From Flammeovirga kamogawensis (GTDB taxonomy: Bacteria > Bacteroidota > Bacteroidia > Cytophagales > Flammeovirgaceae), in the NCBI RefSeq assembly GCF_018736065.1, contig NZ_CP076128.1, forward strand, positions 1,054,001 to 1,118,000: a stretch of DNA of 64,000 nt. The letters are read 5' to 3'. The notes under the pieces are model-generated. The model searched no databases, was not told where the DNA came from, and saw only the letters and a list, made by a program, of their open reading frames with translations. Both the position numbers and the translations under genes were made by a program. Within the stretch, counting starts at the first letter, position 1; every line of letters starts with the position of its first letter. This document shows, one piece after another, positions 1 to 64,000 of the stretch.

Positions 1-366
1 TCAGGTGCTTCTGGATCTGGTGAGGAAGTAGAAAAAGTACGTAAAGCAACAGAAATTGCTAAAGCAAAACGTCCTGACTTAAAAATCGAAGGTCCAATTC
101 AATACGATGCGGCTGTAGATGCTAAAGTTGGTGCTCAAAAAATGCCTGGTTCTGATGTTGCTGGTCAAGCAAATGTATTGATCTTCCCTGATTTAAACAC
201 AGGTAACAATACATATAAAGCAGTACAAAGAGAGACTGGTGCATTAGCTATCGGTCCTGTTCTACAAGGTTTAAATAAACCAGTAAACGACTTATCAAGA
301 GGTTGTTTAGTAGAAGATATCTTGAATACAGTTATTATAACTGCTATCCAAGGTAACCAATCATAA
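1..366 (+). CDS. pta: Phosphate acetyltransferase, C-terminal part (cut by window start)
   Basis: Reading frame 1 is open from the first base to the stop at 364-366, giving the last 121 residues of a protein whose start lies outside the window. The sequence matches the C-terminal catalytic part of phosphotransacetylase: a Ser-Gly-Ala-Ser-Gly-Ser-Gly-Glu run, then [18 protein letters not shown] and [18 protein letters not shown], which bind CoA and acetyl phosphate in this family. The enzyme converts acetyl-CoA and phosphate to acetyl phosphate in the cytoplasm. Acetate kinase follows, so together they form the acetate/ATP branch. A terminator lies between the two genes, so they may be separate transcripts. 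Confidence 0.95.
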
Positions 367-409
367 AGTATTTTTGGGCAGTAGAATAATAACAGCCTTT
401 AAACATATT

Positions 410-450
410 AAGATTACCTCTTCTATTAGGAGAGGTAATCTTCTTATTTT
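410..450 (+). terminator. Intrinsic terminator after pta
   Basis: A 12-bp perfect stem (410-421 with 431-442) with a 9-base loop is followed by a T-rich stretch. The T-run overlaps the -7 element of the acetate kinase promoter. Confidence 0.8.
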
Positions 451-452
451 TG
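445..452 (+). promoter_or_regulatory. Promoter -7 element of ackA
   Basis: TATTTTTG matches the Bacteroidota -7 consensus TAnnTTTG. It would give a start point near 458 and a leader of about 30 bases before the ATG at 487. A clear -33 TTG was not identified. Confidence 0.55.
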
Positions 453-486
453 CACATTAATAATCATAATAACTCCTTATATTCAA

Positions 487-1695
487 ATGAAAATTCTTGT
501 AATAAACGCAGGTAGTTCTTCGTTAAAATACCAACTATTTGAGATGGAAGGTACTGTAGTACTTTGCTCTGGTATTGTAGAAAGAATCGGTTTAGAATCT
601 GGTATCATAACGCACAAAACATTTGATGCTGAAGGAAATGCTACTAAAGTTAAAAAAGAGTTACCTATTCCTAATCATAATGTTGGCCTTACAGAAGTAG
701 TGGCTTTACTTACAGATGCAGACAATGGTGTAATTCAAAATACAGACGATATTCAAGCAGTTGGACACAGAGTTGTTCACGGTGGTGAATTCTTTAATAA
801 ACCAACAGTAATTACAACTGAGGTAAAAGAAAAAATTAGAGAATGTTTCCAACTTGCTCCACTTCATAACCCTGCCAATTTACAGGGTATAGAAGATTGT
901 ACAAACATATTTACTAAAGCAACTCAAGTAGCTGTTTTTGACACTGCTTTTCACCAAACTATGCCTTCAAAATCATATCGTTATGCAGTACCTGCAGAAT
1001 TATATGAAAAGAACGGCGTTCGTGTTTATGGTATGCATGGTACATCTCATAAATATGTCTCAGAAACAGCAATAGATTATTTAGGTCTTAAAGGCAAAGA
1101 TTCGAAAGTAATTACAATTCACTTAGGAAATGGTTGTTCAATGTCAGCTGTACGTAATGGTGAATGTATAGATACTTCTATGGGCTTCTCTCCTCTTGAT
1201 GGCCTAATGATGGGTACTCGTTCAGGAGATATTGACCCTGCTGTAGTGTTCTATCTAATTGATAAATTAGGTATGAAATCTGACGAAGTATATGATTTAC
1301 TTAACAAGAAATCTGGTATGCTTGGTATTACTGGTGACAGTGACATGCGTGATATAGAAGAGAGATTTAATGCAGGTGATGAAGCTGCAATCTTAGGTTT
1401 ACACATGTATACTTATCGTATCAAAAAATATATTGGTGCATACATGGCTGCGTTAAACGGAGCTGATGCAATTGTATTTACTGCAGGTGTTGGAGAGAAC
1501 GATCATGGTGTTCGTTTATTAGCTGCAAATGATTTAGAATTTTTAGGCATTTCTTTAGATGTGGCTAAGAATGATAAATTAAGAGCTTCTGAAATTGAAG
1601 AAATTCAAGCTGCTGATTCTAAAATTAAAGTTTTAGTTGTTCCAACTAATGAAGAATTAGAAATTGCTTTATTGACTCAAAAAATTGTTGGATAA
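487..1695 (+). CDS. ackA: Acetate kinase
   Basis: The 402-residue product has the normal length for acetate kinase, which makes acetate and ATP from acetyl phosphate and ADP in the cytoplasm. Family motifs are present in order: the N-terminal MKILVINAGSSSLKY phosphate-binding strand, HRVVHGG, DTAFHQTMP with the catalytic Asp, HGTSHKYVS, HLGNGCSM, and the GTRSGDIDP block. The protein is the usual duplicated ASKHA fold. It lies 120 bases downstream of pta with its own promoter element at 445-452. The ATG start at 487 gives the canonical N-terminus. Confidence 0.97.
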   Translation: MKILVINAGSSSLKYQLFEMEGTVVLCSGIVERIGLESGIITHKTFDAEGNATKVKKELPIPNHNVGLTEVVALLTDADNGVIQNTDDIQAVGHRVVHGGEFFNKPTVITTEVKEKIRECFQLAPLHNPANLQGIEDCTNIFTKATQVAVFDTAFHQTMPSKSYRYAVPAELYEKNGVRVYGMHGTSHKYVSETAIDYLGLKGKDSKVITIHLGNGCSMSAVRNGECIDTSMGFSPLDGLMMGTRSGDIDPAVVFYLIDKLGMKSDEVYDLLNKKSGMLGITGDSDMRDIEERFNAGDEAAILGLHMYTYRIKKYIGAYMAALNGADAIVFTAGVGENDHGVRLLAANDLEFLGISLDVAKNDKLRASEIEEIQAADSKIKVLVVPTNEELEIALLTQKIVG

Positions 1696-1719
1696 TTAAT
1701 TCCAACTCAATTTATATGA

Positions 1720-1752
1720 AAAGGTGAATCAGAAATGGTTCACCTTTTTTTT
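1720..1752 (+). terminator. Intrinsic terminator after ackA
   Basis: The arms AAAGGTGAA (1720-1728) and TTCACCTTT (1739-1747) form a 9-bp stem, followed by a run of T. Confidence 0.85.
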
Positions 1753-1805
1753 ATGAATACTTATTTACCTAAAAACAATTAGAAGGTGTTTCTGTTTTAT
1801 ATAAA

Positions 1806-2099
1806 ATGATAAAAATGGCAACACCACAAATAACCTCAGAAGAAATTGATAGAATTATCCAGATGGCATGGGAAGATAGAACTCCTTTTTCGGCCATAGA
1901 ATATCAATTTAACTATACAGAAGCTGATGTTATCTCTCTAATGAGAAGAGAACTAAAAAGATCAAGTTTTAATCTTTGGAGAAAAAGGGTGCACTCCATT
2001 ACAAATCACAAGCACATCAAAAAAAGAAACAATGAAATTTCTAGATTTAAATGCTCTAGGCAAAGAATGATATCTGGAAATAAAATATCAAAACGATAA
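1806..2099 (+). CDS. TIGR03643-type small protein, photolyase-associated
   Basis: A 97-residue protein with an acidic helical N-terminal half carrying the phrase IDRIIQMAWEDRTPF and then EADVISLMRRELKRSSFNLWRKRV. This is the signature of the TIGR03643 family, whose biochemical function is unknown. The C-terminal 30 residues are basic and poorly conserved-looking. The family is often encoded beside photolyases and cryptochromes, and here two such genes follow directly (31 bases to the first). A second in-frame ATG at 1815 gives MATPQ and is an equally possible start. A role linked to light-dependent DNA repair is inference from context. Confidence 0.75.
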   Translation: MIKMATPQITSEEIDRIIQMAWEDRTPFSAIEYQFNYTEADVISLMRRELKRSSFNLWRKRVHSITNHKHIKKRNNEISRFKCSRQRMISGNKISKR

Positions 2100-2130
2100 T
2101 CTTTTCACCCATATCAACTGACCTATTCTC

Positions 2131-3603
2131 ATGGAAACTAAAGAAATTAATATTGTTTGGTTAAAGAGAGATTTAAGAACTCAAGACCATAGAGCACTAC
2201 ATGAAGCAGAACAAAGTAATTTACCTTATGTAATTGTATTCATCTTTGAGCCAAGTTGTAATTGTTATAAAGATACCTCTTTACGTCACCTTCAGTTTCA
2301 ATACCAATCTTTATTAACAATGAACGCTGTATTGCAACAAAACAATCATAAGGTGCAAGTAATGTACGGTGAGGCAATTGAAATTTTTGAAAAAATATCA
2401 TTTACTTATCGAATTAAAACCATTTTTAGTTATCAAGAAAGTGGCATAAAAAAAACCTATTTACGTGATATTGCTTTAAAAAAAGCATTCCTATCAAATG
2501 GTATCGAATGGATAGAGTATCAAAGGGATGGGATTCAACGAGGAATAAAAAATAGAATAGATTGGGATAAAAATTGGTTTTCAACTATGAATACTCCCAT
2601 CATAGAAAATAAATACAGCAATAATAAATCTTTTGAAATAATTAACCCTGCTCCTCTGCCCATACGCATTAAAAATAATTATAAAAATTACTCTAATTCA
2701 TTTCAACCAGCAGGAGAAATTTACGGGTACAAGTATCTTGAAACTTTTGCTAACGGTAGAGGATTTACCTACCATAAATTCATTTCAAAACCTTTAGAAA
2801 GTCGTACTTCATGTGGAAGATTATCACCATACTTAGCCTGGGGGAATTTATCCATTAAACAATGCTATCAGTTTTTAAAAAATCACCCGAATAGAGCTTT
2901 TAATAAAAGAGCATTTTCTGGAATAATGACTCGGCTTAAATGGCATTGTCACTTTATTCAGAAATTTGAAAGTGAATGTACTTATGAAACAGAATGTGTA
3001 AACAGAGGATATGAGACATTAGTTAATACGAATGATGCTACCTTTTTAACTGCTTGGAAAGAAGGTAAAACAGGTTATCCTTTAGTTGATGCTTGTATGC
3101 GATGTTTAATAGAAACGGGTTGGTTAAATTTCAGAATGAGAGCAATGCTTGTCTCCTTTCTATGTCATCATTTAGATCAAGATTGGAGAAGAGGTGTATA
3201 CCATTTGTCAAATTTATTTTTGGATTACGAACCTGGCATTCATTACACACAATTTCAAATGCAGGCAGGTACAACAGGCGTTAATACCATTCGAATTTAC
3301 AATCCGGTGAAGCAGTCTATTGAACACGATCCCAAAGGAAAATTTATTCGTAGTTGGGTGCCAGAATTAAAAAACATACCAGACAACTATATACATGAAC
3401 CTTGGAAGATGACTCGTTTAGATAGGGCTTTTAATAATTTAGGCGACCTTGAATACCCAGATCCAATAATAGACCTAATTGAGAGTGGTAAAAAAGCACG
3501 TAAAAGAATTTGGGGACACAGAAAGGAAAGTACAGTTAAAAACGATAAAGAACGTATTTTAATACTACACACTAGAAATAACCTCAACAAAAAAGCTATT
3601 TAA
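2131..3603 (+). CDS. Photolyase/cryptochrome family flavoprotein
   Basis: A 490-residue protein with the photolyase two-domain plan. An N-terminal alpha/beta antenna domain begins [14 protein letters not shown] (10-23), and a C-terminal helical FAD-binding domain spans about 215-430. FAD-domain motifs seen are [41 protein letters not shown] and [14 protein letters not shown] (400-413). The loop [19 protein letters not shown] replaces the WQW/AGTGTD segment of classical CPD photolyases, so the subclass and substrate are uncertain. It is probably a light-driven DNA repair enzyme or blue-light receptor. Its stop is immediately followed by the ATG of the next photolyase, so translation is likely coupled. 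Confidence 0.88.
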
Positions 3604-5100
3604 ATGAAATCTATTGCCATTGTTTTTCCCCATCAATTATTAAAAGAGTCCCCTTTACTCCAGTACAATTCATTTCTTTTAATTGAGGAGTATTTATTTT
3701 TCAATCAGTATAAGTTTCACAAACAAAAAATTGCATTTCATAGAGCATCTATGAAAAACTATGAAAGTTATTTAAAGAAATTGGGTAAAGACGTTTTGTA
3801 TATAGAAAGTCATCAAAATAATGACATAAGAAACATTATTGAATATATAGGCAATGACATAAATGAAATTGTAGCCATAGACCCTACTGATAATTGGCTA
3901 GAAAGTCGTTTGAAATCAACTTGTTTAAAAAATAATATCAATTTAAACCTGTTAGAAAATCCTTCTTTTCTTAATACAAAACAGATCAATGAAAGGTTAC
4001 TAAATAAAACGGTAAAAAAATATTATCACTCAAAATTTTACAAGGCACAGAGAATTCGATTAAATATTCTCATTGATAAAGATACTCAACCAATTGGCGA
4101 ACAATGGTCTTTTGATAGTGATAATAGAAAAAAGTATCCTGCGAAAAAAACACCTCCAAAAGTACAATTTTGTACAGCAACAGCAACCCATAATGAAGCT
4201 ATTGAGTACACTGAGAAGTATTTCCCTAAAAATTATGGTGTAATAAATAGAAATAATTTATACCCAACAGATTTTAATACGGCAGAATTGTGGTTAGATC
4301 AATTCTTAGAAGAGCGATTTAGAGAATTTGGTGTTTATGAAGATGCCATGGTAAATAACGAAAACATTCTAAATCACAGCTTACTATCTCCTCTTTTAAA
4401 TACTGGCTTATTATCAATACAATATGTTATACAACGTATTCTTGATTTTGTTTCAAAAAATGAAATTCCATTAAATTCTACAGAAGGCTTAATTAGGCAA
4501 CTTATTGGATGGAGGGAATTTATTAGAGGGATTTACGAAATAAGAGGAAGTGAAGAAAGAACTTCTAATTATTGGAATTTCACTACTAAAATACCCGATT
4601 CTTTTTATAATGGTTCAACAGGAATACCTCCAATTGATGATTGTATAAAAAAGGTTTTAGCTACAGGATATTGTCATCATATTGAACGGTTGATGCTACT
4701 TGGTAACTTTATGCTTTTGTGTGAATTTCATCCCAATGCAGTTTATAAATGGTTTATGGAATTATTTATTGATGCATACGATTGGGTAATGGTGACGAAT
4801 GTTTATGGTATGAGTCAGTTTGCCGATGGAGGATTGATGGCTTCAAAGCCTTATATAAGCAGTAGCAATTATGTCATTAAAATGAGCAATTATAAAAAAG
4901 GGGAATGGCAAAAAACTTGGGACGGATTATTTTGGCGTTTCATGAACAAACAGAGAAGTAGTATGAAGAAAAATCCGAGACTTAGTATGCTTATAAATAA
5001 TTATGATAAAATGGATAGTCTTAAAAAAGAAAATCTTTCCACTCATGCAGAAAGATTTCTTTTAGAATTTAGTTGTAAACAGCCTTCACTTTTTGATTAA
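3604..5100 (+). CDS. PhrB/FeS-BCP-type photolyase lacking the Fe-S cluster ligands
   Basis: A 498-residue protein related to the bacterial (6-4) photolyase/cryptochrome clade exemplified by Agrobacterium PhrB (FeS-BCP). It starts FPHQLL and carries GEQWSFDSDNRKKYP (165-179), IRQLIGWREFIRGIY, HHIERLMLLGNFMLL (358-372), and NVYGMSQFADGGLMASKPY (399-417). In PhrB four Cys hold a 4Fe-4S cluster. Here the equivalent stretch 337-347 has Pro where the first Cys is expected, and the C-x2-C...C segment after NYVIKMSNY (422-430) is shortened and has no Cys. It begins directly after the stop of the upstream photolyase. Its stop overlaps the stop of the convergent receptor gene by three bases. Likely function is light-dependent repair of UV lesions; cofactor content differs from PhrB. 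Confidence 0.85.
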   Translation: MKSIAIVFPHQLLKESPLLQYNSFLLIEEYLFFNQYKFHKQKIAFHRASMKNYESYLKKLGKDVLYIESHQNNDIRNIIEYIGNDINEIVAIDPTDNWLESRLKSTCLKNNINLNLLENPSFLNTKQINERLLNKTVKKYYHSKFYKAQRIRLNILIDKDTQPIGEQWSFDSDNRKKYPAKKTPPKVQFCTATATHNEAIEYTEKYFPKNYGVINRNNLYPTDFNTAELWLDQFLEERFREFGVYEDAMVNNENILNHSLLSPLLNTGLLSIQYVIQRILDFVSKNEIPLNSTEGLIRQLIGWREFIRGIYEIRGSEERTSNYWNFTTKIPDSFYNGSTGIPPIDDCIKKVLATGYCHHIERLMLLGNFMLLCEFHPNAVYKWFMELFIDAYDWVMVTNVYGMSQFADGGLMASKPYISSSNYVIKMSNYKKGEWQKTWDGLFWRFMNKQRSSMKKNPRLSMLINNYDKMDSLKKENLSTHAERFLLEFSCKQPSLFD

Positions 5101-7442
5101 AACCAACTAGAAAGACTAACTGAAAAGTTACGTCCAGGCTCTGGTAAATTTAATATTCTATATCTAGATAGATGCCTCATATAATTAGCATCTGTAAGAT
5201 TATCTATTCTAAATGTAAGATTTCCGTATATTGATTTCATATGAAAACCTGTACCCATTTTTAGTCCCATTACAGCATAACCATCTGTAGCAAGTTCATT
5301 CCTATCTACTCTATTTTGTGCTTGAACTAATTCTGCATTTACGGAAATATAGGGCTTACTAAAAAAACCACTTTTTACAGGTTGAGTAAAAGTCAACTCG
5401 TTTAACGTTGCTAAAGGAGGCACAAACGGAAATGATCTTTGTGTTTGGGCATTTACCGCATACACATATTCTACAGAATTAGTAAACACAAATTTCTTTG
5501 ATATATTCCAATTTAGAGAGAATTCATACCCTGTAAAAAAGCCCTCACTTTCCGTATATTTATAGATTTGACCACCATCAGGCAAAGTAGAAGGAGTTCC
5601 TGATGCTGATAAGTAAATATAGTTACTATAGTAATTGAAATAAGGATTAATACTTAAAGCTATTTTTTTTGTTGCGTAACTTAAATTTATATCCCATTGG
5701 TAACCTGTTTCTGGAGATAAATCTGCAGTACCTTGCTCATGTCTAAATGTACCATGATGAACACCGTTTGCCGCTAATTCATTTGCTGTAGGTGCTCTAA
5801 AAGTTTTTGCAAGATTAGTATTTGCATCTATAATCTTTAGTAATTTCCATTTTAACCCTATAGAACCCGTAAAATTATAATAATCATTAGAAATCGCTTC
5901 GGCTCTCACCCAAGGATTTCCAGAATTTGGAGGATCTTCAAAATAACTATCAACATATTCTTCAGAATCAAAAGAAATGTAATCAAATCGTAAACCACCA
6001 ATCAATTCTAATTTCTCTGTCATTTCCCAACCAATCATACCATATCCTCCAGCTGTATTTTGACGGTAATTTGGTATCAGAAAATCAAAACCACTACGCT
6101 CATTTTCTTGGTATTCATAATTTATACCAGTCTCCCACTTCAGGTCTTCTTTCTCTACATCATAATGAACATTTACAGATGTAGTTCTTAAATTTAATTC
6201 ATTCGCTACAAAACCGTATTCACTTTCTGGTCTACCATGTCTCGTAGGATCAGAAAGTTCTTGTCTGTTATTAAATTGTTGCCCTAAATCAAACCATAAA
6301 ACTCCATTACCAATATCTAGATGGGAATTCCATGTTACCATTTGATGCAAAATTTCTTGTTTAGGAACAGATGGGTTTCTTTCATCTCCAAAACTATCCA
6401 ACCAACTTTGAGAAGGGATACCTGTTGCTCCAGGAAATAGACCTACAGATTCTTTAAACATAGAATAAGAAATACTACTAATCCAATTATTAGTTTCTAA
6501 CCCAACGGTAGCCTTTATATTACCTATATCTCCACCCGTATTTACTAATACTCCATTATCAATTCTATAAATTCCACCTAAATAATCAAAAGTTTCAGCT
6601 GGTACATTATAATTTCCAAAATCTTCATATCCACCAGCTAGTTGGTAAAATATTCTTTCTTTTTGCCCGTTTACTTTAAAGTCAGCCCCTATATATTGGT
6701 TATTACTTCGGTAAGTTATACCTGCTTTTCCTTCAATGCTATTTTCGCCTAAAGGTTCTGGAGATTTCATTCTAATTACCCCACCTAAACCATCAGATCC
6801 ATATTTTAAAGTTGCCGCCCCTTTTGCAATTTCTACTTCATCAACTGTAGATTGACCTATAGATAAACCATGGTCCATACCCCATTGTTGGTCTTCTAGT
6901 TTTACACCATCAACACTTACAACCACTCTAGATCCAGCCATACCTCTTACAGTTGGTTTAGAGATTCCAACACCTGTACTTATATATGATACCCCAGGTG
7001 TTTTTGCTAAAGTCTCAGAAATTGTGGTAGCCTTTTGCGTTTCAAGCGTAAAAGAATTTACACTCATCAAATTCATTCCAGAAAGTGATAATTCATCATG
7101 ACCATGTTCGTGAATTTCTACTTGCTCTAACTCTTCTAAAGAAGGATCAATCTCTACCTCATTTATTTTATTGGCATATAACGTTACCTTTTTCTCGTTA
7201 AAGCCTAAAAAGTGAATAATTGTTTGAATCGATTTTTTGTTTTCATCACTCACAAATTGAAAACGTCCATCGTGTGTAGTAACTGCTACTACATTACCTG
7301 TTTTTTCAACAAGAATGGTAACCCCTTCTAAAGGAGATTTTGTTTCATCATCAACAACTACACCCTTAAATGTGGTTTGTTGAGAGAAAACAAAGAGGGG
7401 GAATAATAAGAGTAATAAAGTGACGAAGTATTTTTGCAACAT
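5097..7442 (-). CDS. TonB-dependent receptor with carboxypeptidase-regulatory N-domain and His-rich motif
   Basis: A 781-residue outer-membrane transporter. Residues 1-20 form a signal peptide ending VFSQQ. Residues 24-100 are a carboxypeptidase-D regulatory-like beta domain (FKGVVVDDETKSPLEGVTI). The plug spans about 125-235 (TPGVSYISTGVGISKPTVRG, VDEVEIAKGAATLKYGSDGLGG), and the rest is a 22-strand-type barrel ending in Phe. Just before the plug is HEHGHDE (His 111, 113, 115), which suggests a metal such as zinc or copper as ligand; this is inference. It reads toward the photolyase operon and overlaps its end. The promoter -7 element lies only five bases before the start codon, so the mRNA may be leaderless. 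Confidence 0.9.
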   Translation of the reverse strand: MLQKYFVTLLLLLFPLFVFSQQTTFKGVVVDDETKSPLEGVTILVEKTGNVVAVTTHDGRFQFVSDENKKSIQTIIHFLGFNEKKVTLYANKINEVEIDPSLEELEQVEIHEHGHDELSLSGMNLMSVNSFTLETQKATTISETLAKTPGVSYISTGVGISKPTVRGMAGSRVVVSVDGVKLEDQQWGMDHGLSIGQSTVDEVEIAKGAATLKYGSDGLGGVIRMKSPEPLGENSIEGKAGITYRSNNQYIGADFKVNGQKERIFYQLAGGYEDFGNYNVPAETFDYLGGIYRIDNGVLVNTGGDIGNIKATVGLETNNWISSISYSMFKESVGLFPGATGIPSQSWLDSFGDERNPSVPKQEILHQMVTWNSHLDIGNGVLWFDLGQQFNNRQELSDPTRHGRPESEYGFVANELNLRTTSVNVHYDVEKEDLKWETGINYEYQENERSGFDFLIPNYRQNTAGGYGMIGWEMTEKLELIGGLRFDYISFDSEEYVDSYFEDPPNSGNPWVRAEAISNDYYNFTGSIGLKWKLLKIIDANTNLAKTFRAPTANELAANGVHHGTFRHEQGTADLSPETGYQWDINLSYATKKIALSINPYFNYYSNYIYLSASGTPSTLPDGGQIYKYTESEGFFTGYEFSLNWNISKKFVFTNSVEYVYAVNAQTQRSFPFVPPLATLNELTFTQPVKSGFFSKPYISVNAELVQAQNRVDRNELATDGYAVMGLKMGTGFHMKSIYGNLTFRIDNLTDANYMRHLSRYRILNLPEPGRNFSVSLSSWF

Positions 7443-7447
7443 AATTG

Positions 7448-7455
7448 CAAAAATA
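7448..7455 (-). promoter_or_regulatory. Promoter -7 element of the TonB receptor, abutting the start codon
   Basis: On the minus strand TATTTTTG (consensus TAnnTTTG) is followed by CAATT and then the ATG at 7442. The expected transcription start would be at or within a few bases of the ATG. Confidence 0.5.
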
Positions 7456-7592
7456 CATCATATTTTGATTTTTTAAGATTATAGCCAATCTAATTATTCA
7501 TTTATTCCATCAATTTTTCAAAAACACCTCATTAAAAGTGATTTAAAAATCCATCTTTACAATTCAATCATATTACTTTTTAATAATTGCAG

Positions 7593-8024
7593 ATGTACAA
7601 AGAACTCATTCAAACAAAAAATTCAAAATCTATACTTCTCATCAGAATTATGGTAGGTATTGTTTTTCTATCAGAAGGAATACAAAAATTCTTATTTCCA
7701 GCAATTCGTGGGGTAGGAAGATTTGAAAAAATTGGCTTACCATTTCCTGAAACTTTAGGTAATTTAATTGGAGGTTTAGAAATAATTTGCGGGCTATTAA
7801 TTCTGCTTGGCTTGATGACTCGTTTAGGGAGCTTCTTTACTTTTATGATAATGCTCACAGCTTTGGCAACAACAAAATTAGCTATTTTACAAAATGATGG
7901 CTTTTGGGTAATGATGCATGCAAGTAGAACAGACTTTGCTATGCTATTGGGAAGTCTATTTTTAATAATTAACGGAGGTGGCTTATGGTCATTAGACCGT
8001 GTGAAAACAAAAAAGGTAAGTTGA
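7593..8024 (+). CDS. DoxX family membrane protein
   Basis: About 143 residues with four predicted membrane helices. The N-terminal phrase ILLIRIMVGIVFLSEGIQKFLFP and the following GRFEKIGLPFPETLGNLIGGLEIICGLLILLGLMTR are typical of DoxX/DoxD-like proteins. The family is associated with quinone or thiol redox chemistry in some bacteria, but a specific role here cannot be assigned. The ATG at 7593 is chosen; a TTG six bases upstream (7587) is in frame. It is divergent from the TonB receptor across about 150 bases. Confidence 0.85.
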   Translation: MYKELIQTKNSKSILLIRIMVGIVFLSEGIQKFLFPAIRGVGRFEKIGLPFPETLGNLIGGLEIICGLLILLGLMTRLGSFFTFMIMLTALATTKLAILQNDGFWVMMHASRTDFAMLLGSLFLIINGGGLWSLDRVKTKKVS

Positions 8025-8049
8025 TTTCAATTTCAACTTACCTTTTAAA

Positions 8050-10122
8050 TTATTTCTTCTTCGACTTACCTTGTGAGATATAAGCACTTACTTTACCACT
8101 TGCACGTTGCTTATCGATAGAAACTTTATTTTTATTTCTGCGGTTTTTATCCACTTTATCTTTATTCTTTTTCCTTTCATGAAAAGCTCCTTTAAAATTA
8201 GGATCTTCTTTACGTTTCTGACGGTCAATTTCCATTGCCATATCACGTATTTCATGTTGTGGAGCTTCTTGTTCTTCCACTTCCTCTGGCATTTCTAAAA
8301 CAGGAATTTCTTTATTAATAACTTCTTCAATTTTTAATAAATGATATTTCTCTGCTGGATTACAGAAAGTATAGGCAACACCTGTATTATTCGCTCTACC
8401 TGTTCTACCTACACGGTGAACATAATCGTGATACATTACCGGAACATCAAAGTTAACTACATGAGATACCATACTTACGTCAATACCTCTTGCAGCAACA
8501 TCTGTTGCTACCAAAACACGTACATTTCCTTCTTTAAAATCATCAATACTATTTATTCTAGCATTCTGACCTTTGTTGGCATGAATAACCCTTACTTCAC
8601 CCTCTGTATTTCTTTGTAAAAATGCAGCAACTCCATTTGCATGATCTTTCTTACGGACAAACACCATAATTCTTGATAATGAAGAATCGGTATTCATTAA
8701 ATAAGCAAGAAGGTGGAGTTTCGTCATAAAGTTAGGTACGAAATAAACAAACTGATCTACCATTTCTGCAGTAGTCGCTTGTGGAGTAATTTCAACTCTT
8801 TGAGGAAATTCTAAGAACTCTTCACTTAAACGAACAACGACATCTGGCATAGTTGCAGAGAACAAAAGGTTCTGTCGTTTTCTAGGAATAATTTCTAACA
8901 TCTGACGAATCTGTGGCATAAAACCCATGTCCATAATTCTATCAGCCTCATCCAGTACCATATATTTAATTGACTTAGTTTTCAATTTCCCTCTAGAATA
9001 AATATCCATTACTCTACCAGGTGTACCAACTAATAAATCAATTCCTTTTTCTACTTCCTCTATCTGTGTTTTTGGTCCAATACCACCATAAACTACCGCA
9101 TGTCTTAAACCAGTATATACTGCTAATTTTTCAACTTCTTTACCAACCTGAATAGCTAACTCTCTTGTTGGTACTAATATAAGCACCCTAGGATCATTCC
9201 CTTGAGCGTATTTAGCTTTAAATAATAGTGGTAATAAATAAGCAGCCGTTTTACCAGTACCTGTTTGGGCAATCCCAAATAAATCGTGTCCTGATAATAC
9301 AAGAGGAATAGCTTTATCTTGAATAGGTGTTGGTTCTGTATATCCAAGTTCATCACAAACGGTATATAATTGTTTGTTTAATTTGAATTTTCTGAAACCT
9401 AATCCCTCATCTTCTTTTCTTTTCTCTTCTAGTGCTGCAGCTTGTTCTTGTTCAGCTCCAGGTTTTTGAGGTAAAAATGTTAATTCAGGATCACCTCCTA
9501 AGTGATCTACATTATTAAATTCAACTAACTTAAACGCTCCAGTGTACTCATTATATTCCAAAGTAGTTACTCCTGTATTTTTAGGGGCAAAATTCTTCAT
9601 CTCATCAAAATCCATATCAAGAAGAAGACATAAGAATATTCGAATAGAGCGACTATGCATACAAATTAAAACATTACGTTCATTTTCGTTTTGCATTATA
9701 TTTTCTAACCCAACTGCCAATCGTTGTAAAACATCAAAGAGTGTTTCTCCATTCTTTGGAAAAGCATCAAAATTCCCTGCTTCCCATTCGTCTGAAATAC
9801 TCTGAACTGTTTTACCATCTACAGTAAAATCATCAATTGAATTACCTTCAAAATCACCATAATTCATTTCATCAAATTCAGGAATTATTTCATAATCTAA
9901 TCCTTTATCAATAAACCCTTTAGCTGTCTGATGTGTTCTTTTTAAAGAAGTAACATATAATTTATCGAATTTAAAGTCCTTGTAAGCATCGAATAATAAC
10001 TTTCCTTGCTTCTGACCAATTTCGTTTAAATCTGCATCAATCTTACGACCTTGTACAATTCTTTTCGTATTGTATGCCGTCTGACCATGACGAACTAAAT
10101 AAATTCTTTTTGAATTACTCAT
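8050..10122 (-). CDS. Fusion protein: histidine phosphatase (phosphoglycerate mutase-like) plus DEAD-box RNA helicase
   Basis: A single uninterrupted 690-codon frame encodes two enzymes. Residues 1-205 are a histidine-phosphatase domain with LVRHGQTAYNTKR (RHG at 11-13), the acidic Glu in EMNYGDFEG (about 85) and the second catalytic His in ICMHSRSIR (156). A charged linker (about 215-240) follows. Residues 241-600 are a complete DEAD-box core: Q motif PTPIQ, motif I AQTGTGKT (285-292), PTRELA, TPGR, DEAD (391-394), SAT, ATDVAARGIDV and HRVGRTGR. The last 60 residues are Lys/Arg-rich, as in RNA-binding tails. The helicase should remodel RNA using ATP; the phosphatase substrate is unknown. All catalytic residues of both halves appear intact. 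No stop or internal restart separates them. Confidence 0.9.
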   Translation of the reverse strand: MSNSKRIYLVRHGQTAYNTKRIVQGRKIDADLNEIGQKQGKLLFDAYKDFKFDKLYVTSLKRTHQTAKGFIDKGLDYEIIPEFDEMNYGDFEGNSIDDFTVDGKTVQSISDEWEAGNFDAFPKNGETLFDVLQRLAVGLENIMQNENERNVLICMHSRSIRIFLCLLLDMDFDEMKNFAPKNTGVTTLEYNEYTGAFKLVEFNNVDHLGGDPELTFLPQKPGAEQEQAAALEEKRKEDEGLGFRKFKLNKQLYTVCDELGYTEPTPIQDKAIPLVLSGHDLFGIAQTGTGKTAAYLLPLLFKAKYAQGNDPRVLILVPTRELAIQVGKEVEKLAVYTGLRHAVVYGGIGPKTQIEEVEKGIDLLVGTPGRVMDIYSRGKLKTKSIKYMVLDEADRIMDMGFMPQIRQMLEIIPRKRQNLLFSATMPDVVVRLSEEFLEFPQRVEITPQATTAEMVDQFVYFVPNFMTKLHLLAYLMNTDSSLSRIMVFVRKKDHANGVAAFLQRNTEGEVRVIHANKGQNARINSIDDFKEGNVRVLVATDVAARGIDVSMVSHVVNFDVPVMYHDYVHRVGRTGRANNTGVAYTFCNPAEKYHLLKIEEVINKEIPVLEMPEEVEEQEAPQHEIRDMAMEIDRQKRKEDPNFKGAFHERKKNKDKVDKNRRNKNKVSIDKQRASGKVSAYISQGKSKKK

Positions 10123-10290
10123 ATCTGATTTTGAATTAAGCTACAAAGCTAAGTACATTAAAAAAAAAGATATACGTTTTGGTCAATTATCTTTCAATTA
10201 TTTTAATAAAATGTAATTGTTAACGATTTATTACTACTTATGATAAGTAAAATGAAGTTTCTTATCTTTTTCATATTACTCAAACATCTC

Positions 10291-10298
10291 TATTTTTG
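10291..10298 (+). promoter_or_regulatory. Promoter -7 element upstream of the OmpA-family gene
   Basis: TATTTTTG matches TAnnTTTG and lies about 84 bases before the start codon at 10382. No convincing -33 element was found. Confidence 0.4.
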
Positions 10299-10381
10299 TA
10301 TTATATTGAGTTCATGTAAGTACTTCTTTCAACTTTAATTCTGAAAGAAGCACTCTATTTCCTTTTTAAACAGCTATCAGT

Positions 10382-12367
10382 TTGATTAAGTATTTATATA
10401 TATCGCTTCTCTTTTTTGTTTTAAATAATAGTAATGGTTTTTCACAAACTATTTACTGGGCAGACACGGTTTTAGATTATTCATCTCAATATAGTGAAGC
10501 TGCTTTTGGTGCTACTCAAGCTATAGGCATTCCAAATGTACCGCTCAAATCAAATAGAAACCCTCTTGCTTGGTTGTCTGATGAAGATACTAGTGCATTT
10601 ATTCAAATTGGTTTTGCTGCTCCAATAAGTAATATTAATCAGATTATTATTTGCGAAGCTTTTTACCATAATGCAGTTCAGAAAGTTGAGGTTTTAAGTA
10701 ATGATCAATTTATAACTGTTTATAACCAACAAGCTGCTCATATTAAATTTGGCAGTCAGAATAGTAATTACTTCTTTAAAAAGATTGCTACTCCTATTAC
10801 ATCAATTAAAGTAACTTTAAAAGCGAAATCATCTATTAGATTATGTGGTATTGATGCAATTGGGGTTTCAGAATCGGCCAAAACAATAAGTATTTTACCA
10901 CAAATTAGTAAAGACCTGGCTCCTAGCGTTTTGACAAAACCTCTTAGTACTGCTTTAAATACACCCGCAGATGAATCTAACCCTACTTTAGATATTAGAG
11001 GTGATAAATTATTATTCACAAGAACTTCTTACGAGGGATTTCCTTTACTTTTCGAAGCCTATTTAGATAGTCTCGATCAATGGATATCAAAAGCCGTAAC
11101 AATTGATTCTAGTATCAATTTCCTACACAAATATATAACTGCAATAAGCCCTGATGGAATTACAGCCTTGTCTATTATTGATGAAAGTGGTACTGATTTT
11201 CAATTAAGCACACTAGAATTAGCAGATTCTAATTGGGTTGAGCAAGAACAAATCATCATTCCTAATGTACAATTATTAGAACAAAAATCTGATTTCTTTT
11301 TATCAAACAGTCGAAAAGTGATGCTTATGGCATTAACTGATAATAGAACAGAATCTGTAACCAACTTGTATGTTAGTTTTAAAGATGACAATAATAGATG
11401 GTCGGAACCGAAATCCTTAGGCACGAGTATCAATACTTTAGGAAAAGAAACTTCGCCATTTTTATCAACTGATGAAAAAACATTATATTTTTCTTCAACT
11501 GGACATCAAGGGTTTGGAGGAAGCGATATTTTTGCTACAAAAAGATTAGACGATTCTTGGGAAAATTGGAGTACACCAGAAAATCTAGGACCAACAATTA
11601 ATTCTGCAACCGATGAGTCTGATTTGTGTATTCCTATATCTGGAGATATTGGTTTTTTTAGTAGAGTAACTGAAAATGGTGATAAAGATATATATACTGT
11701 AAAACTACCTATTTTACTTCCGCCTGAACCTGTTGCACTAGTAAGTGGTAAAGTATTAAACAAGACAACTCAACAACCAATTCATACTAAAATTATTTAT
11801 ACTGATTTAATCACCCAAGAAGAAGTTGGAACCGTATTTTCTAATGCTACAACAGGCACTTACTATATAACATTACCCCTGGGTAAAGAATACTCATTCC
11901 TAGCTACATCAACTGGTTTTATGTCGCAAAGTGAACATATTGATTTAACAGATCAGAAATTAGAAATTCAGGCTATACAAGACCTTCACTTAGTACCTTT
12001 AGAAGAAACGGCAACGTTAATTTTAAAAAATATATTCTATGAGCACAACAGTAGTTACCTTCAAAAATCTTCTTATGCTGAATTAGATAGAATGGTTGAC
12101 TTATTGAGTGTAGAGCCATCTATTAAAAAAGTTGAGATTACAGGATATACAGATAACCAAGGAAGTGTGAATTACAACAAATGGTTAAGTGAAAAGAGAG
12201 CTGCATCTGTTAAGAATTACCTTGTGAAAAATGGTATTGCTGCAAGTAGATTAACCATTAGTGGTAAAGGAGAAGAAAACCCAATTGCCACTAATGATTC
12301 TGTAGAGGGAAAACAAAAAAATAGACGCGTAGAGTTTCAGATAACCGAAATAGCACCTATAAATTAG
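10382..12367 (+). CDS. OmpA-family outer-membrane protein with beta-propeller repeats
   Basis: A 661-residue exported protein starting at TTG (no suitable ATG; this start gives a clean signal peptide ending NGFSQ). Residues about 20-165 resemble a galactose-binding-like jelly roll (IYWADTVLDYSSQYSE...). Residues about 180-440 contain PD40/WD40-like propeller repeats such as SPFLSTDEKTLYFSSTGHQGFGGSDIF. Residues about 450-525 are a carboxypeptidase-regulatory-like domain (VSGKVLNKTTQQPIHTKI). The C-terminal 110 residues are an OmpA peptidoglycan-binding domain (ITGYTDNQGSVNYNKWLSEKRA, NRRVEFQ). This layout resembles PorE-like proteins of Bacteroidota, but its role here is inference. It probably anchors a surface complex to peptidoglycan. 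Confidence 0.87.
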   Translation: MIKYLYISLLFFVLNNSNGFSQTIYWADTVLDYSSQYSEAAFGATQAIGIPNVPLKSNRNPLAWLSDEDTSAFIQIGFAAPISNINQIIICEAFYHNAVQKVEVLSNDQFITVYNQQAAHIKFGSQNSNYFFKKIATPITSIKVTLKAKSSIRLCGIDAIGVSESAKTISILPQISKDLAPSVLTKPLSTALNTPADESNPTLDIRGDKLLFTRTSYEGFPLLFEAYLDSLDQWISKAVTIDSSINFLHKYITAISPDGITALSIIDESGTDFQLSTLELADSNWVEQEQIIIPNVQLLEQKSDFFLSNSRKVMLMALTDNRTESVTNLYVSFKDDNNRWSEPKSLGTSINTLGKETSPFLSTDEKTLYFSSTGHQGFGGSDIFATKRLDDSWENWSTPENLGPTINSATDESDLCIPISGDIGFFSRVTENGDKDIYTVKLPILLPPEPVALVSGKVLNKTTQQPIHTKIIYTDLITQEEVGTVFSNATTGTYYITLPLGKEYSFLATSTGFMSQSEHIDLTDQKLEIQAIQDLHLVPLEETATLILKNIFYEHNSSYLQKSSYAELDRMVDLLSVEPSIKKVEITGYTDNQGSVNYNKWLSEKRAASVKNYLVKNGIAASRLTISGKGEENPIATNDSVEGKQKNRRVEFQITEIAPIN

Positions 12368-12372
12368 TACTT

Positions 12373-12963
12373 TTAAAAAGATCTTTGTCGTAATCGGAGT
12401 GCATGTTGGTAATTTGCATCATATACTTTAGACGTTGAGATATAATAATAAATTACGGTATCAAGTAGCTTTTTCCTAGTAGGTAATTTCATTATTACAT
12501 TTTCATCTAATTTCTGAAAAAGGTTCGAGGCAATGTTTCCAAACCATAATTCTCCAATATCTTTTCCTTTTAGTTGAACAATAATATCCTCCCAAATCCT
12601 TAGTGCTTCATCAAATACATTGTGTTCTATAAGTGATTGGAATGTTGCCTTTATTAATGAGATTTCTTCACTAGAAGTAAGTCCTTCCCCAAGTTGAATA
12701 ATACCTTGATTTACATTCTCTTGAAGTGTTCTTATCCGATCAAATTCATTGTCTAATTGAATAGAATCATACTCTTCTAAATAAGCAATTGATAATACAT
12801 GAAGAGCTGATTCATAATCTCCTTTTTTCTCGTAACAAGAAGCCCAAATTAAAAATTCTTTGAGGTCTACTAATTCAAACTTGTCAACTCTTTCTTCTAA
12901 TACAATGATAACCTCATTGTACTTTTTTTGTGTAAGTAATTCTTCTACTGATAATTTATTCAT
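12373..12963 (-). CDS. Uncharacterised helical protein (TPR-like)
   Basis: A 196-residue protein with no signal peptide or membrane helix. It is acidic and predicted mostly helical, with helix pairs such as FLIWASCYEKKGDYESALHVLSIAYLEEY and FQSLIEHNVFDEALRIWEDII that resemble degenerate TPR units. It is convergent with the OmpA-family gene (five bases apart) and no terminator is seen between them. I do not recognise a named family. A protein-protein interaction role is inference. Confidence 0.7.
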   Translation of the reverse strand: MNKLSVEELLTQKKYNEVIIVLEERVDKFELVDLKEFLIWASCYEKKGDYESALHVLSIAYLEEYDSIQLDNEFDRIRTLQENVNQGIIQLGEGLTSSEEISLIKATFQSLIEHNVFDEALRIWEDIIVQLKGKDIGELWFGNIASNLFQKLDENVIMKLPTRKKLLDTVIYYYISTSKVYDANYQHALRLRQRSF

Positions 12964-13103
12964 AACTAGTTTTTGTGGTGAGCCTACTTGAATATACAGA
13001 ATAAAGCGTTAAAACGCCACTATTTAATAATTCTAATAGAACTAATTCCTTAAGAAATATCGATGTATATTTATGAAAAATTAAAACACTTAATACAAAA
13101 TAC

Positions 13104-13448
13104 ATGATACGCGGGTTTATGCTGATCCTAACAATGCTAGCGTTAGGAACATTAATTAATGAAGCAACGGGAGTTCCAATACCAGGAAATGTAATTGGAA
13201 TGGTAATACTATTTTTATGTCTATATCTTAAAATTATTCCTTATCAATGGGTAAAAGATGCCGCAACTTCTTTAACTAAAAGAATGTCATTATTCTTTAT
13301 TCCTGCTGGTGTTGGCATGATGGAATACCTTGATGTATTACAGGAAAACTGGTTAATGATTTCTGTTACCATTGTAATTTCTATGTTTGCCGTTATGCTT
13401 TCTGCAGGTTATACAGGTCAGTTTTTAGGAAAAAAAGACACTGAATAA
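13104..13448 (+). CDS. lrgA: CidA/LrgA family membrane protein
   Basis: A 114-residue membrane protein with four predicted helices and the CidA/LrgA phrases INEATGVPIPGNVIGMVILFL and FFIPAGVGMMEY. The family is holin-like and, with LrgB, has been linked to murein hydrolase control, and in several organisms to pyruvate or glycolate transport. The stop overlaps the start of the next gene by one base, so the two are translationally coupled. Confidence 0.9.
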   Translation: MIRGFMLILTMLALGTLINEATGVPIPGNVIGMVILFLCLYLKIIPYQWVKDAATSLTKRMSLFFIPAGVGMMEYLDVLQENWLMISVTIVISMFAVMLSAGYTGQFLGKKDTE

Positions 13449-14152
13449 TGAAAGAACTATTACATCATCTTTTTGAAAGTGAAACGTTTGTTCTAGCAGC
13501 TACATTAGGGTTGTTCTTAATTTTTGAAGCAATTTATCAAAAAGTTAAAAGTCCAATACTAAACCCTGTTTTACTTACAATACTTACATTAATCGTTATT
13601 TTAAAAAGTACAAATGTTAGCTACCAGACTTACAAAACAAATGCTCATATGATACATTTTATGTTGGGACCTTCTGTAGTAGCTTTAGGGTATTTACTAT
13701 ACGAACAACTACACACAATTGGTAAAAATGCTTTTACTATTCTTGCTGCAACATTTACAGGAAGTATAATGGGAATTCTTTCTGTTATCCTAGTTGGTAA
13801 ATTGTTTGGAGCAGATGAATCGCTCATTATTTCAATGGCTCCAAAATCAGTAACAACACCAATTGCAATGGCTGTTTCATTCCAGAATGGAGGTATCCCC
13901 TCCCTTACTGCAGTTTTTGTGATTATTGTAGGAATTCTTGGTGCTACTGTAGGACCAATGGTGTTACATAAAGTAGGCATAACTAAACCAATCGGTAAAG
14001 GATTAGCAATGGGTACTTGTGCTCATGGTATTGGAACTGCGGCTGCTATACAAATGGGAATTATTGAAGGGGCAATTAGTGGTTTATCCATTGGATTAAT
14101 GGGTATTTTTACTGCACTACTTACGCCTTCTATCTTATCTATATTTTATTAG
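13448..14152 (+). CDS. lrgB: CidB/LrgB family membrane protein
   Basis: A 234-residue, very hydrophobic protein of normal LrgB length. Family motifs are MAPKSVTTPIAMAVS, GILGATVGP and GTCAHGIGTAAA. It works with the upstream LrgA-like subunit in the cytoplasmic membrane, either in cell-wall hydrolase control or in export/import of small organic acids. Which of these applies cannot be seen from sequence. A strong bidirectional terminator follows. Confidence 0.92.
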   Translation: MKELLHHLFESETFVLAATLGLFLIFEAIYQKVKSPILNPVLLTILTLIVILKSTNVSYQTYKTNAHMIHFMLGPSVVALGYLLYEQLHTIGKNAFTILAATFTGSIMGILSVILVGKLFGADESLIISMAPKSVTTPIAMAVSFQNGGIPSLTAVFVIIVGILGATVGPMVLHKVGITKPIGKGLAMGTCAHGIGTAAAIQMGIIEGAISGLSIGLMGIFTALLTPSILSIFY

Positions 14153-14170
14153 AATTTAGATTCTATAAGT

Positions 14171-14212
14171 AAAGAGGATGTTTTAAAGTAAATTAAAACA
14201 TCCTCTTTTTAT
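14171..14212. terminator. Bidirectional terminator between lrgB and the ATP-grasp locus
   Basis: A 16-bp perfect stem (14171-14186 with 14193-14208) with a 6-base loop has an A-run on the left and a T-run on the right, so it serves both convergent genes. Confidence 0.9.
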
Positions 14213-15403
14213 TTACATAAGACCAATAGAAGCTCCTACAAAAGTTTTATTGTGGTTGTATTTTACCCCAATCATTTCACCTCTACTCATCCTACAAAGA
14301 TTAACTATTAATTCAGGTGATTCCTCATTATCTGCCCATATAAACATCATTCTTACTTCTACCTTTACATCTCCACCGTCAGCAGCTTCAACAATAGGTT
14401 CGTAATTAATTTTTCTTTGCAGAATATAATTCCCTCTTTCTTCTTCAGCAATAGCATCTAAGTGTTTTTGCTCTAAATGAAAAACGACACCAGCTCCTGC
14501 AAACGAATACAATGGCTTTAGAACATAGTTCTCTAAATCCTTTGGGTAAGTAGTATAATCTGTCAAAAACTTTGTTTCTGGTACAAATTTACTTTCTAAA
14601 TAAGGCATTAAAGATTTACTTATTCTGAAGAACCAATTGGGATGGCCTGCCCATTCAACATTAACATCATCTGTTAATCTAAATTGAAGTTCTAAAGGTT
14701 CCCAGTTTTCTATTTCATCAAAAATTAGTCTATTATAAATTCTCTTTATTGGAGTTTTCTTACCGTTATTACTATAAAATAGATCTTTTCCTTCTTTAAT
14801 TATGTCCGTAATACAAACAGTTTCTATCCCGATAATTTCTTTTGTTGCAGCAAAATCAACTTTAGTATGTTGCTTATCAGGATAAATTTCTAAAAGAATT
14901 ACGTTTTCTGGAGCATGACCATTTAAAATTACCTTCTTCAATTTTTCGATATATTCCTGTTCTGAAACATCAAAAAATGGTGTTAATTTTTCATCTAAAT
15001 CATATGCTTGCTTATATGCTTCTTGCTTATAAATATTAAAAGCAAAAATAGATGGAAAACCTTGTAACTCTATCATTTGAGGCTCAAGTTCTCCCTTTTC
15101 ATTTTTACAAACAGCAAAATCTACAGCTAAAAAGTTAGTATGATCGTCTTCATTAGGAACTATACAATCTTTCGGAATCGCATCTTCAGTTATCTTTTTA
15201 AAGTCATCTCGCTTTAAAACAGTAACAACATCAGCACATGCTTCTTTTAATCTTGTTACAAATTCTGGCGGAAAGAAAATAGGTGTTTCAGCCATTCTGA
15301 AAGCCAATTCTTCACCAAATTTATCAGCAAAATACTTAGTAAGTGATTTATATTTATCGTCTGAGAAATTCTTGTTGAATTCTCCTCTTAAAGACTTGAT
15401 CAT
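14213..15403 (-). CDS. ATP-grasp-like ligase of unknown substrate (last gene of the leftward ligase operon)
   Basis: A 396-residue cytoplasmic protein. The second half has ATP-grasp character: NYVLKPLYSFAGAGVVF (292-308) resembles the Lys-Pro/Gly-rich phosphate loop, YILQRKI follows as the hinge strand, and VKVEVRMMFIW plus LCRMSRGE could supply acidic and Arg active-site residues. The N-terminal half contains FFPPEFV and QMIELQGFPSIFAFN, the latter typical of a substrate-binding region with an acidic residue. I cannot name the family with certainty. It is the fourth gene of an operon with a GATase, a GCS2-type ligase and another ATP-grasp enzyme. It most likely forms an amide or peptide bond. 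Confidence 0.7.
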   Translation of the reverse strand: MIKSLRGEFNKNFSDDKYKSLTKYFADKFGEELAFRMAETPIFFPPEFVTRLKEACADVVTVLKRDDFKKITEDAIPKDCIVPNEDDHTNFLAVDFAVCKNEKGELEPQMIELQGFPSIFAFNIYKQEAYKQAYDLDEKLTPFFDVSEQEYIEKLKKVILNGHAPENVILLEIYPDKQHTKVDFAATKEIIGIETVCITDIIKEGKDLFYSNNGKKTPIKRIYNRLIFDEIENWEPLELQFRLTDDVNVEWAGHPNWFFRISKSLMPYLESKFVPETKFLTDYTTYPKDLENYVLKPLYSFAGAGVVFHLEQKHLDAIAEEERGNYILQRKINYEPIVEAADGGDVKVEVRMMFIWADNEESPELIVNLCRMSRGEMIGVKYNHNKTFVGASIGLM

Positions 15404-15439
15404 ATCTACTATTAGTTATAACTAATTAAGTGGTTCTTT

Positions 15440-16237
15440 TTACTTAGACAATGCTTGAATTGCATACTGTAAAAAAGAAGGAATTATTGGTCTAAATGCC
15501 ATATTCAATCGACTTGGATCTTCTAAAATCTTCATCAATTTATTAAATTTATTTTCACCAAATTTTTCTATAATTCCCTTTTTCTGAGGATCTACACCAA
15601 AATAGGGAATTAATCCCTCTGCATCGGCTTCTGGATGGAATTGTGTTCCAAAAAACTCATCAGAAAATCTGATGGCCATCACAGCACGTTTATAATCTGT
15701 ATGAGGTCTAATCTTTTCCATACAAACTATTTTAGCACCAATTTTATCTAATTGTTCTTGAGTTACATTCAATAATTGATGATCTCTAGAATCAATTGCA
15801 TAAAAAGTATCTCCAAAAACAGATAAAAATGGGTCTTTTTTACCCTCTTCTGTTTTGTGTACTCTCATAGCACCAAAAGCTGTAGAATGCCTTTGAGAAA
15901 GCTGACCTAAACCGAAAAATCTACTTGCCATTTGGAAAGAATGACAAATAAAAAACATGTATTTTTTTCTTGAATTAGTTAGGTTATGCTCCCATAATTT
16001 TTGCAATAAATCGAAGTATCCTTGCTCCCAACCTTCCTCTTCTAAAGGATTTCCAGGTCCACCTGTTGATATATAAATATCAAATGATGTATCTGGTAAT
16101 TGATTTTCTCCTCTTAAATCAAAAATTTGATAATCAACTTCCTCCTTTACTTCTTCTAAGATATCTTTAATACAACGCATTCCTTCGTTAGGAACTTTGT
16201 TATACATATCAATCAATGCTAATCTTAACCGACCCAT
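15440..16237 (-). CDS. Class I glutamine amidotransferase-like protein
   Basis: A 265-residue protein with the class I GATase fold. It shows YISTGGPGNPLEEEGW (oxyanion region), FFICHSFQM with the nucleophile Cys98, and GTQFHPEADAEG with His201 and Glu203, so the catalytic triad is complete. Such domains hydrolyse glutamine to deliver ammonia, or act as gamma-glutamyl hydrolases. Here it has no fused synthetase and lies between a GCS2-type ligase (27 bases upstream) and an ATP-grasp-like gene (36 bases downstream). It could supply ammonia to one of them or cleave a gamma-glutamyl product; both are inference. Confidence 0.88.
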   Translation of the reverse strand: MGRLRLALIDMYNKVPNEGMRCIKDILEEVKEEVDYQIFDLRGENQLPDTSFDIYISTGGPGNPLEEEGWEQGYFDLLQKLWEHNLTNSRKKYMFFICHSFQMASRFFGLGQLSQRHSTAFGAMRVHKTEEGKKDPFLSVFGDTFYAIDSRDHQLLNVTQEQLDKIGAKIVCMEKIRPHTDYKRAVMAIRFSDEFFGTQFHPEADAEGLIPYFGVDPQKKGIIEKFGENKFNKLMKILEDPSRLNMAFRPIIPSFLQYAIQALSK

Positions 16238-16264
16238 TAAAAACTTTAAAAATGTTCTTTATAA

Positions 16265-17410
16265 TTACACACCCACACTAGGTATTGTTAAATTCCAAGG
16301 CAATTTAGTATCTAAGTCCTTATTTGTTTCTTGAACAATGTATTTTGCCACATCTTCAAGACTATTAGACTGTTTAAATATTTCTAATTGTCTTCTAGCT
16401 CCAGTTCCTTTTTCTAATAAAGCAGGAATTGTTTCTAGAACATCACGGCTACCAAGTTCATCTACAACATCATCTACAAAATCAAGAATTTCTAAGATAA
16501 GTTGTTTAGAGTCTACTTCTTCACGTTTACCAAAATCAATTAGTTTACCTTCCAAACCGTATCTTGCAGCTCTCCATTTATTCTCGTTTACTAATGCTCT
16601 TCTGTAAATCCTGAACGACATATTTTGTCTCATCAATTTATCTAGTTTACAAACAATTGCTTGAACTAAAGATGCAATAGCTAATGTTTCTTCAGTAGTC
16701 ATCTGCACATCACAGATTCTAAATTCTATTGTATTGTAGAAAGGATGCATACGGATATCCCACCATATTTTCTTCGCATTATCAATACAATTTGTAGTAG
16801 TTAGCATTTCTATGTACTCATCATACTCTGCTGCTGAGGCATAAAATTCAGGAATACCAGTTCTTGGAAATTTATCAAAAACTTTTGTTCTGTAAGACAT
16901 GTACCCTGTATTTCTACCTTCCCAGAAAGGTGAATTTGTAGAAAGTGCAAAAATATGAGGTAAGAAATATCTCGCCTGATTCATTAAGTGTAACGCTTGG
17001 TTACGGTTCTCTATACCTACATGAACGTGCATTCCAAAAATTAAATTTGATCTTGCAGCATCTTGTAGTTCATTAACAATTTGATTGTAACGAGGGTCAT
17101 CCGTCATTAATTGTTCTGTCCAAGAAGAAAATGGATGAGAACCAGCTGCAGCAATGTACTGATCTTGATCTCCTGCCATTTGAGCAGCCATGTTTCTAAG
17201 GCGAACTACATCTTTACGAGCTTCATCGATATTTTCACATATATGCGTTCCTACCTCAAGAACAGCTTTATGCATTTCAGGCTTTACATGCTCATGAAAA
17301 TACTTCTTATCTTGATCTAGGATTTCATATAAGTGAGCCTTTAGAGATAAGTCTTCCATACTTACAGTTTGGAATTCCTCCTCTATACCAATTGTAAACT
17401 TTTTGCTCAT
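16265..17410 (-). CDS. Carboxylate-amine ligase, YbdK/GCS2 type
   Basis: A 381-residue enzyme of the glutamate-cysteine ligase 2 (YbdK) family. Motifs are FTIGIEEEFQ (5-14) with the metal-binding acidic residues, FGMHVHVG, STNSPFWEGRNTGYMSYRT and WWDIRMHPFYNTIEFRICD. These are conserved in ATP-dependent carboxylate-amine ligases that join a carboxylate, often gamma-Glu, to an amine. The real substrate is unknown. It is the second gene of the leftward operon. A 15-bp hairpin lies in the 112-base gap upstream, so its expression may differ from that of the first gene. Confidence 0.9.
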   Translation of the reverse strand: MSKKFTIGIEEEFQTVSMEDLSLKAHLYEILDQDKKYFHEHVKPEMHKAVLEVGTHICENIDEARKDVVRLRNMAAQMAGDQDQYIAAAGSHPFSSWTEQLMTDDPRYNQIVNELQDAARSNLIFGMHVHVGIENRNQALHLMNQARYFLPHIFALSTNSPFWEGRNTGYMSYRTKVFDKFPRTGIPEFYASAAEYDEYIEMLTTTNCIDNAKKIWWDIRMHPFYNTIEFRICDVQMTTEETLAIASLVQAIVCKLDKLMRQNMSFRIYRRALVNENKWRAARYGLEGKLIDFGKREEVDSKQLILEILDFVDDVVDELGSRDVLETIPALLEKGTGARRQLEIFKQSNSLEDVAKYIVQETNKDLDTKLPWNLTIPSVGV

Positions 17411-17467
17411 AATAATTCAGTAGGTAAAAATAGGTTTTTAAAGATTATCAAGGGGGAAATAGTATAA

Positions 17468-17508
17468 TAAGAGTTGCTAAGTATAATGTAAAAACTTAGC
17501 AACTCTTA
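17468..17508 (-). terminator. Strong hairpin in the operon between two ligase genes (possible attenuator)
   Basis: A 15-bp perfect stem (17468-17482 with 17494-17508) with an 11-base loop is followed on the minus strand by a T-rich but interrupted tail. It may terminate part of the transcripts leaving the upstream ATP-grasp gene. Confidence 0.55.
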
Positions 17509-17522
17509 CTATTTATTAATCA

Positions 17523-18656
17523 CTAAGCTTTTTTCGCTCTTGTCGATGTTTTCTTAGCAGTTGTTGCCTTCTTTGCTGGGGCTTTTTTTGCTGGAGCCTT
17601 TTTAGCTGCGGTTGTTTTCTTTTCTGCAGCTGTAGTTTTCTTAGCAGCTGGCTTACGTGTAGCTGTTGCTTTCTTTGCTACAGGAGCTTTTTTAACAGCC
17701 TTTTTTAAAGATTGTTGAACGCCTTCTTGTACATAAGTACCCCAAGTTAAGTTATCTTGTCCTTCTACTTGAGCCTCTGCTCTTTCAATAGCAAATTTGG
17801 CAGCATTCTCAACGATCCAGTTAAAGTTTTCTTGTCCAACAGACTCTAAACCTGCATCTGGTGCTGGGTTACAGAAATCAATTGCATAAGGAACACCATC
17901 TCTGATTGCAAATTCTACTGTGTTAAAATCGTATCCTAAAGCATGATTTAATTTAAGAACATACTCCTCGATTGTTTTCAATAGTTTTGGATCAGTTGGT
18001 TTGTCCTGATCAACTACATAACGTAAGTGGTGAGGATTTTCTGGAGCATAAGGCATGATATGTACATACTTACCTCCTAAACAATAACAACGGAAATACT
18101 CAGTAAATTTAATTTCTTCCTGAAGCATCATAACTAAACGCTCAGTTTCAGCATGTTTTTCAAAAAGCTCATTAGAATCATTTACTTTATAAACACTTTT
18201 CCAACCTCCACCATCATGTGGTTTCATGTATGCAGGAAAGCCGATATAATCAAAAATACTATTCCAATCTAAAGGGTAAGCCAAGTTTGTGAAAGAATCT
18301 TGGTTTGTGTCATCTGGCCATTGGTTAGACGGTAATAAAACAGTCTTTGGCACAGGTACACCAACTTTTAATGCTAAAGCATTATTGAAGAATTTCTCAT
18401 CAGCACTCCACCAAAATGGATTGTTTATAACAGCTGTACCACAGATTGCTGCATTCTTTAAGAAGGCACGGTAAAAAGGTACATCCTGAGAAATACGGTC
18501 TATAATAACAGCATATTCAGTTGCTTTACCTTGGACTACTTTGTCGATAGAAACTGCTTCTGCAGAAATACCTTTAGGAGCAATCTCATTTACTTTATCA
18601 ATAAAAGCTTGAGGAAAACTACGCTCCTTACCAAAGAGGATACCAATTTTTTTCAT
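17523..18656 (-). CDS. ATP-grasp ligase with a histone-H1-like Lys/Ala-rich tail
   Basis: Residues 1-315 form an ATP-grasp enzyme of the RimK/D-Ala-D-Ala ligase type: ADEKFFNNALALKVGVPVPKT (85-105), YMKPHDGGGWKSVYKV (143-158) as the ATP loop, LQEEIKFTEYFRCY, and TVEFAIRDGVPYAIDFCNPAPD (246-267) with the metal-binding acidic and Asn residues. Residues 317-377 are an almost pure Lys/Ala/Thr/Pro tail with KKAPAKKA-type repeats, like bacterial histone-H1-like proteins. The tail could bind nucleic acid or polyanions; a role in substrate binding is also possible. First gene of the leftward operon, divergent from an esterase gene. Confidence 0.87.
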   Translation of the reverse strand: MKKIGILFGKERSFPQAFIDKVNEIAPKGISAEAVSIDKVVQGKATEYAVIIDRISQDVPFYRAFLKNAAICGTAVINNPFWWSADEKFFNNALALKVGVPVPKTVLLPSNQWPDDTNQDSFTNLAYPLDWNSIFDYIGFPAYMKPHDGGGWKSVYKVNDSNELFEKHAETERLVMMLQEEIKFTEYFRCYCLGGKYVHIMPYAPENPHHLRYVVDQDKPTDPKLLKTIEEYVLKLNHALGYDFNTVEFAIRDGVPYAIDFCNPAPDAGLESVGQENFNWIVENAAKFAIERAEAQVEGQDNLTWGTYVQEGVQQSLKKAVKKAPVAKKATATRKPAAKKTTAAEKKTTAAKKAPAKKAPAKKATTAKKTSTRAKKA

Positions 18657-18871
18657 GGAAATTATTTAAATTGAATGACTAGGTTATTGTTATAATGGGT
18701 GGTGTGGGTCACCAAATCGCAATAATGAATAATAGATTTATCATTAAAATGAATTCATCAATTATTCATAACGAGTGCAAAGCTACAAAAACAATTATTA
18801 ATCATTGTAAATTATTTATAAATTTTCTACAGTATTTTCATTTATTTGATGTATCATTGCAGTCGATTTAA

Positions 18872-18887
18872 GTTAGGGTACCCTAAC
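18872..18887. promoter_or_regulatory. Perfect 16-bp palindrome in the divergent promoter region (candidate operator)
   Basis: GTTAGGGTACCCTAAC is a perfect dyad in the 277-base region between the divergent ligase and esterase operons. A near-consensus -7 element, TATCATTG, lies at 18852-18859, which would place the palindrome just after the predicted start of rightward transcription. A looser 9-bp inverted repeat (18725-18733 with 18761-18769) lies nearer the leftward gene. Confidence 0.5.
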
Positions 18888-18933
18888 ACAGTGTATTAGA
18901 CCCCTTACTTGTTGTTTTCAAATCAAAAGTTTA

Positions 18934-20586
18934 ATGAATCACCATCAATCACAAAATAATGATGAAAATCAATATTTTGATCACATTGAACAAACCTATT
19001 ATTCCAATTTCTTAAGAAGAGACGTAGTTCTTTCTATTTTTCTTCCTCATAAAAAAGAGCCAACTCCTATACAGGCTGCATTTTTTAATGACGGACAAGA
19101 TATGGAGGCTGTTCAGATGTATTCAACATTAAATCATCTTTATGATCTTAAAGTAATAAACCCAATAGCGGTAATTGGAATACATTGTAGTGCTTTAAGA
19201 ATTGATGAATATGGCTGTATTTCTTCTGCCGACTATATGAACAGAGGAAATAAAGCACATGATTTTTCTCGATTTGTCATAGAAGAGCTTATTCCATATT
19301 GCAGAAAAAGTTTTAATATTTCTACATCTCCAAAAGATATAGCTTATGCTGGTTTTTCTTTAGGAGGGTTGTCTGCATTAGATATTTCTTGGCATTACCC
19401 ACAGTACTTTAACAAAATTGGGGTATTCTCTGGTTCATTCTGGTGGAGAGATAAACCGGCAGAGGGAGACTATAATGATGATATAGACCGCATTATGCAC
19501 AGAACAATACAAAATTCTTCTAAAAAAGAAGGATTAAAATTCTGGCTACAAACGGGTACTAAAGACGAAACTTCGGATAGGAATAATAATGGCATCATTG
19601 ATTCTATTGATGACACCCTTGATTTAATTAAAGAGCTTGATAAAAAAGGATATGACATCCATGACGACATTACTTATGTTGAAATAACTGATGGTGAACA
19701 TAACTTTTATACTTGGTCTGCTGTTTTACCTAATTTTTTAACGTGGGCTTTTGGTGGTAATGATTATGTCAAAACTGACCGTCAGCAATTAGCTGAAAGA
19801 AGACACAAAATGTGGTTTCATTTAGATGCTATGGCAGAAGCTCCAAATGTGGATATCATGCTTATCAGTGATAAATTTGATATGCCTCAATTGGGTAAAA
19901 AAAGAGCTGTTTGGGCATTGTTACCAAAAGGATGGGATTCTTTCTCGGAACGTTACCCAGTAATGTATTTACACGATGCTCAGAACCTTTTCAATAAAAA
20001 TGCTCCATTTGGTATGTGGGGTATTCATAAGGTAATGTCCGAAATGATTGATCAGGGTAAAAAGATGATTGTGATTGCTATTGAACATGGCGATGAAGAA
20101 CGTATAGAAGAGTTTGCTCCTTTTGCTGATGAAAATGGTACAGGAGGAAGCGGAAAAAGATATATTAATTTTATTGTTGATACTTTAGTTCCTTACATAA
20201 ACAGGAACTTCCCTTCTAAACAAGATAGGGAAAATACAGGTATTGGCGGAAGCTCTATGGGCGGCTTGGTAAGCTTGTACGCGGGCTTATATAGACCAGA
20301 AGCATTTGGGAAATACATGATTTTCTCCCCATCATTGTGGTATTCTAGTAAAATATTTGCTTTAGCCAAGAGGGTTACCCCATTCTTGAAATCTATGATC
20401 TATTTTTACGGCGGAGGAAAAGAAAGTGAAACGCTAATAGGTGAAATTGAGGAGCTCATTGAAATTTTAAAAGATAGAGGCTTTGAAGATCATCACCTTC
20501 CTTTAAAAATAAATCCTGAAGCAAACCATTCGGAAGCTGTTTGGGGACAAGAATTTGAAGAAGCCATGAATACACTCTTTTATTAA
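18934..20586 (+). CDS. Tandem double-domain esterase (enterochelin-esterase/esterase-D fold, two copies)
   Basis: A 550-residue cytoplasmic protein with no signal peptide, made of two alpha/beta-hydrolase domains of the putative-esterase (PF00756-like) type. Domain one (about 20-280) has AYAGFSLGGLSA with Ser142 and GEHNFY with His256. Domain two (about 300-550) has GIGGSSMGGLVSLYAG with Ser441 and ANHSEAV with His532. Both nucleophile elbows look intact. Such enzymes cleave esters of siderophores, thioesters or acyl groups; the substrate here is unknown. First gene of the rightward operon, 32 bases before the aminopeptidase. Confidence 0.87.
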   Translation: MNHHQSQNNDENQYFDHIEQTYYSNFLRRDVVLSIFLPHKKEPTPIQAAFFNDGQDMEAVQMYSTLNHLYDLKVINPIAVIGIHCSALRIDEYGCISSADYMNRGNKAHDFSRFVIEELIPYCRKSFNISTSPKDIAYAGFSLGGLSALDISWHYPQYFNKIGVFSGSFWWRDKPAEGDYNDDIDRIMHRTIQNSSKKEGLKFWLQTGTKDETSDRNNNGIIDSIDDTLDLIKELDKKGYDIHDDITYVEITDGEHNFYTWSAVLPNFLTWAFGGNDYVKTDRQQLAERRHKMWFHLDAMAEAPNVDIMLISDKFDMPQLGKKRAVWALLPKGWDSFSERYPVMYLHDAQNLFNKNAPFGMWGIHKVMSEMIDQGKKMIVIAIEHGDEERIEEFAPFADENGTGGSGKRYINFIVDTLVPYINRNFPSKQDRENTGIGGSSMGGLVSLYAGLYRPEAFGKYMIFSPSLWYSSKIFALAKRVTPFLKSMIYFYGGGKESETLIGEIEELIEILKDRGFEDHHLPLKINPEANHSEAVWGQEFEEAMNTLFY

Positions 20587-20618
20587 CCACAAGAAATACT
20601 ACATAAACCATATACATA

Positions 20619-22061
20619 ATGTTAACCAATTTATTAATTGATAATACTGAATCTTGGGAAATTCCTTCATTGGTAATTTACACCGAGTCTACTTGGGAAA
20701 AACGTCTTGAAAGAGCTGCTCAAAAATGGAATATTTCTGTGCCTATCTTAAAAAATGATTTTCTAGCAAAAGCGGGAGAATCAATTGTTTTAAGAAATAA
20801 TGATAAAAAAGTAACATTATTGGGTATTGGTGATTCAACCGCTTTTAAAGTAATTGAAGACGCTGTTAGAAAACATGTTTTTGCCAATAGAGATAAAGTT
20901 GGTAAATCATATACTTTAAATTTAAAACATTTAGGTGATCATTTAGAAAATGTCATCTCTCCTATTATATCTGGTGTATTATTAGGACATTATCAACTAA
21001 AAGGAATACCTACTCCTGTTGATATTCACCTAATTCTTCCAAAAGAAAATAGAGCAAAACATATTCTTCTTATAGAAGAAGCTAAAAAGGTAGCCGAAGC
21101 TAAATTATGGGCGATGTACCTTGTAGATACTCCTTCTAATATTATTGATCCTCAAGGATTTGCTGATGAAGTTGAAGCAAAGTCTAATGAATTTGGGTTT
21201 GATGCAACCACTTTTAGAAGTAGAGAAGGTTTAAAAACACTTGGATTACACGCTGTTCTTGCTGTAAATGCAGGCAGTAAAAACGAACCTTCCTTTTCTA
21301 TTTTAGAATACACACCTAAAAAACCTGTCGCATCAATTGCATTTGTGGGTAAAGGTGTAACTTTCGACACAGGAGGAATCTCTATGAAGGGTTCACAAAA
21401 TATGCATTGGATGAAATGTGATATGGGTGGTGCTGCTGCAGTAGCTGGAGCTATTGCTGCAATTGCTGCAATGCGTTTACCAATTGCTGTCACTGGTTTT
21501 ATTCCTGCAACAGATAACATGGTTGATGGTGCTTCTGTAAAACCAGGTGATATCATTCAAAGTCACTCTGGAAAAACAATTGAAGTTATTGATACCGATG
21601 CTGAAGGTAGATTATGTTTAGCTGATGGTGTCTCTTTTGCATGTAAAATGAAAAACTTTGATCATGTAATTGATATTGCAACGCTAACAGGTTCTTCTGT
21701 TATGACTTTAGGTTATGAAGCTGGTGCAATGTTAAGTAACAATATTGAGACTGCTCAACTTTTAACTGAAGCAAGTATCTCTACAGATGAGAAAATATGG
21801 CAATTACCTTTATGGGATGTTTACAATAAAGGCATACAATCTGATGTGGCTGATGTGAAAAATTATCCTGGTAACCCTGCTGCAGGTGCTATACATGCTG
21901 CTAAATTTATAGAAGCATTTGTTCCAGAAAATACAAATTGGGCTCACCTAGATATTGCCGGAGTAGCATTTGCTGCAAATGGCTTTGGAAAAGATAGAAA
22001 TGCAACTGGTTTTGGTGTTCATTTATTATTAGAATTCGCCAAAATTATTGCTAATCAATAA
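20619..22061 (+). CDS. M17 leucyl aminopeptidase
   Basis: A 480-residue metallo-aminopeptidase of the M17 family. An N-terminal variable domain (about 1-160) precedes the catalytic domain with FVGKGVTFDTGGISMKGSQNM (Lys and Asp metal/catalytic residues), MKCDMGGAAAV, and the signature DTDAEGRLCLADGV. It normally forms hexamers with two metal ions and releases N-terminal residues from peptides. Placement among ATP-grasp ligases and esterases suggests trimming or salvage of a specific peptide-like product rather than general turnover; this is inference. A 158-base gap with an inverted repeat follows. Confidence 0.93.
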   Translation: MLTNLLIDNTESWEIPSLVIYTESTWEKRLERAAQKWNISVPILKNDFLAKAGESIVLRNNDKKVTLLGIGDSTAFKVIEDAVRKHVFANRDKVGKSYTLNLKHLGDHLENVISPIISGVLLGHYQLKGIPTPVDIHLILPKENRAKHILLIEEAKKVAEAKLWAMYLVDTPSNIIDPQGFADEVEAKSNEFGFDATTFRSREGLKTLGLHAVLAVNAGSKNEPSFSILEYTPKKPVASIAFVGKGVTFDTGGISMKGSQNMHWMKCDMGGAAAVAGAIAAIAAMRLPIAVTGFIPATDNMVDGASVKPGDIIQSHSGKTIEVIDTDAEGRLCLADGVSFACKMKNFDHVIDIATLTGSSVMTLGYEAGAMLSNNIETAQLLTEASISTDEKIWQLPLWDVYNKGIQSDVADVKNYPGNPAAGAIHAAKFIEAFVPENTNWAHLDIAGVAFAANGFGKDRNATGFGVHLLLEFAKIIANQ

Positions 22062-22115
22062 TACAATTACCCTTTCCTCAAGTTTTAATTGAGGTATATA
22101 AATAATCAATCCAAT

Positions 22116-22194
22116 GTATGTTTGGAAGAAAATTCTTTTTGATTTCAACTTTTTAAGAGGTGGAATTCAACTTTAATAAACCTTCCAAACATAC
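22116..22194 (+). repeat. 13-bp inverted repeat before the third ATP-grasp gene
   Basis: GTATGTTTGGAAG (22116-22128) and its exact complement CTTCCAAACATAC (22182-22194) flank 53 bases in the untranslated gap of the operon. A small hairpin CCTCAA/TTGAGG (22076-22094) precedes it. The long stem could form in mRNA and affect processing or translation of the next gene. Confidence 0.6.
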
Positions 22195-22219
22195 TTATTT
22201 AAACCTATTTTATAATACA

Positions 22220-23440
22220 ATGAGTCATCAAAGACCTTTATCGATTCTGTGTGTTTCTTGTTATTTCAAAGGTGAAGATTTCCTTATCGGAGCAAAAGAA
22301 ACTGGTGCAAAAGTAACTTTACTTACTGTTAAGGATTTAGAACATCACGCTTGGCCAAAAGATAGTATTGATGAGATGATATTTAGTGGACAATCTGCAA
22401 CTGATTGGAATTACGAACACGTTATTAAAGGATTGGCTTACAAATTTAGAGAAGAACCATTTGATATTATTGTTGCTTTAGATGATTTTGACGTTGAAAA
22501 AGCGGCTTATCTAAGAGAGCATTTCAGAACTCCTGGAATGGGACAAACAACTGTAAGACATTTTAGAGATAAGCTTGGTATGAGAATGAAAGCTAAGGAC
22601 CTTGGGTTACCTATACCTAAGTTTACAGGTCTTTTCTCTAATGAAATGATTCACCATTTTCTAGATAATGTAGAAGGACCTTGGTTAATTAAACCTCGCT
22701 CTGAAGCATCAGCTTCTGGAATTCAAAAAGTACATACTCATCAAGAATTTTGGGATGCAGTAAATGGACTTGGAGATGAAAGAGATGATTTTCTTGCTGA
22801 AGCATTCCGCCCAGGAGATGTATTGCATGTAGATAGTTTATCATTAAATGGTAAAATAATATTCTCACGTGCACACAGGTACATGAATACTCCTATGGAA
22901 GTTGCTCACGATGGTGGTGTTTTCAGAACTCATACAATGGAACATGATGCAAAAGAAACTGAAGAAGTATTGGCTTTAAATGAAAAGTTATTGAGTGGCT
23001 TTGGTTTAAAACATGGAGCATCTCATTCTGAATACATCAAAGACCACGCTACCGGAAAATACATCTTTTTAGAGACTGCTTCTAGAGTTGGTGGAGCAAA
23101 TATCGCTGAAATGTTAGAGGCATCATCAAATGTGAACCTTTGGAAAGAATGGGCTAAAATTGAGTATGCTGTAGCAACAAATACTCCATACAATTTACCC
23201 GTTTTAAGAAATGACTATTCTGGAATCATTGTTTCATTAGCAAAACAAGAATGGCCAGAATTATCACATTATAACGATGCTGAGGTTGTTTGGAAGATGA
23301 ATAAGCAATACCACGCTGGTGTTATTGTATCTTCTGAAAAATTAGAAAGAGTTACAGAACTACTTGAACAATATGCTTCTCGTTTTTATGAAGACTTTTT
23401 TGCAACGCTACCTTCTACAAGAGATAGACCTGCTACTTAA
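22220..23440 (+). CDS. ATP-grasp ligase (carbamoyl-phosphate-synthase/biotin-carboxylase-like)
   Basis: A 406-residue enzyme from the ATG at 22220 (MSHQRPLSILCVSCYF); a GTG at 22160 would add 20 unconserved-looking residues. The N-terminal pre-ATP-grasp domain has FDIIVALDDFDVEKAAYLREHF. The ATP-grasp region shows GMRMKAKDLGLPIPKF, GPWLIKPRSEASASGIQKV with the ATP-binding Lys and Gly-rich loop, FLAEAFRPGDVLHVDSLS, SHSEYI and FLETASRVGGANIAEM with Glu, Arg and Asn of the metal/phosphate site. It likely activates a carboxylate as acyl phosphate for amide formation. Third ATP-grasp enzyme of the locus. Confidence 0.88.
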   Translation: MSHQRPLSILCVSCYFKGEDFLIGAKETGAKVTLLTVKDLEHHAWPKDSIDEMIFSGQSATDWNYEHVIKGLAYKFREEPFDIIVALDDFDVEKAAYLREHFRTPGMGQTTVRHFRDKLGMRMKAKDLGLPIPKFTGLFSNEMIHHFLDNVEGPWLIKPRSEASASGIQKVHTHQEFWDAVNGLGDERDDFLAEAFRPGDVLHVDSLSLNGKIIFSRAHRYMNTPMEVAHDGGVFRTHTMEHDAKETEEVLALNEKLLSGFGLKHGASHSEYIKDHATGKYIFLETASRVGGANIAEMLEASSNVNLWKEWAKIEYAVATNTPYNLPVLRNDYSGIIVSLAKQEWPELSHYNDAEVVWKMNKQYHAGVIVSSEKLERVTELLEQYASRFYEDFFATLPSTRDRPAT

Positions 23441-23472
23441 AAAAATACAAATAAACTTTATTACATACTACA

Positions 23473-24207
23473 ATGAGAAGAGATATTGGAGGGTGGCATA
23501 GTCCACGTTTAAATAAATGGATGGATATTGTAAGTTATGGTCACTACGGACCTGCATTACTTTTATTCCCTACTGCTGCGGCAGATTTCTTAGAATACGA
23601 AAGATTTCAATTAATTGATGCTTTAAGACCATTTATCGATGCTGGTAAACTTAAAGTATATTCTATTAATAGTATTAATACTGAGTCTTGGATGAACAAC
23701 CAGATGAATCCTAGACATAAAGCAGAAAGACAAGAAGCGTTTAATCATTACATTTATGATGAAGTGGTTCCTTTTATTTTTAATGATTGTGGAGGACACA
23801 CCCCTATAATTTTATCTGGAGCTTCTTTTGGTGCTTTACATTCAGCTAATATTTTCTTTAAGCGACCTGATTTATTCTGGGGCTTAATAGCAATGAGTGG
23901 GGATTATCAATTACATTCTTATACTAAAGGGTACTCTGATGATCTTACTTTCTTTAATTCACCTTTAAGTTACTTACCAGGGTGGAATGATCATTATATC
24001 ATTGATCAATTAAAGCAAAAAGAAATTGTTTTGGCTACTGGACAGGGAAATCATGAAAAGCCTTCCGCTGCGATAGAATTATCTCATGTTTTAAATGCTA
24101 AAGGTATACATAACCATTTAGAAGTTTGGGGGCATGATATTCATCATGACTGGCCTACTTGGCGTCAAATGTTACCTCATTTCTTAGGAAATTGGTTTAT
24201 TCATTAA
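23473..24207 (+). CDS. Small esterase of the alpha/beta-hydrolase superfamily
   Basis: A 244-residue single-domain enzyme of the same putative-esterase group as the first gene of this operon. It begins GGWHSPRLNKWMDIVSYGHYGPALLLFPT and has ILSGASFGALHSAN with nucleophile Ser118 and WGHDIHHDWPTW near the C-terminus with the likely catalytic His. It has no signal peptide. It lies 32 bases after the ATP-grasp gene and ends at a bidirectional terminator, so it is the last gene of the rightward operon. Substrate unknown. Confidence 0.85.
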   Translation: MRRDIGGWHSPRLNKWMDIVSYGHYGPALLLFPTAAADFLEYERFQLIDALRPFIDAGKLKVYSINSINTESWMNNQMNPRHKAERQEAFNHYIYDEVVPFIFNDCGGHTPIILSGASFGALHSANIFFKRPDLFWGLIAMSGDYQLHSYTKGYSDDLTFFNSPLSYLPGWNDHYIIDQLKQKEIVLATGQGNHEKPSAAIELSHVLNAKGIHNHLEVWGHDIHHDWPTWRQMLPHFLGNWFIH

Positions 24208-24211
24208 ACAC

Positions 24212-24252
24212 AAAAAAGCCTATCAAATTTAAGTTTGATAGGCTTTTTTTTA
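24212..24252. terminator. Bidirectional terminator
   Basis: A stem of at least 12 bp (24216-24227 with 24234-24245) is flanked by A-run and T-run and lies between the convergent esterase and caspase-like genes. Confidence 0.92.
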
Positions 24253-26457
24253 GTTAACTTCCTCTCCGTAAAAGGTATGCTTTTCTAAATACCAATTACT
24301 TACAGAATTTGTTTTCCTAGTATCTTCTTCTTCCAAGAGAGACTCTAAAGAAGCATCTTCTCCACTTCCTCTAGACTTCACACCTGTCTGATTAAAAATT
24401 GAAGTGTCTATAATAGCACTTGTTGTACTTAACATCAATATATTATCAGTAGTGAAAGGAGGAGAAACAGCTAACTCACCTGCTTCAACTAACTTAATGA
24501 TATTTTTATAATCTCCTTTTTCTTGAGCAATTTGCTCTGTATTATTCTCTACAGATGCATTTCTATCTGGAAACAGCAGCTGCATACTCCCATCATTCTC
24601 TAATAAAAAGATATAAATATATCGATCTTCATTATTCCAATTATCATATAATTTTTCATCTAAATAAAGAGAAACTGTATATACTTCACCTTCTACCAAT
24701 GCTCCCTGAGAAATAATTTCTCCATTAGATTCTTTCATTAAACCTAATTTATATGGGAAACAAGCGTTATTAGGAGGAACATCCATTGTTAGCCAACTCT
24801 TCACTTCTCCTAAACGAAGTGCATAATCAGATAATAAAACAACTTTTTCTTTACTTAACCAATCTGTAATTTCTGGTAATGGGCTATGATCATCTTTATT
24901 TGTTGCAGATGTTCTTAACCAAGCATATTCTAAAGTATTTGACTGATTGTATTTACCAATTAATTGATAATCACATCTAGTGTCTGTACCTACTTTTTCA
25001 ACTTTAGCTTGACCAATCAAAGCACCTTCAATTTCTTTATAAACAGCTTCTGATGGAGGTATTTCGATAAATATTTTTCCAGTCACTTTCTTACTCTTTA
25101 TATATTTATCTATGTCTGATGAAGAAGGTACATTACTAGAAAAGTTATCTTTATTACCATGATTTAAAACTACCCATTGACCTGAGTCTTCTTTCTTTAT
25201 TAAAAGATCAATTTTAGTATCTAACGGATCATCAGCTAAAAGACGCTTATTTCTATAGTATTTTGATAATTCTTTTACCTTTTCTAAATCTGTAGAATTT
25301 ATACCTGCAGCACTGTAATTTACCTTAAGCCTATTTTTATTATAAGGAGCCCATTTTGTCACTTTTAAAAGGTCACCTTCTGATAACTCCTTATCACCTT
25401 CTATAATTTTGCAATAACTCCCATTAACACCAAAGAGTGAAGTTACTTCTACTACAATCCCTTTTTCACCATGTGATAATTGTGTACCTGGAACAACGCC
25501 AAGAGCACTTCCTCCATCTAAAGTGATTTTGTATTTATTTTCCGCATCTACTACCCCAATTTGTACACCAACAGAAGGATCTGCAACTCCTCCAAATAAT
25601 GGAGCTTTAATTCTTTCTACAGAGGCTTCAATAACTGGATCCTGTCTTGGAACAGCATTATATAAAATAATAGAATTTACTCTTTTAAAAACATCTTCTG
25701 CAGACTCGTTTACATTACTTGCTTGCATTGCTTTAATCAAAGCATAAGTAAACACGCCATGAGATTGCCCTCTTGAATCTTTATATTCTTTCGCAAATTG
25801 ATAATCTTGAGCTGCTGATATTACAAGTGCTCCTCTTTCAGCAGCCGATTGTTTTTTCTCGAATTTAGTATCAATATCTAAATCAGATACTGGAACATAT
25901 CTAGACTTAAGTTCATTAGTATTGATTTTTCCTCTTGTACCAGATCCACTAAAACAATTATCGAAAATGACGGTTAACTCACCATTTTTATCAAGTATCT
26001 GGTTTAAGAGATCATTTATTTCAACATCTAAAAGATATTCATTCGTTCTTAATACATCAGAAGGTACAATTGCTTCATTTTTCTTATCTAACTCATAAAA
26101 TTGAGAATTGGTAATTTGAGCACCATGTCCTGCATAATAAATAAAAATTTGATCTCCAGGATTTGTTGATTTAATCAATTGATTAAACCCTTTAAGAATT
26201 GCTTTTTTAGTTGTGTTTTTTTCACCTGCAAGCAGCTTCATATTTTTCTCATTAAAGCCATACTTAGCTCTAAGAATGTCATAAACTGCTGATGCATCGT
26301 TTACTGCTCCATCTAAATTTTGCCATTCTGCAAAGCGTTCGGTCTCAGAATCATAATATTTATCTATACCGATAAGAAGTGCTCTTTTTTCAGAGGCTAT
26401 TGATAGTAGAGATAGAGATAAAAAACAACAAAGTAAAATATGTAATTTAGGTTTCAT
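24250..26457 (-). CDS. Secreted caspase-like peptidase (C14) with C-terminal DUF4384-like region
   Basis: The ATG at 26457 is chosen because it gives a signal peptide (MKPKLHILLCCFLSLSLLSIA); an upstream in-frame ATG at 26544 would add 29 residues and bury it. The caspase p20-like domain follows: KRALLIGIDKYYD, IFIYYAGHGAQ with catalytic His111, and VIFDNCFSGSG with Cys168. The middle and C-terminal parts contain VNYSAAG, a PEGA/DUF4384-like segment with YIYIFLLENDGSMQLLFP, and KIIKLVEAGELAVSPPF. It probably acts in the periplasm or at the envelope as an Arg/Lys-specific cysteine peptidase of orthocaspase type; specificity is inference. Confidence 0.85.
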   Translation of the reverse strand: MKPKLHILLCCFLSLSLLSIASEKRALLIGIDKYYDSETERFAEWQNLDGAVNDASAVYDILRAKYGFNEKNMKLLAGEKNTTKKAILKGFNQLIKSTNPGDQIFIYYAGHGAQITNSQFYELDKKNEAIVPSDVLRTNEYLLDVEINDLLNQILDKNGELTVIFDNCFSGSGTRGKINTNELKSRYVPVSDLDIDTKFEKKQSAAERGALVISAAQDYQFAKEYKDSRGQSHGVFTYALIKAMQASNVNESAEDVFKRVNSIILYNAVPRQDPVIEASVERIKAPLFGGVADPSVGVQIGVVDAENKYKITLDGGSALGVVPGTQLSHGEKGIVVEVTSLFGVNGSYCKIIEGDKELSEGDLLKVTKWAPYNKNRLKVNYSAAGINSTDLEKVKELSKYYRNKRLLADDPLDTKIDLLIKKEDSGQWVVLNHGNKDNFSSNVPSSSDIDKYIKSKKVTGKIFIEIPPSEAVYKEIEGALIGQAKVEKVGTDTRCDYQLIGKYNQSNTLEYAWLRTSATNKDDHSPLPEITDWLSKEKVVLLSDYALRLGEVKSWLTMDVPPNNACFPYKLGLMKESNGEIISQGALVEGEVYTVSLYLDEKLYDNWNNEDRYIYIFLLENDGSMQLLFPDRNASVENNTEQIAQEKGDYKNIIKLVEAGELAVSPPFTTDNILMLSTTSAIIDTSIFNQTGVKSRGSGEDASLESLLEEEDTRKTNSVSNWYLEKHTFYGEEVN

Positions 26458-26712
26458 TCTTATTTTAAATTGACTTAATTGTATTATGTGTAGAAAACAG
26501 TAGTATAAATATAACATAATTATACTTGATGAAGGAAAATACATTCGTTAATTCTATATGCAGAATTTAGAATAACTGATATCATCTTTGTATATACTTT
26601 ATATTTACAACTAAAAACTATACCGTATTAACTCACAAATGGTATATAAATTGCCTTATTTTTTAATTATTACATTATATAGGTGACATTAATTTCATCT
26701 AAAACAAAAAGT

Positions 26713-28335
26713 ATGAATCGATTTTTTTTTACATTAAGCCTAATATTTTTTAGCATTCAGATTAGTAATGCTCAATGGAAAAATGAAAACATTGAAGGTA
26801 AGTGGATTGGCACAGCTGATTTTGAATTGTACCCTGATTTAGTTTTTGTAAATATTGATTCTTTAATTAAGGTGAAATTATTTTATCACCAAGAAGAAAC
26901 CAATAAAGTAGACAATTATAAAGAAACGTTAGACTCTTTAACTTTTCAAATTGACACACCTTCAATGGCTGCTACATATAAAGGAGAAATTCTTAACGAT
27001 AGTACCATTATGGGATACCTTGAAGTTGGTTACAAAAAAATTGACTGTAATTTAATTAGAGTCACTCCTATTACCATAGATGACTTAGGAAGTCTTTTAG
27101 GTTATTTTAGTTTCGAAGATGGACGGATGATTCAAATTGAACCTTTTTATATCGACGGTACAATTCACCCACTTCAGATTCTTGATTTTAATAATGGAAA
27201 AAAGAGAATTTTATACCCTACTTATAAGGATAATAAACAAATTACATTTTCTGCAGGCTTAAAAATGGCTTCATCATATCCTACAGATTTTACCATCACA
27301 TTATTTAAAAATGAAAATGGTGAAGCTGTAAGATTACAATATGACTCCTATACTGAAGGAACTTCTTTAAAAGAAGGTAAAAGACTACAAGACCTTGCAG
27401 ATTATAAAGATATCAGTATTAAAAATGGTGATATTCAAATTGAAGGTACACTTACTTACCCTAATATTGAAGGAGGAAAGTTACCGCTAGTAATTTTTGT
27501 ACCGGGTGCAGGTGAACAATTTAGAGGTAATATTTTTGATGAATATGTAAGAACTCTGCCTTATTACGGTATTGCTACATTTGTCTATGACAAAAGAGGA
27601 TGTGGCGTATCTACAGGAGATAGAACAACTGCGAACTTTAATGATTTGGCAGGAGATTTAACTGCTGTTATCGAGAAACTAAGAAAGACAAAAAGAATTG
27701 ATAGTAAAAATATTGGTTTAGTTGGCTTTGATCAAGCTGGGTATGTTATGCCAATTTCAGCCTCAAATAATGAACATATTAAGTTCATTCTAAATATTTC
27801 TGGTGCTCTAAGCAAATTTGCTGATCAGGAAAAGCAAGCATTAGAAAAGAGGTTAAAAGCAGATCTATATACGGAATACGACATCAAAATTACCTTAGAT
27901 TATCAAGAGTTATTAATGCAATATTTAGAAACTGGTATAAAAACACCTGAACTGATTGCTGCTCATGATAAAATCATTGTAACACCAATGACCGAATATG
28001 TTACTACTTTTGATGAAGAAGAATATATTGCATGGTGGAAAAGATATTTTAAATTTGATGCAAAACCATATTGGGATAAAATCAAAATTCCTGTTTACAC
28101 GTTATATGGAGCCAATGATAACTTATTAGACCCTACACTCAATTTAGAGAGAATGAAATCATTCAAAAACTCAAAATATTTTGAAGGTAAGGTTTTTCCA
28201 AAGGCTAATCACTTTCTTTTAACAGGAGGTAAAAGAGGCGATGTTCAGTTAACTGAAGTTGAAGGTTATCCTCCGTTCTTATTTAAAACAATTAATGAAT
28301 GGATTGGAGTACAAGTTGGTTTAATTAAAAAATAA
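26713..28335 (+). CDS. Secreted alpha/beta hydrolase with Asp in the nucleophile position
   Basis: A 540-residue protein from the ATG at 26713, which gives a signal peptide ending ISNAQW; a GTG at 26683 is an alternative. Residues about 20-130 form a beta-rich domain, and the C-terminal half is an alpha/beta hydrolase of the dienelactone/acyl-peptide type: VIFVPGAGEQFRG (oxyanion), VYDKRGCGVSTGD, and the elbow LVGFDQAGYVMP. In relatives this elbow reads G-H-S-x-G-G; here Ser is replaced by Asp340. YGANDNLLDP and KANHFLL (His500) supply the usual acid and His. Either a changed mechanism or loss of hydrolase activity is possible. Confidence 0.82.
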   Translation: MNRFFFTLSLIFFSIQISNAQWKNENIEGKWIGTADFELYPDLVFVNIDSLIKVKLFYHQEETNKVDNYKETLDSLTFQIDTPSMAATYKGEILNDSTIMGYLEVGYKKIDCNLIRVTPITIDDLGSLLGYFSFEDGRMIQIEPFYIDGTIHPLQILDFNNGKKRILYPTYKDNKQITFSAGLKMASSYPTDFTITLFKNENGEAVRLQYDSYTEGTSLKEGKRLQDLADYKDISIKNGDIQIEGTLTYPNIEGGKLPLVIFVPGAGEQFRGNIFDEYVRTLPYYGIATFVYDKRGCGVSTGDRTTANFNDLAGDLTAVIEKLRKTKRIDSKNIGLVGFDQAGYVMPISASNNEHIKFILNISGALSKFADQEKQALEKRLKADLYTEYDIKITLDYQELLMQYLETGIKTPELIAAHDKIIVTPMTEYVTTFDEEEYIAWWKRYFKFDAKPYWDKIKIPVYTLYGANDNLLDPTLNLERMKSFKNSKYFEGKVFPKANHFLLTGGKRGDVQLTEVEGYPPFLFKTINEWIGVQVGLIKK

Positions 28336-28352
28336 TTATACATCTAAAATGA

Positions 28353-28396
28353 TTTAAAGGGTACTACTAATTTTAAGATTAGTAGTACCCTTTAAA
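28353..28396. terminator. Long hairpin terminator after the hydrolase gene
   Basis: A 19-bp perfect stem (28353-28371 with 28378-28396) with a 6-base loop. The arms begin and end with TTTAAA, so it can act on both strands. Confidence 0.75.
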
Positions 28397-28406
28397 TTTC
28401 ACAACC

Positions 28407-28446
28407 AAAAAAGGCTTTCCCAACCGAAGTTGAAAAAGCCTTTTAA
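28407..28446 (-). terminator. Terminator after the rpsF-rpsR-rplI operon
   Basis: An imperfect inverted repeat (AAAAGGCTTT...CAAC with GTTG...AAGCCTTTT) around a CGAA loop has T-runs on the minus strand. A small GCCTAACGGC hairpin lies between it and rplI. Confidence 0.75.
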
Positions 28447-28507
28447 GGAAAAAACTCAAATAATAAGATTGCTGCCTAACGGCAGTAAATTCTTTTAATT
28501 TGAAAAA

Positions 28508-28951
28508 CTATGCAGAAACTACTTCTAAAGTGATTTCTTGCTGAACTTCTTTATGAAGATCAAGTACTGCTTTGTACTCACCTAACATACGGATCTCAGA
28601 AGAGAAACCGATACGCTTACGGTCAATATCAAAACCTTGAGCTTTAAGAGCGTCAGCCACTTGAAGTGGAGTTACTGCTCCGAAGATTTTACCACTCTCA
28701 CCAGCTTTAGCTGTAAGAGTAAGTGTTAACTCACCAATTTTTGCTGCTAACTCAACTGCATCTTGCTTAACTTTTTCAAGTTTGTGAGCAGCTTGCTTGA
28801 TTTCCTCGTTTCTCATGCTGATGTTAGCTGTAGTAGCTAATTTAGCAAAGCTTTGAGGGATCAAATAATTTCTACCATAGCCAGGTTTAACATTAACGAT
28901 GTCGTTTTTGTAACCTAAACCTTTGATATCTGTTGTTAAAATTACTTCCAT
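28508..28951 (-). CDS. rplI: 50S ribosomal protein L9
   Basis: A 147-residue protein of normal L9 length. It starts MEVILTTDIKGLGYKNDIVNVKPGYGRNYLIPQ, the conserved rRNA-binding N-domain, followed by a long charged helix and the C-terminal domain with SGKIFGAVTPLQVADAL. It is the last gene of the S6-S18-L9 operon, a common order in bacteria. Confidence 0.98.
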   Translation of the reverse strand: MEVILTTDIKGLGYKNDIVNVKPGYGRNYLIPQSFAKLATTANISMRNEEIKQAAHKLEKVKQDAVELAAKIGELTLTLTAKAGESGKIFGAVTPLQVADALKAQGFDIDRKRIGFSSEIRMLGEYKAVLDLHKEVQQEITLEVVSA

Positions 28952-28985
28952 TTTTTTAGAAAAAATTTCTAGTTATCGTGATTGA

Positions 28986-29240
28986 TTACTTTAAACCGTC
29001 TGCTACGTAAGGTAGAAGAGCTAGTTGACGAGCACGTTTCACAGATGTAGCAATTTTCTTTTGGAATTTTTGCGAGTTACCTGTTAAACGACGAGGTAAA
29101 ATTTTACCTTGCTCGTTTAAGAATTTTAATAAGAATTCAGAATCCTTAAAATCGATGTATTTCACACCGTACTTTGTAAAGCGGCAGTACTTTTTAGTAC
29201 GCTCTTGCTTTCTGTTGATAGGTTCGTTTTGGAGACTCAT
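28986..29240 (-). CDS. rpsR: 30S ribosomal protein S18
   Basis: An 84-residue protein with the S18 signature YIDFKDSEFLLKFLNEQGKILPRRLTG and VKRARQLALLPY. It binds S6 as a heterodimer on 16S rRNA. Its start overlaps the rpsF stop by one base, giving translational coupling. Confidence 0.98.
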   Translation of the reverse strand: MSLQNEPINRKQERTKKYCRFTKYGVKYIDFKDSEFLLKFLNEQGKILPRRLTGNSQKFQKKIATSVKRARQLALLPYVADGLK

Positions 29241-29608
29241 TATGCTGATTTTTCTTCAGTTTCAGATTTTTTTGACCATTCGCCATTTCTTCTGCGCTCG
29301 TTGAAAGCAACACCGTGCTTGTCAAGAGATACAGTTAAGAAACGTAAGATGTTTTCGTCACGCTTCAATTCTAATTCGAATCTTGCGATGATTGACGGAT
29401 CTGCTTTGAATTCAAATAAGTGGTAGTGACCAGTTGACTTTTTGTCAATTGGGTACGCAAGCTTTCTGAGTCCCATATCTTCTGATGAGTACACGTCTGC
29501 ACTTGCCTCTTTCAGATGATTTTCAAATTTAGCAATAGCCTCCGTGGTTTCGGAATCGGACAACACAGGTGTCACGATGAAGACTACTTCATAATGCTTT
29601 AATGCCAT
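29240..29608 (-). CDS. rpsF: 30S ribosomal protein S6
   Basis: A 122-residue ferredoxin-like ribosomal protein with KHYEVVFIVTPVLSD, GLRKLAYPIDKKSTGHYHLFEF and ENILRFLTVSLDKH. The acidic/basic C-terminal tail is longer than in many species. First gene of the operon; the promoter and a hairpin leader are visible upstream. Confidence 0.98.
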   Translation of the reverse strand: MALKHYEVVFIVTPVLSDSETTEAIAKFENHLKEASADVYSSEDMGLRKLAYPIDKKSTGHYHLFEFKADPSIIARFELELKRDENILRFLTVSLDKHGVAFNERRRNGEWSKKSETEEKSA

Positions 29609-29649
29609 TTTCTTAAATTAATTTTTTGAAAAATTCAAAAATTCAATAC

Positions 29650-29666
29650 CCCGAACACTATTCGGG
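29650..29666 (-). promoter_or_regulatory. Leader hairpin of the rpsF operon (candidate S6:S18 autoregulatory site)
   Basis: On the mRNA the arms CCCGAA and UUCGGG form a 6-bp stem with a 5-base loop, starting within about ten bases of the predicted transcription start. The S6:S18 complex is known to bind a structured leader containing a CCG trinucleotide in several phyla; a CCG is present here. Equivalence is inference. Confidence 0.4.
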
Positions 29667-29670
29667 TCTG

Positions 29671-29678
29671 CAAAAGTA
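29671..29678 (-). promoter_or_regulatory. Promoter -7 element of the rpsF operon
   Basis: TACTTTTG on the minus strand matches TAnnTTTG. A TTG (29695-29697) lies 16 bases upstream as a candidate -33 element, at slightly short spacing. Confidence 0.6.
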
Positions 29679-29744
29679 AGAATTTATATTTCTACAACCA
29701 ACATTTTTATTAAAGTTGCTACTTGGTTAACAAGAATTCACAGC

Positions 29745-30701
29745 TTAACGCTGAAGAATTGTCTTAATTTTTTTCTCAATAGCCTCTCTCTTTATTCCTT
29801 TTCCTATAATAACAATCTTATTAAGTCGCTCCTCTTCTACGTCCCACTCACTGCCTAAAATTATTTTCGACTCGTTCCTAACACCTTGTACTATTACTTT
29901 ATTAGCTTCTCCTGTAATATTAAATATACCTTTAAACCTATAAATAACTTCAAATTGCAATTGTAAAAGTACCGACAGCCACATCTCTAATTTTGTAGCA
30001 TCTACATTTCCTTCAAAAGTGAAGGAATATGAAACAGTATCACCATGATTATGAGAATGTGCTCCTGCTACAAAACTAGCCCTCTCCTCTACTTTATTAG
30101 ATGAAAAAGCATTTAAATTTAAAATATCTTTTTGAACTACCTCCCCGTTGTAGTTTTTCTCGGTTAAAGCAAGAGGATTTATTAATTTACACTGAAATAG
30201 AGCCTGTTTAATAGTGTCTTCATCCACTTCATCGCATTTAGAAAAAACGATAAAATCACTAAATGCGATTTGTTTTACAGCTATATCGTCTTCTTTTATT
30301 GATTGAATAACATTTTTAACATCAACAATTCCTACAGTTGCATTTAGTTCAAATAAACTAGCAATACCAGGGTCTCCTACAAATGCAGCTGCTACAGCAC
30401 TAGGATCTGCTACTCCTGTTGTCTCTATAAGTAAATGGTCAAACTTTTTTCCTGAATTTAATAAATTACGAAGTACATCTCTTAGCTCTCCATTTAATGA
30501 ACAACAAATACAACCATTTGACAACTCAAATATATCTTCCTGATTATCAACTACAAGACTTCCATCAATTCCTACTTCGCCAAATTCATTTTCTATTACA
30601 GCAAATTTAGATTCAGGATATTTTTTAATTAAATTATTTAAAAACGTAGTTTTTCCTGCACCTAAAAAACCTGTTATTAATGTTACTTTTATTTTTTCCA
30701 T
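29745..30701 (-). CDS. CobW/YjiA-family G3E GTPase (metallochaperone-like)
   Basis: A 318-residue GTPase with the P-loop GFLGAGKT (11-18), the metal-binding NGCICCSL motif (Cys64, Cys66, Cys67), LLIETTGVADPS, SKCDEVDED in the guanine-recognition position, and a His-rich segment AGAHSHNHGD in the middle. The C-terminal CobW-C domain carries FEVIYRFKGIFNI. Such proteins deliver zinc or other metals to client enzymes. The client is not obvious from neighbours; it is divergent from the IMPDH/GMPR-family gene. Confidence 0.92.
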   Translation of the reverse strand: MEKIKVTLITGFLGAGKTTFLNNLIKKYPESKFAVIENEFGEVGIDGSLVVDNQEDIFELSNGCICCSLNGELRDVLRNLLNSGKKFDHLLIETTGVADPSAVAAAFVGDPGIASLFELNATVGIVDVKNVIQSIKEDDIAVKQIAFSDFIVFSKCDEVDEDTIKQALFQCKLINPLALTEKNYNGEVVQKDILNLNAFSSNKVEERASFVAGAHSHNHGDTVSYSFTFEGNVDATKLEMWLSVLLQLQFEVIYRFKGIFNITGEANKVIVQGVRNESKIILGSEWDVEEERLNKIVIIGKGIKREAIEKKIKTILQR

Positions 30702-30746
30702 AATATATATTTACACTTTTATGGCTTAAAATTACAAACAGTTTTC

Positions 30747-30754
30747 TATATTTG
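30747..30754 (+). promoter_or_regulatory. Promoter -7 element of the IMPDH/GMPR-family gene
   Basis: TATATTTG matches TAnnTTTG, 40 bases before the ATG at 30795. Confidence 0.45.
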
Positions 30755-30794
30755 TCTGTTTTGTGAATAAATAACTACGTTATAATTTTTCAGT

Positions 30795-31829
30795 ATGAAA
30801 ATTAGAAAAGCCTATAGTTTCGACGACGTGTTAGTCGTGCCCAAGTACAATACAATCAAATCTCGTAGAGACGTTAGTTTTAGGACTAAAGTTACTAAAA
30901 ACCACCATATAGATATACCAGTGTTAATTGCAAACATGGATACTGTTTGCGAAAGCAACATGTGTATTGCAGTTGGTAGACTTGGCGGTCTTGGTGTTTT
31001 ACACCGTTTCTTAACAATAGAAGAACAAGCTGACGAGGTAAGAAAAGTAAAAGCTGAAGGTTTACTTTGTGCTGCTGCTTTAGGTATTAAAGATTATGAA
31101 GAAAGATTAGCTGCTCTTGCAGAAGCTAAAATAGACATCATTGTTCTTGATATTGCTCATGGACACTCTGAAATGACAAAAGATACACTTCTTTTCATTA
31201 AGAAGAACTACCCGCAAATAGATGTTATGGTAGGTAACATTGCAACAAGAGATGCAGCAGTTGACTTCTTAGAATGGGGTGCTGATGCATTAAAAGTTGG
31301 TATCGGACCAGGTTCTATGTGTACAACACGTATTATGACTGGTTCTGGTGTACCTCAATTAACTGCAATTGATGACGTTTATCAAGCAGTTGGAAACCGT
31401 ATTCCAATTTGTGCAGATGGTGGTATTAAGCAACCAGGTGATGTTGTAAAAGCAATTGGCGTGGGTGCTGACAACGTAATGGTTGGATCAATTGTATCTG
31501 GAACTGACGAAGCTCCAGGCGAATTAATCACTACTACTGAAGGTAAATTCAAAACTTACAGAGGAATGGCATCTTTTGATGCTGCTATTAGTAAGTTGAA
31601 AAAAGATAATAAAAAATCAAGAGAAGTAATTTCTGTTGAAGGTGAAAAAACTTTAGTTCCTTATAAAGGACCTGTTGAACCAATCATCAAAAAATATTTA
31701 GGTGGTTTAGCCTCTGGTATGACATACCAAGGTGCTACAACTCTTGATGCTATGAAAGGTAATGTAGAATTTGTTGAGATGACTACATCCGGTCTTTACG
31801 AAAGTAAAGCACATGGTGTAAGAAACTAA
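30795..31829 (+). CDS. IMP dehydrogenase/GMP reductase family enzyme without CBS domains
   Basis: A 344-residue (beta/alpha)8 enzyme. It has [13 protein letters not shown], the catalytic loop [11 protein letters not shown] with Cys176, [34 protein letters not shown] and [27 protein letters not shown]. There are no CBS domains, and the flap segment (about 270-290) lacks the Arg-Tyr pair that IMPDH uses to activate water. Both points favour GMP reductase (GMP to IMP with NADPH), although the sequence phrases are IMPDH-like. Purine interconversion in the cytoplasm is sure; the direction is not. Confidence 0.82.
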
Positions 31830-31850
31830 TTCTTGTTATAATAGCAAACT

Positions 31851-31887
31851 AAGCCTATATGTGTTAAAAGCAGGTATAGGCTTTTTT
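31851..31887 (+). terminator. Terminator after the IMPDH/GMPR-family gene
   Basis: AAGCCTATA pairs with TATAGGCTT across a 21-base loop region, followed by a T-run. Confidence 0.8.
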
Positions 31888-31910
31888 ATTTTAAATAATT
31901 TATGTCATAA

Positions 31911-31946
31911 AAAAACCCCACAGCTTTTAAGAACTGTGGAGTTTTT
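31911..31946 (-). terminator. Terminator after mreB
   Basis: An inverted repeat around CCACAG/CTGTGG, flanked by A and T runs, lies directly downstream of mreB on the minus strand. Confidence 0.8.
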
Positions 31947-31966
31947 ACTTTGTATAAAAATATATC

Positions 31967-32992
31967 TTAAGTCATTAAAACAGCTTTAAAATCATCAAGA
32001 TTTTTCAATGCCTGACCGGTTCCTCTAACTACCGCTCTTAACGGATCGTCTGCAACATGAACAGGCAACTTTGTTTTAATAGACAAACGTTTATCTAATC
32101 CTCTTAATAGAGCACCTCCACCAGTTAAGTGAATACCTCTATCGTAAATATCTGCTGATAATTCTGGAGGAGCAGTCTCTAAAGCCCTTAATACTGCTTC
32201 TTCAATTTTAGAAATTGATTTATCAATAGCATAAGCAACCTCAGAATAAGTAACTGTAATTACTTTTGGAATACCTGTCATTAAATCACGACCACGTACT
32301 TCAAAAGGTTCAATTTCTTCATCTAGCTCAGTTAAAGCAGAACCTACTTCAACTTTAATTTTCTCTGCAGAACGCTCACCAATTAATAGGTTGTGCTGAC
32401 GGCGCATATAATCAAGAATATCTCTTGTAAATACATCACCTGCAGTTCTAATAGACTGATCTCCTACAATACCAGAAAGAGCAATAACAGCAATTTCTGT
32501 AGTACCACCTCCAATATCAACAATCATACTACCTACTGGTTGTTCGATGTTAATACCAATACCAATAGCAGCAGCAATTGGCTCAGGAATCATGTATACC
32601 TCTTTAGCTCCAGCATGCTCAGCAGAGTCCCTTACGGCACGTTTTTCTACTTCAGTGATACCAGAAGGAATACAGATAACCATTCTATGAGAAGGAGTAA
32701 AAAACCTTTTACCTTGATTAATCATTCTGATCATACCACGAATCATTTGTTCAGCAGCGTGGAAATCAGCAATAACACCATCTCTTAAAGGTCTAATTGT
32801 ACGAATATTTTCATGCGTTTTTTCGTGCATTTGCATTGCCTTCGTACCAACGGCAATTACTTTTCCATTCTGACGATCCAATGCAATAATTGACGGCTCG
32901 TCCACTACTACTTTATCTTTCTGAATAATAAGTGTATTGGCTGTACCTAAATCTATCGCTAGGTCGCTAGAAAAGAAATCAAACAATCCCAT
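31967..32992 (-). CDS. mreB: Rod shape-determining protein MreB
   Basis: A 341-residue bacterial actin with DLAIDLGTANTLI (phosphate 1), SHRMVICIPSGITEVEKRAV, MIVDIGGGTTEIAVIALSGIV (phosphate 2) and IHLTGGGALLRGLD (adenosine site). It polymerises under the membrane and guides cell-wall elongation. No mreC/mreD genes adjoin it on the downstream side in this window; a terminator follows directly, so it seems to be transcribed alone. The gene upstream is divergent. Confidence 0.97.
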   Translation of the reverse strand: MGLFDFFSSDLAIDLGTANTLIIQKDKVVVDEPSIIALDRQNGKVIAVGTKAMQMHEKTHENIRTIRPLRDGVIADFHAAEQMIRGMIRMINQGKRFFTPSHRMVICIPSGITEVEKRAVRDSAEHAGAKEVYMIPEPIAAAIGIGINIEQPVGSMIVDIGGGTTEIAVIALSGIVGDQSIRTAGDVFTRDILDYMRRQHNLLIGERSAEKIKVEVGSALTELDEEIEPFEVRGRDLMTGIPKVITVTYSEVAYAIDKSISKIEEAVLRALETAPPELSADIYDRGIHLTGGGALLRGLDKRLSIKTKLPVHVADDPLRAVVRGTGQALKNLDDFKAVLMT

Positions 32993-33257
32993 ATATATAT
33001 TATCTTTGCTATCAGTTTCAAGTTATTAAGACAACAAAAATGCTGATAATTTATTAAATTTTCTATTTAATAATCAACTCATTTAGTGTCAGCTTATTTT
33101 TCAACTTTGCAAAACTGCAAAAACTACCTCTAAATAGAAAGTATGTGTTGAAATTACATTAATTTTTTTACATCTGTTTTGGATTTTATCTATGCTTTTT
33201 CATTCAAACTGATTATTATTGAAGTGAATTAGAGAAAAAAACATAAAAATCGATCGA

Positions 33258-34604
33258 ATGCATCTTATTGAACTTTATACTTTAGAGAATAATGACCGTC
33301 TAGATTTAGTTGAACACAACATTTCTCCAGAACCTGGTGATTTTATTTTTTCTAAAAATGAATATGAGTTCCTTAAATCATTGTACGACAAAAGCGAGTT
33401 GTATGATGCTAGCCTATTCCCAAAATTCTCGGAAGAAATTGCTAAGGAAATTAAAGCGTTATTAGATGAATGTGATTTTAACGAAAAAAATCGCACATCA
33501 ATTAAGCACATCCTTGATAAAGTAAATTTAAACGAGGAACAGCATAAGTTTATTCAGCAATTAATAACAAAGTTGGATGAAGTAGAAACTGATTGGGAGT
33601 ATGAAGATGAAAATCGTTGGGAATTAATAGAATCTCTAAAAAATATTAGCGTCTTGTTCATGATGAATGAGATAGAAAGAGAATTTGGAGATGGCGAATT
33701 AACGTCTGCCACTACCCTAACCGATGACGAGTTTAAATTATTATCAATAATTCATGAAGATGAATCAAAAAATAAGGCTGAAGAAAAAGTAGGTAACCTT
33801 ACTTTCAATTTAGCTCAATTAGATTACATCAGAGAAATAATAACAACTCTTGAATATCCAGAAGATACACCTTTGGATGTACAACAAGAAAACTTCATTC
33901 TAAATATTTTAGAAAAGTGTTCGCACCTAAATGAAGAGGAACCTAATGAATTCCACACTTTTAGTATTCAAGAATTGTTCGAAATAGAATCTGCTTCTTC
34001 AATTACACAAGATGATTCTTCTATTTTTGCTGACAATAACTTTTCTAAAGCAGAACTTAAATTATTAGATGCGGTTTTCAATAATAAAGGATTTATTAGA
34101 ATTGGTGATTCAAAGTATTCTAAAAAGCAACTAGAAAGTTTAAGAGGAGCTTTTAACGAAGAAATTGAGTGGGATAGTGTTAAGAAATATTTCAGTGAAT
34201 CTCAACAAGAATTAATATCACATATTTTCTTGGTATATGATAACCAATTCTTGATTGAAGACGAGGGAAATTCTGACGAAACAAAAATTGATATTGAAGT
34301 ATTCTATCTTATGGATCAAATAGAACGAAATGAAATGGAAAACATTGGTAGTTCTATCAGTTCTTTAATTTTTGATGATGCTCAATACGCACTTCTCGAT
34401 GCAGTATTTAAGAATAAAAAATCGTTTAAAGATGATTTGCTTAAAATAAATATTAAGAGAGGTGATCTTGATAAAATAGAAAAGGTTTTTGATCAACTAC
34501 CTTTATATCAGAGTGACAAATTAGTAATTTCTTTACCAAAAAATGCAAAGAAATTTGTAGACAATCTGATTCAAACTGCAATAATTAATGATCCAAAGAT
34601 CTAA
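33258..34604 (+). CDS. Unknown acidic protein built of four degenerate repeats of about 110 residues
   Basis: A 448-residue protein without signal peptide or membrane segment, rich in Glu, Asp, Asn and Lys. I recognise no known family. Four repeats can be aligned by eye, starting at about 31 (FSKNEYEFLKSLYDK), 154 (LTDDEFKLLSIIHED), 262 (FSKAELKLLDAVFNN) and 372 (FDDAQYALLDAVFKN). Each is followed by a second helix pair such as YSKKQLESLRGAF, and the last three are preceded by a segment like FYLMDQIERNE. It is divergent from mreB and ends at a strong terminator. Predicted all-helical; function unknown. Confidence 0.8.
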   Translation: MHLIELYTLENNDRLDLVEHNISPEPGDFIFSKNEYEFLKSLYDKSELYDASLFPKFSEEIAKEIKALLDECDFNEKNRTSIKHILDKVNLNEEQHKFIQQLITKLDEVETDWEYEDENRWELIESLKNISVLFMMNEIEREFGDGELTSATTLTDDEFKLLSIIHEDESKNKAEEKVGNLTFNLAQLDYIREIITTLEYPEDTPLDVQQENFILNILEKCSHLNEEEPNEFHTFSIQELFEIESASSITQDDSSIFADNNFSKAELKLLDAVFNNKGFIRIGDSKYSKKQLESLRGAFNEEIEWDSVKKYFSESQQELISHIFLVYDNQFLIEDEGNSDETKIDIEVFYLMDQIERNEMENIGSSISSLIFDDAQYALLDAVFKNKKSFKDDLLKINIKRGDLDKIEKVFDQLPLYQSDKLVISLPKNAKKFVDNLIQTAIINDPKI

Positions 34605-34616
34605 AGGACATCTATA

Positions 34617-34657
34617 AAAAAAATCCACTAGAATCAAGTTCTAGTGGATTTTTTTAT
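34617..34657. terminator. Bidirectional terminator
   Basis: A 13-bp stem (34621-34633 with 34639-34651) with a 5-base loop and flanking A/T runs lies between convergent genes. Confidence 0.9.
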
Positions 34658-34674
34658 ACACCTATAATTATTTA

Positions 34675-35301
34675 CTAAAGTGCTACATGTATACCAATTT
34701 GGGCACCACTACCAATAATTAACTGTAAACCAATTTTATCATTAAAGTGGTATTTACCACCAATTCCTAAACCAATCCATAAAGGTGATGATGTACTTCC
34801 ATTATAATCTTCATTGTGATTATGGCTACCATCGCCAACATATTTATAAGAGTTGATTGCAAAACCAATATCACCACTTGCAAACACATCCCACTTAGGG
34901 TGTGAAATATTTAAGACTCTATCTGCGTACCATCTAAATCTAGCTCCTAAACCAATTGTACTGTGTCTCCAATCATCGTTATTATGATGTTGGTGAATAT
35001 GTGACGCATATGAAAGTGATGGAGCTACAGTGAAATCCTTAGCTAAATGAAACTCATAATCTAACTGAATACCAGTTCCACCATGATTCCAATAAGAAGC
35101 AAGACCTACATTTAGGTGATGTACTCCTGAATAATTTCCTGCTGCAGATGAAGAACGTTTCTTTGAAGACCTGTTTGAATTTGATGATGACGAACTTCTA
35201 TTTTCATCGTCGTCTTTATTTGATTGTGCGTTAGCGTTAATAGTCATTCCTAACATTAAAAATGCAAGAATTAGAGAGAGGTTTAATCTTAGAGATTTCA
35301 T
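34675..35301 (-). CDS. Outer-membrane beta-barrel protein, small
   Basis: A 208-residue protein with a signal peptide (MKSLRLNLSLILAFLMLGMTINANAQ), a Ser/Asn/Arg-rich linker (about 30-55), then alternating amphipathic strands such as HLNVGLASYWNHGGTGIQLDYEF, STIGLGARFRWYAD and IGLQLIIGSGAQIGIHVAL. This is the pattern of an 8-strand OmpW/OmpX-like barrel. His-rich loops (HIHQHHNND, DGSHNHNED) are present. The exact role is unknown. Confidence 0.75.
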   Translation of the reverse strand: MKSLRLNLSLILAFLMLGMTINANAQSNKDDDENRSSSSSNSNRSSKKRSSSAAGNYSGVHHLNVGLASYWNHGGTGIQLDYEFHLAKDFTVAPSLSYASHIHQHHNNDDWRHSTIGLGARFRWYADRVLNISHPKWDVFASGDIGFAINSYKYVGDGSHNHNEDYNGSTSSPLWIGLGIGGKYHFNDKIGLQLIIGSGAQIGIHVAL

Positions 35302-35424
35302 TGAATAAAAATAAGTTAAATTTTAATACAATGAATAGACATTCATAAATAGGCATTCGACAAAAAACAAAGCCAACATTAACACTTGTAATGTTTTTAA
35401 ATAATTCAAAGAAAAAATTGCAAT

Positions 35425-35462
35425 AAAAAAAGCCTTCAAGAGTAGTCTCTCAAAGGCTTTAT
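35425..35462 (-). terminator. Terminator after siaC-like gene
   Basis: AAAGCCTT and AAGGCTTT arms with partial pairing inside (GAGA/TCTC) lie just past the minus-strand gene at 35483. The A-run on the plus strand reads as a T-run for that gene. Confidence 0.75.
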
Positions 35463-35482
35463 ATATATCTTAAATTAATTTC

Positions 35483-35869
35483 TTAATCTTCTTCTTCTAA
35501 TACATGCATATGAATTGGCAGCTTGATAACTTCTTTAAAGTCTTCGCCAGATTCTTGCATATCTTCATCATCCTCTTCATAATACCAATTCACTTCAACA
35601 TCATGTCCGCTTGCTTTTAAAAACTCTAACTTTCTAAAAACTTCAACTAAACATTTTGAAGAACTTGTATTAAAATATTCTAAACGAACATCAAATAAAG
35701 TCTTAGGCTGAGGTTTAGTATTATATTCATCAAGCCATTCAAATAAAGGCTTATAAAACTCAATTGAATTTTCTGGGATTGATCTCCCTGATATTAGAAA
35801 ATGACCACTCTCATACTCCATTTGTATCAGAGGCGTCTTCGGTGTATCTTTCTTTAAAAAATCTTTCAT
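35483..35869 (-). CDS. siaC: SiaC-like regulatory phosphoprotein (DUF1987)
   Basis: A 128-residue protein of the DUF1987 family. In Pseudomonas SiaC is phosphorylated on a Thr by the SiaB kinase and dephosphorylated by the PP2C phosphatase SiaA, and in its unphosphorylated state controls a diguanylate cyclase. The phosphosite phrase YFNTSSSK is present with the Thr at residue 68. The C-terminal part is acidic. It lies 13 bases after the siaB-like gene. No diguanylate cyclase is adjacent, so the output is open. Confidence 0.85.
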   Translation of the reverse strand: MKDFLKKDTPKTPLIQMEYESGHFLISGRSIPENSIEFYKPLFEWLDEYNTKPQPKTLFDVRLEYFNTSSSKCLVEVFRKLEFLKASGHDVEVNWYYEEDDEDMQESGEDFKEVIKLPIHMHVLEEED

Positions 35870-35882
35870 TTTCGAAGTGCAA

Positions 35883-36461
35883 TTAAATTGGCACGCTTAC
35901 TTTAATTGTGAAAAAAGAGCTTTGTTCATTTGTATCAGTGAACTCATAATCAAGTTTTTGACCTGACTTTCGGGCGATATCAATAATACCAAGTCCCGCA
36001 CCTCCTTGTTCAGAAAAATCTCCATTACTTAGTACTTTCCTGTAACGCATTTTTAGTTCGTCAACAGAAAGCTCATTAATAGAGTCAATCCTTTCCTTTA
36101 GAAAGTTAGCTGTCTCAATAGGCACGTAATTACCTGCGACAATGTAATAAGCGTCTGCCCCTTTGGACAACAAAAACATAACAATATTTGTAGGCGAGTC
36201 ACTAGCCTTCATTGTGTCAACACCTTCGAAATGGTGGAAAATATTTTGTAATATTTCCACTGCAATCACATTAATTCGTCTTTGTAGCTTCATTAATGAT
36301 TCATGTTCTGAAAGCGAATCTTCAACACGACTAAGTATCTCTCCTAAGATATCATCATTCATAATGCCTTTGAACGCAAATAGTTCCTTACCATTTGCCC
36401 CACGCATTTTATCATATAGAGAATTTACTTCTGAATGCACTTTAATAATAGTGTTATCCAA
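35883..36461 (-). CDS. siaB: SiaB-family protein kinase (DUF6272)
   Basis: A 192-residue protein with a GHKL/HATPase-like fold: the N-box region VEILQNIFHH (Glu69, Asn73) and the G-box QGGAGLGIIDIARKSG (152-167). This is the SiaB type of Ser/Thr kinase, related to anti-sigma-factor kinases, which phosphorylates SiaC. It is directly upstream of the siaC-like gene. The matching phosphatase is not adjacent; a TPR-PP2C phosphatase about 9 kb away (45000-47015) is a candidate. Confidence 0.85.
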   Translation of the reverse strand: MDNTIIKVHSEVNSLYDKMRGANGKELFAFKGIMNDDILGEILSRVEDSLSEHESLMKLQRRINVIAVEILQNIFHHFEGVDTMKASDSPTNIVMFLLSKGADAYYIVAGNYVPIETANFLKERIDSINELSVDELKMRYRKVLSNGDFSEQGGAGLGIIDIARKSGQKLDYEFTDTNEQSSFFTIKVSVPI

Positions 36462-36570
36462 CTTTTACCGAGTCCTCATTTTAACAATAAAAGGGATGTT
36501 TAAATAATCTTTACAATTACCTCATCTTTACTTTATTATCAAAATCTTTTTGATTAAAAAATTAATTATT

Positions 36571-37416
36571 TTAGAAATTAACTAGTTCAGTACCTTCCTC
36601 TGTGAACTTAATTAAGCCCAATTTATACAAATAACCAAGTAGTTGCTTAAATTGTTTTTTACTCATTTTAAATTCACGTTTAATCTCATTCGGGTGACTT
36701 TTATCGTTGAAAGGTATTTTACCACCTTTCTTACGAATTTGCAATAGTAATTCCTTTGCTGTTCTATCTGTGTCGTCAGAATTATATCCTTGCTTTTGTA
36801 AAGATAAATCTAATTTTCCATCAGGTCTTACCGAAGTAATAAAGCCTTTAACTTTACTTCCTATTTTTAACGGCTTAAATACCTGATTTTTATATAGTAA
36901 CCCAGTCCATTTTTTATTTATGATACACTCATAACCAAGCTCGACTTCTTGAGCGATATACATATAAACTTCTTGGTTTCTTTCAAAGCCAGATGTGTCT
37001 TGCGACAAAAATTTATACAGTTTATTTGAAGCAAAAACCCTACCTGTTATTCTGTCTCTATCAACATAAACAGTATAAAGTTGTCTTTTTCTCATTGGTT
37101 CAGTTTGCTCCGAAAATGGAACAAAAAGGTCTTTAGAGATGCCCCAGTCTAGAAAAGCACCCATTTTATTGGTGTCTTTACACTCTAATGTAGTAAATTC
37201 TCCGACAATTCCCTTAGGTTTTTCATGAGTTGCTACCCATCTTCTCTCATTATCTGTATAAATAAATACATTTGTGGTCTCTCCAACCTTTAATTCACCT
37301 TTTGCAAGGCGAATTGGCATAAATACATCTTCATCTTCTAATGTAAAGAAATAACCGAAATCTGTAATTCGTGCAACTTCTAAATCTATATATGCGCCTG
37401 CGAGTATTTTACTCAT
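36571..37416 (-). CDS. CvfB-like RNA-binding protein with S1 domains
   Basis: A 281-residue cytoplasmic protein with the CvfB/YitL plan: several S1-like OB folds (GEFTTLECKDTNKMGAFLDWGISKDLFVPFSEQ, and LKIGSKVKGFITSVRPDGKLDLSL) and a C-terminal winged-helix domain (FKMSKKQFKQLLGYLYKLGLIKFTEEG). Members bind RNA and affect virulence gene expression in Gram-positive bacteria; the role in Bacteroidota is not established. Its start overlaps the end of the pseudouridine synthase gene by eight bases. Confidence 0.88.
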   Translation of the reverse strand: MSKILAGAYIDLEVARITDFGYFFTLEDEDVFMPIRLAKGELKVGETTNVFIYTDNERRWVATHEKPKGIVGEFTTLECKDTNKMGAFLDWGISKDLFVPFSEQTEPMRKRQLYTVYVDRDRITGRVFASNKLYKFLSQDTSGFERNQEVYMYIAQEVELGYECIINKKWTGLLYKNQVFKPLKIGSKVKGFITSVRPDGKLDLSLQKQGYNSDDTDRTAKELLLQIRKKGGKIPFNDKSHPNEIKREFKMSKKQFKQLLGYLYKLGLIKFTEEGTELVNF

Positions 37417-38101
37417 AATTTATTCCTATTAAATTCAATATTTGACTAAAATCTTGAGGTAATGAAGATTTGACACACACCATTTTTTTAGTATATGGAT
37501 GAACAAAACTATAAGATGATGCATGCAGCCAAAGACGATCTAATTTAAATTTCTCAAGCATCATATTATTATGACGATGATCGCCATATCTTCTATCCCC
37601 TATTATTGGATGATTTTCACCTCTTAAATGTAAACGTATCTGATGTGTTCGACCAGTATATGGTCTACTTTCTACCAAACTATAACGTGAAGTAGGATAA
37701 GGCCCAACAGGAATGTCTAACTCTACATTCTGTATAGGTTTTATCAGTGTTTTTGCTGATTTATATACCTTATCGTATCTATTTTTAATATGGTTTGTTA
37801 ATAGCTTTTCTTCTAATAAATGCCCCCGTACTAGAGATAAGTATCTTTTTTCTACTTCACCATCTTCGTTATTCAATTTCTGAAATTGTGCCGTAGCATC
37901 AGAAGAAAAAGCAAAAATTAGAACACCTGAAGTTGCTCTATCTAACCGGTGACAAGGATAAATATATTTACCTATTTGATCTCTTAACTGAAATATAGCA
38001 AAATCACCCTCATTCCCAGTTAATTCGGATGGATGCACCAATAATCCCGAAGGTTTATTAATTGCTATATAATGTTCATCTTGGAATAAGATTTCTAACA
38101 T
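37409..38101 (-). CDS. truC: RluA-family pseudouridine synthase (TruC-like)
   Basis: A 230-residue enzyme with HRLDRATSGVLIFAFS, catalytic Asp54 in HRLDR, YTGRTHQIRLHLRGENHPIIGDRRYGD, and LWLHASSY. The short length without an S4 domain and the N-terminal ILFQDEHYIAINKPSGLLVHPS match TruC, which modifies tRNA position 65. The exact target is inferred from the resemblance. Overlaps the cvfB-like gene by eight bases. Confidence 0.88.
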   Translation of the reverse strand: MLEILFQDEHYIAINKPSGLLVHPSELTGNEGDFAIFQLRDQIGKYIYPCHRLDRATSGVLIFAFSSDATAQFQKLNNEDGEVEKRYLSLVRGHLLEEKLLTNHIKNRYDKVYKSAKTLIKPIQNVELDIPVGPYPTSRYSLVESRPYTGRTHQIRLHLRGENHPIIGDRRYGDHRHNNMMLEKFKLDRLWLHASSYSFVHPYTKKMVCVKSSLPQDFSQILNLIGINYE

Positions 38102-38273
38102 TTATTAAATAAGTATAAAGAAAAGACAAAATTTAAACAAAGACACGTACATTACGTAACTATAAGTGGTTATATTTGCCAATGAAGAACAAATATACAA
38201 GGTCTGTTTTCAATATTTTAATATTTTGAGACATTATACAGATTCATTACGAAATAATATTTGAAATTAAATT

Positions 38274-38516
38274 ATGCTAATCAAAATAATTATTGTTGTA
38301 GCGGCATTTATGTTTCTTTTCAAAAGATATTCAAAAGTAATTATTAAGTTCCTTTTGAATGTTTTAGGAAAAAGAATGGTTAAAATGCAACAACAAGGAA
38401 ATAATCCTTATTTCAACCAACAACAAGCTCCACAAAGACAACCTCAGAATGACTTTGAAAAAAGTATTAAAGTCGATGATGAAATGACGATATATATCCC
38501 TAAAAAGAAAAAATAA
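38274..38516 (+). CDS. DUF4834 family small membrane protein
   Basis: An 80-residue protein with one N-terminal membrane helix (MLIKIIIVVAAFMFLF), a Gln/Pro/Asn-rich linker, and the terminal phrase VDDEMTIYIPKKKK. This layout is typical of the DUF4834 family found in Bacteroidota, with unknown function. A terminator follows at once. Confidence 0.75.
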   Translation: MLIKIIIVVAAFMFLFKRYSKVIIKFLLNVLGKRMVKMQQQGNNPYFNQQQAPQRQPQNDFEKSIKVDDEMTIYIPKKKK

Positions 38517-38518
38517 TA

Positions 38519-38556
38519 AAATGCCCTACTTTAAAAATTTAAAGTAGGGCATTTTA
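38519..38556. terminator. Bidirectional terminator after DUF4834 gene
   Basis: AAAATGCCCTACTTTAAA pairs with TTTAAAGTAGGGCATTTT, an 18-bp stem with a very small loop. Confidence 0.88.
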
Positions 38557-38622
38557 ATTTATGTAAAATACTAATATAAGTTTACTAATTAGCACTATTT
38601 TTTAGAGCAAAACGGATGTTGA

Positions 38623-39225
38623 TTACCCTAAATAATAAAGTATTCCAACTTGAACCAACCCTATAAGGAAACCTAGAACAGCTCCCATTATTTCTATAAA
38701 TGTAAGTTCTTGTTTTATCACAGACATCAATAAGTCTTCAAATTTCTGATCAGAAAAATGAATTACTTTTTCATATACAATATCTTGAATACTAATTGCA
38801 GTTATATTATCTCCTAAATCTTCCATTAATTTAGGAATCATATCATCAACGGATTTTTCCATTCCATCACGGATTTGATCTATCATTGCGTCTCCTCCAA
38901 ACATTTGAAGCATTGGACCAAACTGAACTGCTTTTTCATCAACAAACTCATTTATTCGTTTCATTACAGCCGCTTTTAATTTAGCCTTATTGTCTTCAGT
39001 ATTCAGTTTCTCCGTTATCATTTCAGGAGTAAAAAGATCTTTTTCTACAATTATACCCAAACGTCTTGCTAAAGTATCTTTCCTTCTTGGGAACACTCCA
39101 TGTAATGTAAAGAGTCCTAAATTAATAGGTTTTCTAGGATGGAATAGCATTTTAATTGCTACATAATTAGTTACCCAACCAATCCCTGCAGAGATTAAAG
39201 GCAAGATCCACATTATTAAATTCAT
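38623..39225 (-). CDS. DUF445 family membrane protein
   Basis: A 200-residue protein with membrane segments at both ends (LPLISAGIGWVTNYVAIKMLF and FIEIMGAVLGFLIGLVQVGILYYLG) and an amphipathic middle. The start NYVAIKMLFHPRKP is the DUF445 signature. Function unknown; related proteins are found in spores and envelopes. It begins one base after the maf-like gene and is probably co-transcribed. Confidence 0.85.
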   Translation of the reverse strand: MNLIMWILPLISAGIGWVTNYVAIKMLFHPRKPINLGLFTLHGVFPRRKDTLARRLGIIVEKDLFTPEMITEKLNTEDNKAKLKAAVMKRINEFVDEKAVQFGPMLQMFGGDAMIDQIRDGMEKSVDDMIPKLMEDLGDNITAISIQDIVYEKVIHFSDQKFEDLLMSVIKQELTFIEIMGAVLGFLIGLVQVGILYYLG

Positions 39226-39226
39226 A

Positions 39227-39811
39227 CTATTTGCTTTGTAGTAATTCTGTTAACTCTTTAAATAATTTAGCCGTTGGCAGTCCCATTACAGTAAAGTAAG
39301 AACCATTAATTTTTTCAATCATGGCCATTCCAATCCATTCTTGAATACCATAACTTCCTGCTTTATCGAATGGTTTCTTTTCTTTAATATAATAATTTAT
39401 TGTCGTATCGTTCATAGAAAGAAAAGTAACTTCAGTACTATCGGTAAACGAAATCCGTTCCTCTTGTGTTTGAATACAAACTGCAGAATAAACTTTATGT
39501 GTTTTTCCTGATAGTTTATTCAACATTTCTATAGCTTCATTTTCATCATTAGGTTTTCCTAATACTTCATTTTCTACTACAACAACTGTATCTGAAAAAA
39601 TGACAATTTTATTTTCACTTAAATCAGAGAACGCATCAGCTTTGCAATTAGCAATATGTTCTGCAACTTCACATGCAGGTAAATCACTTGGGTAAGACTC
39701 ATCAACTTCTCTCACTTCTACAGTGAAATCAAAATCTAAACCAGATAAAAGCTCTGCTCTTCTTGGAGACTTTGAGGCTAATATTAATTGCTGACCTTTT
39801 AAATCAATCAT
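39227..39811 (-). CDS. maf: Maf-like nucleoside triphosphate pyrophosphatase
   Basis: The ATG at 39811 is chosen, giving about 194 residues starting MIDLKGQQLILASKSPRRAELL, the canonical Maf N-terminus; an upstream ATG at 39859 would overlap the caspase gene. Other motifs are FSDTVVVVENEVLGKPND and DKAGSYGIQEWIGMAMIEKINGSYFTVMGLP. Maf proteins hydrolyse non-canonical or modified NTPs (dTTP/UTP type) to monophosphates. It starts just after the stop of the WD40-caspase gene. Confidence 0.93.
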   Translation of the reverse strand: MIDLKGQQLILASKSPRRAELLSGLDFDFTVEVREVDESYPSDLPACEVAEHIANCKADAFSDLSENKIVIFSDTVVVVENEVLGKPNDENEAIEMLNKLSGKTHKVYSAVCIQTQEERISFTDSTEVTFLSMNDTTINYYIKEKKPFDKAGSYGIQEWIGMAMIEKINGSYFTVMGLPTAKLFKELTELLQSK

Positions 39812-39812
39812 T

Positions 39813-42800
39813 CTAATTATCTTTAAAGTAAGAAACGACTTCAAATATAGCTTTATCAATTAATATTTCTCGATTCTCAGCCTCTGTTTTAAACGAATGT
39901 TTAACTTCATTATCTTCAATGATCTTTATAACAACTTGTATTGCATTGTCATATTCTGTGTATTTCCCTTTTAATTGGAAGACACCCTCTCCTTTTGCAT
40001 AAGGAGTAAAAGTAAAAGAGTTATAGCCACTATTCTTACCTTCAGAGAGTTGTAATAATCTACGATCAAAGTAGGCCGACAATTGTAAGGGATCTGTCCA
40101 AATAGAATCTTCTTCAAAATCAGACATTCGTATTCGTGCTAAATTTGATGAAATAGAAATATTACTTTTCACATCTTCAGTTACTCTTCCTATATCAAAG
40201 CTATCTCCGCCTTGAGGTATCCTCATTTCCGGTTGCTGCAATGCTCCAAATCGTTCTGCTAAACGTGGTACTTCATCAACAGAATTACCAAACATCATTT
40301 GAACATCTAAAAATTCACCTTTCCTTAAATTCCCCCTTTTTAAGTAATCTAGAATCGAATACGTTAGTAACCCCTGTCCGTACATAGAGGATTCATAACT
40401 TACTTTATCTGCTGCAGACCCTGCTAATAAATACATTCCTGACCTTGTTCTTACACGTTCTAAAGCTCTTAATCTAACAGCTTCTTCATCAATATTTCTA
40501 GATGCAATTATTGTTTCTGCAAATTTGCCTGCATTACAAGCATCCATAATAAAAACCTGGCGTGTAATTGGTATTTTCTTCATCCAATCAAGCCATTCTT
40601 TACCAGCTATTGCATATGCTTCTTTTATTCTATTATCTGTAAGGTCTGCTGTAGAAATATCTTTAGTTAAAAAGAAAAAGTCTTCATCTCCATTTTTTTC
40701 TTTTACTGACATGCCGTGCCCTGCCAAGAATACAAATAGAACATCTGCAGGAGTAGCCAATTGTTGAAGGCTATCAAAAGCTAATTTAATATTCTGTTTA
40801 TTTGGCTGATGTTTTGGATCTGTACTTCCTGTTGAAAATAGTTCAACATGTACCCTGTGTTCTCCAAATAATTCTTGTGCAGATGATTTAATTGATGAGG
40901 CAATTTTTTCTGCATCTGTTGCTGCATATTTTAGATCGAGGGTGGTACCTCTATAATCAGATACACCAACAACAATACCGTAAAAGGAAGGTATTGTTTG
41001 GTCTTCATTTTTTGATTTATGTTTTATTGTCAATCCTCTTCCAGACAAAGTTCCTTCAAGGTTTTCAACTTTAATTGTGATATTATTTAAATTCCCTCCA
41101 CCTTCAAAGAGATAACTTAGTGAATCTAAAGGAATTGAATATCTGTTCTTATTCTGTTTTTGGTGTAAAAGGTTAATCTTGTTTAAGGTTGTGTTCATTT
41201 TATACTCAGAAATATCTGACAATACTTCTTTTCCATTCACTAACACAGCCACTTTTCCAATTCCGCCACCTCTATCAACAACTTCAACAAATAACTTACC
41301 TCCTTTTTTGTACATACTCGCTTCAGGATAAAGTAAAATATCTGTCAAAACGGGAACAACTCGCAATTCTGATCCCATAAATAATTTAGAACCTAAGCTG
41401 GGTTCCCAATACATGTCCTGAAGCTGTATTAAATCAATTGTTTCATTTCCTGCAACATAATATAGGTTTTTCATGTTCGATTCAGATGCGTCGAATAACC
41501 CAGAATTATGTTGAACTACCCAACCTACATCTCCATCAGATAAAACAACACCATACCTCAAGTCAGATTCAAGGTCCCAAATCCCTACACCTAAGTCGTT
41601 AGATAAAGTCAGGAATACTTGTTTACCTGGAAAATCAAGAACATCTACGACATTCCCCTTGCTTTGTTTATAATCATAAATGATTGAAGACAAATCATTA
41701 GAAAAAGTTAATAAACGTCCATTTTCTTCTGCTGCAATTACATATTTATTGTCATAGGTAAATTTTGCACTCAGAATTTTATTTTCTACATCAACAGATC
41801 GTTTTAAAGTGGTTGAGGTTAAATCCCATAATGACAACTTATTCTTACCTCCTACGATTAAACTATTCTCATCATTACTAAAAGATAAAGAAGTGATCAA
41901 CCTATCTTTTGATCTAAACTCAATCTTTTCGTTTAAATCAGCAATTGGCACAACAACCACTTTTCTATCACTAAAACCAATTGCAATCTTACTTCCAGAG
42001 ATTGAAGCTGTTATGACTGAAATTTGATTGTATGAGCTATAAACTAATGTTGGTTTACTCTTCACTTTATTTGTATTTATGCTGAATAAATTACCGGCAT
42101 TGTCAGAATACAATAAAGTAGAATCATTAGGTAAAAGATAAGAATGATAAATAGGTGCATTCACTTTATATTGATGAGACAGCTTAAAATTAGATCCATT
42201 GTCCCAGATTTTAATTGTCGAATCTAGAGATGTTGTCACCAATTGACCATTAGATTTAAATTTGGTATTTGATATTTCTTGATCATGTGCTTTCCACTTC
42301 ATAAGGTCTTCTCTGCTACCAAGTTTCCATAACCTTAATGCTCCACTTTCTGAAGAAACGGCTATACATTGTGCTACTAAAGAAACAGAAAAACCCTTTG
42401 CCTTATCTTTTATAGGCTTCCAAGAGGCTATCAACTTTAACCCTTTCATTTCCCATAAAGCTATCTCACCATCATTGTAGGCTACAACTACTACATCTCC
42501 TCTTTTACTAAAAGCAGATGTTATAATCTCTCTACTCGAAAATTCTGATTCAAGTAATAAACTATCACCATCAATTGTATAAAAATACGCATGATTACCT
42601 CTCGAAGTAATAATTACCTTTTCAATTGAGTGAGAATATTTGATAGTATTTACGCCTGTTCCATCTGGTAAATAGCCATTATCTGAAACAGAATCAGTAT
42701 CCATATTCCAAGAAATGAGCTTTCCATCCCAACCACCACAAACAATTAAATTCTGTTGTTTTAAAAAAATTATATCTGCGACCCAATCCTCAAATAATTT

Positions 42801-43421
42801 CTTTTGCTTTTTAATTTTCTTTTGAGAAATATTCCATAACTCAACAGAACCATCAAATTTCCCAAAAATTACAGTATTATTAGATTTTGGGGATGTGATA
42901 AACGTAGACACTCCAGAAGTTAATTCTGCTGTCCAATTATGTACTTTATTCTTTTCTTTTGATAACCAATCCCAATGGTATACTTCTCCTTGAGCATTGA
43001 TATAGATGATAATGTCTTTCTTGAAACGAACTTCAATTATTGCATCAGATAGATGGTCTATTGATGAAACTAATTTCCCCGATTTAGTCTCCCATACCTT
43101 AACAGAGTGATCTAAACCTGCAGACACAATAAATTGTTTGTCTTTGGATAAAGAAATATCTGCAACACCAATTTCATGAGCATTTATTGTTCTCAATAAA
43201 CGTTCCTGTCCTGTGTCCCAAATTTTAATAGTTCTATCTTCTCCTGCCGAAATAATTAAAGCCCCATCTTTAGAAATATCTAAAGAGGTAACTTTACCTA
43301 AATGACCTTGTGAGAATGTCAGTGCAATATTAGCATCTTGACTAAAAGAACATTGAGCGTAAAAAAAGAGGCTAATTGTAATAACGAGCCTCAATTTTAA
43401 TTTTAATATCTTTAAGTACAT
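39813..43421 (-). CDS. Large exported WD40-repeat protein with C-terminal caspase-like (C14) peptidase domain
   Basis: A 1202-residue protein with a signal peptide (residues 1-27, ending CSFSQ). Residues about 30-640 contain many WD40 repeats (GHLGKVTSLDISKDGALIISAGEDRTIKIWD, ISNTKFKSNGQLVTTSLDSTIKIWDNG). A linking beta-rich region follows, and the caspase domain lies at about 800-1040: YGIVVGVSDYRGTTLDLKYAATDAE, LFVFLAGHGMS with His902, and VFIMDACNAGKFAE with Cys962. The last 160 residues are an uncharacterised tail. The catalytic dyad is intact. Such fusions are known in multicellular or signalling-rich bacteria; the substrate is unknown. Confidence 0.87.
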   Translation of the reverse strand: MYLKILKLKLRLVITISLFFYAQCSFSQDANIALTFSQGHLGKVTSLDISKDGALIISAGEDRTIKIWDTGQERLLRTINAHEIGVADISLSKDKQFIVSAGLDHSVKVWETKSGKLVSSIDHLSDAIIEVRFKKDIIIYINAQGEVYHWDWLSKEKNKVHNWTAELTSGVSTFITSPKSNNTVIFGKFDGSVELWNISQKKIKKQKKLFEDWVADIIFLKQQNLIVCGGWDGKLISWNMDTDSVSDNGYLPDGTGVNTIKYSHSIEKVIITSRGNHAYFYTIDGDSLLLESEFSSREIITSAFSKRGDVVVVAYNDGEIALWEMKGLKLIASWKPIKDKAKGFSVSLVAQCIAVSSESGALRLWKLGSREDLMKWKAHDQEISNTKFKSNGQLVTTSLDSTIKIWDNGSNFKLSHQYKVNAPIYHSYLLPNDSTLLYSDNAGNLFSINTNKVKSKPTLVYSSYNQISVITASISGSKIAIGFSDRKVVVVPIADLNEKIEFRSKDRLITSLSFSNDENSLIVGGKNKLSLWDLTSTTLKRSVDVENKILSAKFTYDNKYVIAAEENGRLLTFSNDLSSIIYDYKQSKGNVVDVLDFPGKQVFLTLSNDLGVGIWDLESDLRYGVVLSDGDVGWVVQHNSGLFDASESNMKNLYYVAGNETIDLIQLQDMYWEPSLGSKLFMGSELRVVPVLTDILLYPEASMYKKGGKLFVEVVDRGGGIGKVAVLVNGKEVLSDISEYKMNTTLNKINLLHQKQNKNRYSIPLDSLSYLFEGGGNLNNITIKVENLEGTLSGRGLTIKHKSKNEDQTIPSFYGIVVGVSDYRGTTLDLKYAATDAEKIASSIKSSAQELFGEHRVHVELFSTGSTDPKHQPNKQNIKLAFDSLQQLATPADVLFVFLAGHGMSVKEKNGDEDFFFLTKDISTADLTDNRIKEAYAIAGKEWLDWMKKIPITRQVFIMDACNAGKFAETIIASRNIDEEAVRLRALERVRTRSGMYLLAGSAADKVSYESSMYGQGLLTYSILDYLKRGNLRKGEFLDVQMMFGNSVDEVPRLAERFGALQQPEMRIPQGGDSFDIGRVTEDVKSNISISSNLARIRMSDFEEDSIWTDPLQLSAYFDRRLLQLSEGKNSGYNSFTFTPYAKGEGVFQLKGKYTEYDNAIQVVIKIIEDNEVKHSFKTEAENREILIDKAIFEVVSYFKDN

Positions 43422-43472
43422 TCATTTATTACTTTAAGTAATAAAGGTACACATGTTCAATAACTTGAAAAA

Positions 43473-43745
43473 TTATTTACTAAATTTTTCCCAAGCTCTT
43501 TCATGAAAGTAATAAAGTGCCATTTTTGAGAAAACTTCGAAAGACCCTATTGAAAGCGCCATTTTTACTTCTCCAGTAATAAGATAAGATATAGTTATTG
43601 TATCTATTGTTCCTACAATTCGCCAAGACACTGATTTAGCAATACTCACCCACCTAGGTTTTGGTGCAGCACCAGATTTTACAGCTTCTTGTTCAGCTAC
43701 TTCATCGGCCTGTATTTTCTTCTCTATTATTCTATCAGCTAACAT
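43473..43745 (-). CDS. DUF2061 small membrane protein
   Basis: A 90-residue protein with the DUF2061 signature KSVSWRIVGTIDTITISYLITGEVKMALSIGSFEVFSKMALYYFHERAWEKF (described here in parts: KSVSWRIVGT, TISYLITG, EVFSKMALYYFHERAW) and two membrane helices. In some proteins this module accompanies sulfate-assimilation kinases; here it stands alone. Function unknown. Confidence 0.85.
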   Translation of the reverse strand: MLADRIIEKKIQADEVAEQEAVKSGAAPKPRWVSIAKSVSWRIVGTIDTITISYLITGEVKMALSIGSFEVFSKMALYYFHERAWEKFSK

Positions 43746-43972
43746 AAAAAGATCAGTGAAAATTCAAATTTGTTTATTACCCTACTAATTCAGTAGGCAA
43801 TACTAATAATTTGTTTAGAGATAACAAAAAAAAACCTCTCATATTCTATTTATATTGACAAATAATTGAAATTAAGACTGATTTAATTGTATAATTCAAT
43901 GTATTTGACTTATTTAACAACTAATTAATATTCTTCAATTAAGGTCGTTGCTATAAAAGACTTAACAAACTA

Positions 43973-44350
43973 ATGAGAAAGAGAAAGAACTATCCAGGTG
44001 AACTAAGAGAAATCGGGACTAAAGATTATAGCCTGATCCTAGGGAACTTAATGAATTATCGTAATCAGTTAATGAGAGAAACAGAAGAGCAAAAGATGGG
44101 TTTAATCTTTTCTAAAGTTTCTGAAAAACTTAAAGAAATTGGCTGTTTACGTGCTTCTAACAGCGTGAAAAATAGAGCTGGTCGTAAAAAACTTGGGCTC
44201 TATCAAGAAATCACTTCTAAAAAGAAAGAAGAGGTTATAGAAATCATAAATAAGAATTGGCATGAGGCAAAACAAAAGCATGATGCTATAAAAACAAGAA
44301 ATAAAAAATTAGCTTTAGAAAAGCAAAATATTGAAACTGTTGATGTATAA
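43973..44350 (+). CDS. Unknown small basic helical protein
   Basis: A 125-residue, strongly basic protein with no signal peptide or membrane helix. It is predicted helical, with a charged C-terminal coiled-coil-like stretch (about 80-120). No family is recognised. The composition would suit nucleic-acid binding. It lies 38 bases upstream of an HNH/AP2-type gene on the same strand, with which it may be co-transcribed. Confidence 0.65.
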   Translation: MRKRKNYPGELREIGTKDYSLILGNLMNYRNQLMRETEEQKMGLIFSKVSEKLKEIGCLRASNSVKNRAGRKKLGLYQEITSKKKEEVIEIINKNWHEAKQKHDAIKTRNKKLALEKQNIETVDV

Positions 44351-44388
44351 AACCATCTGACAGTTACATCAGTCAGCCCCTTCCAACT

Positions 44389-44958
44389 ATGTTAGTCAAA
44401 CTACAACTTAAAAATTCTCCAAATCAAGTAATTGTAGATGATCACGTATATGAATATTTACGTGATAATCCCTATTTAAAAAGTCTTGATTTTATTTATA
44501 ATTTAAGAGAACATTCATCTGGACGTGCTGTGTTTCAAAAATCGTGGCGTCAAAGCAATGGTAAATATAAAACTGACACGATTTATTTACACAAAATGAT
44601 TGCGGAGAAATTTATCGGCCCTCCCAATACTGAGCAAACTTTAATACGTATTGTAAATGGTAATAGGTTAGATTGCAGACTTAAAAATCTTGCCTATGCT
44701 GATAGATCAGACATAAAAAGAAATACTCCATCCAAACATAATAAAACTGGATACATTGGAGTAGTGAAAGATAAATATAACTACAGAGCAGTAATTTATA
44801 AAGATAAAAAGCCGATCTCACTTGGAACTTATAAAACAGCAAAAGAAGCAGCACTAGCTTACAATAAGAAGTCTATTGAATTATTTGGTAAGACTAGAAG
44901 TCTAAACAAAATAAAGAATATAGAAGAAATTATTCCAGATCCTCCTAAGGATGAATAA
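44389..44958 (+). CDS. HNH-like/AP2-domain DNA-binding protein
   Basis: A 189-residue protein with an HNH-endonuclease-like part (about 60-105: YLHKMIAEKFIGPPN, then IVNGNRLDCRLKNLAYA) and an AP2/ERF-like domain (about 118-172: TGYIGVVKDKYNYRAVIYKD, LGTYKTAKEAALAYNKKS). This pairing is typical of homing endonucleases of phages and introns. In active relatives the NGN motif is preceded by a catalytic His (H-x-D/N-G-N); here Ile/Val occupy that place, so cleavage may be lost. It may now act as a DNA-binding regulator. Basic, in keeping with DNA contact. Confidence 0.75.
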   Translation: MLVKLQLKNSPNQVIVDDHVYEYLRDNPYLKSLDFIYNLREHSSGRAVFQKSWRQSNGKYKTDTIYLHKMIAEKFIGPPNTEQTLIRIVNGNRLDCRLKNLAYADRSDIKRNTPSKHNKTGYIGVVKDKYNYRAVIYKDKKPISLGTYKTAKEAALAYNKKSIELFGKTRSLNKIKNIEEIIPDPPKDE

Positions 44959-44960
44959 TT

Positions 44961-45000
44961 AAAAAAGGTTGATATATTAAATATATCAACCTTTTTTAAT
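44961..45000. terminator. Bidirectional terminator
   Basis: A 17-bp perfect stem (44961-44977 with 44981-44997) with a 3-base loop and A/T runs lies between convergent genes. Confidence 0.92.
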
Positions 45001-47015
45001 TACAACGTAAACCCTATAACCATTACATCGTCAACCTGTTCTTCTTCTCCTTTCCAAGAGTCAAATTGAGTTTTAATAAACTGCTTTTGGTCTTTAACAG
45101 GTATCTGATAACAAGCTTCTAAAATCTTTCTAAAATTAGGGCTTTTTAATTTCTTTCCTTTTGTTCCTCCAAATTGATCTGCAAATCCATCGGAATACAA
45201 AAAGAACATTTTATCACTCCCCATTTCAAAGGTATGGGTTTCTGTAGATGAAAATGTACTTACTCCACCAACACCTCTTGAAGAACCCTTTATAATTTGG
45301 TGAGACTTATTTTCCACAATTGTCATAGACATTCCTGCACCAGCAAAATCTAGAGTAGACGCACTTTTATCAATATAGCAAACAGCTACATCCATACCGT
45401 CCATATTACCCGTATTTTTTTGTCTTAATACACTAGAGAGTCTTGCATGTAACTCTTCTAGAATTGATGTTGGATGATACACCTTCTGAGATTCTACAAT
45501 ATATTCTAGTGCAGTTTCTCCTACCATACTCATAAAACCACCAGGAACACCATGTCCGGTACAATCAGCCGCTATTAAAACTCCTTTTGTTTCATCTATC
45601 ATCTTAAACCAATAAAAATCGCCAGAAACTATATCTCTTGGCTGAAAAAAGACAAAAGAGTTAGGTAATAATTGCTTTACGTTTGACCAGTTCGGTAAAA
45701 TTGCCTTCTGAATTCCTTTAGCATAGTTTATACTATCCATAATATCTTGAGATTTAGCCTGAAGTAAATGGTTAATTCTCTGAATTTCAGTAGACTGAAT
45801 CTCTAATTCACTTTTTTGGGTCTGAAGTTTCCTATTAATGTTTCTTTTATTTTTATTTTCTATAGTTAGAAAATAAATAGATAAACCAAGAATTAATATT
45901 AGAAAAAAAGCTGAAATAGTAATTATAGCCTGTCGTTCAATTATTATTTGATTTAGCTCTTGATCTTTCTTTAAAATTTCGTTCTCCTTTACTCGCTGAG
46001 CTACTAAATATCGAACATTCAATTCTGCTAATTTCATCCTTACTTCTTCACTAAAAATAGTATCTTGGTAAGCTTCAATTAGATCATCATACTTTAATGC
46101 TTTCTTATAATAGCCTTTAAGTCTAGCAATATTTTTTAATTCTCTAAAAGCATTTAAAGCCATATGTTTAGCACCTATCCTTACAGATGTATCTGCAGCT
46201 TTTCTTGCATAAAAGTTTGCTTTATCGTAGTCTCCTTTTTCTCTATAAATAAAGGCAATATCAGTTAAAGTACTAACCATTTTATCAGAGTCGTCTACAT
46301 TTTCCTCATTTAGTTCTAAAGATTTTAATAAGTAAACTAAAGCTTCATCATAAAGGCCTATTTCTGAATACACCTTTCCAAAATCAGAATATGTAACTAC
46401 TTGCCCGTAAATATCATTATCTTCTTTTCTTAAATTTAAGGCATCATTAAAATTATCAACAGCCTTTTTAAACAAGCCTGTACCTTGGTACACCCTACCG
46501 TAATTCGTCATCACGTAGCCTTGCATACGTTTGTCATTCAACTTTTTAGAAATGATTTCAGCCATTTCTAAATGAATAACAGCTTCGTTAAAATTTTCCT
46601 GATAAATATTTACAGATGCTATATTAATATGTGCATACCCTTGATCTTCATCAGAAGAAATAGCCACAGATTTATCTAAAGCACGCATGAAGTCTTTCAT
46701 TGCTTTTTGGTATTCGCCCTTATTTCTAAGTGCAATTCCTCCATAACTAATTGATAAGATTTCTTGATTAATCATTTTATTTGCCTTACTCAAATCTTCA
46801 GAGATTCTCGCATACAAATAAGCATTATCTGGTGATATGTTTCTATGGAGCCATGCAAGCTCTAAAGCAGCAGAAATCCGAATACTATCAGAAACATTCT
46901 TTGCTTCAAAAATTGTGATAAGACTATCAAATTTGGGTATTTTATCTTCAGCTGTATGTTTACTAAAAGACATCAGAGAGGATAAAATAAATAGAATACT
47001 TAAAAGATTTCTCAT
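45000..47015 (-). CDS. TPR-repeat, membrane-anchored PP2C/SpoIIE-type Ser/Thr phosphatase
   Basis: A 671-residue protein. It has a signal peptide (about 1-18), TPR repeats in the periplasmic part (about 60-330, e.g. AYIYREKGDYDKANFYARKAA-like units), one membrane helix (about 355-380, ITISAFFLILILGLSIYFL), a coiled coil and a C-terminal PP2C/SpoIIE domain. The phosphatase motifs are SGDFYWF, ADCTGHGVPGGFMSMVG, GMDVAVCYID, SDGFADQFGG and DDVMVIGF. It should sense a periplasmic signal and dephosphorylate a cytoplasmic protein. A SiaC-like phosphoprotein at 35483-35869 is one candidate substrate; this is inference. Confidence 0.9.
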   Translation of the reverse strand: MRNLLSILFILSSLMSFSKHTAEDKIPKFDSLITIFEAKNVSDSIRISAALELAWLHRNISPDNAYLYARISEDLSKANKMINQEILSISYGGIALRNKGEYQKAMKDFMRALDKSVAISSDEDQGYAHINIASVNIYQENFNEAVIHLEMAEIISKKLNDKRMQGYVMTNYGRVYQGTGLFKKAVDNFNDALNLRKEDNDIYGQVVTYSDFGKVYSEIGLYDEALVYLLKSLELNEENVDDSDKMVSTLTDIAFIYREKGDYDKANFYARKAADTSVRIGAKHMALNAFRELKNIARLKGYYKKALKYDDLIEAYQDTIFSEEVRMKLAELNVRYLVAQRVKENEILKKDQELNQIIIERQAIITISAFFLILILGLSIYFLTIENKNKRNINRKLQTQKSELEIQSTEIQRINHLLQAKSQDIMDSINYAKGIQKAILPNWSNVKQLLPNSFVFFQPRDIVSGDFYWFKMIDETKGVLIAADCTGHGVPGGFMSMVGETALEYIVESQKVYHPTSILEELHARLSSVLRQKNTGNMDGMDVAVCYIDKSASTLDFAGAGMSMTIVENKSHQIIKGSSRGVGGVSTFSSTETHTFEMGSDKMFFLYSDGFADQFGGTKGKKLKSPNFRKILEACYQIPVKDQKQFIKTQFDSWKGEEEQVDDVMVIGFTL

Positions 47016-47139
47016 TTTTGATACAACTGCTGTAGAATAGCAGAAATGTGTTAGTAATTTAGTTGTTTACGCAAACATGATTTTTCAGATTATATAGTAA
47101 ATATACGGATTCATTTTAATTTCAAACATTTATTGATAA

Positions 47140-47178
47140 ATAAAAAAGCCTTATAACTTCTCAGCTATAAGGCTTTAA
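47140..47178 (-). terminator. Terminator-type hairpin downstream of transketolase subunit
   Basis: AAAGCCTTATA (47145-47155) pairs with TATAAGGCTTT (47166-47176); the plus-strand A-run gives a T-run for the minus-strand gene at 47197. Confidence 0.85.
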
Positions 47179-47196
47179 TATAATTAAATGGACTAA

Positions 47197-48150
47197 CTAT
47201 GCTTTTCTAGCCATTGCTCTTTTAGCAGCAGCTACAACATCATTAGAAGTTAAACCATATTTTTCCATTAATTCAGCTGGAGTACCAGACTCACCAAATG
47301 TATCATTAACTGCCACAAATTCTTGTGGTGCTAATAATTTAGTTGTCAATACACCCGCAACACTTTCACCTAAGCCACCAGCAATTTGGTGCTCTTCTGC
47401 AGTAACAATACAACCAGTTTTCTCTACTGACTTAAGAATTGCTTCTGCGTCAAGAGGTTTGATTGTGTGAATGTTGATGATTTCTGCAGAAATACCTTCT
47501 TCAGCAAGTTTTTCACCAGCTTGGATAGCTTCCCAAACCAAGTGTCCTGTTGCAACAATAGTTACATCAGTACCTTCGTTCAACATGACAGCTTTACCAA
47601 TTTCAAATTCACCTTCTGGCATGAAAACAGGAATAGCTGGACGTCCAAATCTTAAATAAACAGGACCATCATGTGAAGCTGCTGCAATTGTTGCTGCTTT
47701 TGTTTGGTTGTAATCACAAGTATTGATTACCGTCATATGAGGAAGCATTTTCATCATACCGATATCTTCTAATACTTGGTGAGTAGCACCATCTTCACCT
47801 AGTGTTAAACCAGAGTGAGAAGCTGCAATCTTAACATTCTTACCAGAGTATGCCACCGATTGACGGATTTGGTCATAAACACGGCTTGTTGAGAAGTTTG
47901 CAAAAGTACCCGTAAAAGGAATTTTCCCTCCTACAGTCATACCTGCAGCTACATTTATCATGTTCGCTTCTGCAATACCCATTTGAAAGAATCTTTCAGG
48001 GAAGTCTGCTTTAAAAGCATCCATTTTTAGAGAACCTGTAAGGTCAGCACATAATGCTACCACGTTCTCATTGATTTTACCTAATTCGTGTAAACCCGCA
48101 CCAAATCCTGAGCGTGTATCTTTTTTCTCTGTGTATGTAAACTTCTTCAT
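47197..48150 (-). CDS. Transketolase, C-terminal subunit
   Basis: A 317-residue protein corresponding to the pyrimidine-binding and C-terminal domains of transketolase. Motifs are RFFQMGIAEANMINVAAGMT with the TPP-activating Glu61, GLTLGEDGATHQVLEDIGMM, VYLRFGRPAIPVF and EEHQIAGGLGESVAGVL. A split transketolase needs a separate N-terminal TPP-binding subunit. That partner is not adjacent in this window: the next gene is on the opposite strand and unrelated. The function is transfer of two-carbon units in the pentose phosphate pathway, or a related acyloin reaction. Confidence 0.9.
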   Translation of the reverse strand: MKKFTYTEKKDTRSGFGAGLHELGKINENVVALCADLTGSLKMDAFKADFPERFFQMGIAEANMINVAAGMTVGGKIPFTGTFANFSTSRVYDQIRQSVAYSGKNVKIAASHSGLTLGEDGATHQVLEDIGMMKMLPHMTVINTCDYNQTKAATIAAASHDGPVYLRFGRPAIPVFMPEGEFEIGKAVMLNEGTDVTIVATGHLVWEAIQAGEKLAEEGISAEIINIHTIKPLDAEAILKSVEKTGCIVTAEEHQIAGGLGESVAGVLTTKLLAPQEFVAVNDTFGESGTPAELMEKYGLTSNDVVAAAKRAMARKA

Positions 48151-48259
48151 TGTAGTATTTGAAGCGATTTTGATTCTCTCAAATAAATTCGGTTACAAAT
48201 CTAATGTTTGTGTTGATAGTGACAAAATTATTTCAACTTCAAAACCGTATATTGTCAAA

Positions 48260-49246
48260 ATGATGCATAATGAAACGTTCAGAACCTCTTTAGAGCCCGT
48301 ATTCTTCGAAAATAAAATCAATTATTCATCAAAATTATTTTCGATTGGCTCCTGTTTTTCACAAAATATTGGAAATCGACTGTCAGATTATCAATTTAAT
48401 ATTGTTACAAATCCTTACGGAACCTTATATAATCCAGTATCAATTTTTAATAATCTGATAAATTCTCTTACGAATAACCCTATTAATGAAGGTAAAATAG
48501 TAACCATAAATAGTGTCTATAAACATTTTGATTTCCACTCTGATATTTCTAGTAATTCTAAACAAAATTTACTTTCAGAAATAAAAATGATCAATAAGGA
48601 AGTGAAAACACATTTATCTAAATGCACTCATTTATTTATCACTTTAGGAACATCTTTTATTTTCGAAAAAATTACTGATTCTTATTTAGTTGGTAATTGT
48701 CATAAAGTACCTACCAAAGAGTTTAATCAAAGGCTTCTTGATCTAGAAGAAATGACTTCTTCATTTGATGAATTGTACCAGCTTTTACCAAAAAATATTT
48801 CTATTGTTTTTACAGTTTCTCCGATAAGACATTTTAGAAATGGTTTAGTAGATAATAATTTAAGTAAATCAATACTAAGATATTTTACTCATCAGGTCTG
48901 TAATAAATATACCAATGTAGATTACTTCCCTTCCTTTGAAATTATGATGGATGATTTAAGAGATTATAGGTTTTATACGGAAGATATGGTACATCCTTCT
49001 CCTTTAGCAATCGACTATATATGGTCTTATTTTAAAAATGGAATGATTGATATTAAAACAGAAGATACATTAAAAAAAATAGACAAAATAAGAAAAGGAA
49101 TTGCACACCGCCCATTTAATCCTCGTACAGAAGCTCATCAAAAGTTTCTAAATAAATTAAAACAAATAACTCTTTCCATTAAAGATTTTAATACTGAAAC
49201 CATAATTCTAAAGATTGATGAACTAATTATAAAATCTCAACAATAA
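48260..49246 (+). CDS. GSCFA domain protein
   Basis: About 328 residues from the ATG at 48260 (a second ATG is at 48263). A longer open frame from 48071 runs antisense into the transketolase gene and is unlikely to be translated. The motif KLFSIGSCFSQNIGNRLSDYQF is the diagnostic GSCFA signature, and HLFITLGTSFIFEK, FTVSPIRHFRNGL and MVHPSPLAIDYIWSYF follow. The family is related to SGNH/GDSL hydrolases; no reaction is established. It is often linked to peptidoglycan or carbohydrate acyl metabolism by context only. Confidence 0.88.
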   Translation: MMHNETFRTSLEPVFFENKINYSSKLFSIGSCFSQNIGNRLSDYQFNIVTNPYGTLYNPVSIFNNLINSLTNNPINEGKIVTINSVYKHFDFHSDISSNSKQNLLSEIKMINKEVKTHLSKCTHLFITLGTSFIFEKITDSYLVGNCHKVPTKEFNQRLLDLEEMTSSFDELYQLLPKNISIVFTVSPIRHFRNGLVDNNLSKSILRYFTHQVCNKYTNVDYFPSFEIMMDDLRDYRFYTEDMVHPSPLAIDYIWSYFKNGMIDIKTEDTLKKIDKIRKGIAHRPFNPRTEAHQKFLNKLKQITLSIKDFNTETIILKIDELIIKSQQ

Positions 49247-49342
49247 TCTTAATACATTATTAATAAAAACTTATGTTCTATTGCTTTTTAAAATCTGTCA
49301 CACATATTGCAAAACCTTTTATTATCACATCAAAAAAATAAT

Positions 49343-51007
49343 ATGAAAAGAGTTATTTTATCTTTTTTAGTAGCTTTTATAAGCTATACTTCTTCGTTTG
49401 CTCAATTTACAGAAGACAAACCTAAAGTTGTTGTAGGTATCATTGTCGATCAAATGAAGTACGATTACATCTCTAGATATTGGGATAACTTTGGAGAAGG
49501 AGGATTTAAAAAGCTTGTAAATGATGGCTATTTTGTTAGAAACGGTCAATACAACTACGCTCCAACTGTAACAGGACCCGGTCATGCATCTGTTTATTCA
49601 GGTACAACTCCTGCTTATCATTCTATTGTAAATAATAACTTTTATGATCGTGAAAAAGGGAAAGGAGTTTACTGTGTAGACGACAAGAGATACACAACTG
49701 TTGGTTCTGATAGTAAAAATGGTCAAAAGTCTCCTTATAGACTAGCAACTACAAACCTATCAGATGAGATTAAATGGGCTAGTAACTTTAGGTCTAAAGT
49801 ATATGCTGTTTCTATCAAAGATAGATCTGCTGTACTTCCTGCTGGTCATGCTGGAGATGGTGCTTATTGGTTAGATGAGAAAAATGGTAATTGGATTACT
49901 TCTTCTTTCTACATGAAAGAGTTACCACAATGGCTTACGGATTTAAATGAAGCGAAGAAAAGACCTATTGATAAATACATGAAATCTGATTGGACACTTT
50001 CTTTACCTATTGAAAAATATGGTGCTTCTACTGAAGATAGTACTGCATACGAATCTTTATTTCCTGGTAAATCTGAACCTACATTCCCTTACAGTATTAA
50101 AAAAGGTGTGGCATCAGATAGAGTGCGTGCTAAAACTGGTAGAAAGTATGATATTATTAAAGGTACACCATACGGCAATACGTTAGTTACAGAAATGGCT
50201 ATGCATATTATTGACAATGAAGATTATGGTCAAGATAATTTTACTGATTTATTAGCTGTAAGTTATTCTTCTACAGATTATGCAGGTCATGCATATGGTC
50301 CTCAATCTATAGAGGTGGAAGACATGTACATTAAATTAGATAAAGAAGTTGAGACTTTAATTAATCATTTAGATGAGAAATTAGGGGGAGGAAATTATGT
50401 CATCTTCTTAACTGCCGATCATGCAGGTGCTCAAAACGCTGGCTTTATGCGTGACAGAATGAATTTTGAGGCTGTGAATATTAGTAGCAAAGAAGATACT
50501 CAAGCAATAGAAACTGTTTTAAATGCACGTTTTGGAGAAGGAAAATATGTTGCTTCACATTATTCTGGTCAACTTTATTTAGATAGAGAATTGATTAAAG
50601 AAAAGAAACTTGATTTAGAAGAAGTTCAATTAGCAACTGCAGAAGCTTTTATGGCTATGCCACAATATGCAGCTGCAATTATTGGAAAAGACTTAGAAAG
50701 AGGCGAATATACTTTAGGTTATAAAGGCTTAATTTACAATGGCTTTAACCCTCGTTTTTCTCCAGATGTTTATGGTGTTTTAAAATCTCATAATATGGAT
50801 TATGGTAAAGGAGGAACAACACACTTCTCTCCTTATAAATATGATACGCATGTCCCAATTATGTTCTATGGTTGGAATATTAACCATGGAGAAACACATG
50901 CTCCTCATACAATTACTGAGATTGCTCCTACGGTTTGTTCTTTCTTAAATATGAACTACCCTTCTGGTTGTTATAGTAATCCTATTATTATTCCTATGAA
51001 AAAATAA
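49343..51007 (+). CDS. pafA: PafA-like alkaline phosphatase
   Basis: A 554-residue exported phosphatase of the alkaline phosphatase superfamily. The ATG at 49343 gives a signal peptide (MKRVILSFLVAFISYTSSFAQ); an upstream TTG at 49307 would add 12 residues. The active site resembles PafA monoesterases: Asp36 in IIVDQMKYD, nucleophile Thr77 in TVTGPGHAS, Asn98, Lys159 and Arg161 in SIKDRSAVLPAGHAG, STDYAGHAYGP, LTADHAGAQN, and a late His in DTHVPIMFYG. The Asn/Lys/Arg set favours phosphate monoesters. Periplasmic phosphate scavenging is the likely role. Confidence 0.92.
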   Translation: MKRVILSFLVAFISYTSSFAQFTEDKPKVVVGIIVDQMKYDYISRYWDNFGEGGFKKLVNDGYFVRNGQYNYAPTVTGPGHASVYSGTTPAYHSIVNNNFYDREKGKGVYCVDDKRYTTVGSDSKNGQKSPYRLATTNLSDEIKWASNFRSKVYAVSIKDRSAVLPAGHAGDGAYWLDEKNGNWITSSFYMKELPQWLTDLNEAKKRPIDKYMKSDWTLSLPIEKYGASTEDSTAYESLFPGKSEPTFPYSIKKGVASDRVRAKTGRKYDIIKGTPYGNTLVTEMAMHIIDNEDYGQDNFTDLLAVSYSSTDYAGHAYGPQSIEVEDMYIKLDKEVETLINHLDEKLGGGNYVIFLTADHAGAQNAGFMRDRMNFEAVNISSKEDTQAIETVLNARFGEGKYVASHYSGQLYLDRELIKEKKLDLEEVQLATAEAFMAMPQYAAAIIGKDLERGEYTLGYKGLIYNGFNPRFSPDVYGVLKSHNMDYGKGGTTHFSPYKYDTHVPIMFYGWNINHGETHAPHTITEIAPTVCSFLNMNYPSGCYSNPIIIPMKK

Positions 51008-51024
51008 TTGGTTTTATAAATCAT

Positions 51025-51063
51025 AAAAAAAACCACTGTTATTAATTTAACGGTGGTTTTTTT
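51025..51063. terminator. Bidirectional terminator
   Basis: AAAACCACTGTTA pairs with TAACGGTGGTTTT (one G-T pair), with A/T runs, between convergent genes. Confidence 0.88.
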
Positions 51064-51079
51064 ATGCAAAACATTTAAC

Positions 51080-52636
51080 CTAACAAATATATCCTTTTGC
51101 TAAGGCGGTATATTCTTCAATTTGATTATCAACCCAAGCTTCATCTTTACCTAATATCCCTGCCATCATTTTTGCAACTTCTGGAGCAGCTTCTATGCTT
51201 GCACTTGCATTTAAAAGTAAACTTCGGGTTCGTCTTGCTAAAATATCTTCTACAGTTCTAGCCATTTCATGCTTAACTCCCCAAAAAACATCTGCAAATC
51301 GATATGGTAATTCAGGATGAATCTCTACCCCTAACTTAGGTGCTTCTGAAATTAATGCTTCAATTTTTGGTAAATCATTTCCATAAACACTTCTCACATC
51401 TAAACGGTCTGCCCCTTGCTTGTAACCATGTAATAATAAATCTCGAGTGATACACTTTACAGGGGGTAAATGTGCTACTTTTTCGATCGTGTCTACAGCA
51501 TCTTCTGCCATCTGTCTATAAGTTGTCCACTTACCACCCACAATTGTAATTAGACTCGACTTATTTACAAGAATTTTATGTGATCGTGATATATTCTTCG
51601 TCTCAACCTCTTGTTTTTTAACTAGAGGCCTTAAACCTGCAAAAACACTTCTTACATCAGATCTTTTAGGTGCTTTTTGTAAATATTGTCCAGCTGTTTT
51701 TAATATAAACTCAATTTCTTCTTCTAAAGCTCTTGGTTCAGCATCTATCGAATCAAGAGGTGTATCAGTTGTTCCGACTACAATTTTATCGTACCAAGGT
51801 ACTGCAAACAATACTCTTCCGTCACTTGTTCTAGGAACCATTATAGAAGAAGCTCCTTTTAAAAATTCTTTATCTAAAATTATATGAACACCTTGGCTTG
51901 GAGAAACTACAGGCTCGTGGTTTTCATCATCCATTGTTAAAATTTGATCTACAAAAACTCCTGTAGCATTTACAACTGTGGTTCCTTTAACAATATGTTC
52001 AGTACCTGTTTCGCTATCAATAAAGCGAACGCCATCAACTTTATTCAGTTCATCTTTTTCTAAACCCACAACCTCTGCATAATTAAGTAGAGTACCTTCA
52101 AAATCTGAGATAGTTTGTGCCAAAGTCACTGCTAATCGAGCATCATCAAATTGACCATCATAATATCTAACCCCGCCAATTAGCCCTTCTTCACTTAAAT
52201 TTGGAATATGTCTTAACGTTTTTTCTTTTGAAATCATTTCTGATTTTCCCAAACCAAGACTCCCTGCCATCACATCATATACTTTTAAACCTGTAGTGTA
52301 TAAAGGGGCATCCCACCAATCATAAACAGGAACAATAAATTTTTGATCATGTACTAAGTGAGGTGCATTTTCTTTCATTAACCCACGCTCGCGCAATGCC
52401 TCTCTTACCATACCAACATCTCCTTGCTTTAAATAACGAACTCCTCCATGAGCAAGCTTTGTACTTCTACTTGAAGTACCTTTAGCAAAATCATCTTTTT
52501 CTAATAATAATGTTTTGTACCCTCTTAAAGTACTATCAAGAGCAGTTCCTAATCCAGAAGCTCCTCCTCCGATAACTATCACATCAAACAACGCTGTTGC
52601 TTCTATTTGTGACAACATCTTTTTTCTGTTCATCAT
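51080..52636 (-). CDS. glpD: Glycerol-3-phosphate dehydrogenase (FAD)
   Basis: A 518-residue flavoprotein with FDVIVIGGGASGLGTALD (17-34) as the FAD dinucleotide fold, LEKDDFAKGTSSRSTKLAHGGVRYL, GLIGGVRYYDGQFDDARL, and the C-terminal DUF-type helical domain. It oxidises glycerol-3-phosphate to dihydroxyacetone phosphate at the membrane and passes electrons to quinone. There is no glpK or glpF next to it. A second ATG (52633) and a third (52618) are in frame, so the exact start is open. Confidence 0.95.
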   Translation of the reverse strand: MMNRKKMLSQIEATALFDVIVIGGGASGLGTALDSTLRGYKTLLLEKDDFAKGTSSRSTKLAHGGVRYLKQGDVGMVREALRERGLMKENAPHLVHDQKFIVPVYDWWDAPLYTTGLKVYDVMAGSLGLGKSEMISKEKTLRHIPNLSEEGLIGGVRYYDGQFDDARLAVTLAQTISDFEGTLLNYAEVVGLEKDELNKVDGVRFIDSETGTEHIVKGTTVVNATGVFVDQILTMDDENHEPVVSPSQGVHIILDKEFLKGASSIMVPRTSDGRVLFAVPWYDKIVVGTTDTPLDSIDAEPRALEEEIEFILKTAGQYLQKAPKRSDVRSVFAGLRPLVKKQEVETKNISRSHKILVNKSSLITIVGGKWTTYRQMAEDAVDTIEKVAHLPPVKCITRDLLLHGYKQGADRLDVRSVYGNDLPKIEALISEAPKLGVEIHPELPYRFADVFWGVKHEMARTVEDILARRTRSLLLNASASIEAAPEVAKMMAGILGKDEAWVDNQIEEYTALAKGYIC

Positions 52637-52989
52637 CTATGTGTGGGTCAATTTTATATGTTTATCTAACTAATTTAAAAAAGAAACTCTTCACTATCAT
52701 TTATTTTTTAAATTTTAAAACAAATTATGGTCAGATTAGTAATTACTATATCTACTTTGATGACTTTTATTGGTTAATATTAAGTTTTCATAGACAGATT
52801 TATTCATTTTGTTGAAAATGTTTCTCACAAAACATTTTTTATTTGATATTTGATTAACAAAACGACTGTGTATCTCTTTGTAAACTATTGTCAATCTGTA
52901 TCACGTAAAAAAATAAACTTTTCAATTTTATTTTAACAAATACTACACAGTTTTTTGAAGGAACTATTATATCTTTCTACATCTCTTTT
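52637..52989. other. Divergent intergenic region with one hairpin-terminator-like element
   Basis: This 353-base AT-rich region separates glpD from the TonB receptor gene. I see no gene and no clear TAnnTTTG element. A 9-bp perfect hairpin (52815-52823 with 52830-52838) followed by T-rich sequence lies in the middle and reads as a rightward terminator. Confidence 0.5.
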
Positions 52990-55377
52990 ATGTATAAAAC
53001 AAAACTATCATTCTTAATCTTATCTCTCCTTTTGTCCTTTCAAGTAATAGGACAAACAAAAGATTACACGGTTAGTGGATTTATTAAAGATGCCACAAAT
53101 GGAGAAACCCTAATTGGTGCAACTGTCTACGCAGAAGGAACAACTGATGGCGTTGTTACTAACCCCTATGGTTTTTATTCCTTATCTCTTAAAGAAGGGG
53201 AATACAACATCATTATTAAATACATTGGTTACCAAACAACTACACAAAAAATTGTATTGGATAAAAACCAGAAATTATCTATTGAATTGCAAACAATGGA
53301 TGTTGAATTAGACGAAATTGTTGTAACTGGTGAAAGAGAAGATGCCAATGTCTCTGATGTGCAAATGAGTACCCAGAAAATGGATATAGAAACAATTCTA
53401 AAAGTCCCTGCACTTTTAGGAGAAGTTGATGTTATCAAATCTATTCAATTATTACCAGGTGTTAGTACTGTTGGTGAAGGTGCCACAGGTTTTAATGTTA
53501 GAGGTGGTGGCATAGGTCAAAACCTTGTTTTATTAGACGAAGCACCTGTTTTTAATTCATCTCACCTTTTTGGCTTTTTCTCTGTATTTAATCCTGATGC
53601 TGTAAAAGATGTCAAATTAATTAAAGGTGGTATTCCTGCACAATATGGTGGGCGTATTTCTTCTATTCTAGATGTTAGAATGAAAGAAGGAAATTCAAAA
53701 AAATTACAAGTTCAAGGAGGAATTGGTGCTATTTTCAGTAGACTAACTGTAGAAGCCCCAATTATTAAAGATAAAATGTCTTTCCTAATTGCAGGACGTA
53801 GATCTTATATAGATATTCTTGCAAAACCCTTTTTAAGTGATGATTTAGCTGGCTCGAAATTTAATTTTTGGGATTTAACTGCTAAAATCAACTATGATAT
53901 CAATGAAAATAACAAAATATTTTTATCAGGATATTGGGGGCGCGATCAATTTGGATCATCTACAGTGTTTAATTCAAGTTGGGGTAATGTAACGGGTACT
54001 TTTAGATGGAATCATTTATTTAATGATAAACTTTTCTCAAATATCACTTTCTATATTTCGGATTATGATTATGCTCTTGGTGTCTCTCAAAATGACACAG
54101 ATTCTTTTAATTGGGATTCAAGAGTAAAAACCTATTCCTTCAAACCAGAATTCACATGGTATGTAGGTAAAAACAACACCATTACTTTTGGTGGACAATC
54201 TATTGTTTATGATTTTTCTCCAGGTACAACAACAGCAACAAGTGGAGGTACTGAACTTCCTCCCTTCCAATTACAAAACCAATATGGATGGGAAAATGCT
54301 TTGTATATAGGAAATGACCAAAAAGTCTCAGAAAAAATCACTTTACAATATGGTGTAAGAGTAAGTTCATTTACGTATATGGGGCCTGTCACAACGTATG
54401 AATATCAAGATGCAGCAACTCCAAACACTAGAAAAGAGCCTATTCCAGGATCTGAGAAAGTTTATGACAATTGGGAACCTGTAGAAACTTATTATAGTGT
54501 AGAACCTCGTTTTGCTATGAAATACCAATTCAACGAGAAGAACTCTGTAAAAGCAAGCTATAATCACATGGCTCAATATATTCATTTAATCTCTAACACA
54601 ACTGCAGCATCTCCACTAGATGTTTGGTCACCAAGTACTAATAATATTAAACCTCAAGTTGGTGATCAATATGCACTTGGGTATTTTAGAAACTTTAAAG
54701 AGAATACATTCGAACTTTCTACTGAAGTTTATTATAAGCCGATGAAAAACCTTATTGATTATATAGATGGTGCAGACCTCTTATTAAATCAATATTTAGA
54801 AGGTGATTTATTAAATTCTACAGGCCAAGCATACGGTTTAGAACTTTACCTTAAAAAGAATAAAGGGCGTTTTACTGGTTGGATTAGTTACACATTAGCA
54901 AGGTCTGAACAAAAAACAGAAGGAATCAATTTAGGGGAATACTACCCTACTAGATTTGATCAGGCACATAACTTAACCGTAAGTACTTTTTATGATATCA
55001 ATGAAAGATGGTCATTATCTGGCAACTTCTCTTTTGTGACTGGTACACCAAGTACATTCCCTACTAATCAAATACAGGTACAAGGATACGGAATTCCTCA
55101 CAATGTAGATGGCGTTAGAAATAATCAAAGAATACCATACTATCATAGATTAGATGTATCTGCTACTTTAAATGGTAAAAAGAAGCCTAACAGAAGATGG
55201 GAACATTACTGGGTTTTTGGCTTTTATAATACTTACGCTCGTAAAAATCCTTATTCAATTTATTTCCAACCAGATACAGAGAGACCAGCTCAAGGCGTAC
55301 CTGCACCTAACCAAGCAATTCAACTTTCTGTAATCGGAACTATTATCCCTTCAGTATCATTCAACTTCAAATGGTAA
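52990..55377 (+). CDS. TonB-dependent receptor with carboxypeptidase-regulatory domain
   Basis: A 795-residue outer-membrane transporter. A signal peptide (1-21, ending QVIGQ) is followed by a carboxypeptidase-D regulatory-like domain (YTVSGFIKDATNGETLIGATVYAEGT), a plug (IKSIQLLPGVSTVGEGATGFNVRGGG, DAVKDVKLIKGGIPAQYGGRISS) and a long barrel ending FNFKW. The next gene, a DUF4249 lipoprotein, overlaps it. In Bacteroidota such pairs act as a surface uptake system for an unknown ligand, often iron complexes or oligomers. Confidence 0.92.
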   Translation: MYKTKLSFLILSLLLSFQVIGQTKDYTVSGFIKDATNGETLIGATVYAEGTTDGVVTNPYGFYSLSLKEGEYNIIIKYIGYQTTTQKIVLDKNQKLSIELQTMDVELDEIVVTGEREDANVSDVQMSTQKMDIETILKVPALLGEVDVIKSIQLLPGVSTVGEGATGFNVRGGGIGQNLVLLDEAPVFNSSHLFGFFSVFNPDAVKDVKLIKGGIPAQYGGRISSILDVRMKEGNSKKLQVQGGIGAIFSRLTVEAPIIKDKMSFLIAGRRSYIDILAKPFLSDDLAGSKFNFWDLTAKINYDINENNKIFLSGYWGRDQFGSSTVFNSSWGNVTGTFRWNHLFNDKLFSNITFYISDYDYALGVSQNDTDSFNWDSRVKTYSFKPEFTWYVGKNNTITFGGQSIVYDFSPGTTTATSGGTELPPFQLQNQYGWENALYIGNDQKVSEKITLQYGVRVSSFTYMGPVTTYEYQDAATPNTRKEPIPGSEKVYDNWEPVETYYSVEPRFAMKYQFNEKNSVKASYNHMAQYIHLISNTTAASPLDVWSPSTNNIKPQVGDQYALGYFRNFKENTFELSTEVYYKPMKNLIDYIDGADLLLNQYLEGDLLNSTGQAYGLELYLKKNKGRFTGWISYTLARSEQKTEGINLGEYYPTRFDQAHNLTVSTFYDINERWSLSGNFSFVTGTPSTFPTNQIQVQGYGIPHNVDGVRNNQRIPYYHRLDVSATLNGKKKPNRRWEHYWVFGFYNTYARKNPYSIYFQPDTERPAQGVPAPNQAIQLSVIGTIIPSVSFNFKW

Positions 55378-55382
55378 TTAAA

Positions 55383-56378
55383 ATGACAATCAAAAATTTT
55401 CAATATATTATCTACTTCTTTATTTTCACACTAACAGCTTGTGAAGATGTAATTACAGTAGATTTAGCAACAGGTAGACCACAAATAGTTGTAGACGGTT
55501 GGCTCAACAATAAATTTGAGACACAAAAAATACGCTTGGTCTCTACAACTGGTTATTTCAATTCTGATGCTCCCCCTTTTGTAGATAATGCAACAGTTAA
55601 AGTACATAATCTTGTAAGTAATACAACAATAGATTTTACTTATGATAAAGAAGGATACTACACATGGACCCCAGCTACATTAGCAGATACTTTAATAGTA
55701 AGACAACGCCCTTCTGATTTTGATAGAGATAGTGATGGCTTATATAATAATTATTACCGTTTAGAAGTAACTGCAGAATTTACAGGTGTAGATGTACATT
55801 TTGAAGCATTTACTTCTTTAGAGAGAACACCAATAATTGACTCTCTCACATTCAAAACTCAAGAAGCTTCTGATGATTATCCAGAAGTGATTTATGGAGA
55901 GCTTTGGGCAAAAGATTTTGCTGGGCCTGCTGATTGCTATTGGATAAAAACATGGAAAAATGATTCTCTTCTTAATAAATCTAATGAAATGTCTCTTGCT
56001 TTTGACATTACACCTGGAAGAAGTGATTATGGAGATGTAATTGAAGAAGACACTTACTTTATCCCTCCAGTAAGAAATAGTATTAACCCAAGACTGTCTG
56101 ATGATGAGCAAGAAGCGAAGAAACCACTCTATCAAATTAACGATTCAGTATATTGTGAAATTCACTCTATGACAGAAAATGCATTTGATTTTATGAGTCA
56201 AGCTAAATCACAAATGTCAAATGGAGGGCTTTTTGCTACACCATTAGCAAATGTCCCATCAAATATTCTTGCTTTAGATAGTAAAAGTGATGGTTTAGTT
56301 GTAGGAGTTTTTTGTGGGTCTGCAATATCTAGCAAAGGATTTCGTATTAAAACTAAGCCCCCTTACGAAGAAAAGTAA
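55383..56378 (+). CDS. DUF4249 lipoprotein, partner of the TonB receptor
   Basis: About 331 residues from the ATG at 55383, which gives a lipoprotein signal with lipobox LTAC (YFFIFTLTACEDV). An ATG at 55371 overlaps the receptor stop and is also possible. The mature part is a beta-rich DUF4249 protein (PQIVVDGWLNNKFETQKIRLVSTTGYF). It is probably surface or periplasm-facing and assists the receptor encoded directly upstream. Function beyond that is unknown. Confidence 0.88.
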   Translation: MTIKNFQYIIYFFIFTLTACEDVITVDLATGRPQIVVDGWLNNKFETQKIRLVSTTGYFNSDAPPFVDNATVKVHNLVSNTTIDFTYDKEGYYTWTPATLADTLIVRQRPSDFDRDSDGLYNNYYRLEVTAEFTGVDVHFEAFTSLERTPIIDSLTFKTQEASDDYPEVIYGELWAKDFAGPADCYWIKTWKNDSLLNKSNEMSLAFDITPGRSDYGDVIEEDTYFIPPVRNSINPRLSDDEQEAKKPLYQINDSVYCEIHSMTENAFDFMSQAKSQMSNGGLFATPLANVPSNILALDSKSDGLVVGVFCGSAISSKGFRIKTKPPYEEK

Positions 56379-56420
56379 TATAACGGGGTAAGTTATATAA
56401 TAGACAATAGATTTTTTATT

Positions 56421-58307
56421 ATGTCAATTCAACAAGAAGTTGATAAATATACACCCTCCCGCGAACGCGTTGAAGGTTATTATTCAGAGAATTTCAAACG
56501 ATTAGATCGTGCAATGCAGTACACCCTTTTGGGAATGTTCACTTTAGCGATCGGGTTATCTTTTGAATCTGGAAATTGGATTTTGGCACTAGGTCTTGCT
56601 ATTGCAAGTAGTGTTGTCTATTTCATTTTATTGTATTCTGGAACAAGTGCTACTACCCCTAGATATGTATTGGCACTTACTTTTTTCCTGTTCCAATTAC
56701 AATATTTAATTGTAGCCCCCCACACGCCATATGCTCAATTTGCTTTCTTTGGTGTTCTAGCATTAATCACGCTATACCAAAGTTGGACTTTAATTACGGT
56801 GTATTTTATGATGACCTTATTGATGTATATATCAATGGCATTATTAGGTACAGATATGTGGCTAACAGAATTGATTAATACAAGTATTGAAACTCGCTCT
56901 TTTAGAGGGTTAGTTTCTGTACCTCTTGTAACTCTGTTTTTCTATGGTGTTTGTATGTTTATTTCAAATCAATTAAAAAAACAATCTTTTAGAAATGCAC
57001 GTTATGCAATTTTTCTTGAAGATCAAATGCATATTGAAGAGAACACAAAACTTGCACAAGATATAGAAAATGGAAAGTTATACGAAGATTACGACATACA
57101 TGAAAATGACATTCTTGGTAATCTTTTAATATCCATGAGAGATCAAGTAAGAATTCAGAAAGAAAATGTAGAGAGTCAAGGGTGGATTGCCTCTGGTTTA
57201 TCTTCTATTTCAGAACTACTACTATCTGTAAAAGACATCAAGAAGTTAAGTACAAAAACACTTAGGGAAATTACAGAGTATATGCAGGCTTCTTTAGGAG
57301 CATTTTATTTATACAATGTAGAAACTGAAAAACTTGAGATTACTGCTTGTTATAGTCAACACAGAAGAAAAAAAGTTGGAGACACATATAACAAGGGTGA
57401 AGGGCAAGTTGGAGAAGTGTTTCTAAAAAACTCACCAACTCTAATAGAATCTATTCCTGACGACTATACTCCTATTCAATCAGGATTAGGTGAAGCGCTT
57501 CCTAAAAATATCTACATTGTTCCTTTAGCTATTAAAAATGATGTTGTTGGCGTAATTGAGGTAGCTTCGTTAAAAGGTTTTAGTGAACAAGAAAAATCTC
57601 TTTTAATAGAAATTGCTCCATCTATTGCTCTTACCATAAGAACTATAAATTCTACAGTAAGAACCAATGAACTCCTTGATGAATCTCAGAGAACAAATGA
57701 GCAGTTGACATTAAAAGAAGAATCGCTCAAAGAAAATATGTTGCTTTTAGAAGACACTAAAAGAGAGATGGAAATAAAACAGCAACAGTTAGAAGCTCAA
57801 GAAGAGGAAAGTTTACTATTCTTTGAAAGAGCAATGGATGCGATGATTGCTTTTGATGAAAATGGCAACATTTTAAGATTAAACCCTGCAGCATCTCATA
57901 TTTTCCAAATAGGGATTGTTGCAGACGGACAAAACATTCAAGATGTTCTAGGTAAAACATATGATAGAGCACTAAATAATAGGAAAACAATGAAACTGAA
58001 GCGTACTTCTGGCGAAGTGTTTACTGCTTTAGTATTTATTACTGAAATTACTACAAATAATGAGCTAAGAAGAATAGCTTATATTCAAGATATTTCTGAT
58101 CAAGATAAAAAAGAAAAAGAGTTAAGGATTTTATTAGACAAGGCTCAAATCAGAAATGAACAATTGGCTGAGCAAGAAAAAGCCATGAAAGAAAGCTTGA
58201 TGATGATGATTAATACAAAATCTGAATTAAATACCGCTCAGAAAAGAGTTGTTGAACTCGAAGTTGAAATTGGTAAGCTTCATCAAGAATTAAGAAAAAA
58301 GAATTAA
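56421..58307 (+). CDS. Membrane sensor protein with GAF and PAS domains, no visible output domain
   Basis: A 628-residue protein with about six membrane helices in residues 30-190, a HAMP/linker region, a GAF domain (about 255-425, with HRRKKVGDTYNKGEGQVGEVF and VPLAIKNDVVGVIEVASL), a coiled coil (430-480), a PAS domain (about 480-580: FERAMDAMIAFDENGNILRLNPAASHIF) and a second coiled coil to the C-terminus. There is no kinase, cyclase or phosphatase domain. It may signal through partner proteins. Seven bases later the flavin reductase gene begins, so they may be co-transcribed. Confidence 0.82.
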   Translation: MSIQQEVDKYTPSRERVEGYYSENFKRLDRAMQYTLLGMFTLAIGLSFESGNWILALGLAIASSVVYFILLYSGTSATTPRYVLALTFFLFQLQYLIVAPHTPYAQFAFFGVLALITLYQSWTLITVYFMMTLLMYISMALLGTDMWLTELINTSIETRSFRGLVSVPLVTLFFYGVCMFISNQLKKQSFRNARYAIFLEDQMHIEENTKLAQDIENGKLYEDYDIHENDILGNLLISMRDQVRIQKENVESQGWIASGLSSISELLLSVKDIKKLSTKTLREITEYMQASLGAFYLYNVETEKLEITACYSQHRRKKVGDTYNKGEGQVGEVFLKNSPTLIESIPDDYTPIQSGLGEALPKNIYIVPLAIKNDVVGVIEVASLKGFSEQEKSLLIEIAPSIALTIRTINSTVRTNELLDESQRTNEQLTLKEESLKENMLLLEDTKREMEIKQQQLEAQEEESLLFFERAMDAMIAFDENGNILRLNPAASHIFQIGIVADGQNIQDVLGKTYDRALNNRKTMKLKRTSGEVFTALVFITEITTNNELRRIAYIQDISDQDKKEKELRILLDKAQIRNEQLAEQEKAMKESLMMMINTKSELNTAQKRVVELEVEIGKLHQELRKKN

Positions 58308-58314
58308 ACGATCA

Positions 58315-58812
58315 ATGCAAACAAAAACAATGGATACAACTTTATTTAAAGCAGCCATGAGACACCTTACAGCTACAGTTACAGTTGTAAGTACAAATGG
58401 AGTTGCTGGTAAAAATGGCATCACTGCTACAGCCGTATCCTCTTTATCAGACACACCACCTAGCTTAGTAGTATGTGTAAACAAAAAAAGTGATTTTCAC
58501 GATCAAGTAACTAAAAATAAAGTTTTTTCAGTGCATATACTTTCTGAGGAAATGACTGAGATTTCTAATTGTTTTGCTGGTTACAAAGGACTTCAAGGTG
58601 AAGATAAATTTTCTATGGGTGAATGGACACTAGAAAACAACTTCTATAATCTTAATAAAGCACTTGTAAATATACATTGTGAACTTGCAGAAAGTCACAA
58701 TGGTTTTTCTCACAGTATTTTTGTTGGGAAAATGATCGATATTGAGTTGAATGAAGAGAATGAAGATAAACCTCTTCTATACGGACAAGGAAATTACACT
58801 ACAATTAAATAA
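58315..58812 (+). CDS. Flavin reductase-like FMN-binding protein
   Basis: A 165-residue split-barrel flavoprotein of the flavin-reductase family. Motifs are MRHLTATVTVVSTNG, NGITATAVSSLSDTPPSLVVCVNKKSDFHD (FMN-binding loop) and FSVHILSEEMTEISNCFAG. It transfers hydride from NAD(P)H to FMN or works with a monooxygenase partner, not seen nearby. An ATG at 58330 (MDTTLFKAAMRH) is an alternative start. Downstream is a terminator-like inverted repeat. Confidence 0.88.
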   Translation: MQTKTMDTTLFKAAMRHLTATVTVVSTNGVAGKNGITATAVSSLSDTPPSLVVCVNKKSDFHDQVTKNKVFSVHILSEEMTEISNCFAGYKGLQGEDKFSMGEWTLENNFYNLNKALVNIHCELAESHNGFSHSIFVGKMIDIELNEENEDKPLLYGQGNYTTIK

Positions 58813-59178
58813 TAATAGTTCAATTTAGGCTACATAGGTAAATACTGTGTTTTTCTAAGTTGAACTTTTTTTATGCAAATCTTTGAATAATCTTTTATCA
58901 CTATTCTTTCAAAACGTGAAAATTTTCATACTTTTTTGCATTAATTCAAGATAGTCTTTTTGTCTATAATTAAAAAAAGATAAAATAATGCTTGATTTTA
59001 AGATTCATTATTAGTTTATTTATGTAATGGAACTATTATTAACTATTAATGACATAGTTTTATTCCTATTTTCAGAAGGTAAATAAACACTATTATAAAA
59101 GAAGGAATTGCACATTTTGTATAACTAATGTCTAACCCAACAGCTAGTACTGTAGTTATTTCTCCTTTTTAATTACAA
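58813..59178 (+). other. Intergenic region with terminator-like repeat upstream of the AraC gene
   Basis: This 366-base AT-rich region holds an inverted repeat GTTCAATTTAG / CTAAGTTGAAC (about 58818-58866, one mismatch) followed by a T-run, which should end the flavin reductase transcript. The rest shows no gene. A promoter for the AraC regulator must lie here but no consensus -7 element is evident. Confidence 0.5.
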
Positions 59179-60108
59179 ATGACTATGATTGAAGATTACA
59201 ACAAAATCATCGAATCTTTAAACATCAAGTTTATAAGATCGAACAGCTTAAATGTTATCCGCTCTGTAAAAGTTTCTAACTTTTATGATGTCCAAAACAC
59301 TTTAATTCAAGTTAAAGAGGGTGTTATCGCAATTAGCGAAAATGAAGTTGCTCACAAAGGCGATTTGGTATTTATACCTGGAGGTAAATCTGTAGAGATT
59401 GCTTTTGGTAATACTGACGTTACTGAAGTAACTAATGAAAGCTTTATCAATGATAGAGATTCTTATTTAAGAAAAATCACTGATGATGTTTCTATTCACA
59501 CAATTCAGACGAGTTTTACATCTGTAACATTTGATGCTAAAGCATTTGATTCTGTAAACTTCTTCAATTCTTTAGACATCCCTCCTTTTGTTATTCCTTG
59601 TCAAGATGTTGTAAACGAAGCAATCAATAAAATTTACAAAGAATCTTTAGGTGAAAAAGCTGGCAAAGATAGAATTGCTACTAACTTAACTGAATATGCA
59701 GTTATTGAAGTATTCCGCCATGTTTTAGAAAACAAATTATTTGTAGAGCAAATTGCTACAAATAGTAACTACTTTAAAGATCCTCGTCTTATTGATATCT
59801 TTAATTTTATCAAAGACAATCTTTCAAGTGATTTATCAAATAAAATATTAGCCAATGTAGCTAATGTATCGGAAGATTATGTTGGTCAGTATTTCAAAAT
59901 GTTGACAGGTATTAATCCTCAAGATTACATTGAATACCAAAGAATGGAAAAAGCCGTAGAATTACTACGTACTTCTAGAAAAAGTATTCGTGCTATTGGT
60001 TCTGAAGTTGGCTATAAAGATACAGCTTACTTCTGTAGAAGATTTAAAATGATGTTCAGAATTCCTGCAGGAAAAATGAGAAGAAGAGACTCATTAATGA
60101 ACGTCTAA
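59179..60108 (+). CDS. AraC-family transcriptional regulator
   Basis: A 309-residue regulator with an N-terminal cupin-like domain (IQVKEGVIAISENEVAHKGDLVFIPGGKSVEIAFG) and a C-terminal AraC helix-turn-helix pair (about 205-305: ILANVANVSEDYVGQYFKMLTGINPQDYIEYQRMEKAVELL and SIRAIGSEVGYKDTAYFCRRFKMMF). It probably responds to a small ligand in the cupin pocket; target genes are unknown. Transcribed singly with a terminator behind it. The start MTMIEDY at 59179 has a second ATG at 59185. Confidence 0.9.
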   Translation: MTMIEDYNKIIESLNIKFIRSNSLNVIRSVKVSNFYDVQNTLIQVKEGVIAISENEVAHKGDLVFIPGGKSVEIAFGNTDVTEVTNESFINDRDSYLRKITDDVSIHTIQTSFTSVTFDAKAFDSVNFFNSLDIPPFVIPCQDVVNEAINKIYKESLGEKAGKDRIATNLTEYAVIEVFRHVLENKLFVEQIATNSNYFKDPRLIDIFNFIKDNLSSDLSNKILANVANVSEDYVGQYFKMLTGINPQDYIEYQRMEKAVELLRTSRKSIRAIGSEVGYKDTAYFCRRFKMMFRIPAGKMRRRDSLMNV

Positions 60109-60127
60109 GTAATAGATACAAAAAGCA

Positions 60128-60161
60128 AAGGTCCAGAAGTTAAATTTTGGACCTTTTTTTT
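60128..60161 (+). terminator. Terminator after the AraC gene
   Basis: AAAGGTCCA pairs with TGGACCTTT (60128-60136 with 60148-60156), followed by a T-run. Confidence 0.88.
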
Positions 60162-60323
60162 GTGTTAAATTTCAAACAATAGTCCTTCCTATCAGTTTAA
60201 ATCAGAAGTTATAGTTGAAAGAAATTAAGCAATTTAATTACTAACAATATTCAACCAATAGCATATACTACTATTTTGAGAGGCTTTAATCACCTTTTAT
60301 AATTCTTAATTAAAATTAATCTG

Positions 60324-60331
60324 TATTTTTG
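60324..60331 (+). promoter_or_regulatory. Promoter -7 element of ispG
   Basis: TATTTTTG matches TAnnTTTG and gives a short leader of about 15 bases before the ATG at 60351. Confidence 0.55.
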
Positions 60332-60350
60332 CCTCAAATAATCATTCCAA

Positions 60351-62333
60351 ATGAAAAAAGAAGAGATACAAGCAAATTTATATTGTGACAATATTAACGC
60401 GTACGAAAGAAGAACTACCGTTACCGTAAAAATAGGAAATGTACCTATGGGTGGAACCAACCCAATTAGAGTACAATCTATGACAACTGTTGACACAATG
60501 GATACTGAAGGATCAATCGAAGAAGTAATTCGTATGGTTGATTCTGGATGTGAGTACGTGAGAATTACTGCACCAAGTATTAAAGAAGCTGAAAACCTTC
60601 AAAATATAAAAGATGGATTATTAGCAAGAGGATATAACGTTCCTTTAGTTGCTGATATACATTTTACTCCAAATGCCGCAGAAGTTGCTGCTCGAATTGT
60701 TGAAAAAGTTCGTATCAACCCTGGAAATTACGCAGATAAGAAGAAGTTTGATTTCATTGAGTACGATGATGCTACTTATCAAGAAGAATTAGAACGAATT
60801 AGAGAACGCTTTATTCCTTTAGTAGAGATATGCAAGGAACATGGAACAGCAATGAGAATTGGAACAAACCATGGTTCATTGTCTGATCGTATCTTAAGTA
60901 GATATGGAGACACCCCACTAGGAATGGTAGAATCTGCTCTTGAATTCTTGAGAATTTGTAATGATCTTGACTACCATGAGATTGTTCTATCTATGAAAGC
61001 AAGTAACACACAAGTAATGGTACAAGCATACCGTTTATTGGTGCAAAAAATGAACGAAGAAGGTTTAAAACCTTACCCGTTACATTTAGGTGTTACAGAA
61101 GCAGGTGACGGCGAAGATGGTAGAGTAAAATCTGCTGTTGGTATAGGTACTTTATTAGAAGATGGGCTTGGTGATACTGTACGTGTTTCATTAACTGAGG
61201 CACCTGAAGCAGAAGCACCTGTTGCAGAATCTTTAATCAACCGTTATGACCATAGAGCTGATAATAGTTCTCCTATTGTAACTAATATTAGTGTATCTCC
61301 TAAAAATCCTTTCAAATACGAAAGAAGAAAAACTAAAGAAGTTGAGAACTTTGGTGACCATAATGTACCAAGAGTAATTGCTGATTTTAGTAAGGTTAAT
61401 ACTATAGAAATGTCAGACCTTAAAAATATTGGACACCACTATTTACCTGCTACAGATAAGTGGGGAATGTCTGACCATGGGGCTGACTACATATACACTG
61501 GAGCTGAAACATTACCTTTTATGGCTCCAAATGGGTTAAAAAATATTATAGATGCAACTGTTTGGAATGACCAATCTGCAGCAGTGCCTCTATTTGAAGT
61601 AGATGCATTCTTTAACGCGAATGAAGTTCACCCTACAATTAATTTTGTTAGAGGAACATTTAATGCCTTCACTCCTGTTGTTCTTTCTGAATTAGCTGCG
61701 TATAATAATGTAGTTCTTATTTTACATACAAATAACGAACACGCAATGCCAGAACTTAGAGCTTCTCTTTTCAAATTTTACACAGAAAATTTACAATTAC
61801 CTGTTGTGATTGAGAGAGAATATAATAAAGTTGATGCTGATCAACTTCAACTTTACAGTTCAACAGATATTGGCGGACTATTAATAGATGGCCTTGGTGA
61901 TGGAGCATTATTAAAACCTTTAGCATCGTCTGACAGAAATGACCTTTTGGAAAACATTAAGGTGAGTAATAGATTGGCCTTTGGTATTCTTCAAGCAGCT
62001 CGTACTAGAATGACAAAAACAGAATACATTTCTTGTCCTTCTTGTGGTAGAACACTATTTGATTTACAGGAGACTACAGCTATGATCCGTAAAAGAACAG
62101 ACCACCTTAAAGGGGTGAAAATTGGAATTATGGGCTGTATTGTAAACGGACCGGGCGAAATGGCAGATGCAGATTACGGTTATGTTGGATCTGGTAAAGG
62201 AAAAATTACCTTATATAGAGGACAGGAAGTAGTAAAAAGATCTGTTCCTGAAGCAAATGCAGTAGATGAATTAATTAATTTAATTGACGAAGATGGTAAT
62301 TGGTTTGCTCCATCAGATGATCTTTTAAATTAG
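60351..62333 (+). CDS. ispG: 4-hydroxy-3-methylbut-2-en-1-yl diphosphate synthase (long form with insertion domain)
   Basis: A 660-residue MEP-pathway enzyme converting MEcPP to HMBPP with a 4Fe-4S cluster. The N-terminal TIM barrel has VPMGGTNPIRVQSMTTVDTMD, VPLVADIHFTPNAAEVAA and VRINPGNYAD. A large insertion (about 290-540) separates it from the C-terminal cluster domain, as in plant and Bacteroidota IspG. The ligands are Cys562 and Cys565 (SCPSCGRT), Cys596 (GIMGCIVNGPGEM) and Glu603. A leader of 20 bases and a terminator behind it make it monocistronic. Confidence 0.96.
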   Translation: MKKEEIQANLYCDNINAYERRTTVTVKIGNVPMGGTNPIRVQSMTTVDTMDTEGSIEEVIRMVDSGCEYVRITAPSIKEAENLQNIKDGLLARGYNVPLVADIHFTPNAAEVAARIVEKVRINPGNYADKKKFDFIEYDDATYQEELERIRERFIPLVEICKEHGTAMRIGTNHGSLSDRILSRYGDTPLGMVESALEFLRICNDLDYHEIVLSMKASNTQVMVQAYRLLVQKMNEEGLKPYPLHLGVTEAGDGEDGRVKSAVGIGTLLEDGLGDTVRVSLTEAPEAEAPVAESLINRYDHRADNSSPIVTNISVSPKNPFKYERRKTKEVENFGDHNVPRVIADFSKVNTIEMSDLKNIGHHYLPATDKWGMSDHGADYIYTGAETLPFMAPNGLKNIIDATVWNDQSAAVPLFEVDAFFNANEVHPTINFVRGTFNAFTPVVLSELAAYNNVVLILHTNNEHAMPELRASLFKFYTENLQLPVVIEREYNKVDADQLQLYSSTDIGGLLIDGLGDGALLKPLASSDRNDLLENIKVSNRLAFGILQAARTRMTKTEYISCPSCGRTLFDLQETTAMIRKRTDHLKGVKIGIMGCIVNGPGEMADADYGYVGSGKGKITLYRGQEVVKRSVPEANAVDELINLIDEDGNWFAPSDDLLN

Positions 62334-62353
62334 TAAAATCATATTTTTAAATT

Positions 62354-62406
62354 AATAAGAGAGTTAAGAACAGATTTAAATTGTTTTTAACTCTCTTATT
62401 TTTTTA
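62354..62406 (+). terminator. Terminator after ispG
   Basis: AATAAGAGAGTTAA (62354-62367) pairs with TTAACTCTCTTATT (62387-62400), followed by T6. Confidence 0.92.
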
Positions 62407-62547
62407 TGATTCCTGAGTTTTGACGCTATTAAATCCACTTATTAAAAAGAGTATTTATCACCTAAGAAGTCATCCAATCAGTGCTGTTACTTTAAAGAAA
62501 TTAACAGCTAAACAGCTACAAATCTTCATTTTATAAGAATAAATTCT

Positions 62548-62555
62548 TACCTTTG
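62548..62555 (+). promoter_or_regulatory. Promoter -7 element of rpsA
   Basis: TACCTTTG matches TAnnTTTG. The predicted start lies at about 62560, right at the base of the first leader hairpin. Confidence 0.6.
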
Positions 62556-62559
62556 CATG

Positions 62560-62688
62560 CTGAATTATACGTACTAGCTCTATAATTCAGAGTGATTTCC
62601 ACGTACTAGCTCTGTAAATCACACAATATCAATATTTTAAATTATATCTCTTTCGTGACAGCACTAGCGGAAGAGCGTAAACAGTGCT
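62560..62688 (+). promoter_or_regulatory. rpsA leader: two hairpins with identical loops plus a third before the start codon
   Basis: Hairpin 1: CTGAATTATA (62560-62569) with TATAATTCAG (62581-62590), 10 bp. Hairpin 2: GTGATTT (62592-62598) with AAATCAC (62616-62622). Both present the same 13-base string ACGTACTAGCTCT (62569-62581 and 62601-62613) in the loop or loop edge. Hairpin 3: AGCACT (62660-62665) with AGTGCT (62683-62688), 9 bases before the ATG. The stems differ in sequence while the loop is kept, so the loop seems to be the recognised element. An autoregulatory site for S1 is the likely role (inference). Confidence 0.65.
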
Positions 62689-62696
62689 TTATTATT

Positions 62697-64000
62697 ATGT
62701 CAGAACAATCACAAGACTTCAACTGGGACGAATTCGAAGCAGGTTCTTCAGCATTCGGTGATGGCTATTCAGCTACAGAAAGAGAAGAAATGTTGAAAAT
62801 GTACGAAGGTACATTGAATTCATTAACTGAAAAAGAAGTAGTTAAAGCTACTGTAGTTTCTATTACAGACCGTGATGTAGTATTAAACATTGGATTCAAA
62901 TCTGATGGTTTAGTTCCTTCTAACGAATTCCGTGACACTCCGGACCTAAAAGTAGGTGACGAAGTTGAAGTATTTGTTGAGCAACAAGAAGACGCAAATG
63001 GTCAACTTGTTCTTTCACGTAGAAAAGCTAAAATCGTTCGCGCTTGGGAAAATATCCAAAATGCATTGGATAACGACGAAGTTATCGAAGGTGTTATTAA
63101 GCGTAGAACTAAAGGTGGTCTTATCACTGATATATTTGGAATCGAAGCATTCTTGCCAGGTTCTCAAATTGATGTGAAGCCTATCCGTGACTTCGACGTA
63201 TTTGTAGGTAAGAAGATGGAGTTAAAAGTAGTTAAAATTAACTATGCTAACGACAACGTTGTAGTTTCTCATAAGATCTTGATCGAAAAAGATTTAGAAG
63301 AGCAAAAACAACGTATCTTGAACAACCTAGAAAGAGGTCAAATCTTGGAAGGTGTGATCAAAAACATGACAAACTTCGGTGTATTCATCGACTTAGGTGG
63401 TGTAGATGGTCTTCTTCACATTACAGACATCTCTTGGGGACGTATTTCTCATCCAGAGGAAGTATTACAACTTGACCAAAAAGTTAACGTTGTTGTTCTT
63501 GACTTTGATGATGACAAGAAACGTATCTCATTAGGTATGAAACAACTTACTTCTCACCCTTGGGATTCTCTTGGTGCTGATGTTGAAGTTGGAGCAAAAG
63601 TTAAAGGTAAAATCGTTAATGTTGCTGACTACGGTGCATTCTTAGAAATTATGCCAGGCGTTGAAGGTCTGATCCACGTTTCTGAAATGTCATGGTCTCA
63701 ACACTTACGTAACCCTCAAGACTTCATTAAAGTTGGTGACGAAATCGAAGCAGTTGTATTAACTATCGATCGTGACGAGCGTAAGATGTCTCTAGGTATC
63801 AAGCAATTAACTGAAGACCCTTGGACTAAGAAAGACTTATTAGAGAAGTATGCAGTTGGAACTAAGCACTCAGGTGTTGTTCGTAACTTAACTAACTTCG
63901 GTCTATTCTTAGAATTAGAAGAAGGTATCGACGGTTTAGTTCACGTTTCTGATCTTTCTTGGACTAAGAAAATCAAGCACCCATCTGAATTCATCAAACA
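62697..64000 (+). CDS. rpsA: 30S ribosomal protein S1, N-terminal part (cut by window end)
   Basis: The frame is open from the ATG at 62697 to the window end (about 434 codons). It encodes several S1 OB-fold repeats: VVKATVVSITDRDVVLNIGFKSDGLVP, GVIKRRTKGGLITDIFGIEAFLPGSQ, GVIKNMTNFGVFIDLGGVDGLLHITDISWGR, GKIVNVADYGAFLEIMPGVEGLIHVSEMSW and GVVRNLTNFGLFLELEEGIDGLVHVSDLSW. It binds mRNA at the ribosome. The start is supported by the promoter and structured leader upstream and by an acidic N-terminus typical of Bacteroidota S1. Confidence 0.96.
   Translation, partial: MSEQSQDFNWDEFEAGSSAFGDGYSATEREEMLKMYEGTLNSLTEKEVVKATVVSITDRDVVLNIGFKSDGLVPSNEFRDTPDLKVGDEVEVFVEQQEDANGQLVLSRRKAKIVRAWENIQNALDNDEVIEGVIKRRTKGGLITDIFGIEAFLPGSQIDVKPIRDFDVFVGKKMELKVVKINYANDNVVVSHKILIEKDLEEQKQRILNNLERGQILEGVIKNMTNFGVFIDLGGVDGLLHITDISWGRISHPEEVLQLDQKVNVVVLDFDDDKKRISLGMKQLTSHPWDSLGADVEVGAKVKGKIVNVADYGAFLEIMPGVEGLIHVSEMSWSQHLRNPQDFIKVGDEIEAVVLTIDRDERKMSLGIKQLTEDPWTKKDLLEKYAVGTKHSGVVRNLTNFGLFLELEEGIDGLVHVSDLSWTKKIKHPSEFIK

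Follow-up and report, generated by a model that had tools for sequence, protein, structure and literature searches.

What do eight adjoining genes for amide ligases and hydrolases make in Flammeovirga kamogawensis? The genes lie at positions 14213-24207 of the window, by which we mean the whole 64,000-nucleotide stretch of DNA that was analysed, and a preliminary description had read them as one pathway making, trimming, and de-esterifying a small peptide-like or amide metabolite. A literature search returned no product or function named for this gene set, and to our knowledge its product has not been described. We put slightly better than even odds (roughly 0.55) on the reading that the genes specify a single cytosolic pathway, independent of both NRPS and ribosome, in which ATP-dependent ligases would join amino-acid-like units and hydrolases would edit the product.

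Layout of the divergent locus

All eight open reading frames were recovered, four leftward (A-D) and four rightward (E-H), diverging from a single gap (Table 1). The strands are as originally described, and the family assignments (ATP-grasp, GCS2/YbdK, class I GATase, double esterase, M17, small esterase) were borne out by Pfam, NCBIfam, and structure matches. The remaining intergenic gaps inside the block are each shorter than 120 bp.

Table 1. Features of the divergent locus, in window coordinates.
Feature	Positions	Strand	Evidence
D, glutathione-synthetase/glutathionylspermidine-synthetase-fold acid-amine ligase (predicted fold), 396 aa	14213..15403	-	
C, class I GATase-fold protein, 265 aa	15440..16237	-	PF00117 6.9e-07
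B, GCS2/YbdK-type carboxylate-amine ligase, 381 aa	16265..17410	-	
A, RimK/LysX-like ATP-grasp ligase, 377 aa, Lys/Ala/Thr-rich C-terminal tail	17523..18656	-	
A-E divergent intergenic region, 277 bp	18657..18933	.	sequence
E, double PF00756 esterase, 550 aa	18934..20586	+	PF00756 8.5e-48, two stretches
F, M17 leucyl aminopeptidase-type protein, 480 aa, accessory	20619..22061	+	PF00883 4.1e-105
G, L-amino-acid-ligase-like ATP-grasp, 426 aa, accessory	22160..23440	+	PDB 4wd3 5.1e-18
H, small PF00756-like esterase, 244 aa	23473..24207	+	PF00756 1.8e-05

The A-E gap was scanned for the Bacteroidota -33/-7 promoter motif, and no strict match was found there. A 58-codon open reading frame in the gap is not conserved in the congeneric loci L096 or L097, and no small precursor frame of the graspetide type is conserved in the gap among these two loci and the window. 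Searches of the window with Rfam at the gathering threshold and with a tRNA scan gave no match, and no signal peptides were seen by eye on the block proteins. GC content per block gene was 0.31-0.37, compared to 0.31-0.34 in two flanking genes, and base composition thus gives no clear signature of foreign origin.

Conservation and co-occurrence of a six-gene core

Homologous loci with sufficient flanking sequence numbered 55, and 32 of these follow the order E- H+ A+ B+ C+ D+ without deviation. B was present in 54 and E in 50 of the 55, and a relative of H (about 30-37% identity) lay upstream of A in 41. One locus (L127) carries all eight genes co-directionally, in the order E F G H A B C D. 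F and G were found at three of the 80 named-collection loci. They are linked in the congeners L096 and L097 and in L127, and L130 carries G without F. The expected conservation of all eight genes across Bacteroidota therefore holds for a core of six (E, H, and A-D) and fails for F and G, which are an accessory pair in a minority of loci. Further neighbour families recurring in at least eight loci looked, by eye, like antisense frames or local Pedobacter-type synteny.

Co-occurrence was counted in 296 Bacteroidota genomes, after low-scoring or partial matches in ten genomes had been dropped (A in G268; D in G104; C in G106, G114, G181, G220, G267, G294, G321, and G329); lower-scoring GCS2 proteins in 16 genomes were counted apart as b and not as B. 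A was present in 108 genomes, B in 87, C in 70, and D in 92. All four were found together in 50 genomes and A, B, and D without C in 34, so that A, B, and D co-occurred in 84; D was present in all 87 genomes with a high-scoring B. Since A, C, and D were also found without B (four genomes), and A and C without D (15 genomes), the chain is not fixed. Fisher p values, which ignore shared ancestry, were 3e-52 for A-D, 1e-69 for B-D, and 1e-18 for B-C. The distance matrices of the four families A-D correlated over 52 loci at r 0.755-0.935 (null maximum 0.338), a correlation that includes shared species history. A, B, and D co-occur even when unlinked, as in the single-contig genome G100, where they lie more than 200 kb apart. 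Two congeners (G007 and G008) lack the block, and the sequences flanking it lie next to each other there, leaving a clean empty site; G000, G002, and G003 of the same genus carry the block. The homologues are thus not scattered but share a neighbourhood, as judged by synteny, co-occurrence, and presence or absence of the block as a whole, and this neighbourhood is not due to chance.

Properties of the ligases and hydrolases

B matches PF04107 (GCS2, 3.4e-57) and scores above the curated YbdK-type model PRK13515 of NCBIfam (509.2 bits, cutoff 371); YbdK-type structures 1tt4 (2.3e-47) and 1r8g (9.1e-46) were matched in the PDB. Residues E10-E12, H128, H130, and G132 are invariant in 18 aligned sequences. 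Against the glutamate-cysteine ligase model NF010043, B scored 333.9 bits, below the cutoff of 409.

D and A, like G, gave weak ATP-grasp matches in Pfam and NCBIfam, all under curated cut-offs. The AlphaFold2 model of D (pLDDT 90.2) was matched by Foldseek to human GSS (9.1e-15), yeast GSS (1.2e-14), YgiC (1.3e-12), Cp1B (2.9e-12), and GspS (1.8e-11), at 11-15% identity and a query TM-score of about 0.5-0.6, and D is predicted to adopt the glutathione-synthetase/glutathionylspermidine-synthetase fold. This fold does not set the substrate. By sequence, D reached 16.2 bits against PF03738 (glutathionylspermidine synthetase/YgiC, cutoff 29.3), and at E 0.01 it was matched neither by the glutathione synthetase families of Pfam and NCBIfam nor by PF14403 or PF04174.

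Similarly, A is not a RimK family member by sequence (TIGR00768 rimK_fam, 1.4e-08, 34.4 bits, cutoff 143.4) and falls below the cutoffs of the R2K ATP-grasp clade (PF18299 and PF14243, 21.6 vs 26.2 and 17.1 vs 26.3 bits). Its fold matches D-Ala-D-Ala ligase 3r23 (2.0e-14), RimK-domain structure 5i47, and LysX/ArgX 5k2m_A (2.1e-13), the last having the top target TM-score (0.73) among the best 50 matches listed. A search for plasmid copies of A gave no match at 1e-5. The basic tail noted on A is real, being rich in Lys, Ala, and Thr and having counterparts in many relatives; it is predicted to be disordered (pLDDT mostly below 50), varies in length, and has no fixed motif by eye. Tails were defined as at least 20 residues past the NLTWG-like motif with at least 15% Lys, and were counted in the 74 loci for which at least 4.5 kb of downstream sequence was available. 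A tail occurred together with both C and D in 43 of these loci, with one of the two in four, and with neither in seven, and was missing from five loci with both and 15 with neither. It was thus present in 47 of the 52 loci having C and/or D and marks such loci only partially.

In C, the triad Cys98-His201-Glu203 is intact, and C98, Q102, H201, and E203 are invariant in 31 sequences. Of the named models, those of glutamine amidotransferases score best on C, although PRK07567 (3.6e-11) stays far under its cutoff; compared with solved structures, the profile of C comes closest to the acyltransferase MetA (5e-05), followed by an uncharacterised protein (5.6e-05). In five genomes, an M29-aminopeptidase-like gene lies between B and D, at the position of C. 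Loci L120, L150, L151, and L152 show this arrangement, with Pfam applied to three of these four. Loci L118 and L119 have A, B, and D without any peptidase between, and the close M29 family is also absent from 28 of the 34 genomes with A, B, and D but not C. These findings weigh against the proposed reading, as do the amidotransferase-type models for C and the sub-cutoff scores of A and D. The M29-like gene in the place of C suggests that C is possibly a hydrolase, of amides or gamma-glutamyl groups, and not an ammonia source. Of the two GATase roles initially considered, the hydrolytic one is favoured by this finding over supply of ammonia.

The esterase E contains two serine nucleophile elbows, GFSLGG and GGSSMGG. 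It matched an enterochelin esterase model below cutoff (9.7e-29) and an S-formylglutathione hydrolase model (5e-08) far under the cutoff of 281.7. Relatives of E are mostly 235-305 aa in length, but reach 550 aa in L096, 553 aa in L097, and 520 aa in L104. For E and H, no ester substrate is apparent in the locus, an observation that counts against a one-pathway reading.

A proposed pathway, its alternatives, and known systems

Taken together, synteny, co-occurrence, and presence or absence as a block strongly support a single conserved pathway, made up of amide ligases and hydrolases, that operates without an NRPS; the pathway originally proposed stands in this form, with the six-gene core as its unit in place of all eight genes. 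We infer its substrates, cellular place, step order, and product. The product is best read as a small peptide-like amide, gamma-glutamyl or otherwise, made by chemistry that would follow a glutathione-type logic. B would activate the gamma-carboxylate of glutamate, as judged from its family, and join it to an amine. D would then link a carboxylate of this intermediate to a second amine, either an amino acid or a polyamine, and A, being RimK/LysX-like, might add one further residue. Removal of a residue such as a gamma-glutamyl group would be the task of C or, in certain lineages, of an aminopeptidase of M29 type, and E and H would cleave esters, so that trimming and de-esterification would both fall to enzymes of the locus. 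In the window, F and G may contribute extra trimming and one more ligation. A bolder version, which we regard as possible but tentative, is that much of Bacteroidota makes an undiscovered cytosolic glutathione-like small molecule (gamma-Glu, a residue, and an amine or polyamine) that B and D build, A extends, and C or M29 relieves of its glutamate, which would make it an as yet unnamed metabolite of the whole phylum.

Unrelated housekeeping enzymes could also have become neighbours by chance, as might be read from the few loci with linked F and G and from the occasional absence of B, C, or D, but the conserved order, the Fisher p values given above, and the absence of the block as a whole contradict this, and we consider it extremely improbable. 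C might instead be a true glutaminase feeding ammonia to B or D, the product being a peptide amide that could serve as an osmolyte in the manner of N-acetylglutaminylglutamine amide. Its class I GATase triad and C+4 Gln, its amidotransferase-type top models, and the three ligases beside it are consistent with this role; the 34 genomes with A, B, and D and without C, five of which have the M29-like gene at its position, and the proximity of its profile to MetA argue against it and make it unlikely.

A glutathione-type antioxidant pathway, in which B would form a gamma-glutamylcysteine-like dipeptide and D a thiol tripeptide, would account for the pairing of a GCS2 ligase with a GSS fold in all 87 B genomes and for the glutamate-cysteine ligase and S-formylglutathione hydrolase scores of B and E. 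Both scores fall under their cutoffs, however, and D lacks a glutathione synthetase family match, so we rate this pathway a little lower still. Lowest among the biochemical alternatives, and doubtful, is protein modification, with A as a RimK-like glutamate ligase acting on its own Lys-rich tail or on another protein and C, F, and M29 reversing the reaction. The RimK/LysX-like fold and the frequency of the tail in loci with C and/or D speak for it, while the lack of a visible fixed motif, the varying length of the tail, its absence from five of the 48 loci that have C as well as D, and its presence in seven with neither speak against it, as do the unmatched LysW carrier in the genome of the window and the lack of a conserved small precursor frame in the A-E gap.

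Because A and D occur together in 89 of the 296 sampled genomes (about 30%), the product of the proposed amide-ligase pathway, if our reading is right, would be a common metabolite rather than a rare natural product. The defined gene set and the natural presence/absence contrast within one genus make it directly findable by comparative metabolomics. Such a pathway would bring new amide-forming enzymes and would reveal whether one step can be carried out by either a GATase-fold protein or an M29 peptidase.

Several known systems resemble parts of the locus. Glutathione biosynthesis by GCS2-type GshA and eukaryotic-type glutathione synthetase likewise places GCS2 and GSS folds in series, but B and D are not members by sequence, and the locus adds a RimK-like ligase, a hydrolase, and esterases. 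E. coli YgiC, reported in PMC12568646 along with YjfC as a peptide-spermidine ligase, shares the fold predicted for D, as does glutathionylspermidine synthetase, and a KPLFSFAGAGV-like motif resembles KPIFSREGANV; in contrast, the sequence profile match of D reaches only E 0.043, and D has no amidase domain. The fungal E-64 pathway, with its ligase Cp1B, is likewise an NRPS-free pseudopeptide pathway with a GSS-fold ligase (PMC12568646), but it has other partner enzymes in other organisms, and Cp1B is 13% identical to D. The fold of A recalls LysX/ArgX (5k2m) of amino-group carrier lysine/arginine biosynthesis; the carrier LysW (TIGR01206) was unmatched in the genome of the window and matched in four of 14 control genomes, and we rejected this pathway. 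The NAGGN osmolyte pathway consists of an asparagine-synthase-like class II GATase and an ATP-grasp/GNAT ligase, neither of which is among the eight block proteins.

A close parallel is to the ATP-grasp/GCS2 amidoligase operons reportedly predicted by Iyer, Aravind, and co-workers in 2009, which likewise combine GCS2 and ATP-grasp ligases with alpha/beta hydrolase, GATase, and peptidase genes and for which small peptides were predicted. Genes for PF14403 proteins (circularly permuted ATP-grasp type 2) are described as lying beside those for GCS2, alpha/beta hydrolase, class II GATase-like, and M20 peptidase proteins. A PF14403-like ligase, X, is found in relatives' loci L129-L131, above the PF14403 cutoff in L130 and below it in L129 and L131. 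Homology of D and X was not supported by profile comparison (probability 1.2, from shallow alignments, with the L134 row left out of the X alignment as a non-homologous frame). The locus shares with PF14403-type operons a GCS2 ligase (B) and alpha/beta hydrolases (E/H) in one neighbourhood, but D lies outside PF14403 and PF04174, and the locus has a class I GATase, M17/M29 peptidases, and a RimK/LysX-like A. The locus is thus a variant form of the predicted amidoligase clusters.

Composition and predicted structures of the block

The divergent eight-gene block proposed in the preliminary description was confirmed, with all genes at the claimed positions and on the claimed strands around a 277-bp divergent gap. 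Family searches identified B as a GCS2/YbdK ligase (3.4e-57; PRK13515 at 509 bits vs a cutoff of 371), C as having a class I GATase fold, both E and H as esterases of PF00756, and F as a member of M17; the ATP-grasp signals of A, D, and G were weak. By sequence comparison with solved structures, B matched YbdK and G matched an L-amino acid ligase structure (5.1e-18); a profile of A found no solved relatives at 0.01. The sequences of A, D, and G all fell short of curated Pfam and NCBIfam cut-offs, and the proteins were thus not assigned to glutathione synthesis, RimK, R2K, GSP synthetase, or PF14403.

The predicted structure of D (mean pLDDT 90.2) has a glutathione synthetase fold, matching human GSS (9.1e-15), yeast GSS (1.2e-14), YgiC (1.3e-12), Cp1B (2.9e-12), and GspS (1.8e-11) at 11-15% identity. 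The predicted structure of A has a mean pLDDT of 74 and a disordered tail; its fold is similar to those of D-Ala-D-Ala ligases and of LysX/ArgX. Lys-rich tails like the one on A are widespread among its relatives but show no fixed motif visible by eye; the tail might bind a polyanionic partner or itself be an acceptor. Such Lys/Ala-rich C-terminal tails occur in many lineages (L016-L108) and are missing from most loci having only E, A, and B, many of them from Chitinophagaceae.

Features of the window and of homologous loci (L numbers)
Feature	Position	Strand	Remarks
Histidine phosphatase domain (PF00300, 2.9e-44) fused to DEAD-box helicase (5.7e-48)	window 8050-10122	-	690 aa
LrgA/LrgB holin-like pair	window 13104-14152	+	adjoins block; spacing to caspase gene marks empty site
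A, with Lys/Ala-rich C-terminal tail	window 17523-18656	-	
Caspase-domain gene	window 24250-26544	-	PF00656 7.3e-25; flanks block
PF14403-like ligase (circularly permuted ATP-grasp type 2)	L129:8575-9930, L130:7642-9057, L131:8021-9472		451-483 aa; between A and C; genomes without D
Sodium:solute symporter domain fused to D	L148:7636-10239	+	D behind symporter; single open frame

Conservation of the gene set across Bacteroidota

Scanning named bacterial genomes with A gave at least 586 encoding stretches, of which the best-scoring 80 were kept, a selection with no bearing on occurrence elsewhere. By record title 79 of these 80 are from Bacteroidota, and L081 is given only as an uncultured bacterium. 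B accompanies A in 72 of the best 80, E in 67, H in 56, C in 53, D in 48, and F and G in 3 each; contig ends account for part of the misses. For 55 of these 80, A is flanked by 3 kb or more of upstream and 4.5 kb or more of downstream sequence; B was found in 54 of them, E in 50, C and H in 41 each, D in 38, and F and G in 3. Counting genes that lie no more than 6 kb from A, 32 of the 55 loci show the exact order and strands E- H+ A+ B+ C+ D+, and 12 show only E- A+ B+. L127, from a genome of the same taxonomic class but another taxonomic order, carries all eight genes co-directionally (E F G H A B C D). From these counts and L127, the eight-gene set is real, but its widespread core comprises only six families.

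The expected co-occurrence was borne out for A, B, C, and D in a sample of 296 Bacteroidota genomes. Once ten genomes with weak or partial matches had been dropped, the counts were 108 genomes for A, 87 for B (high-scoring group), 70 for C, and 92 for D; all four occurred together in 50, and D was present in all 87 genomes with B. The other combinations with D were ABD (34), ACD (4), BD (2), BCD (1), and AD (1); those without D were AC (8), A and C with a low-scoring GCS2 (7), A alone (4), and a low-scoring GCS2 alone (9). Fisher p values, a guide only as they ignore shared ancestry, were 3e-52 for A-D, 2e-47 for A-B, 1e-69 for B-D, and 1e-18 for B-C. For A, B, C, and D at 52 loci, distance matrices correlated at 0.755-0.935 against a null maximum of 0.338; these values include species history. 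In several genomes (G100, G133, and G284) A, B, and D lie on separate contigs or hundreds of kilobases apart, and therefore linkage alone does not account for the co-occurrence.

Among eight congeners (G001-G008), A was found in G002 and G003; models of B and D, which match the window's genome in separate runs, had no match in the other six. LrgB and the caspase-family gene are about 10.1 kb apart in the window's genome (G000), G002, and G003, and 467 bp and 540 bp apart in G007 and G008, respectively. In the latter two genomes the OmpA-TPR-LrgB and caspase-hydrolase flanks are colinear with the window, and tblastn of the eight block proteins gave no matches in the 8-kb flank region. The flanks are tens of kilobases apart in G001 and G006 and on different contigs in G004 and G005. 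The caspase-domain gene has 5 to 14 matches per genome in eight congeneric genomes.

Variant loci around C and D

In four loci (L150, L151, L152, and L120) the usual place of C between B and D is taken by a gene of 339-342 aa; all three tested matched Peptidase_M29 (2.1e-17, 4.7e-15, and 2.4e-14), and the one compared with solved structures matched aminopeptidase AmpS (3.7e-05). A model of these four proteins was run on the 296 genomes, and in six it hit close relatives (E < 1e-150), located between B and D in G111, G147, G302, G306, and G322 and elsewhere in G260. Independent finds are limited to G302 and G260, since the other four supplied the model. Each of the six has A, B, and D but no C. 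Weaker matches in 81 further genomes are general M29 relatives. Judging from gene position, this exchange suggests that C acts much as a peptidase would, hydrolyzing an intermediate or by-product rather than supplying ammonia. Neither C nor a close M29 gene was found in 28 of the 34 ABD genomes, and in L118 and L119 A, B, and D follow one another with no gene between.

L129-L132 and L139 carry A and C but lack D. One of three PF14403-like proteins tested from L129-L131 exceeded the PF14403 cutoff, and L129 and L130, both tested, carry a further PF00756 esterase downstream of C. The symporter-D fusion of L148 hints that D's substrate can be imported in that lineage; in L149 the D ORF is closely preceded by a symporter-like one.

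A putative peptide-amide pathway and its known relatives

In glutathione synthesis a gamma-glutamyl ligase is followed by a GSS-fold ligase, the same fold pairing as B and D. Among D's other structural relatives, some are described as linking spermidine to peptides and others as linking amino acids to epoxysuccinate (PMC12568646). B and D would act as a gamma-glutamyl ligase and then a GSS-fold ligase, with A as a third ligase, C or the M29 protein as a hydrolase, and E and H as esterases; one residue may serve as a removable group. The gene set, its conservation, and its substitutions are direct observations; from the B-D pairing, D's relatives, and these predicted roles of A, C/M29, E, and H, we favor a pathway that needs no NRPS and whose end product is a small peptide amide of gamma-glutamyl or similar type. 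For this pathway we infer every substrate and the order of steps.

A literature search of titles and abstract openings found no naming of this gene set or its product. Predicted operons of this general type, combining GCS2, ATP-grasp, alpha/beta hydrolase, GATase, and peptidase genes, were reportedly described in 2009. We rate the block as a new variation on an already predicted operon type.
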